Origin: Halichondria panicea
Taxonomy: Eukaryota; Porifera; Demospongiae; Suberitida; Halichondriidae
Assembly: GCF_963675165.1 (NCBI RefSeq)
Contig: NC_087386.1
Coordinates: 2,296,169 to 2,360,168, forward strand
Length of the DNA stretch: 64,000 nt
Direction: 5' to 3'
Shown here in pieces: positions 1 through 64,000 of this stretch. Every line of letters starts with the position of its first letter. Within the stretch, counting starts at the first letter, position 1. The translations under genes were made by a program, and so were the position numbers. Below the pieces are notes generated by a model. That model saw nothing but the letters and a program-made list of their open reading frames with translations, did no database searches and was not told the DNA's origin.

Positions 1-93
1 TGGGTCACCCACTTAGCAAGCTTTAAAGGTTTACGATATAAAAGTGGTTTATGTTCAGCTGCTTCATGTCCTTAATATCTTCATGTAGTCCAG

Positions 94-654
94 TAGCCGA
101 TCCGTCTCCAATTGAACGCTATATAGGTCGACTCCTAGGCCTGGTATTGATTGTATCTGGGCATGGTTGGAATTCGCTCAAACGAGCGAATTCCTAAGCG
201 ATTAAATACTAAATGTGTTTTTATTAGCAAGCTAGCTAGCTAGCTACCTGTGACTCGACTATGGATACTTCAGTTCTGGATTTTGATGGACAAGGGGACC
301 GCTGGTCCTACCAAGCTTGTAGTCCATCAAAAATGATAACAACTGGTAGCAAAGAGATATGCCATACCCTGTTGGGAACCACACAAACACATCCGTTCCC
401 TCAGACAGGAGCTTGAGGGCCTATTCCTTCAAGAGAGTAAGGCTTCTTGCTTCGTACAGGGCATTTATAAGCTATTGCTCCATCGAAATCCTTAATCGCT
501 TAGGAATTCGCTCGTTTGAGCGAATTCCAACCACGCCCAAATACAATCAATACCAGGCCTAGGCCTATATAGCGTTCAATTTGAGACGGATCGGCCTAGG
601 AGTCTACCTAGCGTTCAATTAAATTGGAGACAGATCGGCCTGGGAACGAGGCTA
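94..654. mobile_element. Foldback/MITE-like element with long inverted arms, copy 1
   Basis: Two arms of about 95 bp are inverted copies: about 100-200 and about 490-580, both including the GAATTCGCTC/GAGCGAATTC words. The outer ends read TAGCCGATCC on the left and, reversed, TAGCCTCGTTCC on the right. A 9-bp direct repeat, GTAGTCCAG, flanks it at 85-93 and 655-663 and looks like a target-site duplication. No transposase is visible, so it would be non-autonomous. The sequence between the arms has no recognisable coding content. A second copy lies at 57295-57807. Confidence 0.75.
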
Positions 655-1151
655 GTAGTCCAGTTGCCTTTCCACTGACACTTCATTGGCTAGGCAACTG
701 ACTTTTTTAACATGTACGTAGTACAGTTTAGGCATACTAAACTGAGCATCGTTCCTTTTGCTACTCTACATGGTATATGGACACTGTTTATTGGACATTG
801 TAGTAATATACTGTAGGACTGAACATATATAGCTGATGCCCATCGTGTTCTAATCGCGTTATCGGTATTATCCTTGCAAACATGCATTTTATGACATACA
901 GGCAGAAGCCCGAGTGACGATCGAGTGCGATGATTATATATTATTATGTGTTTTATATCACGATGACCCTTTACCAATTTATGCCTTGAGGCTACGCAAT
1001 GGTGTAATTAAATAACACAGAAGAGCTTTCTTGTTGCTTTGGCAATTCTATATATTCACATGTTTTCCCCACCCCAATGTGATTGTTCGTATATCCCTCT
1101 ACTGTACATGTGGTTGTTGTTAGCATTACATACACCACATATACACATTAG

Positions 1152-4100
1152 AATCGAAGCTATCAGCAAAACGGTTGTTTGATGAGGCGATGAAGCACGG
1201 ACACGTCTCGGTCAACATTGTCAACATGCTTGTGTTTGGACCTGCGGGAACAGGGAAGACCAACCTCAAGCACCTGCTAACTGACAAACCCCCTCCACTA
1301 CAGCGAGACAGCACTCCTTGTATGGAAAAGCCAGTACGCATTCGACCCGTGTCCAACACGAAATTCAAGACAACTGGAAGAGGCTGGGAAGAGATATCTC
1401 AGCCAAAGATGCTCAATCTACTAGCTGAAATCATTGCCAAGTTACCAAAAGAAAGCACCGATCACCTAGTTCGAAAAATCACTGATCGCTCCATGGCATC
1501 ACGGATTGCCAATGGCTTGAAGAAAATGATGATGGCATTACGGATTCCCAAGAGAATGACCACTACCAAGCCAACTTCTGGTTCCAAATTGAGCCCATCG
1601 ACGAACGATTCCGATGAACTTTCTGGCTCTGCAAGAATGTTGGACAAAGCCATCAATGAAGTGATAGCGAGTGTAGTGAGTGGTGTGGCAGAAGAGCTGC
1701 CAGCCACACAGGGAACTGACCAACTGTCAAGCAGTGACCAGCAAGAAGGAGAACTGTTTGATTCCAACTGGGTGTATGTTACCGACTGCGGCGGCCAGCC
1801 GCAATTCCACGACGTCAGCCCTCTCTTCATCAAGCACATTTCGGTGGCGTTGATAGTCCTGCGTTTGATTGACGAACTCTCCAGTTTCCCTTCTGACGAG
1901 TACTACAAGGATGGGCAGCTTGTTGGTAGTCCTCACGCATCTCACATGACCCTCGGGGAGACACTTCAGAGTCTGATTCGATCCATTGAGTCCCATACCT
2001 CACAAGATAAGAAGCCGAAGATGATCTTTGTGGGCACATTCTTTGATCAGCTGAAGAGCTCGAATACACTTATCGAGAGGAATAAAGAGATTCTCGACAT
2101 GCTGCCACCCGATATCAAGAAGCTATTGGTGTACGAAAATCTTGGATTGAACAATCTGATTTTTGGTCTCAACACAATCAGCCGAGAAGAAGATTCACTG
2201 GCCACTGCCAATAGGATTAGAATTGCTATTGAGCGCTCTATTCCGTTACAAGTCAAAATGCCCATCTGGTGGTCCTTCTTGGATTCACTTCTCCAGAGTT
2301 TGTCTGCCAGTCTCGAGCGAGGTGTACTAAGCATTGAAGAATGTCTCCAATTAGCCACTCGATTTGGTTATTTGCTCAAAGATCTTGAAGCTGCTCTGGT
2401 CTTCTTTGACAGCGTGTGTATAGCGCACTACTATCCCTCCATTCTCCCCAACACAGTGTTTGTGGATGCCCAGATTCCACTAGACAAGATCACCGAGCTC
2501 TCACAGCACGCCATCTTCCTGAGGAATGCACACTCTACTGTTAGCCCAGGAGGGACAGATGCCGAATGGAAGAGATTTCGAGACGAGGGCATAATCACTT
2601 TAAAGTTTCTACGATTCTTCAATAAGTATTACGTTGAAGGCATCTTTTCTCCAGAAGATATGCTGTTGATCATGAAAGATCTTCTTGTGATTGCTCCCAT
2701 TCCTCTAGTGGAAGCCACTCCCCACCAAGCCGAGTTCTTCATGCCATCTCTACTCACATCGATCAAACCTGCTGAGCTAGACAAGATTCGTTCTTCCTTC
2801 ACAACATCACCCCTCGCTGTCTACTTTCGTAGTGGGTGTATTCGCTCTGGAGTCTTTTGCTGTCTAGTTGTGGACGTGATCAAGAGGCTGGGCTGGAAAG
2901 TGTTGCTTCCTTCAGGGGAAGCAAGCATTTTAGCTAAAAATTGTATCCAGCTAGAAATCCCCAATCTCCCGTGCACCGTGGCTCTGATCGACTCCTTCTC
3001 GTATCTTGAAGTGTATATCGATGTGCTTTTTGCTCTTCGCAAACAAGTATGCCCTACAATTCGAAACGAAATTTTGATCAGCATTAAATCATCGTTGGAA
3101 ATGTTGCATTACAACAACGACACACCCGAGACAGCCATCTTTTGCCCATGCAGCAAGAAAAGCACTGGAAGCAAATTGCACCTTGCCGATGTCAGTGAAC
3201 GGAATGGCTGTAAGTTTTGGAAGTGTTCCCTTCAGACACGTGTGTGGGGAAAGCTCAGTGATGAAGATAGAATCTGGTTTGACGATAGCGAAGGTTCTGG
3301 TGAGTATAGTGATTTTTTAAATGTGAAATTTACCTTTTGTTTCTTCTATTAGGTGAATCATCCTCTGCTACGAGAGGTACTTGTACGAAGACTGAGAGAA
3401 ATAGTGATCAGCAGCAATACTCCGGTAAGTTCATAGCAGTGTATATATTATATATAGGGATATCATTAAGTGAAACTATAATTATTGATTATCGTTGGTT
3501 TGATATGCATGTTGTTGTTTTAGAAATCCTTTTTGTTGTTTCAGTCCATCAATGTGGGACTCTCGCCAATGTTGTTAGTAGCACTGGATCTGGAATGAGT
3601 GATCAACAGCCTTGTTTGAGTGAGCATGTTAATTGACAAACATACTACATGAGTGTAACTGCTGTGTCTGCTTTTCCTCAGGTAATTCTGTAATGGAAGA
3701 TGTGTGCTTGAAGACGGAAGTACATGTGCATGATCATGATCAGCGAAATACTTCTAGTAAGCTTTATTTTGTAGTTTTTTTGTTTTTAAACTGTTTCCTC
3801 CTCAGACAAATCATCTCCTGCAATGGAACATGTGCTCAATGATCAACATGCCAGTAAGAAAATGTCGTTTGGTCAATGTATTTTGAAAGTTTCCCGGGCC
3901 TGATGAAAATTTAATGTTTTATGTTTCTTTTCTTTTCAGGTGAATTGTCCTCTGTTACAGTAATGGAAGATGTGTGTAAGAAGACTGGAGTGAGGGACCA
4001 ACAACTAGATCAAGAAATCCCTGAGAGTGACATCATTCTAATCGCGGATAAATTTCCACACCTGCTGAGCGTGCACAAGGTAGGCAGTACTCTAATTCAT

Positions 4101-4882
4101 ATACTGTACGTACTTACATAATTATCATTTTTACATTTGGTAAGGGGATTGAGCATATTGTTCACCCGAACCCCTCAATTGTATTCCCTTTTGAGTTTCC
4201 TCTAAAAGGTATTTACAAGGGGCAACCCTCACCAAATTAAACCCTGTTGATTATTGCTTTTGTACAGGCTTTGACAATTGACGATCTGCAACATGTTTAC
4301 GAGAAACTACACACTGCACATGCAAGTGCCAGCCCTCACTGGTTCAATCTGGGATTGGCTCTGGGTCTCAGTCATCCTGTTCTCACCAATATCAATAGTG
4401 ATAATCGTGAAAAGAATTTGTTGTGCTTTCGTGAAATGTTGGCTGAACTCCTGAGTACACAACATGTAACATGGAGTCTCCTGTCAGACGCTCTCAAAAA
4501 GCCCACAGTGGATCTCATTAATTTGGCTGATAGCATCACAGGTAACCATTTTTAGTGTTTGCGCACTTTTTTATTAGCCTTTAGACTATCATGTTTTAGT
4601 GATGCTGTTTTTCTTCATGCAGTCAATCAATCCACAACTCCTAACCTGCTCGATCGACTCAACCTCACCCCAGCCGACCTCGGTGATGTAACTGAAGTCA
4701 CACGTCGTTATGGCAATCAAGCTGGAGTGGCTCATGCATTGGGAGCGTGGCGAAGAGTGAATCCTTCCAGAGCTACCTTCAGGGCCTTGGTGGAAATTGC
4801 TATAGAACTGAGAAGAGGAGACACTGCTACAGACATTTGTAGATTTATTGTAGACAATACAAGTGGAACTGACCGAAACTGA
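1152..4882 (+). CDS. ROCO-type GTPase with Death domain, gene 1 (5' end outside window)
   Basis: Exons by my model: 1152-3299, 3353-3424, 3545-3619, 3682-3756, 3806-3853, 3940-4079, 4268-4541 and 4623-4882 (TGA). All joins keep frame; about 1029 aa are in the window. The big exon has a P-loop GPAGTGKT (nt 1238-1261), a G3-like DCGGQ (about 1784), GTFFDQ in place of a canonical NKxD, and a COR-like region from about 2255. A short-exon linker follows. The 4268 exon encodes a full Death domain, and the last exon the C-terminal part of a second Death fold. Family knowledge: ROCO/Death proteins are intracellular GTPase-switch scaffolds; the role here is inferred as signalling or innate sensing. 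The exon begins at an acceptor in phase 1, so the TTG at 1175 is not a start. Microexons, if present, lie left of the window. Confidence 0.85.
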
Positions 4883-5262
4883 TTTATATACCTAATGTTT
4901 TTATTGATACTATTTTGTCTGTAATGCTTTGCTTTTCTGAACACATTATTTGTAGTCTCTGTAAGAAGTTGAACTGCATGCAAAGTATGAAAATTTAGCA
5001 ACGCCCACACATTGAAAAATGCCGTCACATCGCTAAGGTCAAAGTGCAGCATGTAGAATTAAAGGAAAAATCATGGTCTTGAAATATTGAAATCCAACCT
5101 TCAAGCTGCAAGACAAAGAGACTCTGTGCTTTGTTTATCTTTCCTCCTACTATGAACAGGTTATAGCTGACAGGGTGAGTTGCAATATAATACTTATCAA
5201 ATGAGTGTACAGTGCAGCACATAGAGCTAGTCTAAAGTAGAACCATTGTACAGATAGTGACA
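4883..5262. other. Spacer between ROCO gene 1 and EDEM3 copy 1
   Basis: These 380 bases contain the 3' flank of the ROCO gene and the 5' flank of EDEM3. I see no coding exon. The part from about 5150 to 5262 is repeated before EDEM3 in units B and C. The word ACAGTGCAGCAC (near 5211) is where the XDH fragment joins in unit C. Confidence 0.6.
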
Positions 5263-7426
5263 ATGGTATTGTACGTGTGGGGAGTGGTGATTGTGTGCTC
5301 CCTACTACTCACTCATCACAATGGCGCACTATCAATGGGCCCCACTGAAAAGAAACACTACAAGTAAGTGTGTGTGTGTACACATTACCCTAGTCCTAGT
5401 AGTAGTCTAGAGGTTCCCATACTGGCCTTATTGTGTACCTACCTCAGCCTTTATTGTGTCGGAGGAATTTTGGTTTTATTTTAATATTTTGGTTTCCAGG
5501 GACAAGGTTCTGGAGATGTTCAATCATGCCTACCGTTCATACATGGTGAGCCTATCACATGACGTGTCTTATCTAATCACGTGACTCTGATTTACGCTGC
5601 TGACAGGACTTTGCATATCCTGCTGATGAGTTGATGCCACTGACGTGTAAGGGGCGTGTCCGGGGGGTGGAGCAAGGACGAGGGGACATTGACTTTACCC
5701 TGGGCAGGCTCTCCCTCACCCTCATAGACACACTGGACACTCTGGCTGTGAGTCAAGTATATACATATAGTGTGTGGGTGGTCAGGGCAACCTCATCCCC
5801 TGAGGCCCTATTGGAGGAGAAGCTATGTAACTTATTTAGGAGCCATTACCATGAATTAAGTAGCTACTGTATTTGTCTGGAGATGGTTTCCTGTATTGAA
5901 TAGTTAATATAGATGCTTCCACCAGAGGCTCCTCTCTTACCTTGACTTCCTTCCCCTATATCTGAATCAGTACAATACACTATATGAGAGGAAGCTGTAC
6001 TCTAACTGTACTGTACATGATAGTTTGTTACTATTAAAGGGGCAGGAGGAATCTCCCCCTCCACCAATATACATGTGTTTGTCCCCTCAGGTAATTGGTT
6101 CGGTTGATGAGTTTTCCTCGGCTGTACAAAAAGTCATGACAGACATTAGCTTCGACAGTGACTTGGTGGTATCAGTGTTTGAGACCAACATACGTGTGCT
6201 AGGTGGTTTACTGGGAGGTCACTTTGCTGCCCTGGCTCTCAAAGAGAAGGGCTACCATCAGTTGGCTTGGTATGATGGGGGGCTGCTCAGAATGGCAGTG
6301 GAAGTGGGGAACAGACTACTGCCTGCTTTCAACACCACCACAGGTCTCCCCTATCCAAAGGTGACTGCTCTGTACTCTGAAAAATAGCCAATAGAGAATA
6401 CAGTACAAAAGTTTACCAAATTTGAAACTGGTCTTAGTCCTAAGTGTACAGTATGTCATGTGGATAATACAACCTGTACATATGTAGAAAGTGCTTTATT
6501 ATAGGCAAATCTCTGTTGCAAGTGCACTGCAATCCACTGTACTGTGCAAAATTGCCAACAGAAAATACAGTCCATTCTGTACTAAAATAGAAACTGGTAG
6601 ATAATACAACCGTTACATGTGCTGTATTATATTGTGCCTCTCCTCAGATCAACCTTCGCCACGGTATGGGCTACCCTAACATGGAGAAGACAACGTGCAC
6701 GGCATGTGCTGGGTCCATGATCCTTGAGTTTGCTGCCCTCAGTAGACTAACAGGTGCAGTGATTGTGTGTGTGTGTGCGTGTGCGTGCGTGCGTGCGTTG
6801 TATGTGTGTGTACATTACCAAATGCATTTTGTAGCTCTAAGAGTTGTCTAGGCTTAGATTGTTAGTTACATTTGAGCCTAAGAAATGATAAATACATTGT
6901 GTAATAGTCAAGCTCTTTCTCTCCCATCAGGTGATCCTCAGTTTGAGGTGAAAGCCCACCAAGCAATGGAGGCAATCTGGCGTAGTAGACACCGAGGGCA
7001 CAATCTGGTTGGCTCAGTCATCAACGTACACAGTGCTGAGTGGACGAGAGTGGATAGCAGTGTGGGGGCGGGGATTGACTCATACTACGAGTACTGTCTC
7101 AAGTCTTACATCCTGTTTGGGGACAGGAAGTATCTGCAGAGGTTTGGGAAGGTGAGCGAGGGGTTATTGAAACACTTGGTGCTTACTGTTAGAGTTAAAA
7201 TTGTGAGGTAAAAGAGTTAACGGAAACTGTGTATACAGTACAATATGTACATGCAAGGTCAGCAACTTCATTTTCTTTCTTTACCCCCTCCCCTACAGCA
7301 TTATGATGCCATCAAGAGGTACATCACGAATGGGCCCATGCTAGTGGAGGTGAGCATGAATTCACCTCATCGAATGACTAGATCTTTCATGGACTCACTT
7401 CTGGCGTTCTGGCCTGGTCTGCAGGT

Positions 7427-7437
7427 ACACACACACA

Positions 7438-7470
<33 letters not shown>

Positions 7471-7482
7471 ACACACACACAT
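7427..7482. repeat. CA/CG alternating microsatellite in EDEM3 intron
   Basis: A run of (AC)n with a central (GC)8-like block just after the donor of EDEM3 exon 7. Strict purine-pyrimidine alternation makes it a good Z-DNA candidate. Units B and C have only a short CA run here. Confidence 0.9.
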
Positions 7483-9069
7483 GCACTGACTAAGAGAAAC
7501 CACTAGCTCCCTTTAGGGGCCGTAACTTGTGTCCATATTAGAATTTATTTGTAGCTCTTTGATAAAGGTAGTACAAGATGGTAGGCTAAGATCAACAATT
7601 TTTTTTCGTGCCGTACTTTTCTGTTTTGCCTATAATAAACCTCTCTAGAACGGTTTGACATAGAAAAATACTTCTTAGGCCGTCCGGAGGGTCTATTGGA
7701 GTCACTGTGTAGTCTGCGGTATACATTTTTTTTAATATACTGTACTATACCTAACCGGGTTATGTTGTATCTATCTCCAGGTTCTGTGGGGTGACGTAGA
7801 CACAGCTATCCACATTCACGACATGCTTTATCATGTGATGGAGAGACACAACTTCCTACCCGAGGCATTCACTCATGACTTCAGGGTCCACTGGGGAAAC
7901 CACCCCCTCAGGCCTGAGTTCATTGAGAGCACTTACTTCCTCTACAAGGTACAGTGTGGTGTGAGGTGTGTGCGTGTGTGTGGGGTGGGGTGGGTGGGTG
8001 GGTTACTCTGTACATGTATGTATCACTTTATGTTATTTCGAAGAAAGCATCTCAGTAATTGGAATATTTCTGTAAGTACTGTAATCAACTCCTAGCGTGT
8101 GATGCTACTGCTCTACTCTACTATCTCTATTATTTTGATGGCTAAGTAGTTAATGAACGATTATGTTGTGTTGCTACTGCAGGCGACTGGAGATCCATAC
8201 TACCTGGACGTGGGTCGATCAGTGGTGAACAACTTGAACAAGTACGCCAGAGTGAGGTGTGGCTTCGCTGCCATCAAGGACCTCAGGACCAACGCTCACG
8301 AGGACAGGTAAGTCAGGGGAACCATTATATACTAATAGTTAGAATTTAGTTCCCATGTAGATCTCGCAAAAACGTATAATAATCGGTACTTGTATGGCAT
8401 CACAATCTTTGCCAGAATGCAAAGGTTAGATCGCAAAGTCTTCATTCACAAAGGGTTTAGTATTCTAGTAGTACGATATCATTTCATTGACAATCTTCGA
8501 TACTGTATAGAATGGACTCCTTCGTACTGGCTGAGACGTTCAAGTATCTGTTCCTGTTGTTTGCTGACGAGGGGGACAGTCCCCTGAACATGGATAACTT
8601 TGTGTTCACGACTGAGGCCCACCTCTTCCCCCTCTCCCTCGCCAGCGCTGACACCACCCTCAATAAAGTCGTCCAAGAGGCAGTGAGTGGGTACAATACA
8701 TACACAGTGTAGCGGCTATGCTGCTTCAGTATGCATTTTTTAGGTGCAGCTGCACATTGTAGGGGGGGGGGGGTAAGGCAGCTCTTTTATAGAGAGTACC
8801 TTTTTTTGAATGAGATTATGGTAGCCTGGCTGTGTGAGTGTGTCATGTGTTGTTCTCTCTGTGTGTAGTTACTGGTGAAGAACACAGACCTGGTGAATAT
8901 GAGCACTGTCACTGTCACCACTAGCGGACCAGACTCTTCCGGGAAGGCAGCAAAGAACAAGCCAGTTGCTGACAGCTTCACTAAAGGTTCACTGAAACAC
9001 ACACTAGACACCATGTACAGTAGTAGCCAATAATCCCGTCTTGTTAGCACAGTTTTCTAGTTCTGTTTA

Positions 9070-9077
9070 TATACACA

Positions 9078-9116
<39 letters not shown>

Positions 9117-9132
9117 ACACACACACACACAG
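9070..9132. repeat. CA microsatellite directly before EDEM3 exon 12
   Basis: (CA)n with two CCCACA interruptions runs into the acceptor of exon 12, so the polypyrimidine tract is replaced by CA repeats. A similar tract (9360-9418) precedes exon 13. The stretch missing from units B and C begins near here. Confidence 0.85.
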
Positions 9133-9358
9133 AGTCTGTGGTGATCAGTGCGTACCTGACGTGCCCTAATGACCGACGACCGTTTGTCCTGTTGGACCGC
9201 TTTGAGAAGATGGTCTTCAAACTTTGCACCAGCTCAAGGTTCAACAAACGACCAACCAGGTAACAGCAGCAGCTTGGTTCATTGTAGTCAATACACAATA
9301 ATTATGAAGCCTTTACAAATTTGCTCTCAAATTCTAATAAAGTGTGCTATTGATACCT

Positions 9359-9393
<35 letters not shown>

Positions 9394-10145
9394 CCACACA
9401 CACACACACACACATACAGTGCCAAGCGTAAGCGTCTCACTCCTCCTCGTCTCTCGATCAATTCTCTGGACTTCAAGAACCCAGATCACCTGAAGATCCT
9501 CACTGAGCTGGGCATTGTGGTTCAAGTGGTGGAGGGAGACAAAGTGCAGGTCTCCCACAATATGGCCAAGGCCAATAGCCCTGAGGACGCAGAGGAGGGA
9601 TGGTACCTCATGCAGGATATTGTCAAGCTCATGAATCAGCAACACGTCACAGGTAAAATGCTTTTAGTGTTGTTGGTAATAGTACATGTACAGCTTTCAA
9701 CCACATGTAATGTACTTCAATGTGCAGCGTCTTTAATGTATGGAGGTACATATAGGAATTGATATATACATACAGTAGACAAAACCCTCCATCCTATAGT
9801 TTTATTTGCCAAATTTGAATAATCTGTTTCCCATAGCAATGACTGCAACTGTATTACGCCTCCTATTAGATGGTAGTCAGAGACAGACACCGAAGCTGGC
9901 TCGTATACTGACCCCTGCTGACCTCCAGGAGAGGGGCATACGACACGAGTTCACTGTAGGTCCGGCCATAATTATACACCCCCTCACACCCATCCACACA
10001 CACACACACACCACACACCCCCTCACACCCACACCCACACCACACACCATGAATTACCATGAATTAAGTAGCTACTGTATTTGTCTGGAGATGGTTTCCA
10101 AACTTGTACACCTCCATCACTAACCCCCCCCCCACACACACACAG

Positions 10146-10597
10146 GCGTCTCCTGTTCACTGACGAGAGTGTCCTCCCTCACGAGGTGGGTAAAGGAGAG
10201 GCTGCTGTCAAATGATATAAGAGGACAAAGCAAGGGCAAACTCCACCCACTCAATCAGAGGTGGATTATAACGAGCAGGGGCCCACTCATGATGTGTGTA
10301 GTTCATGGTTCATCGAGCCAGTACAGTGGATGGAAAGCTCTCTACTGGGCAAAGTGGAGGGGAAGGTGAGGCTGCTACTTGTGCATTAGCTAAAAATAGA
10401 TACGTATCTTGAAAGCTCGTAATTTGTGTTCTGATTGTCCAATTTCAAACTAATTGATGCATTCAAGAGCTCTCAGAATTACCTTTCCAATGGTGTGCTT
10501 AGATACATGTACTAGTTTTGTGATTAGTCAAAATCCAATTTTACGAAGGCTATAGCGTTATTTTCTAGAATTAGCTCATAGAATTTACTATACATTT

Positions 10598-10648
<51 letters not shown>

Positions 10649-10813
10649 CGGCAGATTCTGTGTCTTTAGTGCTCGGCTCGTCTGGGGTCATTCAACTGGT
10701 CAGATGATCAGTGCTCGTGTGGGCAGTGGGTCACGCCCTCCTTCCAGATACACAAGGCACGAATAGACGAAACCAGAACACTCACTAGGAGAAAAGTGGA
10801 CAAAACTGTATAG
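10146..10813 (+). pseudogene. DUSP12: DUSP12 C-terminal fragment, copy 1
   Basis: Two exons, 10146-10365 and 10655-10813 (TAG), encode the zinc-binding C-terminus of dual-specificity phosphatase 12. Recognisable stretches are SSWFIEPVQWMESSLLG, then CSARLGSFNW, QCSCGQW and PSFQIHKARIDE. The phosphatase domain is absent: the fragment follows the EDEM3 truncation after about 170 bp of repeats. Copy 1 has TGG to TGA at 10213-10215 and AAG to TAG near the start of the last exon (units B and C read CTCAAGTGC, this copy CTTTAGTGC). DUSP12 is normally a phosphatase with a zinc-coordinating tail; this piece should be inert. Confidence 0.85.
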
Positions 10814-11080
10814 CTGGCAAATTACTGAATTATTGTCCAAATTCAAATTAATTTTTTCGATCATTTGAAGGTTTATTCAATAAATGATGTCATACTAATT
10901 CAATGTACCATGTACTGCATGTACAAATAATAGCATAAGAAGCGTCAATTATTATTCACTGCAAATTCAAAATTTTAATTTTTTCGATCATTAATTTGAT
11001 AGATTATTGATTGGAGAATATGAATGATACCATACAGTACTGCATGTACATAGCATAAATTATATTAGCAACTAATAAAC
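10814..11080. other. Convergent 3' spacer between DUSP12 and SRD5A3 remnants
   Basis: AT-rich spacer with two copies of an ATTTTTTCGATCATT word (near 10853 and 10978), each followed by a similar TTGAAGG/TTGATAG tail. It is conserved in all three units. No coding content is seen. Confidence 0.5.
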
Positions 11081-11366
11081 AAATGGTCATAACAATTTGT
11101 CTGTTGTTTGGATAGTCCTCAAACTTGTGTCTATAGCAAATGTGAGTCTGCTTGGCAGTGACAGCCGCCGTACTGTGGCTTGTTCTTGACTGCTCTGAGT
11201 TGTGCAAGGATGACGTGACATCGGTACTGATGTGTGTAGGCCCAGAGGAACAACAGAGTGGCTACAATCAGGCCAGCAAGGGGTGAGTCTGCAATGAAAC
11301 ATTTATCAAGGCTGACATTCAAATAGAGACTCCTAAACAAGAATTAACAAGTCAACAATTACACAG

Positions 11367-11602
11367 TAGTACCAAGGGCGTATAAAAGAAGAGAGGGCAT
11401 GCAACTCCTATAATGAGCAGAGTTCAAACGTGGGCAGATGAATGTGCCATGACAGTGCATGAAATGCTAAAAATAGAAATTTCTATTTTTAGCACTTCAT
11501 GCAAATGCACACATTCCTCCGCCCACGTTTGAACTCTGCTAGCTACGTGTACTGATAGTGGAGTTGCATGCCCTCTCTTCTTTTATACGCCCTTGGTAGT
11601 AC
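11367..11602. mobile_element. Palindromic MITE in SRD5A3, copy 1
   Basis: A near-perfect hairpin of about 236 bp. The arms begin AGTACCAAGGGCGTATAAAA and end with the inverse, TTTTATACGCCCTTGGTAGT, and the centre reads CTAAAAATAGAAATTTCTAT. Unit C lacks it at the same site, where GTAGTAC runs straight into TTGTAC, so insertion with a GTAGTAC-like target duplication is likely. A related end sequence occurs near 46958. Confidence 0.8.
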
Positions 11603-11649
11603 ACTTACAATTAATACTTAATCAAGGTATGTACAATTACTAGACTGAA

Positions 11650-11840
11650 TACCGTACAGAGGTGGGGAATTTTCGTGGGGCAAAATATTTGTGGTGTTCG
11701 TGGTTGGACCTCTAACCACGAATGAAGCGACTTTGCCTACCGTTACCTGCTCCAACCACGAAAATATTACCCACGAAATGTCTCAATATTGCTGAACAAC
11801 GAATCTTTTGTCCCCTGAAAAATACCCGCTATACGGTATG
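11650..11840. mobile_element. Inverted-repeat element with TACCGTATA-like ends
   Basis: Contains inverted words (AATTTTCGTGG versus CCACGAAAATAT; AACCACGAA repeats) and ends resembling ACCGTA and TACGGTAT. It is present in units A and B and absent from C. It looks like a small non-autonomous transposon of the same style as the one at 17387-17597. Confidence 0.5.
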
Positions 11841-12239
11841 ACTATACCTGAATTCTCAAATGCAGCAGTGCTGTTGGTCCCAATAGCGGTAGTCGTGTGT
11901 GCAGTAGACAGTGGCTGGTATAGTAGAGGAATACAGAGTAGTTCCACACCACCCCCCACACGTAGAAGTGGGTGAACCACCTGCAGAGGGGAATAAAGAC
12001 CTCCTTAGACTGGGACAATGCAATTACAACAACTACAAGTCAGGACAGTCTCAGCTAGGGAGCTCACTATTGTAAATCACAATCCAGTACTTAGCTAGGT
12101 GTTACAAGCTAGACTTGTAGGGGGTTCTCGTTACAAGAGGGTTAGACTGATACACTGTATATATTGACCCTGACTGACCTCCTTGAGTCCAGAACCAATC
12201 CACAGTAGCCAGGAGATGCTCACATGCTGCATCAGCTGA

Positions 12240-13428
12240 TCAGCCATTAGCCTCTGGCACACGAGAGTGGTCGACCAGCTTCCCCGCTTTGTCACTGAGA
12301 TCTGCAAGTGTGTGTGTGTGTGTGTGTGTGTGGGGGTGGGGGGGGGGGGTGAGTGGGTGTGTGGGGGGTGAGTGGGTGTGAGAGGAAGGACATTCTGTAC
12401 TATATATAACAGTGGTAGCAACACTGAATTGAAACAGTACACACACAAGAAACTGCAAGTGCTGGTGTTGCCCAGCTGTGCATGTCCAATGCTGACACAG
12501 GAAAAAAGCATGACCTTATAATTAAGTCTACAAAATATGGATGGCAGATATAAATACGTACCAAACTCAATGAAGTGGTACGGTCGACTGGCTTTGTGTA
12601 CATCGTTGCCATGTTGCTCACTGAAGTCTTTGTGTAGATTCTCGAGGTAGTTAAAGGCCAGCTTGGCAGGATAGGTGAGGTCACACAGGGCGAGGTAGCA
12701 TATCCCCTCCTCAAGGATGTAGCTGTGTGGGGGGTCCATGTTAGTGTGTGTGCTTCAAGCTCAAAGTCATCGCCCCTCATCCACCATTAAACTGGAGTAT
12801 AATATCACCAACCAAGTTCCAACTATTCTTAGACTACATGTACACTGGTAGTTCCTTGTTAGACAATCACTATAGAGGGACCTATGTATAACACACACCA
12901 CTTACAATGTGTATGGTACAGTTAAGCAAATGCTCACAAACAAAAGGCCATCCATTGCATCAGTTTATACCATGACAGAGCACCAATCATCATACACACC
13001 ACGAGGCAATAATGACATTCACAGGAGAGTGCTTACTGGAACACCATACGACCCGGGTCACACTCGATTGAGCATCGAGGGGGGCTGACTGACGACAGCT
13101 TGCGGAATATCTGCTTGGCCTTGGGTTGGTATTCAGCATAATCCCGGCCAGACTGCAGAGGGAGAATGCAACAATTCAGTTAATTCAAGCTGTTAAAGAT
13201 AGCACACACTACACATGTATTATTCTAGCAAGGTTCTCTTTATATGTCTACAGAATCATGACTTGACAACTATTCATGTCACTGAGCTGCATACAGTACA
13301 GTGTCCTGATGGGACCAATGCAGACTGTACTGTATTATCTACTGTAGCTCCTCTACCTCTTCATTGACAATGGATGCTGACAGAGGTAGTCCATCACTGG
13401 CTCTGGCAATTAGTGTCAGGTGGGCCAT
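12240..13428 (-). pseudogene. SEC22: SEC22-like longin gene, truncated, copy 1
   Basis: Minus-strand exons: 13357-13428 (MAHLTLIARASDGLPLS...), 13037-13152, 12562-12722 and 12240-12301. The first three give a complete-looking longin domain with FHYILEEGICYL, KLAFNYLENLHKDF, SRPYHFIEF. SEC22 is an R-SNARE of ER-Golgi traffic with a longin domain, a SNARE helix and a membrane anchor. Here the last exon adds only LSDKAGKLVDHSR plus six residues and a stop. That is at most the second half of a SNARE motif, and there is no transmembrane anchor. The stop overlaps the SRD5A3 start (ATGGCTGA). It could still make a soluble longin-only protein, but I favour a truncated duplicate. Confidence 0.8.
12309..12374. 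repeat. TG/GGGTG-rich microsatellite in SEC22 intron 3
   Basis: (TG)n followed by G-rich GGGTGAGTGGGTG repeats on the plus strand. It sits just upstream (minus strand) of the last SEC22 exon and probably marks the breakpoint where the normal SNARE exon was lost. Confidence 0.8.
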
Positions 13429-13695
13429 TGTTCCTGAGCTCTTCTTTCTTCAGTGCTTCTTCTTCTGATACGTACGTACTTGCTTTAGTATGTTCTGTGC
13501 TCTATTTGGAACAATAATTATGTGTCCTTTGAACCCTTTCTTTATTGAACAATGTGTGTGTTGCTACAAGCCCCACCCCCTCATGCCTCTAGCCACCCAC
13601 AAAGAAATATAAGGGGCGTTCCAGATCAGACCTTTCTCTTGAAATGGCTGAATCTACAACACTGAATGCGCTATGCTGCTAGTTCCCCACAGTTG
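13429..13695. promoter_or_regulatory. Divergent promoter region, SEC22 (-) / ROCO gene 2 (+)
   Basis: Only 215 bp separate the SEC22 ATG (13428, minus) from the first ATG of the ROCO gene (13644). A TATA-like AATATAAG lies at 13605-13612, about 32 bp before that ATG. The arrangement is repeated in units B and C. The core-promoter call is inferred from position and motif only. Confidence 0.45.
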
Positions 13696-16600
13696 ATGGA
13701 GGATGGACTCACTGCTGTGGATAGGGTATGATATTCACATGATAGATAGATACTCAATGATCAGTGCATTCTCCTAGTGCCTAGATGTACTTGTTGACCA
13801 CCCATAAACACACTTGGCATCATTCATTCATCACAGTATAGTGCCTACACTCTACCCTGTCAGTGTGAGGTGTTTTATCTCATGTTGTTTCTCTCCACAT
13901 GTACCACTCTCTCTGGATGGACAACAGGAATGGATTAAGGTACGTATTTAGTATGATCACATTCTACCAAGCTGACATGCTTGTGCTCTGAGCACTCGTT
14001 GTTAGGAGGTAGACAGTGTAAAGAAGAGCACATACGGATAACTGAATGTGATACTATTGCTTAATTGAGACAAGTAGATCTACTCGTATAGTAGTACCTG
14101 AAAGTATGCATGGTTAATCAAGTGTTTCAGTCTGCATGTTTGGCTGTCCACAATTGTTTCCCCTCCCCTGTGTCATGAAATCACCAGTGTACTGTATCAC
14201 TGCACTAATGTTCTCTTCCTTCCATTTCATGCATCTCCACCTCACCTTTGACTGACCCTCTGAAACAACAGCTTGTAAGTTGGTGTGTGTTGTCAGAGTA
14301 TTTAGTGTCTGTTGCATATTCTGTGATGTTTCTACTTCCCCATTATTACTCTTGTGTGTGTGCAGTGCCATAGTGTTATATAGGGAAATATTTAATATGA
14401 TCACATTCAACCTCGTAATCATTCATTTACTATCTTCCCACTGTTTGCCCTGTGGACTCTCCCTCTCTGGATCAACAGTATGTAAGTTGTGTTTGCACAT
14501 GCACACTCATTTTAATGGTTACTATAGGAACTCGTAAATTGTATTTTGTCTCTTTTCATAATTATTGCCAACTTGGTATTAGCCGAGGCCCACACAACTT
14601 ATTAGGTTGTAGTTTTAATATTCGTAGAATATACACCTAAGTTCATTAGTTGGTACGTACATTATCGTGTTTGTCTCTTCCCATGCACACACACTCATTC
14701 CTATGTTGGACCACACACTGATTTGGACTATTGTAGGAGGTGAGCTTCTTACGAGTACTCAATGTCCACACACTAAAATGGTTCAGCTGCAATGTGTACG
14801 GATGTACTGGTTACCTAGCATCATTAGCGTGTGTCCCTTGTCCTCTAGAGCTGACCCTCTCCCTCGTATAGGGTAGACCACGGCTTTAAACTTGTTCAAT
14901 TCGTAATCCCATTTTACGGGCACAAGTTCGAAATACCACCATTGTGTACATTGTGTACATGTAAATTTGTGTTTATGTAAATTCCCCAACCAATTAAGTG
15001 CCTACTGAACCTAAAACTTGTTGCCTATTTCTCAATATTTCCCCAACTTTTTTAGAGCTTTTCTATACCAGGTCTAGCCACTTGTTGCTGTGTGTAGTCA
15101 GTCCCATACACACCAGCGTTCAACTGATCTGATGTCTTGTATATGTGTTAAGATTAAATCTCACCCTCACATGTACCATTTGATGTGTCTCAGGATGCCA
15201 TTGAGGTATGTTGTGATTGTGTGTGTGTCTCATGAAGTGCAGGTGTTGTATTGTACGACAAACAAATCATATGTATCAAAGTTGTACATGTAAGATGCTT
15301 GTTGTACCGTTTACCGTCCCTTCCACTGACCCACCCACTGACCCTTCCATTATCTGCTATTGCTAGTACTGAGTACCTGTGTGTGTACTAGCCAGTGTGT
15401 GTACTACCAGTGTTCATATCAGTCTCTCCTCACATGTACCCTCTGTGGACTGTTACTCAACAACAGCGCGTGAGTTTATTGCATGTACATATAATGGCGT
15501 ACTAGGCTGACTTGTATACATGTACTACTGCATGAAGGCAGAAAGAATAACTTGCGTGACTATATTTAGGATTAGTACGTACTGAAAGTTTCATGCTGTA
15601 CAGACGTGTACTTGCAATAATTGATGTATACATGTGTGAATGCATTCGTGTATTTGAAAATGTTCATTTCTCTACATGTCCGTGTCCTACTGCTTGTTAA
15701 TGTGACTACTGCTAATGATTACTGGAACAACAGTGGGTAAGTTACAGTATGCAGACATGTATGAATGCACTCACTGCTCCTACCATCATCCCCCTCTCTC
15801 TGTTTCCATGTGTGTCTTACGCTGGTGTCTCATTGGACTAAACAGAAGGTGAGCGGGACACTGCACTGACTTGTGACTGTACTTGTGTCAGTAATGTTTG
15901 AGTTGCATGAGTACATGTGTATTGGCATTCATAGTGTACAGGTTTGTGATTATATTCTTTTCTCTCTCCCTACATTTCCATGGTTACTGAATATCTGGAA
16001 CGATAGAAAGTGAGTCAAACAATGTTGGCAAAAATATACCGTACACCTCATGATATGTGCATTCAGTTTGTAATAGTCTCATATCCTTCCTTACCTGACT
16101 CTAGTAGCTATATAATACTGGTTGCTCCTATACACAACTCATAATGTGTGACCACAAACACACAGTCTAACTTCTCTTGTCTTGTTCACCTTGTCCAGGA
16201 TAAGGCTAGGTATGAGAGGGAACTGAAGCATCATGAGACGGTGAGTGTTGACAGTTGCACTTACTACTCTCGTGGTAAGAGTGGTACACGTAGTCTAGCA
16301 GAACGACTATGTGTGTACATGTACTGTCCATTGTATGATGAATGTTTGCTTTTTGTCTACCTTTGTGTATGCTTTATATGTCCACTTTTACTGTTTGACT
16401 GTGTGAGGTTATACCGTATAGCGGGTAAATATAATAATTTTTATTATTATGATATTCTCGCCAAGGTTGGTGGTTGCTGATTTTGATAATTTGTACATTT
16501 GTATCAGCTGCATGTTCTATTTAGTGGAATGCTCATTCAGTCGTATATAAAGTTTATAATGATATTTTTACTCCCCCAGAGAAGAGCTGCCCTCCAACAG

Positions 16601-19600
16601 AGACTGTCTGGTGACATCACTGACCAGGACCGGAGACAACTGCAGGGAGAGCTGGAGGAGGTGGAGAGGGGGATCAAGAAGTGTGTCTCAGAGATACAAG
16701 GATGTGAGGGGAGGATACCTATCCATGAGAATGCTATTGCTGAGACACGAGGACGAGGAGAGGAGAGGCAGAGAAAGGAAGGTGAGGGGAGCAAGGAACT
16801 TTATAGTACAGTGAGTGTTGATGCTCATAGTTGCAATCACTCGTACCTGCGCAACTTACATGTAGTGTGTTATTAGTAGACTGTACCTACAGCTGTTGTG
16901 AGGTCCTCATACTTTATATAATCGTGTTATTGCAAAAGCGCTGGCTCCACCCACAACCTTTTCGTTCGCCTATCACATGTGTTGTGTTGCTAGGCAACTG
17001 CCCCTGATTGTGCACACTACAGTGTACTAGAGCATTGTTCCTGTTACTACTCTACACACTGTGGTGGTATGGATATGGTTTATTGGACTTTATTAATACC
17101 AACTTTCAATGATTTGGGTTCGTGACGTTGTACTGTGTTACTTAATTATGACATCATCATGTTAATTCAAGCATAGCACATTCCTGTAGTGATCAGCCAC
17201 ATCATTATTACCCAGTACATGTATTCCCTGTCATTGGTGGGTCACCCACTTAGCAAGCTTTAAAGGTTTACGATTTAAAGGTGGTTATGTTCAGCTGCTT
17301 CATGTCCTTCATTTCCACTGGCACTTCATTGGCTTCTTACATATACGCACAGCTGCTGTGTCCAGTTAGATCTATTTTAAAGCAGTTACCGTATATACCG
17401 CAAAATTTTCGAGGGGCTATATTTTCGCTGATTTCATGGGTTAGCAATCCACGAAAATTGTACCAATTATCTGCTATAACATGCAAAGATTAAAGCGTGG
17501 CTTCTGGTAAGCGGTCAACCCACAAACAGTGCAACGAAATGCTTTAGAGGTCATTCCACGAAATATAAGTGCCTCGAAAATTTCGCACTATAAGGTATTA
17601 TGTACATGTATATATCATACGTATGTAATCATGTTCTTATCAACTATTTGCTCCACCCACCACCTTTTTAAGCTTGCGTTGCTAGGCAACTGACTGTATT
17701 GTACAGTTTAGGCAGACTAGCAATCATTTTATGAGCCCGAGGGCGAGTTGCATAAAACATGATGCTATTGTTATGTGTTTTATACCTCACCAAATTATGC
17801 TTTAAGGCGACGTGATCGGACTGTATGACATTTATACATACTTGTTGCCTTTATATTGTTTACATGTTTTCCAGACCTCAATGTAATGTTCATTCCATTG
17901 TTCATTCCCCCACCCACTCACAACCACCATCCTTTTAATTATGTGTTTTGCTTCATATCCATTGGGTTGTGGGGCGTACCCTCTACTGTGCTTACTACAT
18001 GTGTACTTAATAGTGACATCCATGAATGCAAGCATAGCACATTCCTGCATGTAATGATCGGTTTAATCACATGCATCATAATTATGGTGACATCATAATA
18101 ATAGTCCATCTTGTCACCCAGCTCTGAAGTATTGCATAGTTAACATTCCTAACACCACATACACACGTCTTGTTTAGAATCGAAGCGGTTGTTTGATGAG
18201 GGGATGAAGCACGGACACGTCTTGGTCAACATTGTCAACATGCTCGTGTTTGGACCGGCGGGAACAGGGAAGACCAACCTCAAGCACCTGCTAACTGACA
18301 AGCCCCCTCCACTACAGCGTGACAGCACTCCTTGTATGGAAAAGCCAGTACGCATTCGACCCGTGTCCAACACGAAATTCAAGTCAACTGGAAGAGGCTG
18401 GGAAGAGATGTCTCAGCCAAAGCTGCGCAAGCTACTTGCTCAAATCATCGCTAAGTTACCAAAAGAAAGTGCCGATCCATCCACCGCATCAAGGGTTGCC
18501 GAGAGCTTGAAGAAGATGACCACAACCGAGTTAATTTCGGGTCCCGATTCTGATTCAGATGATTCATATTTTAGTTGCAATGAGTACCTTTCTGATTCCC
18601 AATCCAGCAACGATTCTGATGGACTTTTCGACTCCGATGAACTTTCTGGCTCTGCAAGAATGTTGGACGAAGCCATCGATGAAGTGATAGCGAGTGTAGT
18701 GAGTGGTGTGGCAGAAGAGCTGAAGCCAGCCACACAGGGAACTGACCAACTGTCGAGCAGTGACCAGCAAGAAGGAGAACTGTTCGATTCCAACTGGGTG
18801 TATGTTACCGACTGCGGCGGCCAGCCGCAATTCCACGACATCAGCCCTCTCTTCATCAAGCACATTTCGGTGGCGTTGATAGTCCTGCGTTTGATTGACG
18901 AACTCTCCAGTTTCCCTTCTGACGAGTACTACAAGGATGGGCAGCTTGTTGGTAGTCCTTGTGCATCTCACATGACCCTTGGGGAGACACTTCAGAGTCT
19001 CATTCGATCCATTGAGTCCCATACCTCACAAGACAAGAAGCCGAAGATGATCTTTGTGGGCACATTCTTTGATCAGCTGAAAAGCTCGGATACACTTATC
19101 GAGAGGAATCAAGAGATTCTCGACATGCTGCCACCCGATATCAAGAAGCTATTGGTGTACGAAAATCTTGGATTGAACAATCTGATTTTTGGTCTCAACA
19201 CAATCAGCCGAGAAGAAGATTCACTGGCCACTGCCAATAGGATTAGAATTGCTATTGAGCGCTCTATTCCGCTACAAGTCAAAATGCCCATCTGGTGGTC
19301 CTTCTTGGATTCACTTCTCCAGAGTTTGTCTGCCAGTCTCGAGCGAGGTGTACTAGGCATTGAAGAATGTCTCCAATTAGCCACTCGATTTGGTTATTTG
19401 CTCCAAGATCTTGAAGCTGCTCTGGTCTTCTTTGACAACGTGTGTATAGCGCACTACTATCCCTCCATTCTCCCCAACACAGTGTTTGTGGATGCCCAGA
19501 TTCCACTAGACAAGATCACCGAGCTCTCACAGCACGCCATTTTTCTGAGGAATGCACACTCTACTATTAGCCCAGGAGGGACAGGCGCCGAATGGAAGAG

Positions 19601-20894
19601 ATTTCGAGACGAGGGCATAATCACTTTAAAGTTTCTACGATTCTTTAAGAAGCATTACGTTGAAGGCATCTTTTCTCCAGAAGATATGCTGTTGATCATG
19701 AAATATCTTCTCGTGATTGCTCCCATTCCTCTAGTGGAAGCCACTATCCACCAAGCCGAGTTCTTCATGCCATCTCTACTCACATCGATCCCACCTGCTG
19801 AGCTAGACAAAATCCGTTCCTCCTTCACAATATCACCCTTCGCTATCTACTTTCGTAGTGGGTGTATTCGCTCTGGGGTATTTTGCTGTCTAGTTGTGGA
19901 CGTGATCAAGAGGCTGGGCTGGAAAGTGTTGCTTCCTTCAGGAGAAGCAAGCATTTTAGCTAAAAATTGCATTCAGCTTGAAATCCCCAATCTCCCGTGC
20001 ACCGTGGCTCTGATCGACTCCTTCTCGTATCTTGAAGTGTATATCGATGTGCTTTTTGCTCTTCGCAAACAAGTATGCCCTACAATTCGAAACGAAATTT
20101 TGATCAGCATTAAATCGTCGTGTGAAATGTTGCATTACAACAACGACATACCCAAGACAGCCATCTTTTGCCCATGCAGCAAGAAAAGCACTGGAAGCAT
20201 CCGCAAATTGCACCTTGCTGATGTGAGCGAACGAAATGGCTGTAAGTTTTGGAAGTGCTCCCTTCAGACACGTGTGTGGGGAGAGCTCAGTGATGAAGAT
20301 AGAATCTGGCTGGACGATAGCGAAGGTTCTGGTGAGTACAGTGATTTTTAATATTAAAATTTATATTTTGTTTTCCCCTCAATTAGATGTATCATCCTCT
20401 GTTGCGAGTGATATGTGTACAAAAAAGACACTGAGTAACCAGCAGCAACAATCTGGTAAGCACATGCATGGCAAGTATTAGAGTGTCGTATAGTTTCATT
20501 TTAGATATTATCTGATATTGAATTTCATGTTTTTTCTTTAGGTAAATTGCAATCATCCTCTGTAATCGAAGATGTGTGCAGGAAGACTGGAGTGACTGAT
20601 CAACAGCTCGATCAAGAAATCCCTGAGAGTGAAATCTACTGTGTAGCTAAACACATTGAGATGACACCCGGCTTGCTTGAAAGACTCAAACTCAATACTG
20701 CTGAAAAAAGCGATGCTACTCAAAAGAGAAACAATGAAGGCAATCAAGCTGGAGTGGCTCATGCGTTGAGTGTGTGGCGAAGTGTGAATCCTTACAGAGC
20801 TACCTTCAGGGCCTTGGTGGAAATTGCCATAGGACTGAGAAGAGGAGACACTGCTACAGACATTTGTAGATTCATTGTAAAGAATACGAGTTAA
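13696..20894 (+). CDS. Microexon coiled-coil ROCO GTPase with single Death domain, gene 2
   Basis: Exons: 13696-13725, 13928-13939, 14272-14274, 14479-14481, 14737-14739, 15194-15205, 15467-15469, 15734-15736, 15846-15848, 16007-16009, 16199-16240, 16580-16781, 18178-20331, 20387-20455 and 20542-20894 (TAA); 2895 nt, 964 aa. The start is the ATG at 13696. The paralogs start at the equivalent of 13644, but here a 7-bp insertion puts TAG into that frame. The N-terminus is a charged coiled coil. The P-loop is at 18252-18275, then DCGGQ, a COR-like region and a linker exon. The last exon is one continuous Death domain (CVAKHIE to DICRF). It lacks the separate Death-domain exon of genes 1, 3 and 4. 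The acidic-serine loop between P-loop and DCGG is longest here. Function is inferred: a GTPase-switched, Death-fold signalling sensor. Confidence 0.82.
13928..16240 (+). other. Microexon run of ROCO gene 2
   Basis: Nine exons of 12, 3, 3, 3, 12, 3, 3, 3 and 3 nt followed by a 42-nt exon, each between an AG acceptor (mostly AACAACAG, AACAG or GATAG) and a GTRAGT-like donor. They translate as EWIK, L, Y, E, DAIE, R, W, K, K, then DKARYERELKHHET, all in phase 0. The concatenation is a plausible amphipathic helix leading into RRAALQQRL of the 202-nt exon. Introns are about 110-460 nt. No transcript evidence is available to me. The support is consensus splice sites, frame, helix character and conservation of the arrangement in two paralogs. 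Confidence 0.75.
16782..18177 (+). other. Long intron linking coiled-coil and GTPase exons, gene 2
   Basis: An intron of 1.4 kb whose donor (G|GTGAGG, phase 1) and acceptor (TTGTTTAG|AA) join in frame to give RKE-ESKRLFDE. It holds the unit A/B junction near 17238 and an inverted-repeat element at 17387-17597. No other coding exon is recognised in it. Confidence 0.6.
17387..17597. mobile_element. Inverted-repeat element in ROCO intron, unit B
   Basis: About 210 bp with ends TACCGTATATACCGC and, inverted, TACCTTATAGTGCG, followed on both sides by AAATTTTCGAGG words. The equivalent copy in unit C is at about 34385-34594. Units A and D carry other DNA at this place. Confidence 0.6.
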
Positions 20895-21331
20895 ACTGAC
20901 TGAAACTGAATTTTTTTAAATGTCTTGTTTTTATTGATGCTGTGTGTCTGCAATGCTCTTTTCTGGGCACATTACATGTATTATGGTGGCATATATTGCA
21001 CTCAGCCCTCGGGCGCCATCTCTGTGAAAAGTTGAACTGAGCATGCGCAGTATGAATTTAGCAACACACATGCAGTGAGTCGGAGTTCAAAGGTCAAATA
21101 CAGCCGCTAAGTCCAAAGTGCAGCTGTATAGAATAAAACCGTAAAATCGTGGTCTTGAAATATTGAAATCCAACCTTGAAGACAAAGAGACTCTCTACTT
21201 TGTTTATTTTTCCTCCTACTATGAACAGGTTATAGCTGACAGGGTGAGTTGCAATATAATACTTATCAAATGAGTGTACAGTGCAGCACATAGAGCTAGT
21301 CTAAAGTAGAACCATTGTACAGATAGTGACA
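20895..21331. other. Spacer between ROCO gene 2 and EDEM3 copy 2
   Basis: Homologous to 4883-5262, with a short extra segment near 20990-21025 (GCCCTCGGGCGCCATC) not seen in unit A. No coding content is seen. Confidence 0.55.
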
Positions 21332-22838
21332 ATGGTATTGTACGTGTGGGGAGTGGTGATTGTGTGCTCCCTACTACTCACTCATCACAATGGCGCACTA
21401 TCAATGGGCCCCACTGAAAAAAAACACTACAAGTAAGTGTGTGTGTGTACACATTACCCTAGTCCTAGTAGTAGTCTAGAGGTTCCCATACTGGCCTTAT
21501 TGTGTACCTACCTCAGCCTTTATTGTGTGGGAGGAATTTTGGTTTGTATGATTTGATTTTAATATTTTGGTTTCCAGGGACAAGGTTCTGGAGATGTTCA
21601 ATCATGCCTACCGTTCATACATGGTGAGCCTATCACGTGACGTGTCTATCTAATCACATGACTCTGATTTACGCTGCTGACAGGACTTTGCATATCCTGC
21701 TGATGAGTTGATGCCACTGACGTGTAAGGGGCGTGTCTGGGGGTGGAGCAAGGACGAGGGGACATTGACTTTACCCTGGGCAGGTTCTCCCTCACTCTCA
21801 TAGACACACTGGACACTCTGGCTGTGAGTCAAGTATATATATATAGTGTGTGTGTGGTCAGGGCAACCACATCCCCTGAGGCCCTATTGGAGGAGAAGCT
21901 ATGTAACTTATTTAGAAGCCATTACCATGAATTAAGTAGCTACTGTGTTTGTTTGGAGATGGTTTCCTGTATTGAATAGTTAATATAGATGCTTCCACCA
22001 GAGGCTCCTCTCTTACCTTGACTTCCTTCCCCTATATCTGAATCAGTACAATACACTATATGAGAGGAAGCTGTACTCTAACTGTACTGTACATGGTAGC
22101 CTGTTACTATTAAAGGGGCAGGAGCAATCTCCCCCTCCACCAATGTACATGTGTTTGTCCCCTCAGGTAATTGGTTCGGTTGATGAGTTTTCCTCGGCTG
22201 TACAAAAAGTCATGACAGACATTAGCTTCGACAGTGACTTGGTGGTATCAGTGTTTGAGACCAACATACGTGTGCTAGGTGGTTTACTGGGAGGTCACTT
22301 TGCTGCCCTGGCTCTCAAAGAGAAGGGCTACCATCAGCTGGCTTGGTATGATGGGGGGCTGCTCAGAATGGCAGTGGAAGTGGGGAACAGACTACTGCCT
22401 GCTTTCAACACCACCACAGGTCTCCCCTATCCAAAGGTGACTGCTCTGTACTCTGAAAAATAGCCAACAGAAAATGCAGTTCAAAATGTTATACCAAATT
22501 TGAAACTGGTCTTAGTCCTAAGTGTACAGTATGTCATGTGGATAATACAACCTGTACATATGTAGAAAGTGCTTTATTATAGATAGGCAAATCTCTGTTG
22601 CAAGTGCACTGCAATCCACTGTACTGTGCAAAATTGCCAACAGAAAATACAGTCCATTCTGTACTAAAATTGAAACTTGTAGATAATACAACCGTTACAT
22701 GTGCTGTATTATATTGTGCCTCTCCTCAGATCAACCTTCGCCACGGTATGGGCTACCCTAACATGGAGAAGACAACGTGCACGGCATGTGCTGGGTCCAT
22801 GATCCTTGAGTTTGCTGCCCTCAGTAGACTAACAGGTG

Positions 22839-23006
<168 letters not shown>

Positions 23007-24239
23007 ATTACCAACTTTGTGGGTGCCTCTAACTGGAGGTAGGATTGTTCAATATGGAAACTTGTGTAGCTCTAAGAGTGGTCTAACCTATGGTAGGCTT
23101 AGATTGTTGGTTACATTTGAGCCTAAATGATATGGTTACATTTGAGCCTAAATGATATGGTCAAGCTCTCTTTCTCTCCCATCAGGTGATCCTCAGTTTG
23201 AGGTGAAAGCTAGCCCACCAAGCAATGGAGGCAATCTGGCGTAGTAGACACCGAGGGCACAATCTGGTTGGCTCAGTCATCAACGTACACAGTGCTGAGT
23301 GGACGAGAGTGGATAGCGGTGTGGGGGCGGGGATTGACTCATACTACGAGTACTGTCTCAAGTCTTACATCCTGTTGGGGGACAGGAAGTATCTGCAGAG
23401 GTTTGGGAAGGTGAGCGAGGGGTTATTGAAACACTTGGTGCTTACTGTTAGAGTTAAAATTGTGAGGTAAAGGAGTTAACGGAAACTGTGTATACAGTAC
23501 AATATGTACATGCAAGGTCAGCAACTTCATTTTCTTTCTTTACCCCCTCCCCTACAGCATTATGATGCCATCAAGAGATACATCACGAATGGGCCCATGC
23601 TAGTGGAGGTGAGCATGAATTCACCTCATCGAATGACTAGATCTTTCATGGACTCACTTCTGGCGTTCTGGCCTGGTCTACAGGTACACACACACACACA
23701 CACACATGTACTGACTAAGAGAAACCACTAGCTCCCTTTTAGGGGTCGTAACTTGTGTCCAATTTATTTGTAGCTCTTTGATAAAGGTACCACAAGATGG
23801 TAGACTGAGATCAAAAATTGTTTTTCGTGCCGTCGTTTTCTGTTTTGCCTTAATATCTCTGAACCTCTCTAGAACAGTTTGACATAGAAAAGTACTTCTT
23901 AGAGGCCGTCCGTCTATTGTAGTCTGCAGTATACATTTTTGTATATACTGTACTTACCTAACCTTCATGTTTAAAATGACGGGGTTTGTTGTATCTATCT
24001 CCAGGTTCTGTGGGGTGATGTAGACACAGCTATACACATTCACGACATGCTTTATCATGTGATGGAGAGACACAACTTCCTACCCGAGGCATTCACTCAT
24101 GACTTCAGGGTTCACTGGGGAAACCACCCTCTCAGGCCTGAGTTCATTGAGAGCACTTACTTCCTCTACAAGGTACACCGTCATGTGTGTGTGGGGTGTG
24201 TGGGTGTTTGTGTGTGGGGGGATGGGGGTGGGTGGGGGT

Positions 24240-24900
24240 CCACGGAATTCAAGTTATGGCAGCTGAAAAGAATAATTAAATTGAGGGGGGGAGAGAGTTG
24301 CGGTTAATTTCAACAGCTAGTACCGTTGATCGAATCTCCAAAATTTTGTGATTTTCGGAAAGCTTAGAAAATTTCCTTTCAAATGATGTATTTCAATCCA
24401 AAATTTCGTCGGGGCCATAATTTGTCATTTTTCGGCCTTGGACCATGGGCTATTATTCATGGTATCGCCTAATTGGCAAATACTTTTATCGTTCAAATAA
24501 GAATTTTGATGATGCTATTTGAAAGGTGTGTTTCTAAGCTTTCAGAAAATAATATTATCGTTGAAATTGGATCCACGGAATTCAAGTTATGGCCTTTCAA
24601 CAGCTATTAACTTTAGTACCGTTGATCGAATCTCCAAAATTTTGTGATTTTCAGAAAGCTTAGAAAATTTCCTTTCAAATGATGTATTTCAATCCAAAAT
24701 TTCGTCGGGGCCATAATTTGTCATTTTTCGGCCTTGGACCATGGGCTATTATTCATGGTATCGCCAAATTGGCAAATACTTTTATCGTTCAAATAAGAAT
24801 TTTGATGATGCTATTTGAAAGGTGTGTTTCTAAGCTTTCAGAAATAATATTATCGTTGAAATTGGATCCACGGAATTCGAGTTATGGCAGCTGATAAATT
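24240..24900. repeat. Tandemly duplicated intron block (about 290 bp) in EDEM3 copy 2
   Basis: The block from the first GTACCGTTGATCGAATC (about 24320) to the TATGGC before 24600 is repeated at about 24605-24890 with few changes. Unit C has a single block (46160-46460) and unit A none. The block ends in GGATCCACGGAATTC and is flanked by G-rich GTGTGGGG runs. Confidence 0.8.
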
Positions 24901-24934
24901 GAGGGGGGGGGAGAATTGCAGTTAATTTTAAATT

Positions 24935-25025
24935 TGGGGGTGGGTGTGTGTGTGTGGGGTGGGGTGGGTGTGTGTGTGTGTGTGGGGGTGGGTGTGTGTG
25001 TGTGGGGGGGGTGGGGGTGTGTGTT
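24935..25025. repeat. G-rich TGTGTGGGG tract, G-quadruplex candidate
   Basis: Many runs of three or more G separated by short TG spacers on the plus strand. A similar tract lies in unit C at 46506-46605. G-quadruplex formation is possible by pattern only. Confidence 0.6.
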
Positions 25026-26265
25026 TACTCTATGCATTAGCTGTACATGTATATATCACTTTCTGTTGTTTCGAAGAAAGCATGTCAGTAATTGGAATAT
25101 TTCTGTAAGTACTGTAATCGACCCCTAGCGTGTGATGCTACTACTCTGCTCTACTCTCTGTATTATTTTGATGGCTAAGTAGTTAATGAACGATTATGTT
25201 GTGTTGTTACTGCAGGCGACTGGAGATCCATACTACCTGAACGTGGGTCGATCAGTGGTGAACAACTTGAACAGGTACGCCAGAGTGAGGTGTGGCTTTG
25301 CTGCCATCAAGGACCTCAGGACCAACGCTCACGAGGACAGGTAAGTCAGGGGAACCATTATAATTATACTAATAGTTAGAATTTAGTTCCCATGTAGATC
25401 TCACAAAAACGTATAATAATCGGTACTTGTATGGCATCACAATCCTTGCCAGAATGCAAAGGTTAGATCGCAAAAGCTCATTCACAAAGGGTTTAATATT
25501 CTAGTAGTACGATATCATTTCATTGGCAATCTTCGATACTGTATAGAATGGACTCCTTTGTACTGGGGCTGAGACGTTCAAGTGTCTGTTCTTGTTGTTT
25601 GCTGATGAGGGGGACAGTCCCCTGAACATGGATGACTTTGTGTTCACGACTGAGGCCCACCTCTTCCCCCTCTCCCTCGCCAGTGCTAACACCACCCTCA
25701 ATAGAGTCGTCCAAGAGGCAGTGAGTGGGTACAATACATACACAGTGTAGCAGCCATGCTGCTTCAGAACATAATATTAGCATTTTTTAAGTACAGCTGC
25801 ACATCGTAGGGGGGGGGGGGGGGTAAGGCAGCTTTTTTATAGAGAGTACCTTCTTTTGAATGAGGTTATGGTAGCCTGGCTGTGTGTGAGTGTGTCATGT
25901 GATGTTCTCTCTGTGTGTAGTTACTGGTGAAGAACACAGACCTGGTGAATATGAGCACTGTCACTGTCACCACTAGCGGACCAGACTCTTCTGGGAAGGC
26001 AGCAAAGAACAAACCAGTCGCTGACAGCTTCACTAAAGGTTCACTGAAACACACACTAGACACCATGTACAGTAGTAGCCAATAATCCCGTCTAGTCAGC
26101 ACAGTTGTAGTTGTTTATAATTATACACCCCCTCACACCCACACACACACACCACACACCATGAATTAAGTAGCTACTGTATTTGTCTGGAGAGATGGTT
26201 TCCAAACTTGTATACCTCCATCACTAACCCCCCCCCCCCCCACACACACATACACACACACACAG

Positions 26266-26717
26266 GCGTCTCCTGTTCACTGACGAGAGTGTCCTCCCTC
26301 ACGAGGTGGGTAAAGGAGAGGCTGCTGTCAAATGGTATAAGAGGACAAAGCAAGGGCAAACTCCACCCACTCAATCAGAGGTGGATTATAACGAGCAGGG
26401 GCCCACTCATGATGTGTGTAGTTCATGGTTCATCGAGCCAGTACAGTGGATGGAAAGCTCTCTACTGGGCAAAGTGGAGGGGAAGGTGAGGCTGCTACTT
26501 GTGCATTAGCTAAAAATAGATACGTATCTTGAAAGCTCGTAATTTGTGTTCTGATTGTCCAATTTCAAACTAATTGATGCATTCAAGAGCTCTCAGAATT
26601 ACCTTTCCAATGGTGTGCTTAGATACATGTACTAGTCTTGTGATTAGTTAATATCCGTTATTTTCTAGAATTAAACTGTTTAGCTCGTAGAATTTACTTT
26701 CGTCATAATTATACACA

Positions 26718-26758
<41 letters not shown>

Positions 26759-26939
26759 ACACACACACACATATCCGGCAGATTCTGTGTCTCAAGTGCT
26801 CGGCTGTCTGAGGTCATTCAACTGGTCAGGTGATCAGTGCTCGTGTGGGCAGTGGGTCACGCCCTCCTTCCAGATACACAAGGCACGAATAGACGAAACC
26901 AGAACACTCACTAGGAGAAAAGTGGACAAAACTGTATAG
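26266..26939 (+). pseudogene. DUSP12: DUSP12 C-terminal fragment, copy 2
   Basis: Exons 26266-26485 and 26782-26939. The first exon is open and keeps TGG where copy 1 has TGA. In the second exon one base is missing (GGCTGTCTGAGG versus GGCTCGTCTGGGG), which shifts frame and gives TGA after CSAV. The upstream DUSP12 exons are absent, as in the other units. Confidence 0.83.
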
Positions 26940-27214
26940 CTAGCAAATTACTGAATTATTGTCCAAATTCAAACATTAATTTTTTCGATCATTTGAAGGT
27001 TTATTGCTTGAACAATAAATGATGTCATACTAATTCAATGTACCATGTACTGCATGTACAAATAATAGCATAAGAAGCGTCAATTATTATTCACTGTAAA
27101 TTCAAAATTAATTTTTTCGATCATTAATTTGATAGATTATTGATTGAAGAATATGAATGATACCATACAGTACTGCATGTACATAGCATAAATTATATTA
27201 GCAACTAATAAACA

Positions 27215-28512
27215 AATGGTCATAACAATTTGTCTGTTGTTTGGATAGTCCTCAAACTTGTGTCTATAGCAAACGTGAGTCTGCTTGGCAGTGACAGCCG
27301 CCGTACTGTGGCTTGTTCTTGACTGCTCTGAGTTGTGGAAGGATGACGTGACATCGGTACTGATGTGTGTAGGCCTAGAGGAACAACAGAGTGGCTACAA
27401 TCAGGCCAGCAAGGGGTGAGTCTGCAATGAAACATTCATCAAGGCTGACATTCAAATAGAGACTCCTAAACAAGAATTATAACAACCCACACACAAGTCA
27501 ACAATTACACAGTAGTACCAAGGGCGTATAAAAGAAGAGAGGGCATGCAACTCCTATATGAGCAGAGTTCAAACGTGGGCGGATGAATGTGCATGACAGT
27601 GCATGAAATGCTAAAAATAGAAATTTCTATTTTTAGCACTTCATGCAAATGCACACATTCCTCCGCCCACGTTTGAACTCTGCTAGCTACGTGTACTGAT
27701 AGTGGAGTTGCATGCCCTCTCTTCTTTTATACGCCCTTGGTAGTACACTTACAATTAATACTTAATCAAGGTATGTACAATTACTAGACTGAATACCGTA
27801 CAGAGGTGGGGAATTTTCGTGGGGCAAAATATTTGTGGTGTTCGTGGTTGGACCTCTAACCACGAATGAAGCGACTTTGCCTACCGTTACCTGCTCCAAC
27901 CACGAAAATATTACCCACGAAATGTCTCAATATTGCTGAACAACAAATATTTTGTCCCCCGAAAAATACCCGCTATACGGTATGACTATACCTGAATTCA
28001 AATGCAGCAGTGCTGTTGGTCCCAATAGCGGTAGTCGTGTGTGCAGTAGACAGTGGCTGGTATAGTAGAGGAATACAGAGTAGTTCCACACCACCCCCAC
28101 ACGTAGAAGTGGGTGAACCACCTGCAGAGGGGAATAAAGACCTCCTTAGACTGGGACAATGCAATTACAACAACTACAAGTCAGAACAGTCTCAGCTAGG
28201 GAGCTCACTATTGTAAATCACAATCCAGTACTTAGCTAGGTGTTACAAGCTAGATTTGTAGGGGGTTCTCGTTACAAGAGGGTTAGACTGATACACTGTA
28301 TATATTGACCCTCACTGACCTCCTTGAGTCTTGGGCACACTAGGGTTCATCCAGCTCCAGCCACTCTCACTCCTCAGCTTACCATACTTGTACACATCTC
28401 TGGTGAAACTTGGCAGATATTGTCTCCAATAGACAAGAGCATGAACTAGCAGTCCAAAACCAATCCACAGTAGCCAGGAGATGCTCACATGCTGCATTAG
28501 CTGATCAGCCAT
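27215..28512 (-). pseudogene. SRD5A3: SRD5A3 remnants, copy 2 (best exon 1)
   Basis: Exon 1 (28320-28512) encodes MADQLMQHVSISWLLWIGFG followed by a second hydrophobic stretch and TRDVYKYGKL, resembling the SRD5A3 N-terminus. The second exon starts at about 28150 (SKEVFIPLCRW) and the AYTHQYRCHV exon ends near 27421. The central RRLFECL exon is deleted exactly as in unit A, and the downstream frame stops at CQADSHLL. The exon 1 donor and exon 2 acceptor phases do not agree in my model, so this join is unresolved. Confidence 0.78.
27513..27746. mobile_element. Palindromic MITE in SRD5A3, copy 2
   Basis: Same hairpin element, same position and same flanks as 11367-11602, so the insertion preceded the A/B duplication. 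A second inverted-repeat element follows at about 27794-27983, as in unit A. Confidence 0.8.
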
Positions 28513-29698
28513 TAGCCTCTGGCACGAGAGTGGTCGACTAGGTTCCCCACTTTGTCACTGAGATCTGCACGTGTGTGTGTGTGGGGTGTGTGTGTGTGTG
28601 TGGGTGTGTGTGTGTGTGTGTGTGTGTGGGGTGGTGGTGAGTGGGTGTGAGAGAAAGGACATTCTGTACTATATATAACAGTGGGTAGCAACACTGAATT
28701 GAAACAGTACACACACAAGAAACTGCAAGTGCTGGTGTTGCCCAGCTGTGCATGTCCAATGCTGACACAGGAAAAAAGCATGACCTTATAATTAAGTCTA
28801 CAAAATATGGATGGCAGATATAAATACGTACCAAACTCAATGAAGTGGTACGGTCGACTGGCCTTGTGTACATCGTTGCCATGTTGCTCACTGAAGTCTT
28901 TGTGTGAATTCTCGAGGTAGTTAAAGGCCAGCTTGGCAGGATAGGTGGGGTCACACAGGGGGAGGTAGCATATCCCCTCCTCAAGGATGTAGCTGTGTGG
29001 GGGGTCCATGTTAGTGTGTGTGCTTCAAGCTCAAAGTCACCGCCCCTCATCCACCATTAAACTGGAGTATAATATCACCAACCAAGTTCCAACTATTCTT
29101 AGACTACATGTACACTGGTAGTTCCTTGTTAGACAATCACTATAGAGGGACCTATGTATAACACACACCACTTACAATGTGTATGGTACAGTTAAGCAAA
29201 TGCTCACAAACAAAAGGCCATCCATTGCATCAGTTTATACCATGACAGAGCACCAATCATCATACACACCACGAGGCAATAATGACATTCACAGGAAAGT
29301 GCTTACTGGAACACCATACGACCCGGGTCACACTCGATTGAGCATCGAGGGGGGCTGACTGACGACAGCTTGCGGAATATCTGCTTGGCTTTGGGTTGGT
29401 ATTCAGCATAATCCCGGCCAGACTGCAGAGGGAGAATGCAACAATTCAGTTAATTCAAGCTGTTAAAGATAGCACACACTACACACGTATTATTCTAGCA
29501 AGGTTATCTTTATATGTCTACAGAATCATGACTTGACAACTATTCATGTCACTGAGCTGCATACAGTACAGTGTCCTGATGGGACCAATGCAGACTGTAC
29601 TGTATTATCTACTGTAGCTCCTCTACCTCTTCATTGACAATGGATGCGGACAGAGGTAGTCCATCACTGGCTCTGGCTATTAGTGTCAGGTGGGCCAT
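28512..29698 (-). pseudogene. SEC22: SEC22-like longin gene, truncated, copy 2
   Basis: Exons 29627-29698, 29307-29422, 28832-28992 and 28512-28564. The longin domain is intact. The last exon has lost two bases relative to unit A (CTCGTGCCAG versus CTCGTGTGCCAG) and ends HSRARG-stop. It therefore also lacks a full SNARE helix and a membrane anchor. The 3' end overlaps the SRD5A3 start. Confidence 0.8.
28571..28640. repeat. TG/GGGTG microsatellite in SEC22 intron 3, copy 2
   Basis: Homologous to the tract at 12309-12374, with different repeat counts. Confidence 0.8.
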
Positions 29699-29905
29699 TG
29701 TTCCTGAGCTCTTCTTTCTTCAGTGCTTCTTCTTCTGATAGGTACTTGCTTTATGTGTGTTCTGTGCTCTATTTGGAACAATAATTATGTGTCCTTTGAA
29801 CCCTTTCTTTATTGAACAATGTGTGGGTGTTGCTACAAGCCCCACCCCCTCATGCCTCTAGCCACCCACAAAGAAATATAAGGGCCTTCCAGACCTTCTC
29901 TTGAA
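29699..29905. promoter_or_regulatory. Divergent promoter region, SEC22 (-) / ROCO gene 3 (+)
   Basis: 207 bp between the two ATGs, with TATA-like AATATAAG at 29875-29882, 24 bp before the ROCO ATG. The call is inferred from position and motif. Confidence 0.45.
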
Positions 29906-32900
29906 ATGGCTGAATCTACAACACTCAATGCTGCTAGTTCCCCACAGTTGATGGAGGGTGGGCTCACTCGTGGGGAAAAGGTATGATATTCACATGATAG
30001 ATAGATACTCAATGATCAGTGCATTCCTTTAGTGCCTAGATGTACTTGTTGACCACCCATAAACACACTTGTCATCATTCATTCATCACAGTATAGTGCC
30101 TACACTCTACCCTGTAGGTATGAGGTGTTTTATCTCATGTTGTTATTCTCTCCCCACATGTACCACTCTCTCTGGATGGACAACAGACGTGGATTAAGGT
30201 ACGTTGTGTGCAATCACATTCTACCAAGCTGACATGCTTGTGCTCTGAGCACTTGTTGTTAGGAGGTAGACAGTGTAAAGAAGAACACATACGGATAACT
30301 GAATGTGATACTATTCCTTAATTGAGACAAGTAGATCTACTCGTAGTATAGCCTCCTTCACCGGCCTTCATAGGAAAGAAGGCCTGCTATCGACTGCTTG
30401 CGCATGCGCCAAATTATTCGATATTTTTCCTCGTAAAATTTCCTATAATACTGGATTCATCAGAGAAAATATCCTAAAAGTCACACACAGAGCTATATAG
30501 CTAGCTAGCTAGAGACAGAGCTGTGTATGTTTGTTGTACAGCTATTTTCTTTTGATAGAATCAGTAGCAGTAGTATAGTAGACTTTCACCAAAGTTAGTG
30601 TTAAATGGGCGTGGCCTGTCCATATGATGTCACAGTTTTACTGAGCATATACGATGTTATCCAAAGCCCCCAGATACCGGGGGGATATTAGTGCATGCGC
30701 AAGCAGTCGATACCAGGCCCACTTCCCTAAGTGAAGTGGGAAGTGCGGCCTGGGATCGAGGCTACTCGTAGTAGTACCTGAAAGTATGCATGGTTAATCA
30801 AGTGTTTCAGTCTGCATGTTTGGCTGTCCACAATTGTTTCCCCTCCCCTGTGTTATGCAATCACCACTGTACTGTATCACTGCACTAATGTTCTCTTCTT
30901 TCCATTTCATGTATCTCCACCTCACCTTTGACTGACCCTCTGAAACAACAGGCTGTAAGTTGGTGTGTGTTGTCAGAGTATTTAGTGTCTGTTGCATATT
31001 CTGTGATGTTTCTACTTCCCCATTATTACTCTTGTGTGTGTGTGCAGTGCCATAGTGTTATGTAGGGAAATATTTAGTATGATCACATTCAACCTCGTAA
31101 TCATTCATTTACTATCTTCCCACGTGTTTGCCCTGTGGACTCTCCCTCTCTGGATCAACAGGCTGTAAGTTGTGTTTGCACATGCACACTCATTTTAATG
31201 GTTACTATAGGAACTCGTAAATTGTCTTTTGTCTCTTTTCATATTGCCAACTTGGTATTAGCCGAGGCCCACACAACTTATTAGGTTGTAGTTTTAATAT
31301 TCGTAGAATATACACCTAAGTTCATTAGTTGGTACGTACATTATCGTGTTTGTCTCTTCCCATACACACACTCATTCCTATGTTGGACCACACACTGATT
31401 TGGACTACTGTAGGAGGTGAGCTTCTTACGAGTACTCAATGTCCACACACTAAAATGGTTCAGCTGCAATGTGTATGGATGTACTGGTTACCTAGCATCA
31501 TTAGCGTGTGTCCCTTGTCCTCTAGAGCTGACCCTCTCCCTCGTATAGGGTAGACCACGGCTTTAAACTTGTTCAATTCGTAATCCCATTTTACGGCCAC
31601 AATTTTGAAATACCACCATTGTGTACATTGTGTACATGTAAATTTGTGTTTATGTAAATTCCCCAACCAATTAAGTGCCTACTGAACCTAAAACTTGTTG
31701 CCTATTTCTCAATGTTTCCCCAACTTTTTTATTTCTTAGCTTTTCTATACCAGGTCTAGCCACTTGTTGCTATGTGTAGTCAGTCCCATACACACCAGCG
31801 TTCAACTGATCTGATGTCTTGTATGTGTGTTAAGATTAAATCTCTCCCTCACATGTACCATTTGATGTGTCTCAGGATTGGATTAGGGTATGTTGTGATT
31901 GTGTGTGTGTCTCGTGGAGTGCATGTGTTGTATTGTACGACAAACAAAATCATATGTATCAAAGTTGTGCATGTAAAATGCTTGTTGTACCGTTTACCGT
32001 CCCTTCCACTGACCCACCCACTCTGACCCTTCCATATTCTGCTATTGCTAGTACTGAGTACCTGTGTGTGTACTAGCCAGTGTGTGTACTACCAGTGTTC
32101 ATATCCCTCTCTCCTCACATGTACCCTCTGTGGACTGTTACTCAACAACAGGACGTGAGTTTATTGCATGTACATATAATGGCGTACTAGGCTGACTTGT
32201 ATACATGTACTACTGCATGAAGGCAGAAAGAATAACTTGCGTGACTTTATTTAGGATTAGTACGTACTGAAAGTTTCATGCTGTACAGACGTTAGACTGG
32301 CGGCGATAGAGCGACTGGCAAACTGCCTATCAGTCACTTGTCTCAGCGGAAGTGTAATAGATCGTATGACACTACTAAACATGAATATCGTTATAGATAA
32401 TGTGGTTAAATGTTGCTATGAGATTCAGCTACTATGGAATGCACTGAATCCCCTGAAGTGTAAGTGCGGTTACAATTACAGGGCTAATATGACGTTGAGC
32501 AATCTGATAGGCTGCAATGCTCGTTGCAGCTGAGACGAGTGACTGATAGGCAGTTTGCCAGTCCCTCGCGCTACGCACGCGAGGGGCTGTCGCCGCCAGT
32601 CTATACAGACGTGTACTTGCAATAATTGATGTATACATGTGTGAATGCATTCGTGTATTTGAACATGTTCATTTCTCTACATGTCCGTGTCCTACTGCTT
32701 GTTAATGTGACTACTGCTAATGATTACTGGAACAACAGGTGGTAAGTTACAGTATATACAGACATGTATGAATGCACTCACTGCTCCTACCATCATCCCC
32801 CTCTCTCTGTTTCCATGTGTGTCTGGCGCTGGTGTCTCATTGGACTAAACAGAAGGTGAGCGGGACACTGCACTGACTTGTGACTGTACTTGTCTCAGTA

Positions 32901-35900
32901 ATGTTTGAGTTGCATGAGTACATGTGTATTGGCATTCATAGTGTACAGGTTTGTGATTATATTCTTTTCTCTCTCCCTACATTTCCATGGTTACTGAATA
33001 TCTGGAACGATAGAAAGTGAGTCAAACAATGTTGGCAAACATACCGTACACCTCATATGCATTCAGTTTGTAATAGTCTCATATCCTTACCTGACCCTAG
33101 TAGCTATACTGGTTGCTCCTATAGACAACTCATAATGTGTGACCACAAACACACAGTCTAACCCACTCTTGTCTTGTTCACCTTGTCCAGGAGAAGGCTT
33201 GGTATGAGAGTAAACTGAAGCATCATGAGACGGTGAGTGTTGACAGTTGCACTTACTACTCTCGTGGTAAGAGTGGTACACGTAGTCTAGCAGAACGACA
33301 ATATGTGTACATGTACTGTCCATTGTATGATGAATGGTTGCTTTTTGTCTACCTTTTTTTAGGTATGATTTGTAAGTCCACTTTTACTGTTTGTCTGTGT
33401 GAGGTTATACCGTATAGCGGGTAAATATATAATTATGCTCGCCAAGTTTATTTAGGTTGGTGGTTGCTGATTTTTATATTTTGATAATTTGTACATTTGT
33501 GTCAGCTGCATGTTCTATTTGGTGGAATTTTTCTTCAGTCGTATATAAATTCTTTACTCCCCCAGAGAAGAGCTGCCCTCCAACAGAGACTGTCTGGTGA
33601 CATCACTGACCAAGACCGGAGACAACTGCTCGGAGAGCTGGAGGAGGTGGAGGGGGAGATCAAGAAGTGTGTCTCAGGGATACAACGTTGTGAGGGGAAT
33701 ATACAATACTGGGAGAATATGATTGCTGAGATACGAGGAGAAGTAGAGGAGAGGCAGAGAAAGGAAGGTGAGGGGAGCAAGGAACTTTATAGTACAGTGA
33801 GTGTTGATGCTCATAGTTGCAATCACTCGTACCTGTAGCAACTTACATGTAGTGTGTTATTAGTAGACTGTACCTACAGCTGTTGTGAGGTCCTCATACT
33901 TTATATAATCGTGTATTGCAAAAGCGTTGGCTCCACCCACAACCTTTTCATTTGCCTATCACATGTGTTGTGTTGCTAGGCAACTGCCCCTGATTGTGCA
34001 CACTACAGTGTACTAGAGCATTGTTCCTGTTACTGCTCTACACACTGTGGTGGTATAGATATGGTTTATTGGACAATCTAGACTTTATTAATACCAAGTT
34101 TCAATGATTTGGGTTTGTGACGTTGTACTGTGTTACTTAATTATGACATCATCATGTTAATTCAAGCATAGCACACTCCTGTAGTGATCAGCCACATCAT
34201 TATTACCCAGTACATGTATTCCCTGTCATTGGTGGGTCACCCACTTAGCAAGCTTTAAAGGTTTACGATTTAAAGGTGGTTTATGTTCAGCTGCTTCATG
34301 TCCTTCATTTCCACTGGCACTTCATTGGCTTCTTACGTATACGCACAGCTGCTGTGTCCAGTTAGATCCATTTTAAAGCAGTTACCGTATATACCGCGAA
34401 ATTTTCGAGGGGCTATATTTTCGCTGATTTCATGGGTTAGCAATCCACGAAAATTGTACCAATTATCTGCTATAACATGCAAAGATTAAAGCGTGTCTTC
34501 TGGTAAGCGGTCAACCCACAAACAGTGCAACGAAATGCTTTAGAGGTCATTCCACGAAATATAAGTGCCTCGAAAATTTCTCACTATATGGTATTATGTA
34601 CATGTATATACCATACGTATGTAATCATGTTCTTATCAACTATTTGCTCCACCCACCACCTTTTTAAGCTTGCGTTGCTAGGCAACTGACTGTATTGTAT
34701 AGTTTAGGCGGACTAGCAATCATTTTATGAGCCCGAGGGCGAGTTGCATAAAACATGATGCTATTGTTATGTGTTTTATACCTCACCAAATTATGCTTTA
34801 AGGTGACGTGATCAGACTGTATGACATTTATACATACTTGTTGCCTTTATATTGTTTATATGTTTTCCAGACTCCAATGTAATTTTCATTCATTCCCCCA
34901 CCCACTCACAACCACCATCCTTTTAATTATGTGTTTTGCTTCATATCCATTGGGTTGTGGGGCGTACCCTCTACTGTGCTTACTACATGTGTACTTAATA
35001 GTGACATCCATGAATGCAAGCACAGCACATTCCTGCATGTAATGATCGGTTTAATCACATGCATCATAATTATGGTGACATCATAATAATAGTCCATCTT
35101 GTCACCCAGCTCTGAAGTATTGCATAGTTAACATTCCTAACACCTCATACACACGTCTTGTTTAGAATCGAAGCGGTTATTTGAAGAGGCGATGAAGCAC
35201 GGATATGTCTTGGTCAACATTGTCAACATGCTCATGTTTGGACCGGCGGGAACAGGGAAGACCAACCTCAAGCACCTGCTAACCGACAAGCCCCCTCCGC
35301 TACAGCGTGACAGCACTCCTTGTATGGAAAAGCCAGTACGCATTCGACCCGTGTCCAACACGAAATTCAAGTCAACTGGAAGAGGCTGGGAAGAGATGTC
35401 TCAGCCAAAGCTGCGCAAGCTACTTGCTGAAATCATCGCTAAGTTACCAAAAGAAAGCGCCGATCCATCCACCGTATCAAGGGTTGCCGAGAGCTTGAAG
35501 AAGATGACCACAACCGAGCTAATTTCTGATTCCGATGAGCAAATTTCTGGTTCCAGTTCGAGCCCATTGAGGAGGAACGATTCCGATACGCTTTCTGGCT
35601 CTGCAAGAAAGTTGAAGAAAGCCGTTGATAAAGTGATAGCGAGTGTAGTGAGTGGTGTGGCAAAAGAGCTGAAGCCAGCCACACAGGGAACTGACCAACT
35701 GTCGAGCAGTGACCAGCAAGAAGGAGAACTGTTTGATTCCAACTGGGTGTACGTTACCGACTGTGGCGGCCAGCCGCAATTCCACGACATCAGCCCTCTC
35801 TTCATCAAGCACATTTCGGTGGCGTTGGTAGTCCTGCGTTTGATTGACGAACTCTCCAGTTTCCCTTCTGACGAGTACTACAAGGATGGGCAGCTTGTTG

Positions 35901-38845
35901 GTAGTCCTCATGCATCTCACATGACCCTCGGGGAGACACTTCAGAGTCTCATTCGATCGATTGAGTCCCACACCTCACAAGACAAGAAGCCAAGTATGAT
36001 CTTTGTGGGCACATTCTTGGATCAACTGGAGGAGAGCTCGGATACACTTATCAAGAGGAATAAAGAGATTCTCGACATGCTGCCACCCGATATCAAGAAG
36101 CTATTGGTGTACAACGATCCTGGATTGAACAATTTGATTTTTGGTCTCAGCACAATCAGCCGAGATTACGATTCACTGGCCACTGCCAATAGGATTAGAA
36201 TTGCTGTTGAGGACTCTATTCCGCTACAAGTCAAAATGCCCATCTGGTGGTCCTTCTTGGATTCACTTCTCCAGAGTTTATCTGCCAGTCTCGAGCGAGG
36301 TGTATTAAGCATTGGAGAATGTCTCCAATTAGCCACTCGATTTGGTTATTTTCTCAAAGATCTTGAAGCTGCTCTAGTCTTCTTTGATAACGTGTGTATA
36401 GCGCACTACTATCCCTCCATTCTCCCCAACACAGTGTTTGTGGATGCCCAGATTCCACTAGACAAGATCACTGAGCTCTCACAGCACGCCATCTTCCTGA
36501 GGAATGCTGAAGTCAAGTCACGCTCTACTCTAAGCACAGGAATGACCAAGGCCGAGTGGAAGAGATTTCGAGATGAGGGCATAGTCACTTTAGGGTTCCT
36601 TCGATTCTTTAAAAAGCATTACGTTGAAGGCATCTTTTCTCCAGAAGATATGCTGTTGATCATGAAAGATCTTCTCGTGATTGCTCCCATTCCACTAGTG
36701 GAGTCCACTACCCACCAAGCCGAGTTCTTCATGCCATCTCTACTCACATCAATCCCACCTGCTGAGCTAGACAAGATTCGTTCCTCCTTCACAATATCCC
36801 CCTTCGCTATCTACTTTCGTAGTGGGTGTATTCGCTCTGGAGTATTTTGCTGTCTAGTTGTGGACGTGATCAAGAGGTTGGACTGGAAAGTTTTGCTCCC
36901 CTCAGGGAAACTAATCTGTTTTGCTAAAAATTGTATCCAGCTAAGAATTCCCAAGCACCCGTATACCGTGGCTCTGATCGACTCCTTCTCGTATATCGAA
37001 GTGTACATTGACGTCCCTTTTCCTTTACGCAATGAAATATGCCCTACGATTCGCAACGAAATTTTAAGCAGCATTAAATTGTCCTGTAAAGCGTTGCATT
37101 ACAACAACGACACACCCGAGACAGGCATCTTTTGCCCATGCAAGAAGAGCACTGGAGGCAAATTGCACCTTGCTGATCTGAGCGAACGGAAGGACTATTG
37201 GATATGCTCCCAGGAGGCACGTGTGTATGGGAAGCTCAGTGACGAACATAGAATCTGGCTGGACAATAGCGAAGGTTCAGGTGAGTATAATAATTATATA
37301 GTGTTCAGTAATATTGACATTTATGTTTCTCTATGTTAGGTGAACCATCCTCTGTTACGAGAGATGTCACTGAAAGAACGAGTGATCAGCTGCAATACCC
37401 CGGTAATTACGTAACAGTATATGTAAACATTTGCAGTTCTATTAGTTTTAGAACTTAACTAGCTAGTACATAGTTACTTGATTAGCAGAGTATTTGTTAA
37501 AGTTAAGTAAAATGTGTATCAAATAATTTAAAGAACGAGTGATCAACAGCCTTGTATGGTAATTGACAAACGTACTACATTAGCGTAACTGCTGTGTCTG
37601 CTTTTCCTCAGGTAATTCTGTAATGGAAGATGTGTGCTTGAAGACGGAAGTACATGATCATGATCAGCGAAATACTTCTAGTAAGCTTTGTTTTGCGTTT
37701 TTTTGTTTTATAAATTTCCCCTCCTCAGACCCTGCAATGGAACATGTGGTCAATAAAACAAGTGATCAACATACCAGTGAGAAAATGTCAATTGGTCAAC
37801 AATTTATTTCGAGTTTGAAAGTTAAATTTTTTTCCTGGGCCTAATAATAATTTATTCTTTTACATTATATCTTTTCTTCAGATGAATTGTCCTCTGTTAC
37901 AGTAATGGAAGATGTGTGCAAGGAGACTGGAGTGAGGGACCAACAACTAGATCAAGAAATCCCTGAGAGTGACATCATTCTAATCGCGGAGAAATTTCCA
38001 CACCTGCTGAGCGTGCACAAGGTAGGCAGTACTCTAATTCATATACTGTACGTACTTACATAATTATCATTTTTACATTTGGTAAGGGATTGAGCATATT
38101 GTTCACCCGAACCCCTCAATTGTATTCCCTTTTGAGTTTCCTCTAGAAGGTATTTCCGAGGGGGCAATCCTCACCAAATTAAACCCTGGTTGATTGTTGC
38201 TTTTGTACAGGCTTTGACAATTAACGATCTGCAACACGTTTACGAGAAACTACACACTGCACATGAAAGTGCCAGCCCTCACTGGTTCAATCTGGGATTG
38301 GCTCTAGGTCTAACTTATTTTGTTCTCACCAATATCAATAGCAAGCATCGTGGCGATAATGTGTCGTGCTTGCGTGAAATGCTGGCTGAGCTTCTGAGTA
38401 CGCAAGTGGTAACATGGAGTCTCCTGTCAGACGCTCTCAAAAAGCCCACAGTGAAGCTCATCAATTTGGCTGATAGCATCACAGGTAACTATTTTCAGTA
38501 TTTGCGTATTTTTTTTATTAGCCTGGCTGCATGTGTGTCATTTTTGGTGCTTGTTATAGACTATCATTATCTTAGCTTTTTTCTTTGCATTCAGCCACAA
38601 CTCCTAACCTGCTGAATCGACTCAACCTCACCCCAGCCGACCTCGGTGATGTAACTGATGTCACACGTCGTTATGGCAATCAAGCTGGAGTGGCTCATGC
38701 ATTGGGAGTGTGGCGAAGAGTGAATCCTTCCAGAGCTACCTTCAGGGCCTTGGTAGAAATCGCCATAGGACTGAGAAGAGGAGACACTGCTACAGACATT
38801 TGTAGATTCATTGTAGAGAATACGAGTGGAACTGACCGAAACTGA
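29906..38845 (+). CDS. Microexon coiled-coil ROCO GTPase with Death domains, gene 3
   Basis: Exons: 29906-29980, 30187-30198, 30952-30954, 31162-31164, 31414-31416, 31876-31887, 32152-32154, 32739-32741, 32853-32855, 33014-33016, 33191-33232, 33566-33767, 35166-37280, 37340-37402, 37612-37680, 37729-37776, 37882-38021, 38211-38484 and 38595-38845 (TGA). The sum is 3324 nt, 1107 aa, in frame throughout. Order: 25-residue N-terminus (MAESTTLNAASSPQL...), microexon coiled coil, 202-nt coiled-coil exon, GTPase with P-loop (35240-35263) and DCGGQ, COR-like region, linker with an MEDVCLKTEV motif, Death domain (exon at 38211), and a C-terminal Death-fold half. Two transposons sit in its introns without touching splice sites. 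The product is probably cytosolic: no signal peptide or membrane segment is seen. Confidence 0.85.
30349..30764. mobile_element. TAGCC-ended element in ROCO intron, unit B
   Basis: Ends TAGCCTCCTTCACCGGCC and, inverted, TAGCCTCGATCCCAGGCC. Subterminal inverted words are ATCGACTGCTTGCGCATGC and GCATGCGCAAGCAGTCGAT. It is flanked by ACTCGTAG-like direct repeats. Unit A has the empty site (CTACTCGTATAGTAGTACC). It shares end sequence with the elements at 94-654 and 38937-39024, so one family is likely. Confidence 0.75.
32292..32603. mobile_element. hAT-like MITE in ROCO intron, unit B
   Basis: 312 bp with inverted ends TAGACTGGCGGCGA/TCGCCGCCAGTCTA and inner inverted words (CTGGCAAACTGCCTATCAG). 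The 8-bp TACAGACG is duplicated at 32284-32291 and 32604-32611. Unit A has a single TACAGACG and no insertion. An 8-bp duplication fits hAT-type transposition. No transposase is present. Confidence 0.85.
33768..35165 (+). other. Long intron linking coiled-coil and GTPase exons, gene 3
   Basis: 1.4 kb with the unit B/C junction and a copy of the inverted-repeat element of 17387 (about 34385-34594). Donor phase 1 joins AATCGAAGCGG at 35166 in frame. No other exon is recognised. Confidence 0.6.
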
Positions 38846-38936
38846 TTTATACATAACGTTTTTGTCTGCAATGCTTTTGCTTTTCTACACATTTTTGGTA
38901 GTTTCTGTGAGAAGTTGAACTGAGCATGTGCAGTAT

Positions 38937-39024
38937 TAGCCTCGATCCCAGGCCGAGTTTTTACTAACAACTAGTTGTTCGCCTAACCGTTATAAAAACG
39001 AAAACTCGGCCTGGGATCGAGGCG
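38937..39024. mobile_element. Short TAGCC-family hairpin near the XDH junction
   Basis: 88 bp. TAGCCTCGATCCCAGGCCGA at the left is inverted at the right as TCGGCCTGGGATCGAGGC. It sits just 3' of ROCO gene 3. Another TAGCCTCGTTCCCAGGCC end stands alone at 39062, at the start of the XDH-bearing insert. Confidence 0.7.
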
Positions 39025-39204
39025 CCCACACATTGAAAAAGCCGTCATCACACCGCTAAAGTAGCCTCGTTCCCAGGCCTTACTTTTTCTTGCTGTTGTC
39101 ACTGTTCATCCATGAAAGACATAGTGGAGGCAGCAAAGAAAGAAATGGGCGTACAGTTAAATTAATTTTTAATTATGATAATTATATATACACCGTGTGT
39201 GCAG

Positions 39205-42200
39205 GTTGTTGTGGAGAGCCCGGACTCGGAGACCACTCTATTGTACTTCCTAAGAACGCAGCGTATCCTCGTAAACCTCTTTCATGCAAAATGTTGTATT
39301 GTATATTTCGTATTGAGGAGCATCATATGAAAATTAAAACTACGAAATTATTCTACCGCATACAATAGATTCAACGTCACTATCCTGAGCTGTACGAATA
39401 TTTATTAAAAATGGGTAAAATGTAGTTCATACAAAAATGTGTACCAACAAAATTACTCGCGTATGCGTATATTGAGTATATTGCACGAGTACTTTCCTTA
39501 GCGCCCCGTCCCTCTAGTCCGCCTAACAGGTACTAAGCTTGGGTGTGGAGAGGGTGGGTGTGGTGCCTGTACGGTGATGCTCTCCTGGTATCAAGAGGGC
39601 GTGGTTACACATGCTGCCGTCAACGCTTGTCTTGCCCCCCTCTGTTCTGTGGATGGTATGGCAGTCACCACAGTGGAGGGGATTGGTAGCTCCCGTGATC
39701 TCCTTCATCCTGTTCAGGTGATCATATACGATACAAAGTCAGTTTGCATTCGCTTAATTCCTTCCTGCTAACAGTTTTGCAGTCTTTTGATTCTTTTCAA
39801 AGACTTCTCACTTTTCCTCATAGATATCAGATGAAATTATTACTTCCAACTACGATATCTCACAACATGTTCCCCCTCTCCTCCCATGCAGGAGCGTATA
39901 GCGCGTGCCCATGGGTCACAGTGTGGCTTCTGCACCCCCGGTTTTGTCATGTCCATGTACACTCTCCTCAGGAACAGCCACGCCCCCTCAGAGAAGCAGA
40001 TTGAGGGAGCATTCGAAGGTACGTATGTGTACAAAGTCACCTCTGTATATCTAGTGTGTGTGTGTGTGTCCCCTCAGGCAATCTGTGCAGGTGTACTGGG
40101 TACAGGCCCATCCTAGAGGGATTCAAAACCTTCTCACAGGTGAGCTTCACCTGTGACCCCCCCTACACACCATACCCCCCACATACTGACCCCACACACA
40201 CAATGCCCCCCACAGACTGGCTGCTGTGGCGGTGCTACCAAATGCTGTATGGACGTCAAAAGCTCTGATGGAATTAAGACTATCAAAGGTCCTTCTGTCC
40301 TCTTTGATGCCTCCAAATTCCGACCCCTTGACCCCACCCAGGAACCCACCTTTCCCCCAGCACTCAGGACGGAGCCTCTCATCTCATTGGCTATCAAGGG
40401 GCCGAGGGTGTCATGGTATCGACCTTTGACCCTGGACCAGTTGCTGGTGTTGAGAGCAAGGTTCCCTCAGAGCAAGTTGGTCATTGGAAACACGGAGATA
40501 GGTGAGTGGTTGTCAAGGAGACTGTGAGGTACTGTATTAGCAAGCGTATTATAATAACGTTCTTACTATGCGATATTTGATTCCTACTGTATACTTTATA
40601 TACTTGCTACAGACTACAGTAATGACAATGATTTGATATGCAGTAGCTCATGTTGTGTTTGTGTGTATTCTCCTGTTTCTGCCGCATACCCACTGCCCTA
40701 CACATACACACAGGCGTGGAGGTAAAATTTAAGGGGGCCTTCTACGATACTCTCATCAGCTGCTCTCAAGTGCCTGAGCTCAACAAGATGGCGATCACTG
40801 ACGAGGGACTGACAGTGGGAGCATCTGTGACACTCACCCGACTGGAGGAACAGCTCAAGCATCTAGTGGAGTCTCTACCAGGTTTGATTATATGAAGTGG
40901 CATTTTTGTGACGTTCTACTAATTAATGCTAACGTCCGCACACATGCATTCTATCTGTGCTAACGTAATTTGTGTTCAGATTGTCCAATTTCAAAACTGA
41001 TCAGAATTACCTTTCCAATGGTGTGTTTAGATTATATTATACAGAGAACAAAACGAGGACATTCTCTGCTCTCCTGGAGATGCTGCGGTGGTTTGCAGGA
41101 CAACAGATCAGGAATGTGTCGGTCAGTACCCCTCCCTAATATCGTATAGCGGGTAATATTCGTTGGTGAACATTTTCGTATGAACTACCCAATTACATAT
41201 TTCGGATTCTAAATATTTGTACAGCTGAGAATAGTGACGTAGAACCTATTGCACATAATAATTTTGCAGTTTATAATTTTTGTATTAATGCTCGAAAAAC
41301 GAACATTTCCTACGTAAGAAAATAACCGGCTCTAAGGTACTCTGTATCCTGTAACTGTGTCCCCTCAGGGTATTGGGGGAAATATCTGCAACGCTAGCCC
41401 AATCTCAGACCTCAATCCAACTCTGTTAGCGGCCGGAGTGAAGCTAACCATAGCAACCAAAGGTAGTGATGTTACCAAAATTTGGGAAATTTGAACCGAA
41501 GACCGCCAAATTAAAGTTTTCCTGTGGACACAATGTCATTGCTGTATTGCCACGGATGTTAAATTAAAAAACCGCTAAGTTGGTTTAAATGGCTCATTCG
41601 CCAGATATCATACCTGCCAAATTTTCTTGTTATACGTATAGGTATATAGAAAACCCTTTCTAAACTAACCTATTGCACTAGCAAAGATCTCCTCTGATCT
41701 CTACAGACAGTAACCGGGGTGATAGTGATGGACCCCAGCTTCTTCACTGGCTACAAGAAGACATCCATTAAGCCGGGGGAAATACTACTATCAATCCTCA
41801 TCCCCTTCACCAAAGAGGTAGGTCATGGTAGTGAAGGGTAGGGGAGGTCATGGTAGTGAAGGGCAGGGGAGGTCATGGTAGTGAAGGGCAGGGTAGGTCA
41901 TGGTAGTGAAGGGCAGGGGAGGTCATGGTAGTGAAGGGCAGGGGAGGTCATGGTAGTGAAGGGCAGGGTAGGTCATGGTAGTGAAGGGCAGGGAGGTCAT
42001 GGTAGTGAAGGGCAGGGGAGGTCATGGTAGTGAAGGGCAGGGGAGGTCATGGTAGTGAAGGGCAGGGTAGGTCATGGTAGTGAAGGGCAGGGTAGGTCAT
42101 GGTAGTGAAGGGCAGGGTAGGTCATGGTAGTGAAGGGCAGGGGAGGTCATGGTAGTGAAGGGCAGGGGAGGTCATGGTAGTGAAGGGCAGGGGAGGTCAT

Positions 42201-43303
42201 GGTAGTGAAGGGCAGGGGAGGTCTGACATGCATGCACGAATCACTACCATGTACTGAGTTTGTCACTATCCCCCATTTTTTCCTTGCAGTATGAGTTTGT
42301 GCTGGAGGAGAGAGGATGACATTGCCATCATCAACGCTGGTCTTAGAGTCGTCTTAGCACCACCAGCGGGTGATTCCGATTGGACGGTCCAAGACTGTTG
42401 CCTTAGTTACGGAGGGATGAGTTACATAACTACAGTGGCCAAGAAGACGCAGGCTTATCTCATTGGAAAGTGAGTACACACATACAACAGTACAGTAATG
42501 TGTTTTTAGTATAATATTGCGTTAAACTATTTCATTCATTAATCACCAGGCCATGGTGTGAGTCTACACTGGAGGGGGTGTGTCCACTACTCCTGGAGGA
42601 CCTGCCCCTCTCCCCTGATGTACCTGGGGGCATGCCGGACTATAGGCGCTCTCTTGTCACATCCTTCTTCTACAAGTTCTATCTCACCGTCCTCTCTCGT
42701 TTGAGGAGTGAGCCCCTGCCACAGAATCTCATTAGTGCCACAAGGTCAGTGGTCCATGGTGTGTATTGTTGCTAGGTTACCGTTAGCCTCATCATTACCA
42801 GGAATATTTATTACGGTTTTAATAGACGTGGTTGTTTCGGGGAAACCAATACGAACACACTGTTTCCACGTCTGTGTAGATCACCTAAGGCAATTTAGAG
42901 CTCTGTTTCTACCCTATTTCTACTCTCTGTGTATAGGCTGGTCCTTTCAACTGTGATATTACTCGTCCACCTGGTTGTACTATACCCCCCAGGTTCTTTG
43001 AGAGACCCCCAGTGCAGAGTAGTCAAGGGTTTCAGAGTGTGTCAGACAAGCAGCTGCCAGAGGATAGTGTGGGGCGACCATTGATGCATCTCTCCGCTCT
43101 ACAGCAGGCGTCCGGGGAGGCAAGGTGAGGGGGTGGGGCTGTGTAGTCCTATTGGTGTCATCAAAGATTGAGTAAAATCCATCAACTGTTTAAAGATGTA
43201 TCCCTCCCTGCATAGGTACATGGACGACATCCCCCCCACAAAGGGGGAGCTGTACGCTGGCCTCGTCCTCAGCACGCATCCTCACGCTAATTTCATTCAC
43301 AGT
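39205..43303 (+). pseudogene. XDH: Xanthine dehydrogenase N-terminal half, truncated and frameshifted
   Basis: Exons: 39205-39262, 39518-39717, 39892-40018, 40078-40139, 40216-40501, 40714-40881, 41045-41121, 41369-41462, 41711-41817, 42290-42469, 42550-42744, 42993-43124 and 43216 to about 43303. XDH oxidises hypoxanthine and xanthine in purine breakdown. Visible are the 2Fe-2S cysteines ([12 protein letters not shown]), the second cluster ([26 protein letters not shown]), the FAD domain (VVGNTEIG-like, GNICNASPISDLNP) and the start of the molybdopterin part (GRPLMHL, ASGEARYMDDIP). The exon at 42290 begins in a frame that hits TGA after YEFVLEERG, while homology (RREDDIA) continues one frame over, so a small deletion has broken it. 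The N-terminal exon is not seen. The gene stops at HPHANFIH, at the joint with the EDEM3 block, and the molybdenum catalytic domain is missing. Confidence 0.9.
41820..42222. repeat. 26-bp minisatellite in XDH intron
   Basis: About 15 copies of a unit like GGTCATGGTAGTGAAGGGCA plus GGGKA, the K being G or T. It starts at the splice donor of the preceding exon (AAAGAG|GTAGGT). Units with T recreate GTAGGT, a donor-like word. One unit is a base shorter (GGGCAGGGAGG). Confidence 0.95.
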
Positions 43304-44860
43304 GCAGCACATAGAGCTAGTCTAAAGTAGAACCATTGTACAGATAGTGACAATGGTATTGTACGTGTGGGGGGTGGTGATTGTGTGCTCCCTACTACTC
43401 ACTCATCACAATGGCGCACTATCAATGGGCCCCACTGAAAAGAAACACTACAAGTAAGTGTGTGTGTGTACACATTACCCTAGTCCTAGTAGTAGTCTAG
43501 AGGTTCCCATACTGGCCTTATTGTGTACCTACCTCAGCCTTTATTGTGTGGGAGGAATTTTGGTTTGTATGATTTTATTTGGTTTCCAGGGACAAGGTTC
43601 TGGAGATGTTCAATCATGCCTACCGTTCATACATGGTGAGCCTATCACATGACATGTCTATCTAATCACATGACTCTGATTTACGCTGCTGACAGGACTT
43701 TGCATATCTTGCTGATGAGTTGATGCCACTGACGTGTAAGGGGCGTGTCCGGGGGGTGGAGCAAGGACGAGGGGACATTGACTTTACCCTGGGCAGGTTC
43801 TCCCTCACCCTCATAGACACACTGGACACTCTGGCTGTGAGTCAAGTATATACATTATAGTGTGTGGGTGGTCAGGGCAACCACATCCCCTGAGGCCCTA
43901 TCGGAGGAGAAGCTATGTAACTTATTTTAGAAGCCATTACCGTGAATTAAGTAGCTACTGTATTTGTCTGGAGATGGTTTCCTGTATTAAATAGTTAATA
44001 TAGATGCTTCCACCAGAGGCTCCTCTCTTACCTTGACTTCCTTCCCCTATATCTGAATCAGTACAATACACTATAGGAGAGGAAGCTGTACTCTAACTGT
44101 ACTGTACATGGTAGCCTATTATTATTAAAGGGGCAGGAGCAATCTCCCCCTCCACCAATGTACATGTGTTTGTCCCCTCAGGTAATTGGTTCGGTTGATG
44201 AGTTTTCCTCGGCTGTACAAAAAGTCATGACAGACATTAGCTTCGACAGTGACTTGGTGGTCTCTGTGTTTGAGACCAACATACGTGTGCTAGGTGGTTT
44301 ACTGGGAGGTCACTTTGCTGCCCTGGCTCTCAAAGAGAAGGGCTACCATCAGTTGGCTTGGTATGATGCAGGGCTGCTCAGAATGGCAGTGGAAGTGGGG
44401 AACAGATTACTGCCTGCTTTCAACACCACCACAGGTCTCCCCTATCCAAAGGTGACTGCTCTGTACTCTGAAAAATAGCCAACAGAAAATACAGTTCAAC
44501 ATTTTATACCAAATTTGAAACTGGTCTTAGTCCTAAGTGTACAGTATGTCATGTGGATAATACAACCTGTACATATGTAGAAAGTGCTTTATTATAGGCA
44601 AATCTCTGTTGCAAGTGCACTGCAATCCACTGTACCCCCGGTACTGTGCAAACTTGCCAACAGAAAATACAGTCCATTCTGTACTAAAATAGAAACTGGT
44701 AGATAATACAACCGTTACATGTGCTGTATTATATTGTGCCTCTCCTCAGATCAACCTTCGCCACGGTATGGGCTACCCGAACATGGAGAAGACAACGTGC
44801 ACGGCATGTGCTGGGTCCATGATTCTTGAGTTTGCTGCCCTCAGTAGACTAACAGGTGCA

Positions 44861-44900
<40 letters not shown>

Positions 44901-46629
44901 GCGTGCGTTGTGTGTGTGTACATTACCAAATGCATTTTGTAGCTGTAAGAGTTGTCTAGGCTTAGATTGTTGGTTACATTTGATAGATACATTGTGTAAT
45001 GGTCAAGCTCTCTCTCTCTCCCATCAGGTGATCCTCAGTTTGAGGTGAAAGCCCACCAAGCAATGGAGGCAATCTGGCGTAGTAGACGCCGAGGGCACAA
45101 TCTGGTTGGCTCAGTCATCAACGTACACAGTGCTGAGTGGACGAGAGTGGATAGCGGTGTGGGGGCGGGGATTGACTCATACTACGAGTACTGTCTCAAG
45201 TCTTACATCCTGTTGGGGGACAGGAAGTATCTGCAGAGGTTTGGGAAGGTGAGCGAGGGGTTATTGAAACACTTTGTTCTTATACTGTTAGAGTTAAAAT
45301 TGTGAGGTAAAGGAGTTAACGGAAACTGTGTATACAGTACAGAGCTTTAATATGTTCATGCAAGGTCAGCAACTTCATTTTCTTTCTTTACCCCCTCCCC
45401 TACAGCATTATGATGCCATCAAGAGATACATCACGAATGGGCCCATGCTAGTGGAGGTGAGCATGAATTCACCTCATCGAATGACTAGATCTTTCATGGA
45501 CTCACTTCTGGCGTTCTGGCCTGGTCTACAGGTACACACACACACACACACATGCACTGACTAAGAGAAACCACTAGCTCCCTTTTAGGGGCCGTAACTT
45601 GTGTCCAATTTATTTGTAGCTCTTTGATAAAGGTACCACAAGATAGTAGACTGAGATCAACAATTGTTTTTCGTGCCGTCGTTTTCTGTTTTGCCTTAAT
45701 ATCTCTGAACCTCTCTAGAACGGTTTGACATAGAAAAGTACTTCTTAGAGGCCGTCCGTCTATTGTAGTATGCAGTATACATTTTTGTATATACTGTACT
45801 TACCTAACCTTCATGTTTAAAATGATGGGGTTTGTTGTATCTATCTCCAGGTTCTGTGGGGTGACGTAGACACAGCTATACACATTCACGACATGCTTTA
45901 TCATGTGATGGAGAGACACAACTTCCTACCCGAGGCATTCACTCATGACTTCAGGGTCCACTGGGGAAACCACCCTCTCAGGCCTGAGTTCATTGAGAGC
46001 ACTTACTTCCTCTACAAGGTACACCGAGTGTGTGGGGTGTGTGGGTGTTTGTGTGTGGGGGGATGGGGGTGGGTGTGTGTGTGTGGGGTGGGTGGGGGTC
46101 CACGGAATTCAAGTTATGGCAGCTGAAAAGATTGAGGGGGGAGGAGAGAGTTGCAGTTAATTTCAACAGCTATTAACTTTAGTGCCGTTGATCGAATCTC
46201 CAAAATTTGGTGATTTTCGGAAAGCTTATAAAATTTCCTTTCAAATGATGTATTTGAATTCAAAATTTCGTCGGGGCCATAATTTGTCATTTTTCGGCCT
46301 TGGACCATGGGCTATTATTATTCATGGTATCGCCAAATTGGCAAATACTTTTATCGTTCAAATAAGAAATTTGATGATGCTATTTGAAAGGTGTGTTTCT
46401 AAGCTTTCAGAAAATAACATTATCGTTGAAATTGGATCCACGGAATTCGAGTTATGGCAGCTGATAAATTGAGGGGGGGGGGAGAGAGTTGCAGTTAATT
46501 TTAATTTGGGGGTGGGTGTGTGTGTGTGGGGTGGGTGGGGGTGGGTGTGTGTGTGTGGGGGGGTGGGGGTGTGTGTGTGTGTGGGGGGGGGGTGGGGGTG
46601 TGTGTTTACTCTATGCATTAGCTGTACAT

Positions 46630-47037
46630 GTATTTGTTGCCCAGTGAGTGGGCAGATCAAATGGGAGGGGTGTGTGCACTAAAAATAGATTGCACGTGCA
46701 CTTTACTCCATAATAGTCACCAAGCCAGCCAGCACTGTACTGTTGGGTAGAGTTAGCCACAAAGGTCAACAAGCGGAAGAGAAGGACCAATGCTAGACTA
46801 GAAGTAGCCATTGATCAATTCTATAAAGCTCTTCTAAATTAATTTTGCGGTAAATTTCTAGTATAACAGTGTTCACACCCACTATTGGGGCGGTTGGCTA
46901 AATATAGTATATCCTGCTGACTCATCAGTTTTTTGACGCATACGCAGTTTACATTGCGAGTTGCATGCCCTCTTCTCTTCATACGCCCTTTGAAATGGCA
47001 TAATGCACTTGCACTGTGTGTAAATGCAGTAGATTTC
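46630..47037. other. Extra DNA in EDEM3 copy 3 intron, left part
   Basis: Unique to unit C. It holds a solo end of the palindromic MITE (GCATGCCCTCTTCTCTTCAT, about 46962). A minus-strand open frame (46611-46811) begins with a hydrophobic stretch but has no recognisable homology. I see nothing else supportable. Confidence 0.45.
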
Positions 47038-47656
47038 TTTAAGGTTACGGTCAACCGTTTGCTCATTAATTATTCATGAGCTAGATCTAGTGATCTTTTC
47101 CAGCTAGAATGAGCTGGAAGTCCAGCTGAAACGCAGTAGTCATTTCATGGCTCGAATAGACATTTTTACTATAAAGCTTAGGTACAGTCTACTGTAGCTT
47201 CACTATAATTATGCAGGGCGGGTCGAAGAGATATTTCGAAAAAAGGCTACTGAAAGCTCACAAGAGGCTGTTTTCCTTGGCTCTGGCCGCCATTTTAAGT
47301 GGAGTTAGTCTACATATTATTATTTTGTGAGAGTTTGTTGGCCTGGAAAGAAAAAAACGCTTCGACCCGCCCTCCAGAATGGTAAGAAGCATCATATAAG
47401 ACCAAGAACACAGAGCTAGAAGTGTTTTTGGAAGTTTAAAATGACTACTAGTTTTGTGTTGTTTCTAGTAACTTGATGATCGCTCAGAGCTTCCACTGGA
47501 AGATGTTTTGAAGATTGATACTTGTCATACAGATTGATACACCGATATATTTATCATGTATGTGCTTCAAACTTCTCTTATGGCATTTATAGTTTCACAA
47601 AAATCATTATAAGAAAATCATGAACATTCACGAGCAAACTGTTTACCGTAACCTTA
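47038..47656. mobile_element. Inverted-repeat transposon remnant in EDEM3 copy 3 intron
   Basis: Ends of about 38 bp are inverted copies: TTAAGGTTACGGTCAACCGT at the left against the inverse of ACTGTTTACCGTAACCTTAA at the right. Inside is a second inverted pair, GGGCGGGTCGAAG (about 47217) and CTTCGACCCGCCC (about 47361), suggesting a nested element. No transposase frame is found. Confidence 0.65.
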
Positions 47657-47865
47657 AGAGATATCCATTTGGGACTTATGTCCCACCATCCCACCCAATA
47701 ACTCCTTTTATAGGCTACTACTTTTATAACTACTAGTGGGAAGAAAACCTACAAATTTACTATGGAATTCAGCAAAACTAATGAATACACTAAATTCCTT
47801 CAAAACACATGTCTTTTATTACGATTTATATGACCAGTCAGACGAGTTTAACGTCATTGGGCAAC

Positions 47866-48012
47866 AAGTTAGTTATTGCAGGCGCCCTCGTGCAACATAC
47901 CATATATTGCACTGGATGACATAATGCCGTCGGGGCCTGCGGCCCTCGGGCATTATATTGCTCCAGTGCAATTTATATGGCATGTTGCACTCTGGCTGGG
48001 CAATAACTAATA
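47866..48012. mobile_element. 145-bp hairpin MITE in EDEM3 copy 3 intron
   Basis: TTAGTTATTGC at the left is inverted at the right as GCAATAACTAA. Inner inverted words are GTGCAACATACCATAT and ATATGGCATGTTGCAC, then TTGCACTGGA and TCCAGTGCAA, with a GC-rich loop. Only unit C has it. Confidence 0.75.
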
Positions 48013-49248
48013 TATATCACTTTCTGTTGTTTCGAAGAAAGCATCTCATGCTCATCTCATCTCAAAGCATCATGTCAGTAATTGGAATATTTCTGTAAGT
48101 ACTGTAATCGACCAAAGCTTGTGATGCTACTGCTCTACTCTACTCTCTGTATTATTTTGATGGCTAAGTAGTTAATGAACGATTATGTTGTGTTATTACT
48201 GCAGGTGACTGGAGATCCATACTACCTGGACGTGGGTCGATCAGTGGTGAACAACTTGAACAAGTACGCCAGAGTGAGGTGTGGCTTTGCTGCCATCAAG
48301 GACCTCAGGACCAACGCTCACGAGGACAGGTAAGTCAGGGGAACCATTATTATACTAATAGTTAGAATTTAGTTCCCATGTAGATCTCTCAAAAACGTAT
48401 AATAATCGGTACTTGTATGGCATCACAATCCTTGCCAGAACTCATTCACAAAGGGTTTAATATTCTAGTAGTACGATATCATTTCATTGGCAATCTTCGA
48501 TACTGTATAGAATGGACTCCTTTGTACTGGCTGAGACGTTCAAGTATCTGTTCTTGTTGTTTGCTGTTGAGGGGGACAGTCCCCTGAACATGGATGACTT
48601 TGTGTTCACGACTGAGGCCCACCTCTTCCCCCTCTCCCTCGCTAGCGCTAACACCACCCTCAATAGAGTCGTCCAAGAGGCAGTGAGTGGGTACAATACA
48701 TATACAGTGAAGCAGCCATGCTACTTCAGAACATAATAATTATTAGCATTTTTTAAGTACAGCTGCACATCGTAGGGGGGGGGGGGGGGGGGTAAGGCAG
48801 CTCTTTTATAGAGAGTACCTTCTTTTGAATGAGGTTATGGTAGCCTGGCTGTGTGAGTGTGTCATGTGATGTTCTCTCTGTGTGTAGTTACTGGTGAAGA
48901 ACACAGACCTGGTGAATATGAGCACTGTCACTGTCACCACTAGCGGACCAGACTCTTCTGGGAAGGCAGCAAAGAACAAACCAGTCGCTGAAGCTTCACT
49001 AAAGGTTCACTGAAACACACACTAGACACCATGTACAGTAGTAGCCAATAATCCTGTCTAGTCAGCACAGTTGTAGTTGTTTATAATTATACACCCCCTC
49101 ACCCCCACACACACACACCACACCCACACACACACGCCACACACCATGAATTACCATGAATTAAGTAGCTACTGTATTTGTCTGGAGATGGTTTCCAAAC
49201 TTGTATACCTCCATCACTAACCCCCCCCCCACACACACACACACATAG

Positions 49249-49717
49249 GCGTCTCCTGTTCACTGACGAGAGTGTCCTCCCTCACGAGGTGGGTAAAGGA
49301 GAGGCTGCTGTCAAATGGTATAAGAGACAAAGCAAGGGCAAACTCCACCCACTCAATCAGCGGTGGATTATAACGAGCAGGGGCCCACTCATGATGTGTG
49401 TAGTTCATGGTTCATCGAGCCAGTACAGTGGATGGAAAGCTCTCTACTGGGCAAAGTGGAGGGGAAGGTGAGGCTGCTACTTGTGCATTAGCTAAAAATA
49501 GATACGTATCTTGAAAGCCCGTAATTTGTGTTCTGATTGTCCAATTTCAAACTAATTGATGCATTCAAGAGCTCTCAGAATTACCTTTCCAGTGTTGTGC
49601 TTAGATACATGTACAAGTTTTATGATTAGTCAATATCCAATTTAACAAAGACTATATAGCCTTGCGTTATTTTCTAGAATTCAACTGTATAGCTCGTAGA
49701 CTTTACTGTACATTCTT

Positions 49718-49761
<44 letters not shown>

Positions 49762-49929
49762 CGGCAGATTGTGTCTCAAGTGCTCGGCTCGTCTGGGGTC
49801 ATTCAACTGTGGTCAGGTGATCAGTGCTCGTGTGGGCAGCGGGTCACGCCCTCCTTCCAGATACACAAGGCACGAATAGACGAAACCAGAACACTCACTA
49901 GGAGAAAAGTGGACAACAAAACTGTATAG
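49249..49929 (+). pseudogene. DUSP12: DUSP12 C-terminal fragment, copy 3
   Basis: Exons 49249-49467 and 49768-49929. The first exon lacks one base (AAGAGACAAAG versus AAGAGGACAAAG), and the second lacks two near its start (ATTGTGTCTC versus ATTCTGTGTCTC). SSWFIEPVQWMES and CSARLGSFN remain recognisable in shifted frames. Confidence 0.82.
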
Positions 49930-50112
49930 CTAGCAAATTACTGAATTATTGTCCAAATTCAACATTAATTTTTTCGATCATTTGAAGGTTTATTGATTGA
50001 ACAATAAATGATGTCATACTAATTCAATGTACCATGTACTGCATGTACAAATAATAGCATAAGAAGCGTCAATTATTATTCACTGCAAATTCAAAATTAA
50101 TTTTTTCGATCA

Positions 50113-51435
50113 TTAATTTGATAGATTATTGATTGGAGAATATGAATGATACCATACAGTACTGCATGTACATAGCATATTAGCAACTAATAAACAAATG
50201 GAAATAAAAATTTGTTTGTTGTTTGGATAGTCCTCAAACTTGTTCTTGACTGCTCTGAGTTGTGCAAGGGTGACGTGACATCGGTACTGATGTGTGTAGG
50301 CCCAGAGGAACAACAGAGTGGCTACAATCAGGCCAGCAAGGGGTGAGTCTGCAATGAAACATTGATCAAGGTTGAAATTCAAATAGAGACTCCTAAACAA
50401 GAATTAATGAAAGCACCGCAGGTGCTGATGCCTCGGTGGAGGTGCCAAAGCTACATAACATAAAACTACTAATAGCTAGCTTTTATTATATACACATTGA
50501 TTATGATGAATTTTGCTGCATGCAATCAACCGAATAGTGGGTAATGATCGACCATGATTGTTGTTAAAAACGATCGATGCCAAAAATTCAAGTCTAAAAT
50601 TAATGGCTGCAAGTCAGCAGAGCCTTGCAGCTCTCTGCTCACTCTTGCAGCTACCAATAGCTAGCGTTCTAGTGCAGAGCTAACTACTAAGTAGAGTAGT
50701 AACACTCGCTGAACAAGTTTTGCTACGGACTCTTCTGAAAAGGCTGCAATAGCATTCCAAGTAAGCAAAACTAGGCATAACTCGAGAACGAAGCATTATT
50801 TTGCAAATCCACGAATTAAAATCCAAGTAAACATGACTAGAAGCCTATAGAAACTCTTACTTGCACTTGATTCATCCTTGAGCACTGTAGCGGTCTACAC
50901 ACACACACACACACACACAGACACACAGACACACAGACACACAAACACACTACCGTATACCTCGCTTGCGCATGCGCACCGAGGCATAACAAGTCAACAA
51001 TTACACAGTAGTACTTGTACATACCTTGATCAAGTATTAGTGTACTAGACTGAATATTACTGTACCTGAATTCAAATGCAGCAGTGCTGTTGGTCTCAAA
51101 GCGGTGTAGAAGTAGACTCCGAGTATGTAATGAGCTGGTGCCATCTTGCTATCAGAGAACACACTCACAAACAAACACTCAAACAATCTACGAGACACTT
51201 GCAGGCAAATGAGGAGTAGAACCAGCCACACTTCCAAATGAGCTTGAGAGAAATAGTTGCATTTGGATGACACAAAGTTCCCAATGACGGTCTTGATTGC
51301 AAGGCCCAATAGCGGTAGTCGTGTGTGCAGTAGACAGTGGCTGGTATAGTAGAGGAATACAGAGTAGTTCCACACCACCCCCCACACGTAGAAGTGGGTG
51401 AACCACCTGCAGAGGGGAATAAAGACCTCCTTAGA
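50113..51435 (-). pseudogene. SRD5A3: SRD5A3 remnants, copy 3 (retains central exon)
   Basis: The minus-strand exon 51066-51435 reads SKEVFIPLCRWFTHFYVWG, then the membrane-rich centre with SRRLFECLFVSVFSDSKMAP, and splices in phase to the exon starting at 50348 (SPLAGLIVATLLFLWAYTHQ). It then runs by deletion into KFEDYPNN, near the expected C-terminus, and out of homology to a stop at 50113. Exon 1 is absent: the sequence jumps from the spacer into SEC22 near 51520. Polyprenol reductase activity is not expected. Confidence 0.82.
50407..50990. mobile_element. Insertion with TGCCTCGGTG-type ends in SRD5A3 copy 3
   Basis: About 584 bp inserted between GAATTAA and CAAGTCAAC, which are adjacent in unit A. 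The left end carries ATGCCTCGGTG and the right end, inverted, CACCGAGGCAT. It contains an (AC)n/(ACACAG)n tract near 50898-50950 and CGCATGCGCA. No coding capacity is seen. Confidence 0.65.
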
Positions 51436-51569
51436 CTGGGACAATGCAATTACAACAACTACAAGTCAGGACAGTCTCAGCTAGGGAGCTCACTATTGTA
51501 AATCACAATCCAGTACTTAGAAAACATTACCTAGTCTACAAAATATGGATGGCAGATATAAATACGTAC

Positions 51570-52436
51570 CAAACTCAATGAAATGGTACGGTCGACTGGC
51601 CTTGTGTACATCGTTGCCATGTTGCTTACTGAAGTCTTTGTGTAGATTCTCGAGGTAGTTAAAGGCCAGCTTGGCAGGATAGGTGGGGTCACACAGGGGG
51701 AGGTAGCATATCCCCTCCTCAAGGATGTAGCTGTGTGGGGGGTCCATGTTAGTGTGTGTGCTTCTAGCTCAAAGTCATCGCCCCTCATCCACCATTAAAC
51801 TGGAGTATAATATCACCAACCAAGTTCCAACTATTCTTAGACTACATGTACACTGGTAGTTCCTTGTTAGACAATCACTATAGAGGGACCTATGTATAAC
51901 ACACACCACTTACAATGTGTATGGTACAGTTAAGCAAATGCTCACAAACAAAAGGCCATCCATTGCATCAGTTTATACCATGACAGAGCACCAATCATCA
52001 TACACACCACGAGGCAATAATGACATTCACAGGAGAGTGCTTACTGGAACACCATACGACCCGGGTCACACTCAATTGAGCATCGAGGGGGGCTGACTGA
52101 CGACAGCTTGCGGAATATCTGCTTGGCCTTGGGTTGGTATTCAGCATAATCCCGGCCAGACTGCAGAGGGAGAATGCAACAATTCAGTTAATTCAAGCTG
52201 TTAAAGATAGCACACACTACACACGTATTATTCTAGCAAGGTTCTCTTTATATGTCTACAGAATCATGACTTGACAACTATTCATGTCACTGAGCTGCAT
52301 ACAGTACAGTGTCCTGATGGGACCAATGCAGACTGTACTGTATTATCTACTGTAGCTCCTCTACCTCTTCATTGACAATGGATGTGGACAGAGGTAGTCC
52401 ATCACTGGCTCTGGCAATTAGTGTCAGGTGGGCCAT
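51570..52436 (-). pseudogene. SEC22: SEC22-like longin gene, truncated, copy 3
   Basis: Exons 52365-52436, 52045-52160 and 51570-51730 encode the longin domain up to FIEF. The fourth exon present in units A and B is deleted together with SRD5A3 exon 1, so reading past the donor would soon stop. The SNARE motif and anchor are missing. Confidence 0.8.
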
Positions 52437-52639
52437 TGTTCCTGAGCTCTTCTTTCTTCAGTGCTTCTTCTTCTGATACGTAATTGCTTTGCTTTATATG
52501 TTCTGTGCTCTATTTGGAACAATAATTATGTGTCCTTTGAACCCTTTCTTTATTGAACAATGTGTGGGTGTTGCCCCTCCCCCTCATGCCTCTAGCCACC
52601 CACAAAGAAATATAAGGGCCTTCCAGACCTTCTCTTGAA
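52437..52639. promoter_or_regulatory. Divergent promoter region, SEC22 (-) / ROCO gene 4 (+)
   Basis: 203 bp between the ATGs; TATA-like AATATAAG at 52609-52616, 24 bp before the ROCO ATG. The call is inferred from position and motif. Confidence 0.45.
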
Positions 52640-55600
52640 ATGGCTGAATCTACAACACTGAATGCTGCTAGTTCCCCACAGTTGATGGAGGATGGGCTCA
52701 CTGATGGGGATAGGGTATGATATTCACATGATAGATAGATACTCAATGATCAGTGCATTCTCCTAGTGCCTAGATGTACTTGTTGACCACCCATAAACAC
52801 ACTTGGCATCATTCATTCATCACAGTATAGTGCCTATACTCTACCCTGTCAGTGTGAGGTGTTTTATCTCATGTTGTTGTTCTCTCCACATGTACCACTC
52901 TCTCTGGATGGACAACAGTGGCTGATTGAGGTACGTTGTGTGCAATCACATTCTACCAAGCTGACATGCTTGTGCTCTGAGCACTTGTTGTTAGGAGGTA
53001 GACAGTGTAAAGAAGAGCACATACGTATAACTGAATGTGATACTATTCCTTAATTGAGACAAGTAGATCTACTCGTAGTATAGCCTCCTTCACCGGCCTT
53101 CATAGAAAAGAAGGCCTGCTATCGACTGCTTGCGCATGCACCAAATTATTGGATATTTTTCCCCGTAAAATTTCCTATAATACTGGATTCATCAGAGAAA
53201 ATATCCTAAAAGTCATACACAGAGCTATATAGCTAGCTAGCTAGAGACAGAGCTATGTAGGTTTGTTGTACAGCTATTTTCTTTTGATACAATTAGTAGC
53301 AGTAATATAGTAGACTTTCACCAAATATAGTGTTAAATGGGCGTGGCCTGTCCATATAGGCTCTTGTCAGCCTTCACTCCGTTCAGACGATCGTCATCCA
53401 CACTGTTGCAGGCTGTGAGTCTTTTGTTAACATAGCAGGCTAAGGGTAGCTATTAGAGAATGCTATCAGATGGGCTAGCAACTCAATCGAACTTTCTATC
53501 TACTTCCTTCAATCCACTTTCGTTCCTTGTGATGTCACAGTTTTACTGAGCATATACGATGTTATCCAAAGCCCCCAGATACCGGGGGAATATTAGCGCA
53601 TGCGCAAGCAGTCGATACCAGGCCCACTTCCCTAAGTGAAGTGGGAAGTGCGGCCTGGGATCGAGGCTACTCGTAGTAGTACCTGAAAGTATGCATGGTT
53701 AATCAAGTGTTTCAGTCTGCATGTTTGGCTGTCCACATTGTTTCCTCTCTCCTGTGTCATGCAATCACCAGTGTACTGTATCACTGCACTAATGTTCTCT
53801 TCTTTCCATTTCATGCATCTCCACCTCACCTTTGACTGACCCTCTGAAACAACAGCTTGTAAGTTGGTGTGTGTTGTCAGAGTATTTAGTGTCTGTTGCA
53901 TATTCTGTGATGTTTCTACTTCCCCATTATTACTCTTGTGTGTGTGCAGTGCCATAATGTTATATAGGGAAATATTTAGTATGATCACATTCAACCTCGT
54001 AATCATTCATTTACTATCTTCCCACTGTTTGCCCTGTGGACTCTCCCTCTCTGGATCAACAGTATGTAAGTTGTGTTTCCACGTGCACACTCATTTTAAT
54101 GGTTACTAGGAACTCGTAAATTATCTTTGTCTCTTTCCATATTGCCAACTTTGTATTAACCGAGGCCCACACAACTTATTAGGTTGTAGTTTTAATATTC
54201 GTAGAATATACACCTAAGTTCATTAGTTGGTACGTACATTATCGTGTTTGCCTCTTCCCATGCACACACTCATTCCTATGTTGGACCACACACTGATTTG
54301 GACTACTGTAGGAGGTGAGCTTCTTACGAGTACTCAATGTCCACACACTAAAATGGTTCAGCTGCAATGTGTACGGATGTAGAACTCGTAAATTATCTTT
54401 GTCTCTTTCTATATTGCCAACTTGGTATTAACCGAGGCCCACACAACTTATTAGGTTGTAGTTTTAATATTCGTAGAATATACACCTAAGTTCATTAGTT
54501 GGTACGTACATTATCGTGTTTGTCTCTTCCCATGCACACACTCATTCCTATGTTGGACCACACACTGATTTGGACTACTGTAGGAGGTGAGCTTCTTACG
54601 AGTACTCAATGTCCACACACTAAAATGGTTCAGCCGGATGTACTGGTTACCTAGCATCATTAGCGTGTGTCCCTTGTCCTCTAGAGCTGACCCTCTCCCT
54701 CGTATAGGGTAGACCATGGCTTTAAACTTGTTCAATTCGTAATCTCATTTTACGGGCACAAGTTCAAATACCACCATTGTGTACATTGTGTACATGTAAA
54801 TTTGTGTTTATGTAAATTCCCCAACCAATTAAGTGCCTACTGAACCTAAAACTTGTTGCCTATTTCTCAATATTTCCCCAACTTTTTTATTTCTTAGCTT
54901 TTCTATGCCAGGTCTAGCCACTTGTTGCTGTGTGTAGTCAGTCCCATACACACCAGCGTTCAACTGATCTGATGTCTTGTATATGTGTTAAGATTAAATC
55001 TCTCCCTCACATGTACCATTTGATGTGTCTCAGAATTGGTTTAAGGTATGTTGTGATTGTGTGTGTGTCTCATGAAGTGCAGGTGTTGTATTGTACGACA
55101 AACAAAATCATACGTATCAAAGTTGTACATGTAAGATGCTTGTTGTACTGTTTACCGTCCCTTCCACTGACCCACCCACTAACCCTTCCATTATCTGCTA
55201 TTGCTACATGTAGTACTGAGTACCTGTGTGTGTACTAGCCAGTGTGTGTAATACCAGTGTTCATATCCCTCTCTCCTCACATGTGCCCTCTGTGGACTGT
55301 TACTCAACAACAGAGCGTGAGTTTATTGCATGTACATATAATGGCATACTAGGCTGACTTGTATACATGTACTACTGCATGAAGGCAGAAAGAATAACTT
55401 GCGTGACTTTATTTAGGATTAGTACGTACTGAAAGTTTCATGCTGCACAGACGTTAGACTGGCGGCGATAGAGCGACTGGCAAACTGCCTGTCAGTCACT
55501 TGTCTCAGCGGAAGTGTAATAGATCGTATGACACTACTAAACATGAATATCGTTATAGATAATGTGGTTAAATTTTGCTACGAGATTCAGCTACTATGGA

Positions 55601-58600
55601 ATGCACTGAATCCCCTGAAGTGTAAGTGCGGTTACAATTACAGGGCTAATATTACGTTGAGCAATCTGATAGGCTGCAATGCTCGTTGCAGCTGAGACGA
55701 GTGACTGATAGGCAGTTTGCCAGTCCCTCGCGCTACGCACGCGAGGGGCTGTCGCCGCCAGTCTATACAGACGTGTACTTGCAATAATTGATGTATACAT
55801 GTGTGAATGCATTCGTGTATTTGAACATGTTCATTTCTCTACATGTCCGTGTCCTACTGCTTGTTAATGTGACTACTGCTAATGATTACTGGAACAACAG
55901 TATGTAAGTTACAGTATGCAGACATGTATGAATGCACTCACTGCTCCTACCATCATCCCCCTCTCTCTGTTTCCATGTGTGTCTTACGCTGGTGTCTCAT
56001 TGGACTAAACAGAAGGTGAGCGGGACACTGCACTGACTTGTGACTGTACTTGTGTCAGTAATGTTTGAGTTGCATGAGTACATGTGTATTGGCATTCATA
56101 GTGTACAGGTTTGTGATTATATTCCTTTCTCTCTCCCTACATTTCCATGGTTACTGAATATCTGGAACGATAGAGAGTGAGTTAAACAATGTTGGCAAAC
56201 ATACCGTACACCTCATGTGCATTCAGTTTGTAATAGTCTCATATCCTTACCTGACTCTAGTAGCTATACTGGTTGCTCCTATAGACAACTCATAATGTGT
56301 GACCACAAACACACAGTCTAACCCACTCTTGTCTTGTTAACCTTGTCCAGGATAAGGCTGAGGAGGAGAGTAAACTGAAGCGTCATGAGACGGTGAGTGT
56401 TGACAGTTGCACTTACTACTCTCGTGGTAAGAGTGGTACACGTAGTCTAGCAGAACGACAATGTGTGTACATGTACTGTCCATTGTATGATGAATGGTTG
56501 CTTTTTGTCTACCTTTTTTTAGGTATGATTTGTAAGTCCACTTTTACTGTTTGTCTGTGTGAGGTTATACCGTATAGCGGGTAAATATGATAATATGATA
56601 TGCTCGCCAAATTTATTTAGGTTGGTGGTTGCTGATTTTTATATTTTGATAATTTGTACATTTGTATCAGCTGCATGTTCTATTTGGTGGAATTTTTCTT
56701 CAGTCGTATATAAATTCTTTACTCCCCCAGAGAAGAGCTGCCCTCCAACAGAGACTGTCTGGTGACATCACTGACCAGGACCGGAGACAACTGCAGGGAG
56801 AGCTGGAGGAGGTGGAGGGGGAGATCAAGAAGTGTGTCTCAGGCATACAACGATGTGAGGGGAACATACATATGTGTGAGAATGAGATTGCTAGGATACG
56901 AGGAGAAGGAGAGGAGAGGCGGAGAAAGGAAGGTGAGGGGAGCAAGGAACTTTATAGTACAGTGAGTGTTGATGCTCATAGTTGCAATCACTCGTACCTG
57001 TAGCAACTTACATGTAGTGTGTTATTAGTAGACTGTACCTACAGCTGTTGTGAGGTCCTCATACTTTATATAATCATGTATTGCAAAAGCGTTGGCTCCA
57101 CCCACAACCTTTTCGTTCGCCTATCACATTTGTTGTGTTGCTAGGCAACTGCCCCTGATTGTGCACACTACAGTGTACTAGAGCATTGTTCCTGTTACTA
57201 CTCTACACACTGTGGTGGCATGGATATGGTTTATTGGACAATCTAGGCTTTATTAATACCAACTTTCAATGATTTAACCCTAACCCTAACCCTATATAGG
57301 TAGACTCCTAGGCCTGGTATTGATTGTATCTTGGCATGGTTGGAATTCGCTCAAACGAGCAAATTCCTAAGCGATTAAATACTATTAGCAAGCTAGCTAG
57401 CTAGCTACCTGTGACTCGACTATGGATACTTCAGTTCTGGATTTTGATGGACAAGGGGAGCGCTGGTCCTACCAAGCTTGTAGTCCATCAAAAATGATAA
57501 CAACTGGTAGCAAAGAGATATGCCATACCCTGTTGGGAACCACACAAACACCCTCAGACAGGAGCTTGAGGGCCTATTCCTTCAAGAGAGTAAGGCTTCT
57601 TGTTTCGTACAGGGCATTTATAAGCTATTGCTCCATCGAAATCCTTAATCGCTTAGGAATTCGCTCGTTTGAGCGAATTCCAACCACGCCCAAATACAAT
57701 CAATACCATGCCTAGGCCTATATAGCGTTCAATTGGAGACGGATCGGCCTAGGAGTCTACCTAGCGTTCAATTAAATTGGAGACAGATCGGCCTGGGAAC
57801 GAGGCTAGTAGTCCAGTTGCCTTTCCACTGACACTTTATTGGCTAGGCAACTGACTTTTTTAACATGTACGTAGTACAGTTTAGGCATACTAAACTAAGC
57901 ATCATTCCTTTTGCTACTCTACATGGACACTGTTTATTGAACATTGTAGTAATATACTGTAGGACTGAACATATATAGCTGATGCCCATCGTGTTCTAAT
58001 CGCGTTATCGGTATTATCCTTGCAAACATGCATTTTATGACATACAGGCAGAAGCCCGAGTGACGATCGAGTGCGATGATTATATATTATTATGTGTTTT
58101 ATATCACGATGACCCCTTACCAATTTATGCCTTGAGGCTATGCAATGGTGTAATTAAATAACACAGAAGAGCTTTCTTGTTGCTTTGGCAATTCTATATA
58201 TTCACATGTTTTCCCAGCCCAATGTACATTGTTCGTATATCCCTCTACTGTACATGTGGTGGTTGTTAACATTACATACACCACATATACACATTAGAAT
58301 CGAAGCTATCAGCAAAGCGGTTGTTTGATGAGGCGATGAAGCACGGACACGTCTCGGTCAACATTGTCAACATGCTTGTGTTTGGACCTGCGGGAACAGG
58401 GAAGACCAACCTCAAGCACCTGCTAACTGACAAGCCCCCTCCACTACAGCGAGACAGCACTCCTTGTATGGAAAAGCCAGTACGCATTCGACCCGTGTCC
58501 AACACGAAATTCAAGACAACTGGAAGAGGCTGGGAAGAGATATCTCAGCCAAAGATGCTCAATCTACTAGCTGAAATCATTGCCAAGTTACCAAAAGAAA

Positions 58601-61600
58601 GCACCGATCACCTAGTTCGAAAAATCACTGATCGCTCCATGGCATCACGGATTGCCAATGGCTTGAAGAAAATGATGATGGCATTAAGGATTCCCAAGAG
58701 AATGACCACAACCAAGCCAACTTCTGGTTCCAAATTGAGCCCATCGACGAACGATTCCGATGAACTTTCTGGCTCTGCAAGAATGTTGGACAAAGCCATT
58801 GATGAAGTGATAGCGAGTGTAGTGAGTGGTGTGGCAGAAGAGCTGCCAGCCACACAGGGAACTGACCAACTGTCGAGCAGTGACCAGCAAGAAGGAGAAC
58901 TGTTTGATTCCAACTGGGTGTATGTTACCGACTGCGGCGGCCAGCCGCAATTCCACGATGTCAGCCCTCTCTTCATCAAGCACATTTCGGTGGCGTTGAT
59001 AGTCCTGCGTTTGATTGACGAACTCTCCAGTTTCCCTTCTGACGAGTACTACAAGGATGGGCAGCTTGTTGGTAGTCCTCATGCATCTCACATGACCCTC
59101 GGGGAGACACTTCAGAGTCTGATTCGATCGATTGAGTCCCATACCTCACAAGACAAGAAGCCAAGTATGATCTTTGTGGGAACATTCTTGGATCAACTGG
59201 AGGAGAGCTCGGATACACTTATCAAGAGGAATGAAGAGATTCTCGACATGCTGCCACCCGATATCAAGAAGCTATTGGTGTACAATGATCCTGGATTGAA
59301 CAATCTTATTTTTGGTCTCAGCACAATCAGCCGAGATGACGATTCACTGGCCACTGCCAATAGGATTAGAATTGCTGTTGAGGACTCTATTCCGCTACAA
59401 GTCAAAATGCCCATCTGGTGGTCCTTCTTGGATTCACTTCTCCAGAGTTTATCTGCCACTCTCGAGCGAGGTGTACTGAGCAAGCAAGAATGTCTCCAAT
59501 TAGCCACTCGATTTGGTTATTTGCTCAAAGATCTTGAAGCTGCTCTGGTATTCTTTGATAACGTGTGTATAGCGCACTACTATCCCTCCATTCTCCCCAA
59601 CACAGTGTTTGTGGATGCCCAGATTCCACTAGACAAGATCACCGAGCTCTCACAGCACGCCATCTTCCTGAGGAATGCTGAAGTCAAGTCACGCTCTACT
59701 CTAAGCACAGGAATGACCAAGGCCGAATGGAAGAGATTTCGAGATGAGGGCATAATCACTTTAGGGTTCCTTCGATTCTTCACGAAGCATTACGTTGAAG
59801 GCATCTTTTCTCCAGAAGATATGCTGTTGATCATGAAAGAGCTTCTCGTGATTGCTCCCATTCCACTAGTGGAGTCCACTACCCACCAAGCCAAGTTCTT
59901 CATGCCATCTCTACTCACATCGATCCAACCTGCTGAGCTAGACAAGATTCGTTCCTCCTTCACAATATCACCCTTCGCTATCTACTTTCGTAGTGGGTGT
60001 ATTCGCTCTGGAGTATTTTGCTGTCTAGTTGTGGACGTGATCAAGAGGTTGGACTGGAAAGTTTTACTCCCCTCAGGGAAACCAATCTGTTTTGCTAAAA
60101 ATTGTATCCAGCTAAGAATTCCCAAGCACCCGTATACCGTGGCTCTGATCGACTCCTTCTCGTATATCGAAGTGTACATTGACGTCCCTTTTCCTTTACG
60201 CAATGAAATATGCACTACGATTCGCAACGAAATTTTAAGCAGCATTAAATTGTCCTGTCAAGCGTTGCATTACAACAACGACACACCCGAGACTGGCATC
60301 TTTTGCCCATGCAAGAAGAGCACTGGAAGCAAATTGCACCTTGCTGATCTGAGCGAACAGAAGGACTATTGGATATGCTCCCAGGAGGCACGTGTGTATG
60401 GGAAGCTCAGTGACGAACATAGAATCTGGCTGGACAATAGCGAAGGTTCAGGTGAGTATAATAATTATATAGTGTTCAGTAATATTGACATTTATGTTTC
60501 TCTATGTTAGGTGAACCATCCTCTGTTACGAGAGATGTCACTGAAAGAACGAGTGATCAGCTGCAATACCCCGGTAATTACGTAACAGTATATGTAAACA
60601 TTTGCAGTTCTATTAGTTTTGGAACTTAGCTAGCTAGTACATAGTTACTTGATTAGCAGATTATTTGTTATAGTTTAGTAAAATGTGTATCAAATAATTT
60701 AAAGAACGAGTGATCAACAGCCTTGTATGGTAATTGTCAAACGTACTACAAGAGCGTAACTGCTGTGTCTGCTTTTCCTCAGGTAATTCTGTAATGGAAG
60801 ATGTGTGCTTGAAGACGGAAGTACATGATCATGATCAGCGAAATACTTCTAGTAAGCTTTGTTTTGCGTTTTTTTGTTTTATAAATTTTCCCTCCTCAGA
60901 CCCTGCAATGGAACATGTGGTCAATACAACGAGTGATCAACATACCAGTAAGAAAATGTCAATTGGTCAACAAGTTTCGAGTTTGAAAGTTTAATTTTTT
61001 TCCTTGGTCTAATAATAACGATTTAATCTATCTTTTCGAATTGTCCTCTGTTACAGTAATGGAAGATGTGTGTAAGAAGACTGGAGTGAGGGACCAACAA
61101 CTAGATCAAGAAATCCCTGAGAGTGACATCATTCTAATCGCGGAGAAATTTCCACACCTGCTGAGCGTGCACAAGGTAGGCAGTACTCTAATTCATATAC
61201 TGTACGTACTTACATAATTATCATTTTTACATTTGGTAAGGGGATTGAGCATATTGTTCACTGGAACCCCTCAATTGTATATATTCCCTTTGAATTTCCT
61301 CTGGAAGGTATTTACAAGGGGCAACTCTCACCAAATGAAACCCTGTTGATTGTTGCTTTTGTACAGGCTTTGACAATTGACGATCTGCAACATGTCTACG
61401 AGAAGCTACACACTGCACATGCAAGTGCCAGCCCTCACTGGTTCAATCTGGGATTGGCTCTAGGTCTAACTTATCCTGTTCTCACCAATATCGATAGCAA
61501 GCATCGTGGCGATAATGTGGCGTGCTTGCGTGAAATGTTGGCTGAGCTCCTGAGTACGCAAGATGTAACATGGAGTTTCCTGTCAGGCGCTCTCAAAAAG

Positions 61601-61989
61601 CCCACAGTGAAGCTCATCAATTTGGCTGATATCATCACAAGTAACTATTTTCAGTATTTGCGTATTTTTTTATTTATTAGCCTGGCTGCATGTGTGTCAT
61701 TTTTAGTGCTTGATATAGACTATCATTATCTTAGCTTTTTTCTTTGCATTCAGCCACAACTCCTAACCTGCTGAATCGACTCAACCTCACCCCAGCCGAC
61801 CTTGGTGATGTAACTGATGTCACACGTCGTTATGGCAATCAAGCTGGAGTGGCTCATGCATTGGGAGTGTGGCAAAGTGTGAATCCTTCCAGAGCTACCT
61901 TCAGGGCCTTGGTGGAAATTGCCATAGGACTGAGAAGAGGAGACACTGCTACAGACATTTGTAGATTCATTGTAAAGAATACGAGTTGA
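52640..61989 (+). CDS. Microexon coiled-coil ROCO GTPase with Death domains, gene 4
   Basis: Exons: 52640-52714, 52919-52930, 53856-53858, 54063-54065, 54312-54314, 54584-54586, 55034-55045, 55314-55316, 55901-55903, 56013-56015, 56174-56176, 56351-56392, 56731-56932, 58298-60451, 60511-60573, 60783-60851, 60900-60947, 61057-61175, 61367-61640 and 61754-61989 (TGA); 3330 nt, 1109 aa if both GAG microexons are used. Layout as gene 3; P-loop at 58384-58407. The GTPase exon matches gene 1 in its first third and gene 3 afterwards. The acceptor used in gene 3 before ELSSVT is deleted, but an AG 18 bases further into the exon (TTACAG|TAATGG) restores frame. The donor after the Death-domain exon reads CACAA|GTAACT, giving Thr instead of Ala at the junction. 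Confidence 0.83.
53081..53669. mobile_element. TAGCC-ended element in ROCO intron, unit C, with nested insert
   Basis: Same element and site as 30349-30764, so it predates the B/C duplication. It carries an extra segment of about 170 bp (about 53357-53530) interrupting the GTCCATAT/GATGTCACAG joint of unit B. Confidence 0.75.
54110..54640. repeat. Tandem duplication of about 270 bp carrying a microexon
   Basis: The segment from GAACTCGTAAATTATC (54110) to GGATGT (54380) is repeated from 54382 to about 54640 with a short deletion near its end. Units A and B have it once. Each copy holds a GAG microexon with intact acceptor and donor. Confidence 0.85.
55454..55765. mobile_element. hAT-like MITE in ROCO intron, unit C
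   Basis: Orthologous in position to 32292-32603, with ends TAGACTGGCGGCGA and its inverse. The left target duplicate is now CACAGACG and the right TACAGACG. Confidence 0.85.
57275..57294. repeat. Interstitial telomere-like (TAACCC)3 tract
   Basis: Three TAACCC units plus TA, the complement of the animal telomere repeat TTAGGG. It lies exactly where unit C-like sequence ends and the foldback element begins without its own left tip. Unit A has no such tract before its element. Confidence 0.9.
57295..57807. mobile_element. Foldback/MITE-like element, copy 2, left end lost
   Basis: Matches 94-654 from the CTATATAGG word onward, with a small deletion inside (the ACATCCGTT stretch). The left outer end and its target duplicate are missing and replaced by the telomere-like tract. 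The right end TAGCC-type terminus and GTAGTCCAG remain. Confidence 0.75.
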
Positions 61990-62229
61990 ACTAACCAAAA
62001 TTGATTTTTATACATAAAGTTTTATTGATACTATTTTGTCTGTAAATGCTTTGCTTTTCTGAACACATTATTGGTAGTCTCTTTGAGAAGTTGAACTGAG
62101 CATGCGCAGTATGAAAATTTAGCAACACCCACACATTGAAAAATGCCGTCACAACGGTCAAATTGCACCTGTGGTAGAATTAAAGGAAAATCATGGTCGT
62201 GAAATATTGAAATCCAACCTTCAAGACAA

Positions 62230-62366
62230 AGGAGTTATTACACTTTCCAGATTGTGGCAATGGACTCTGATAAATGGACCAACGGTAGATTACGTCATAG
62301 AGGCTTGAGAGCTTGCATGGTGGGTGGGGCTCACACAACAATTGCAAGCTGATACCACCACACACA
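62230..62366. other. First non-array DNA right of unit D
   Basis: Similarity to the tandem units stops here. It is a short unique stretch before the transposon remnant. No coding signal is seen. Confidence 0.5.
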
Positions 62367-62758
62367 GCTACAGGGTTTTGCAGAATCTTTGAAATAGAGG
62401 GTGTAGAGCGTTCCTTATATGGATATTTAATCTTTACACATTGTGGTGTCATAAACACATTGTGGTGAAATGCCAAGTCTGCTTAGGAAGTAAAATTCAA
62501 AAACAAAATGGCTTTTTCTTGTAAAAAGCGGTATTATTAGATGGAGAATAGTGCATCAGACAGAGCTGCTTGGACTGTCTTATCAAAGTGTTGCTGAGAA
62601 TCTTCAAGTTGATCCATCAACTGTTTGTAGAATAGTGCATTGTTGACATGCTGACTAAGATCTACAACTTTATGGTTGACCACAGATAACCTTATAAGGA
62701 ACGCTCAACGCAAAACGCTTTTTTGGGATATTGCAAAGATTCTGCAAAACCCTGTAGC
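62367..62758. mobile_element. Decayed DNA transposon with HTH transposase fragment
   Basis: Inverted ends GCTACAGGGTTTTGCAGAAT and its complement at the right. Subterminal GAGCGTTCCTTATA is likewise inverted. Between them, plus-strand codons at 62542-62646 read RIVHQTELLGLSYQSV, then AENLQVDPSTVCRIV and a stop. This is the helix-turn-helix start of a Tc1/IS630-like transposase. The DDE catalytic part is missing. Confidence 0.7.
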
Positions 62759-62989
62759 TAGAGATATATAGTAGACTAGTTATATCATAGATAATAGAGC
62801 ACAGAAAAATATGGTTATATAAAGTACCCCCCTGCAGCATGTACTATGTCTTGAAGCAAAAGGATATGGAAGGCTGCATGCATATTTTAATTTTTAATGC
62901 ATGTCTGGGTTGCCCTACAGTTTGCCAGTTTCTTTATATCCGTTTCATTGCAAACTTCTGTTCACAGGATCTACAGCAAACAGTGTTGC

Positions 62990-63895
62990 ATGTTACACTT
63001 GCTTGATTGCTCCAGGCATCATTAAAACCTGCTCATTGGTCCTAAGGGGCCTATTAAAATTAGGTGCATGGACCAACTGCCTGGACGACTGGTAAAAGAA
63101 TTCACCCAGCTTGCATAAAGTGTTCTAGGTGGGCAGCTCATTTCAAAGCTTGCAGGGGTTCGTTGGCATCAGGAAAACCTGCTTGTTGGTCCATAGGAGG
63201 CTGTTTCTGGAAACTAGGTGGACCAACGACCTGGACGGCAAGTAAGAAAATAGTCGCGCAGCTTGAATAATGTGTTCCAGGCTGGTGTCACAGCTCATTT
63301 TTCAAAGTTTAGTGTCTCCATTGGCATCAATTAAAAGAAAACCTGCTTGTTGGTCCATAAGGTTTCCTATTTCTGGAAACTAGGTGGACCAACGGCCTGG
63401 ACGACAAGTGAGAAAATAGTTCACGCAGCTTGAATGCATAATTTAATGTGTTCCAGGTTGGTGTGAGCTCATTTCAAAGCTTGGTGTCTCCTTTGGCATC
63501 ATTAAACTGGAAAACCTGCTCGTTGGTCCATAAGGTTACCTGTTTATGGAAACTGGATGGACCAACGTCTTTGGACGACAAGCAAGAAATAGTTCACGCA
63601 GTTTGATTTCATGTACTCATTTCAATGTTTGGTGGCTCCTTTAGCATTGAAAACCTGTTGTTGATCTATTAAAGTTTCCAGTTTCTGGAAATTGGGTAGA
63701 CCAACAGACAACAGGGGTAAGAAAAGAGTTTATGCAGCTTGCATTATTGTGTTGGTTTCAACTTTCCAAGTTTGGTGGCTCCATTGGCATCAATTAAACA
63801 AGATAACTGCATGGGTCCCCATCGTATAAGTATCATAAAAATTATTCCTGGAAATTCGATGGACCAATTAAAGGGCCAGGACGACAGGTAAGAAA
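62990..63895. repeat. Degenerate tandem repeat, period about 150-180 bp, with internal dyad
   Basis: Five to six copies, each with GGCATCA, AAAACCTGCT, GTTGGTCCATAAGG, TTTCTGGAAACT, TGGACCAAC, a CTGGACGACAAG-like word and CACGCAGCTTGAAT. GTTGGTCCA and TGGACCAAC form a hairpin in each copy. Copies diverge toward the right. Not coding: each frame is interrupted by stops and the copies differ by indels. Confidence 0.8.
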
Positions 63896-64000
63896 ATAAT
63901 TATGTTTCTCCAGTTGTTGACTACTATTACATACAGTGCATACTGCCTCAGTGTGGGACCTGACATCCTGTGGTTAGACACCATTCAAAATGTTGAACAG

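What the first reader, a model, noticed from the sequence alone, without database searches (positions are those of the whole stretch)
30187..33232. Microexons diverge while their introns stay nearly identical between tandem paralogs
Between genes 2 and 3, 16 of 45 bases in the nine short exons differ (EWIK/TWIK, L/A, Y/A, DAIE/DWIR, R/D, W/V). The introns touching them are almost unchanged; around exon 7 (15467 versus 32152) I find no intronic difference over about 115 bases, yet CGC became GAC. Changes confined to the triplets both prove they are functional units and suggest strong diversifying selection or targeted exchange. This resembles a variable recognition surface.
Basis: seen in the sequence. 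Interest (0 to 1): 0.95.

Follow-up and report, generated by a model that had tools for sequence, protein, structure and literature searches.

The report
Hypervariable helix built from single-codon exons
In an animal-type genome, about 40 closely related gene copies each carry a chain of apparent exons only 3 to 12 bases long whose amino acids differ from copy to copy while the introns between them barely differ, which looks like a recognition surface diversified one residue at a time.

Summary
Genes 2 and 3 differ at 16 of 45 microexon bases but 42 of 2029 intron bases. The region occurs at 40 loci of the same genome. In 19 close copies, codon positions 1-2 of eight residues are saturated (mean difference 0.69) while introns differ by 0.020, a 34.5-fold contrast; 11 copies on another contig give 34.9. 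Of 40 copies, 31 have all eight residues readable, and all 31 combinations differ. Read in splice order, variability has the 100-degree periodicity of an alpha helix. The same variable heptad recurs in an ordinary 202-nt exon, so variability follows residues, not microexons. Silent differences at these codons are rare (7 of 153 same-residue pairs), and codons are not linked to flanking introns in the larger group. This favours extreme diversifying selection on a helix face, with a backbone kept alike by duplication and gene conversion, over cassette exchange. The protein is a Roc-like GTPase; a distant relative carries Death domains. Codon-sized microexons in candidate immune receptors are on record in a truffle, and exon-per-repeat ROCO genes in brown algae: a new variant of a known kind. 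Splicing and function are untested.

The parts
29906..29980 (+). gene 3 exon 1: start codon and N-terminus MAESTTLNAASSPQLMEGGLTRGEK
   Evidence: GT donor, open frame into ex2; no RNA evidence
30187..30198 (+). gene 3 ex2, 12 nt: T-W-I-K; first two residues hypervariable in the family
   Evidence: AG..GT; codon pos1-2 pi 0.61-0.77 in 19 copies
30952..30954 (+). gene 3 ex3, one codon (A), hypervariable, NNT in 38 of 39 copies read
31162..31164 (+). gene 3 ex4, one codon (A), hypervariable
31414..31416 (+). gene 3 ex5, one codon (E), conserved E/K
   Evidence: E in 35, K in 4 of 39 read
31876..31887 (+). gene 3 ex6, 12 nt: D-W-I-R; first two residues hypervariable, I conserved (34 of 35)
32152..32154 (+). 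gene 3 ex7, one codon (D), hypervariable
32739..32741 (+). gene 3 ex8, one codon (V), hypervariable
32853..32855 (+). gene 3 ex9, one codon (K), invariant in 33 of 33 copies read
33014..33016 (+). gene 3 ex10, one codon (K), K/E/R semi-variable
33191..33232 (+). gene 3 ex11, 42 nt, helix continues; residues 1, 4, 5 vary most
33566..33767 (+). gene 3 ex12, ordinary 202-nt exon: SGDITDQD stretch and a second predicted helix with the same variable heptad (I-Q-X-X-E-X-X-I-H-X-X-E-N-X-I-A)
   Evidence: per-codon table, 14 of 18 loci of equal length
35166..37339 (+). gene 3 large exon: P-loop GTPase (GPAGTGKTN, DCGGQPQFHD), Roc-like
   Evidence: Roc hit of relative L047
13928..16009 (+). gene 2 microexons ex2-ex10 (13928-13939, 14272, 14479, 14737, 15194-15205, 15467, 15734, 15846, 16007), EWIK-L-Y-E-DAIE-R-W-K-K
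18178..20351 (+). gene 2 large GTPase exon
52919..56176 (+). gene 4 microexons ex2-ex10 (52919-52930, 53856, 54063, 54312, 55034-55045, 55314, 55901, 56013, 56174), WLIE-L-Y-E-NWFK-S-Y-K-R
58312..60510 (+). gene 4 large GTPase exon (mosaic of gene-1-like and gene-3-like parts)
1166..3352 (+). gene 1 large GTPase exon; its microexons lie just before the window (locus L021, where ex5-ex7 were not found)
30350..30762 (+). insert in intron 2 with 42-nt inverted arms (86%), probably a mobile element, shared by part of the copies; diverges like the other introns (0.0245)
32293..32603 (+). insert in intron 7 with inverted arms (39 nt 95%, 17 nt 94%), probably a MITE, present in about 8 of 19 copies; diversity 0.021

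Best explanation
About 40 clustered gene copies in one genome, 36 of them followed by a Roc-like GTPase exon, carry an N-terminal coiled-coil-like helix whose exposed face is encoded by nine successive phase-0 microexons (12-3-3-3-12-3-3-3-3 nt). Eight residues of two heptads (X-X-I-E/K-X-X-E, X-X-I-E/K-X-X-K) form one face of the helix and are under extreme diversifying selection; a second helix in ex12 repeats the same variable heptad and probably packs antiparallel to the first. The backbone (introns, core residues, GTPase) is kept alike by recent duplication and gene conversion. The variable face most likely recognises variable ligands (microbes or non-self) and the GTPase switch relays the signal. 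Shown: sequence pattern, saturation, codon-position bias, helical periodicity, mosaic GTPase exons. Inferred: splicing, hairpin packing, recognition, signalling.
For: Saturation at codon positions 1-2 (0.69) against introns 0.020, ratio 34.5 (subsampled 31.9-38.0) in 19 copies and 34.9 in 11 C13 copies; between C10 and C13, introns are differentiated (Fst-like 0.64) but variable codons are not (0.03). 31 of 31 fully readable copies (of 40) have distinct eight-residue strings, columns are independent, no stop in 291 codons, and residue use is non-uniform. Silent differences in 7 of 153, 2 of 45 and 8 of 138 same-residue pairs. Helical periodicity 100-101 degrees, p <= 0.0005. Same heptad in ex12. 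Inserts with inverted arms inside the introns diverge like other introns, so intron likeness is youth or homogenisation rather than constraint. GTPase exons of genes 1-4 are mosaic, and 11 of 11 examined for rates have no stop. A further locus, with the prediction noted beforehand, matched in its exons (1 of 4 planned could be fetched). Distant relative: Roc 2.2e-5, Death domain upstream 1.2e-4, both just under the curated cut-offs.
Against: No transcript, protein or second individual was available. In 11 copies synonymous difference in the GTPase exon is 0.149 (0.03 to 0.35 along it) against 0.021 in introns, so part of the contrast is unusually young introns; measured against that exon the excess is nearer 5-fold. 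Recombination evidence in introns is mixed: linkage is gone beyond 20 bp and about 40% of site pairs are incompatible, but a PHI-like test gives p = 0.75. Not every copy is intact: 4 of 40 lose the homology after ex5, L021 and L029 lack further microexons, and the GTPase exon of one copy (L031) has two stops. The window GTPase itself does not pass the Roc cut-off (E 0.14). Nothing shows an immune function.
Confidence: 0.62

Rival explanations
1. Cassette exchange: microexons are swapped between paralogs by gene conversion, with introns acting as homologous spacers, so residues are reassorted one by one from an old pool.
For: The same codon sets recur at the same exon in many copies and on both contigs, and residues at the eight positions are independent of each other; paralogs show mosaic GTPase exons and intron linkage vanishes beyond 20 bp. 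In C13, copies sharing a codon have somewhat more alike flanks at 15 and 30 bp (p 0.05, 0.055). Mean diversity is marginally higher within 30 bp of the nine microexons (0.024) than within 150 bp (0.021), higher at 5 of 9.
Against: In the 19-copy group, copies sharing a codon do not share flanking intron variants at 15-200 bp (p 0.34-0.72). Equivalent variability in ex12, which has no introns between residues. Old alleles should carry silent third-base differences, which are rare.
Confidence: 0.17
2. Targeted mutagenesis: a codon- or base-specific mutator (for example A-directed, as in diversity-generating retroelements, recalled) changes positions 1-2 of these codons.
For: NNT and NNC codons dominate (ex3 38 of 39 NNT, ex4 35 of 40, ex6a 33 of 35; ex6b 26 of 35 NNC); silent third-base changes are rare; in ex10 the variation is AAA/AGA/GAA.
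Against: Tryptophan TGG (33 of 291 codons, the commonest residue), ATG, GTG and AGG break the NNY rule; adenines in the neighbouring conserved ATT, GAG and AAG codons of ex2, ex5, ex6 and ex9 are almost never changed, apart from the G/A alternation of E and K. A mutator blind to codons would also hit third bases. No reverse transcriptase or template was sought.
Confidence: 0.06
3. Neutral exons, constrained introns: introns are held by splicing needs while the triplets drift.
For: Microexons need strong splice signals, and some 3' intron ends look alike (10 of 45 pairs beat all 60 shuffles).
Against: Inserts with inverted arms inside the introns diverge at the same low rate (0.0245, 0.021 vs about 0.02); conserved codons in the same exons change little (0.07 and 0.05); drift would fill silent positions too.
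Confidence: 0.05
4. The triplets are not exons but variable sites of another kind, or an assembly artefact.
For: No RNA evidence; exons of 3 nt are exceptional.
Against: 321 of 323 flagged AG..GT, lengths multiples of three, no stops in 291 codons, a helix periodicity in splice order that residue shuffles lose, the same rules on two separate contigs and in a further locus.
Confidence: 0.04

Closest known systems
Truffle (Tuber melanosporum) NACHT-ankyrin family with codon-sized (3-bp) microexons (Iotti et al. 2012, not held; seen only as cited in passages of PMC4986451 and PMC10197012)
   Same: Expanded candidate immune receptor family with multiple codon-sized microexons said to diversify the sensor.
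   Different: NACHT-ANK NLR of a fungus, diversified by alternative splicing; here a Roc-like GTPase with a helix face, diversified between paralogs in the germline. Alternative splicing is untested here.
Brown algal LRR-ROCO genes (PMC11378527; abstract, section 11 and passages read)
   Same: Roc GTPase switch behind a variable repeat region built of same-phase exons, with a few residues per repeat under diversifying selection and a proposed immune role.
   Different: 72-bp phase-2 LRR exons that are shuffled; here 3-12 nt phase-0 exons, a helix rather than LRRs, and no exon shuffling detected.
Podospora HNWD NLRs het-d/het-e (PMC12222747; passages read)
   Same: Near-identical units kept alike by concerted evolution with a few hypervariable codons under diversifying selection on the interaction surface.
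   Different: WD40 repeats inside one gene; here paralogous genes, and hypervariable codons separated by introns.
Aphid bicycle genes (PMC9168663; passages read)
   Same: Large family, many very small same-phase exons, very strong positive selection.
   Different: Putative plant-gall effectors with phase-2 exons; here a GTPase with phase-0 exons of one codon.
Snake toxin exon segment switching, ASSET (PMC2474615; passages read, abstract among them)
   Same: Introns alike, exon segments radically different between paralogs.
   Different: Segments inside ordinary exons; here single residues at fixed helix positions.

Membership tests
ROCO (Roc-COR) GTPase | Roc domain | tested here: inconclusive
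   Window exon (gene 2) E 0.14; 38%-identical relative L047 E 2.2e-5, 25.1 bits against cut-off 27; L048 (36%) no match. P-loop and DxGGQ motif visible (motif names recalled).
ROCO (Roc-COR) GTPase | COR domain following Roc | tested here: inconclusive
   No Pfam COR match in the three proteins scanned; several hundred residues follow the Roc part; structure prediction unavailable.
NLR (NACHT/NB-ARC) | NACHT or NB-ARC ATPase | tested here: not met
   No such family at E up to 1 in the GTPase exons scanned.
Codon-sized-microexon immune receptors (truffle type) | multiple 3-bp exons in the sensor region | tested here: met
   Seven 3-nt and two 12-nt exons by sequence; splicing itself not shown, and that the region is a sensor is inferred.
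Codon-sized-microexon immune receptors (truffle type) | alternative splicing of the microexons | not testable with these tools
   No RNA data; the exons are phase 0 and multiples of 3, so skipping would keep the frame.
Codon-sized-microexon immune receptors (truffle type) | NACHT-ankyrin architecture | tested here: not met
   Neither found in the parts scanned (ex12, GTPase exon, one downstream ORF); the whole gene was not scanned.
Bicycle genes | internal exons of phase 2 | tested here: not met
   Exons ex2-ex10 here are phase 0; phase 2 is stated for bicycle genes.
Concerted evolution with diversifying selection (HNWD type) | homogenised backbone and hypervariable codons on one surface | tested here: met
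   the surface is inferred from periodicity, not from a structure, and the intron recombination evidence is mixed.

The most novel reading that the evidence does not exclude
One hypervariable residue per exon is itself the mechanism: by giving each contact residue its own phase-0 exon and some hundreds of bases of interchangeable intron, the family can reassort residues singly by conversion and, at the RNA level, include or skip single residues (each skip turns the following helix face by 100 degrees), giving an animal a combinatorial receptor repertoire without somatic DNA rearrangement.
Probability: 0.18. Interest if true: 0.96.

Novelty: new variant of a known kind. Interest (0 to 1): 0.87.

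Why it matters
If spliced as read, this is an extremely fragmented coding region (nine exons for 15 residues) with a very sharp contrast between replaced residues and surrounding DNA. It would add a case outside fungi and algae to truffle NLRs and brown algal ROCOs, and make testable whether splitting a recognition surface into tiny same-phase exons is a recurrent way of building receptor repertoires without somatic recombination.

Tried and rejected
Fuzzy-regex exon finding timed out and was replaced by local alignment. A PHI-like test on intron sites was negative. Internal duplication of exon-intron units: 10 of 45 upstream-flank pairs beat all 60 shuffles, suggestive only, since splice signals are shared. 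Rfam scan of the window: no match at the gathering cut-off. PDB profile search: nothing better than E 0.65. Searches of the held library on microexons in sponges, bicycle genes, sponge allorecognition, single-codon exons, concerted evolution, exon segment switching, sponge ROCO/NLR genes and microexons with immune diversity (listings with titles and abstract starts, top rows only) showed no description of this family. The species was not identified: sponge genome papers listed have other assembly sizes, and a search by size gave nothing relevant.

Rows dropped: L026 was left out of the multiple alignment. L026 and L044 were left out of the C13 group because they are fragmentary. L008, L019, L020 and L034 (homology lost after ex5) and L022, L023, L035, L036 were left out of the 19-copy C10 group. 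L021 and L029, which lack some microexons, stayed in it and count only where they have sequence. L029 ex2 (24-bp tandem duplication) was left out of codon counts. 37 of 360 microexons were not read, spread over 10 loci. L024, L025, L026 and L021 were left out of the ex12 table for unequal length.
Full report
What was checked. That it is an animal, perhaps a sponge, is my guess from recall of similar gene families; no call shows it. The finding compares gene 2 (13.6-20.4 kb) and gene 3 (29.9-37.3 kb). Genes 2 and 3 differ at 16 of 45 exon bases and 42 of 2029 aligned intron bases (Fisher p 5.6e-15); the other two window pairs give 18 of 45 vs 64 of 2762 and 16 of 45 vs 39 of 2013. Around ex7, 44 bases upstream and 92 downstream are identical.

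The family. Query window:31000-31500 gave 44 matches in the genome, which I merged into 40 loci on contigs C10 and C13; the tool calls such counts lower bounds. A second query found the ex8-ex11 region at five further places (C10:396043 and C13:5007095, 5834540, 6028497, 6118695). Matching by position and strand, 36 of the 40 loci have a GTPase exon downstream (one search scored 62 of 329 candidates); one of these (L031) has two stops in it. I read the microexons of the 40 loci: 323 of 360 could be read, 321 flagged AG..GT; one of the two exceptions is an alignment slip, the other (L020) a changed acceptor in a copy that lost the rest. Nineteen close copies on C10 and eleven on C13 were used for rates (rows dropped are listed under Tried and rejected).

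Rates. In the 19 copies, codon positions 1-2 of the eight variable residues differ between copies at 0.691, introns at 0.0200, a ratio of 34.5 (31.9-38.0 on subsampling copies). In the 11 C13 copies the values are 0.694 and 0.0199, ratio 34.9. After Jukes-Cantor correction the C10 exon distance is 1.90, that is, saturated. C10 and C13 introns are separated (0.056 between, Fst-like 0.64) but the variable codons are not (0.03). Third bases of variable codons vary less (0.33 and 0.31), and part of that variation accompanies tryptophan, methionine or other residues that need another third base. Among pairs of copies with the same residue at the same position, the codon differs in 7 of 153 (C10), 2 of 45 (C13) and 8 of 138 (between), so silent positions in these codons do not look hypermutated. 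Core codons vary little: ex2c isoleucine 37 of 37, ex6c isoleucine 34 of 35, ex9 lysine 33 of 33, ex5 E or K in 39 of 39; the fourth residue of ex2 and ex6 alternates between E and K.

Intron likeness is not special constraint. Two inserts inside the introns (30350-30762 and 32293-32603), with inverted arms of 42 nt (86%) and of 39 and 17 nt (95%, 94%), diverge at 0.0245 and 0.021, like the surrounding intron. Flanks within 30 bp of the nine microexons average 0.024, flanks within 150 bp 0.021, with the nearer higher at 5 of 9: at most a faint rise next to the saturated codons.

A helix. In splice order the residues read X-X-I-(E/K)-X-X-E-X-X-I-(E/K)-X-X-K-(K/E/R)-X-K-A-x-x-E. Residue entropy along the 15 microexon residues has its strongest periodicity at 100 degrees, and along 29 residues (ex2-ex11) at 101 degrees; permutation p 0.0005 and below. 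The variable positions are 1, 2, 5 and 6 of each heptad, which are neighbours on a helical wheel (worked out by hand). This also supports that the triplets are spliced together in this order. Ex12, an ordinary 202-nt exon, repeats the motif: I-Q-X-X-E-X-X-I-H-X-X-E-N-X-I-A, with 5 to 8 different residues at codons 41, 42, 44, 45, 48, 49 and 52 in the 14 of 18 loci of equal length. Counting from the start codon of gene 3, the ex2-ex8 variable residues (26-38) and the ex12 variable stretch (about 93-111) lie at mirror distances from SGDITDQD (64-71), so an antiparallel hairpin would bring both variable faces together.

Diversity of the repertoire. 31 of 40 copies have all eight residues readable, and all 31 strings differ. 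Pairs share 0.78 of 8 residues on average, and the spread of sharing equals that of column-wise shuffles (0.706 vs 0.700 +- 0.044), so positions vary independently. Tryptophan, threonine, arginine, asparagine and aspartate lead; lysine, glutamine, glutamate and proline are rare (2, 2, 5 and 1 of 291). Uniform NNY use is rejected at five of five units tested (p 0.0078 or less). No stop codon occurs in 291. L049 reads EFIE-G-Y-E-GRIE-G-R-K-N and met the predictions on splice sites, lengths, core residues and third bases; its string is new, shares 0.61 of 8 residues on average with the 31 (0.8 was predicted), and aligned blocks are 77-96% identical to gene 3 (90-97% was predicted) and 95-98% to the C13 copy L040.

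Exchange or selection in place. Intron variants of the 19 copies are linked only within 20 bp (r2 0.21-0.24, then about 0.07) and 38-43% of site pairs are incompatible with one tree at every distance, which suggests extensive gene conversion. A PHI-like test, however, is not significant (p 0.75), so recurrent change cannot be excluded. Conversion or recombination is clear in the GTPase exon: genes 1 and 4 differ by 0.5-1.7% over the first 800 alignment columns and by 3.5-31% after, where gene 4 instead mostly follows gene 3 (0-5%; in one of eight later bins gene 4 is nearer gene 1). The microexons do not travel with their flanks: copies sharing a codon are no more alike in flanking intron at 15-200 bp in the C10 group (p 0.34-0.72); in C13 the 15 and 30 bp values are borderline (0.05, 0.055). 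Each exon also largely keeps its own third base (T in ex3, ex4, ex6a; C in ex6b, mostly C in ex7), so codons do not appear to move between exon positions. With the variability of ex12, this favours selection on residues over exchange of exons.

A caution. In 11 copies the GTPase exon has synonymous difference 0.149 (0.03-0.35 along its length) and replacement difference 0.071, with no stops, while introns of the microexon region differ by 0.021. The microexon region is therefore younger or more homogenised than parts of the GTPase exon. Against that exon's silent rate the excess at variable codons is nearer 5-fold. The 34-fold figure is a contrast with immediate surroundings, not an estimate of dN/dS from one tree.

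The protein. The large exon has a P-loop (GPAGTGKTN) and DCGGQPQFHD; the gene-2 copy matches Pfam Roc only at E 0.14, but a relative on C14 (L047, 38% identical to gene 3) matches at 2.2e-5, just under the curated cut-off, and another (L048, 36%) has no match. Upstream of L047 lie repeats of which the one scanned matches the Death domain (E 1.2e-4, just under the cut-off). A similar GTPase exon on C10 (87% identical) has no match to the microexon region longer than 22 bases in the 4 kb before it. Conversely the microexon region lies about 3 kb upstream of GTPase exons only 44-45% identical (C13:5829314, 5760744, 5584164). So this N-terminal module seems to have been placed on, or lost from, different members of a Death/Roc GTPase family. 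In passages of PMC8195603, Death-like and GTPase-switch proteins are described in animal and bacterial immunity, with a very large expansion of TRADD-N proteins with Death-type units in the sponge Amphimedon.

Comparison. Codon-sized (3-bp) microexons that diversify an NLR sensor by alternative splicing are reported for truffle NACHT-ankyrin genes, as cited in passages of PMC4986451 and PMC10197012 (the original is not held). Brown algal ROCO genes encode each LRR in one 72-bp exon, with shuffling and diversifying selection (PMC11378527). HNWD NLRs of Podospora combine concerted evolution with hypervariable codons on the interaction face (PMC12222747). Bicycle genes have many small phase-2 exons under strong selection (PMC9168663). 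ASSET describes alike introns and switched exon segments in snake toxins (PMC2474615). One-nucleotide exons are validated in plants (PMC8831610), so 3-nt exons are mechanistically possible. None of the listings and passages that I saw describes single hypervariable helix residues each on its own exon in a GTPase family.

Verdict. The most likely reading is a family of candidate recognition GTPases whose variable helix face is under extreme diversifying selection against a homogenised background. Targeted exchange is possible but not supported. What the microexon architecture itself contributes, by recombination or by splicing, is open and testable.

Noticed in passing
L019, L020, L034, L008 (C10:2255460, 2449719, 589200, 621719): Four copies keep ex1-ex5 but lose the homology after ex5; in L019 and L020 (about 9.9 kb fetched each) it resumes at sequence matching window 39 kb, so they lack the GTPase exon in what was fetched; probably deleted copies.
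   Followed up: partly
L021 (C10:2292148, gene 1) and L029 (C10:575241): Copies in which part of the microexon array was not found (L021 ex5-ex7, L029 ex8-ex10), apparently by deletion.
   Followed up: no
L029 ex2: A 24-bp tandem duplication that doubles exon 2 with its preceding acceptor (reads RYIEDGQQWRIE if unspliced); it could be a new microexon in the making.
   Followed up: no
window 30350-30762 and 32293-32603: MITE-like inserts with inverted arms in introns, shared by some paralogs and absent from others; useful markers of conversion.
   Followed up: partly
L019 5463-5834 and 9039-9440 (homologous to window about 40 kb and 44 kb): ORFs that by recall resemble xanthine dehydrogenase and an EDEM-type alpha-mannosidase, apparently carried in the repeated unit; not searched.
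   Followed up: no
window 61127-61774: Downstream ORF resembling the Death-domain repeats of L046 by eye; Pfam gave no match.
   Followed up: partly
window 1166-3324 vs 58312-60470: GTPase exons of genes 1 and 4 are nearly identical in the first 800 columns, then gene 4 switches to resemble gene 3, a conversion or recombination breakpoint.
   Followed up: yes
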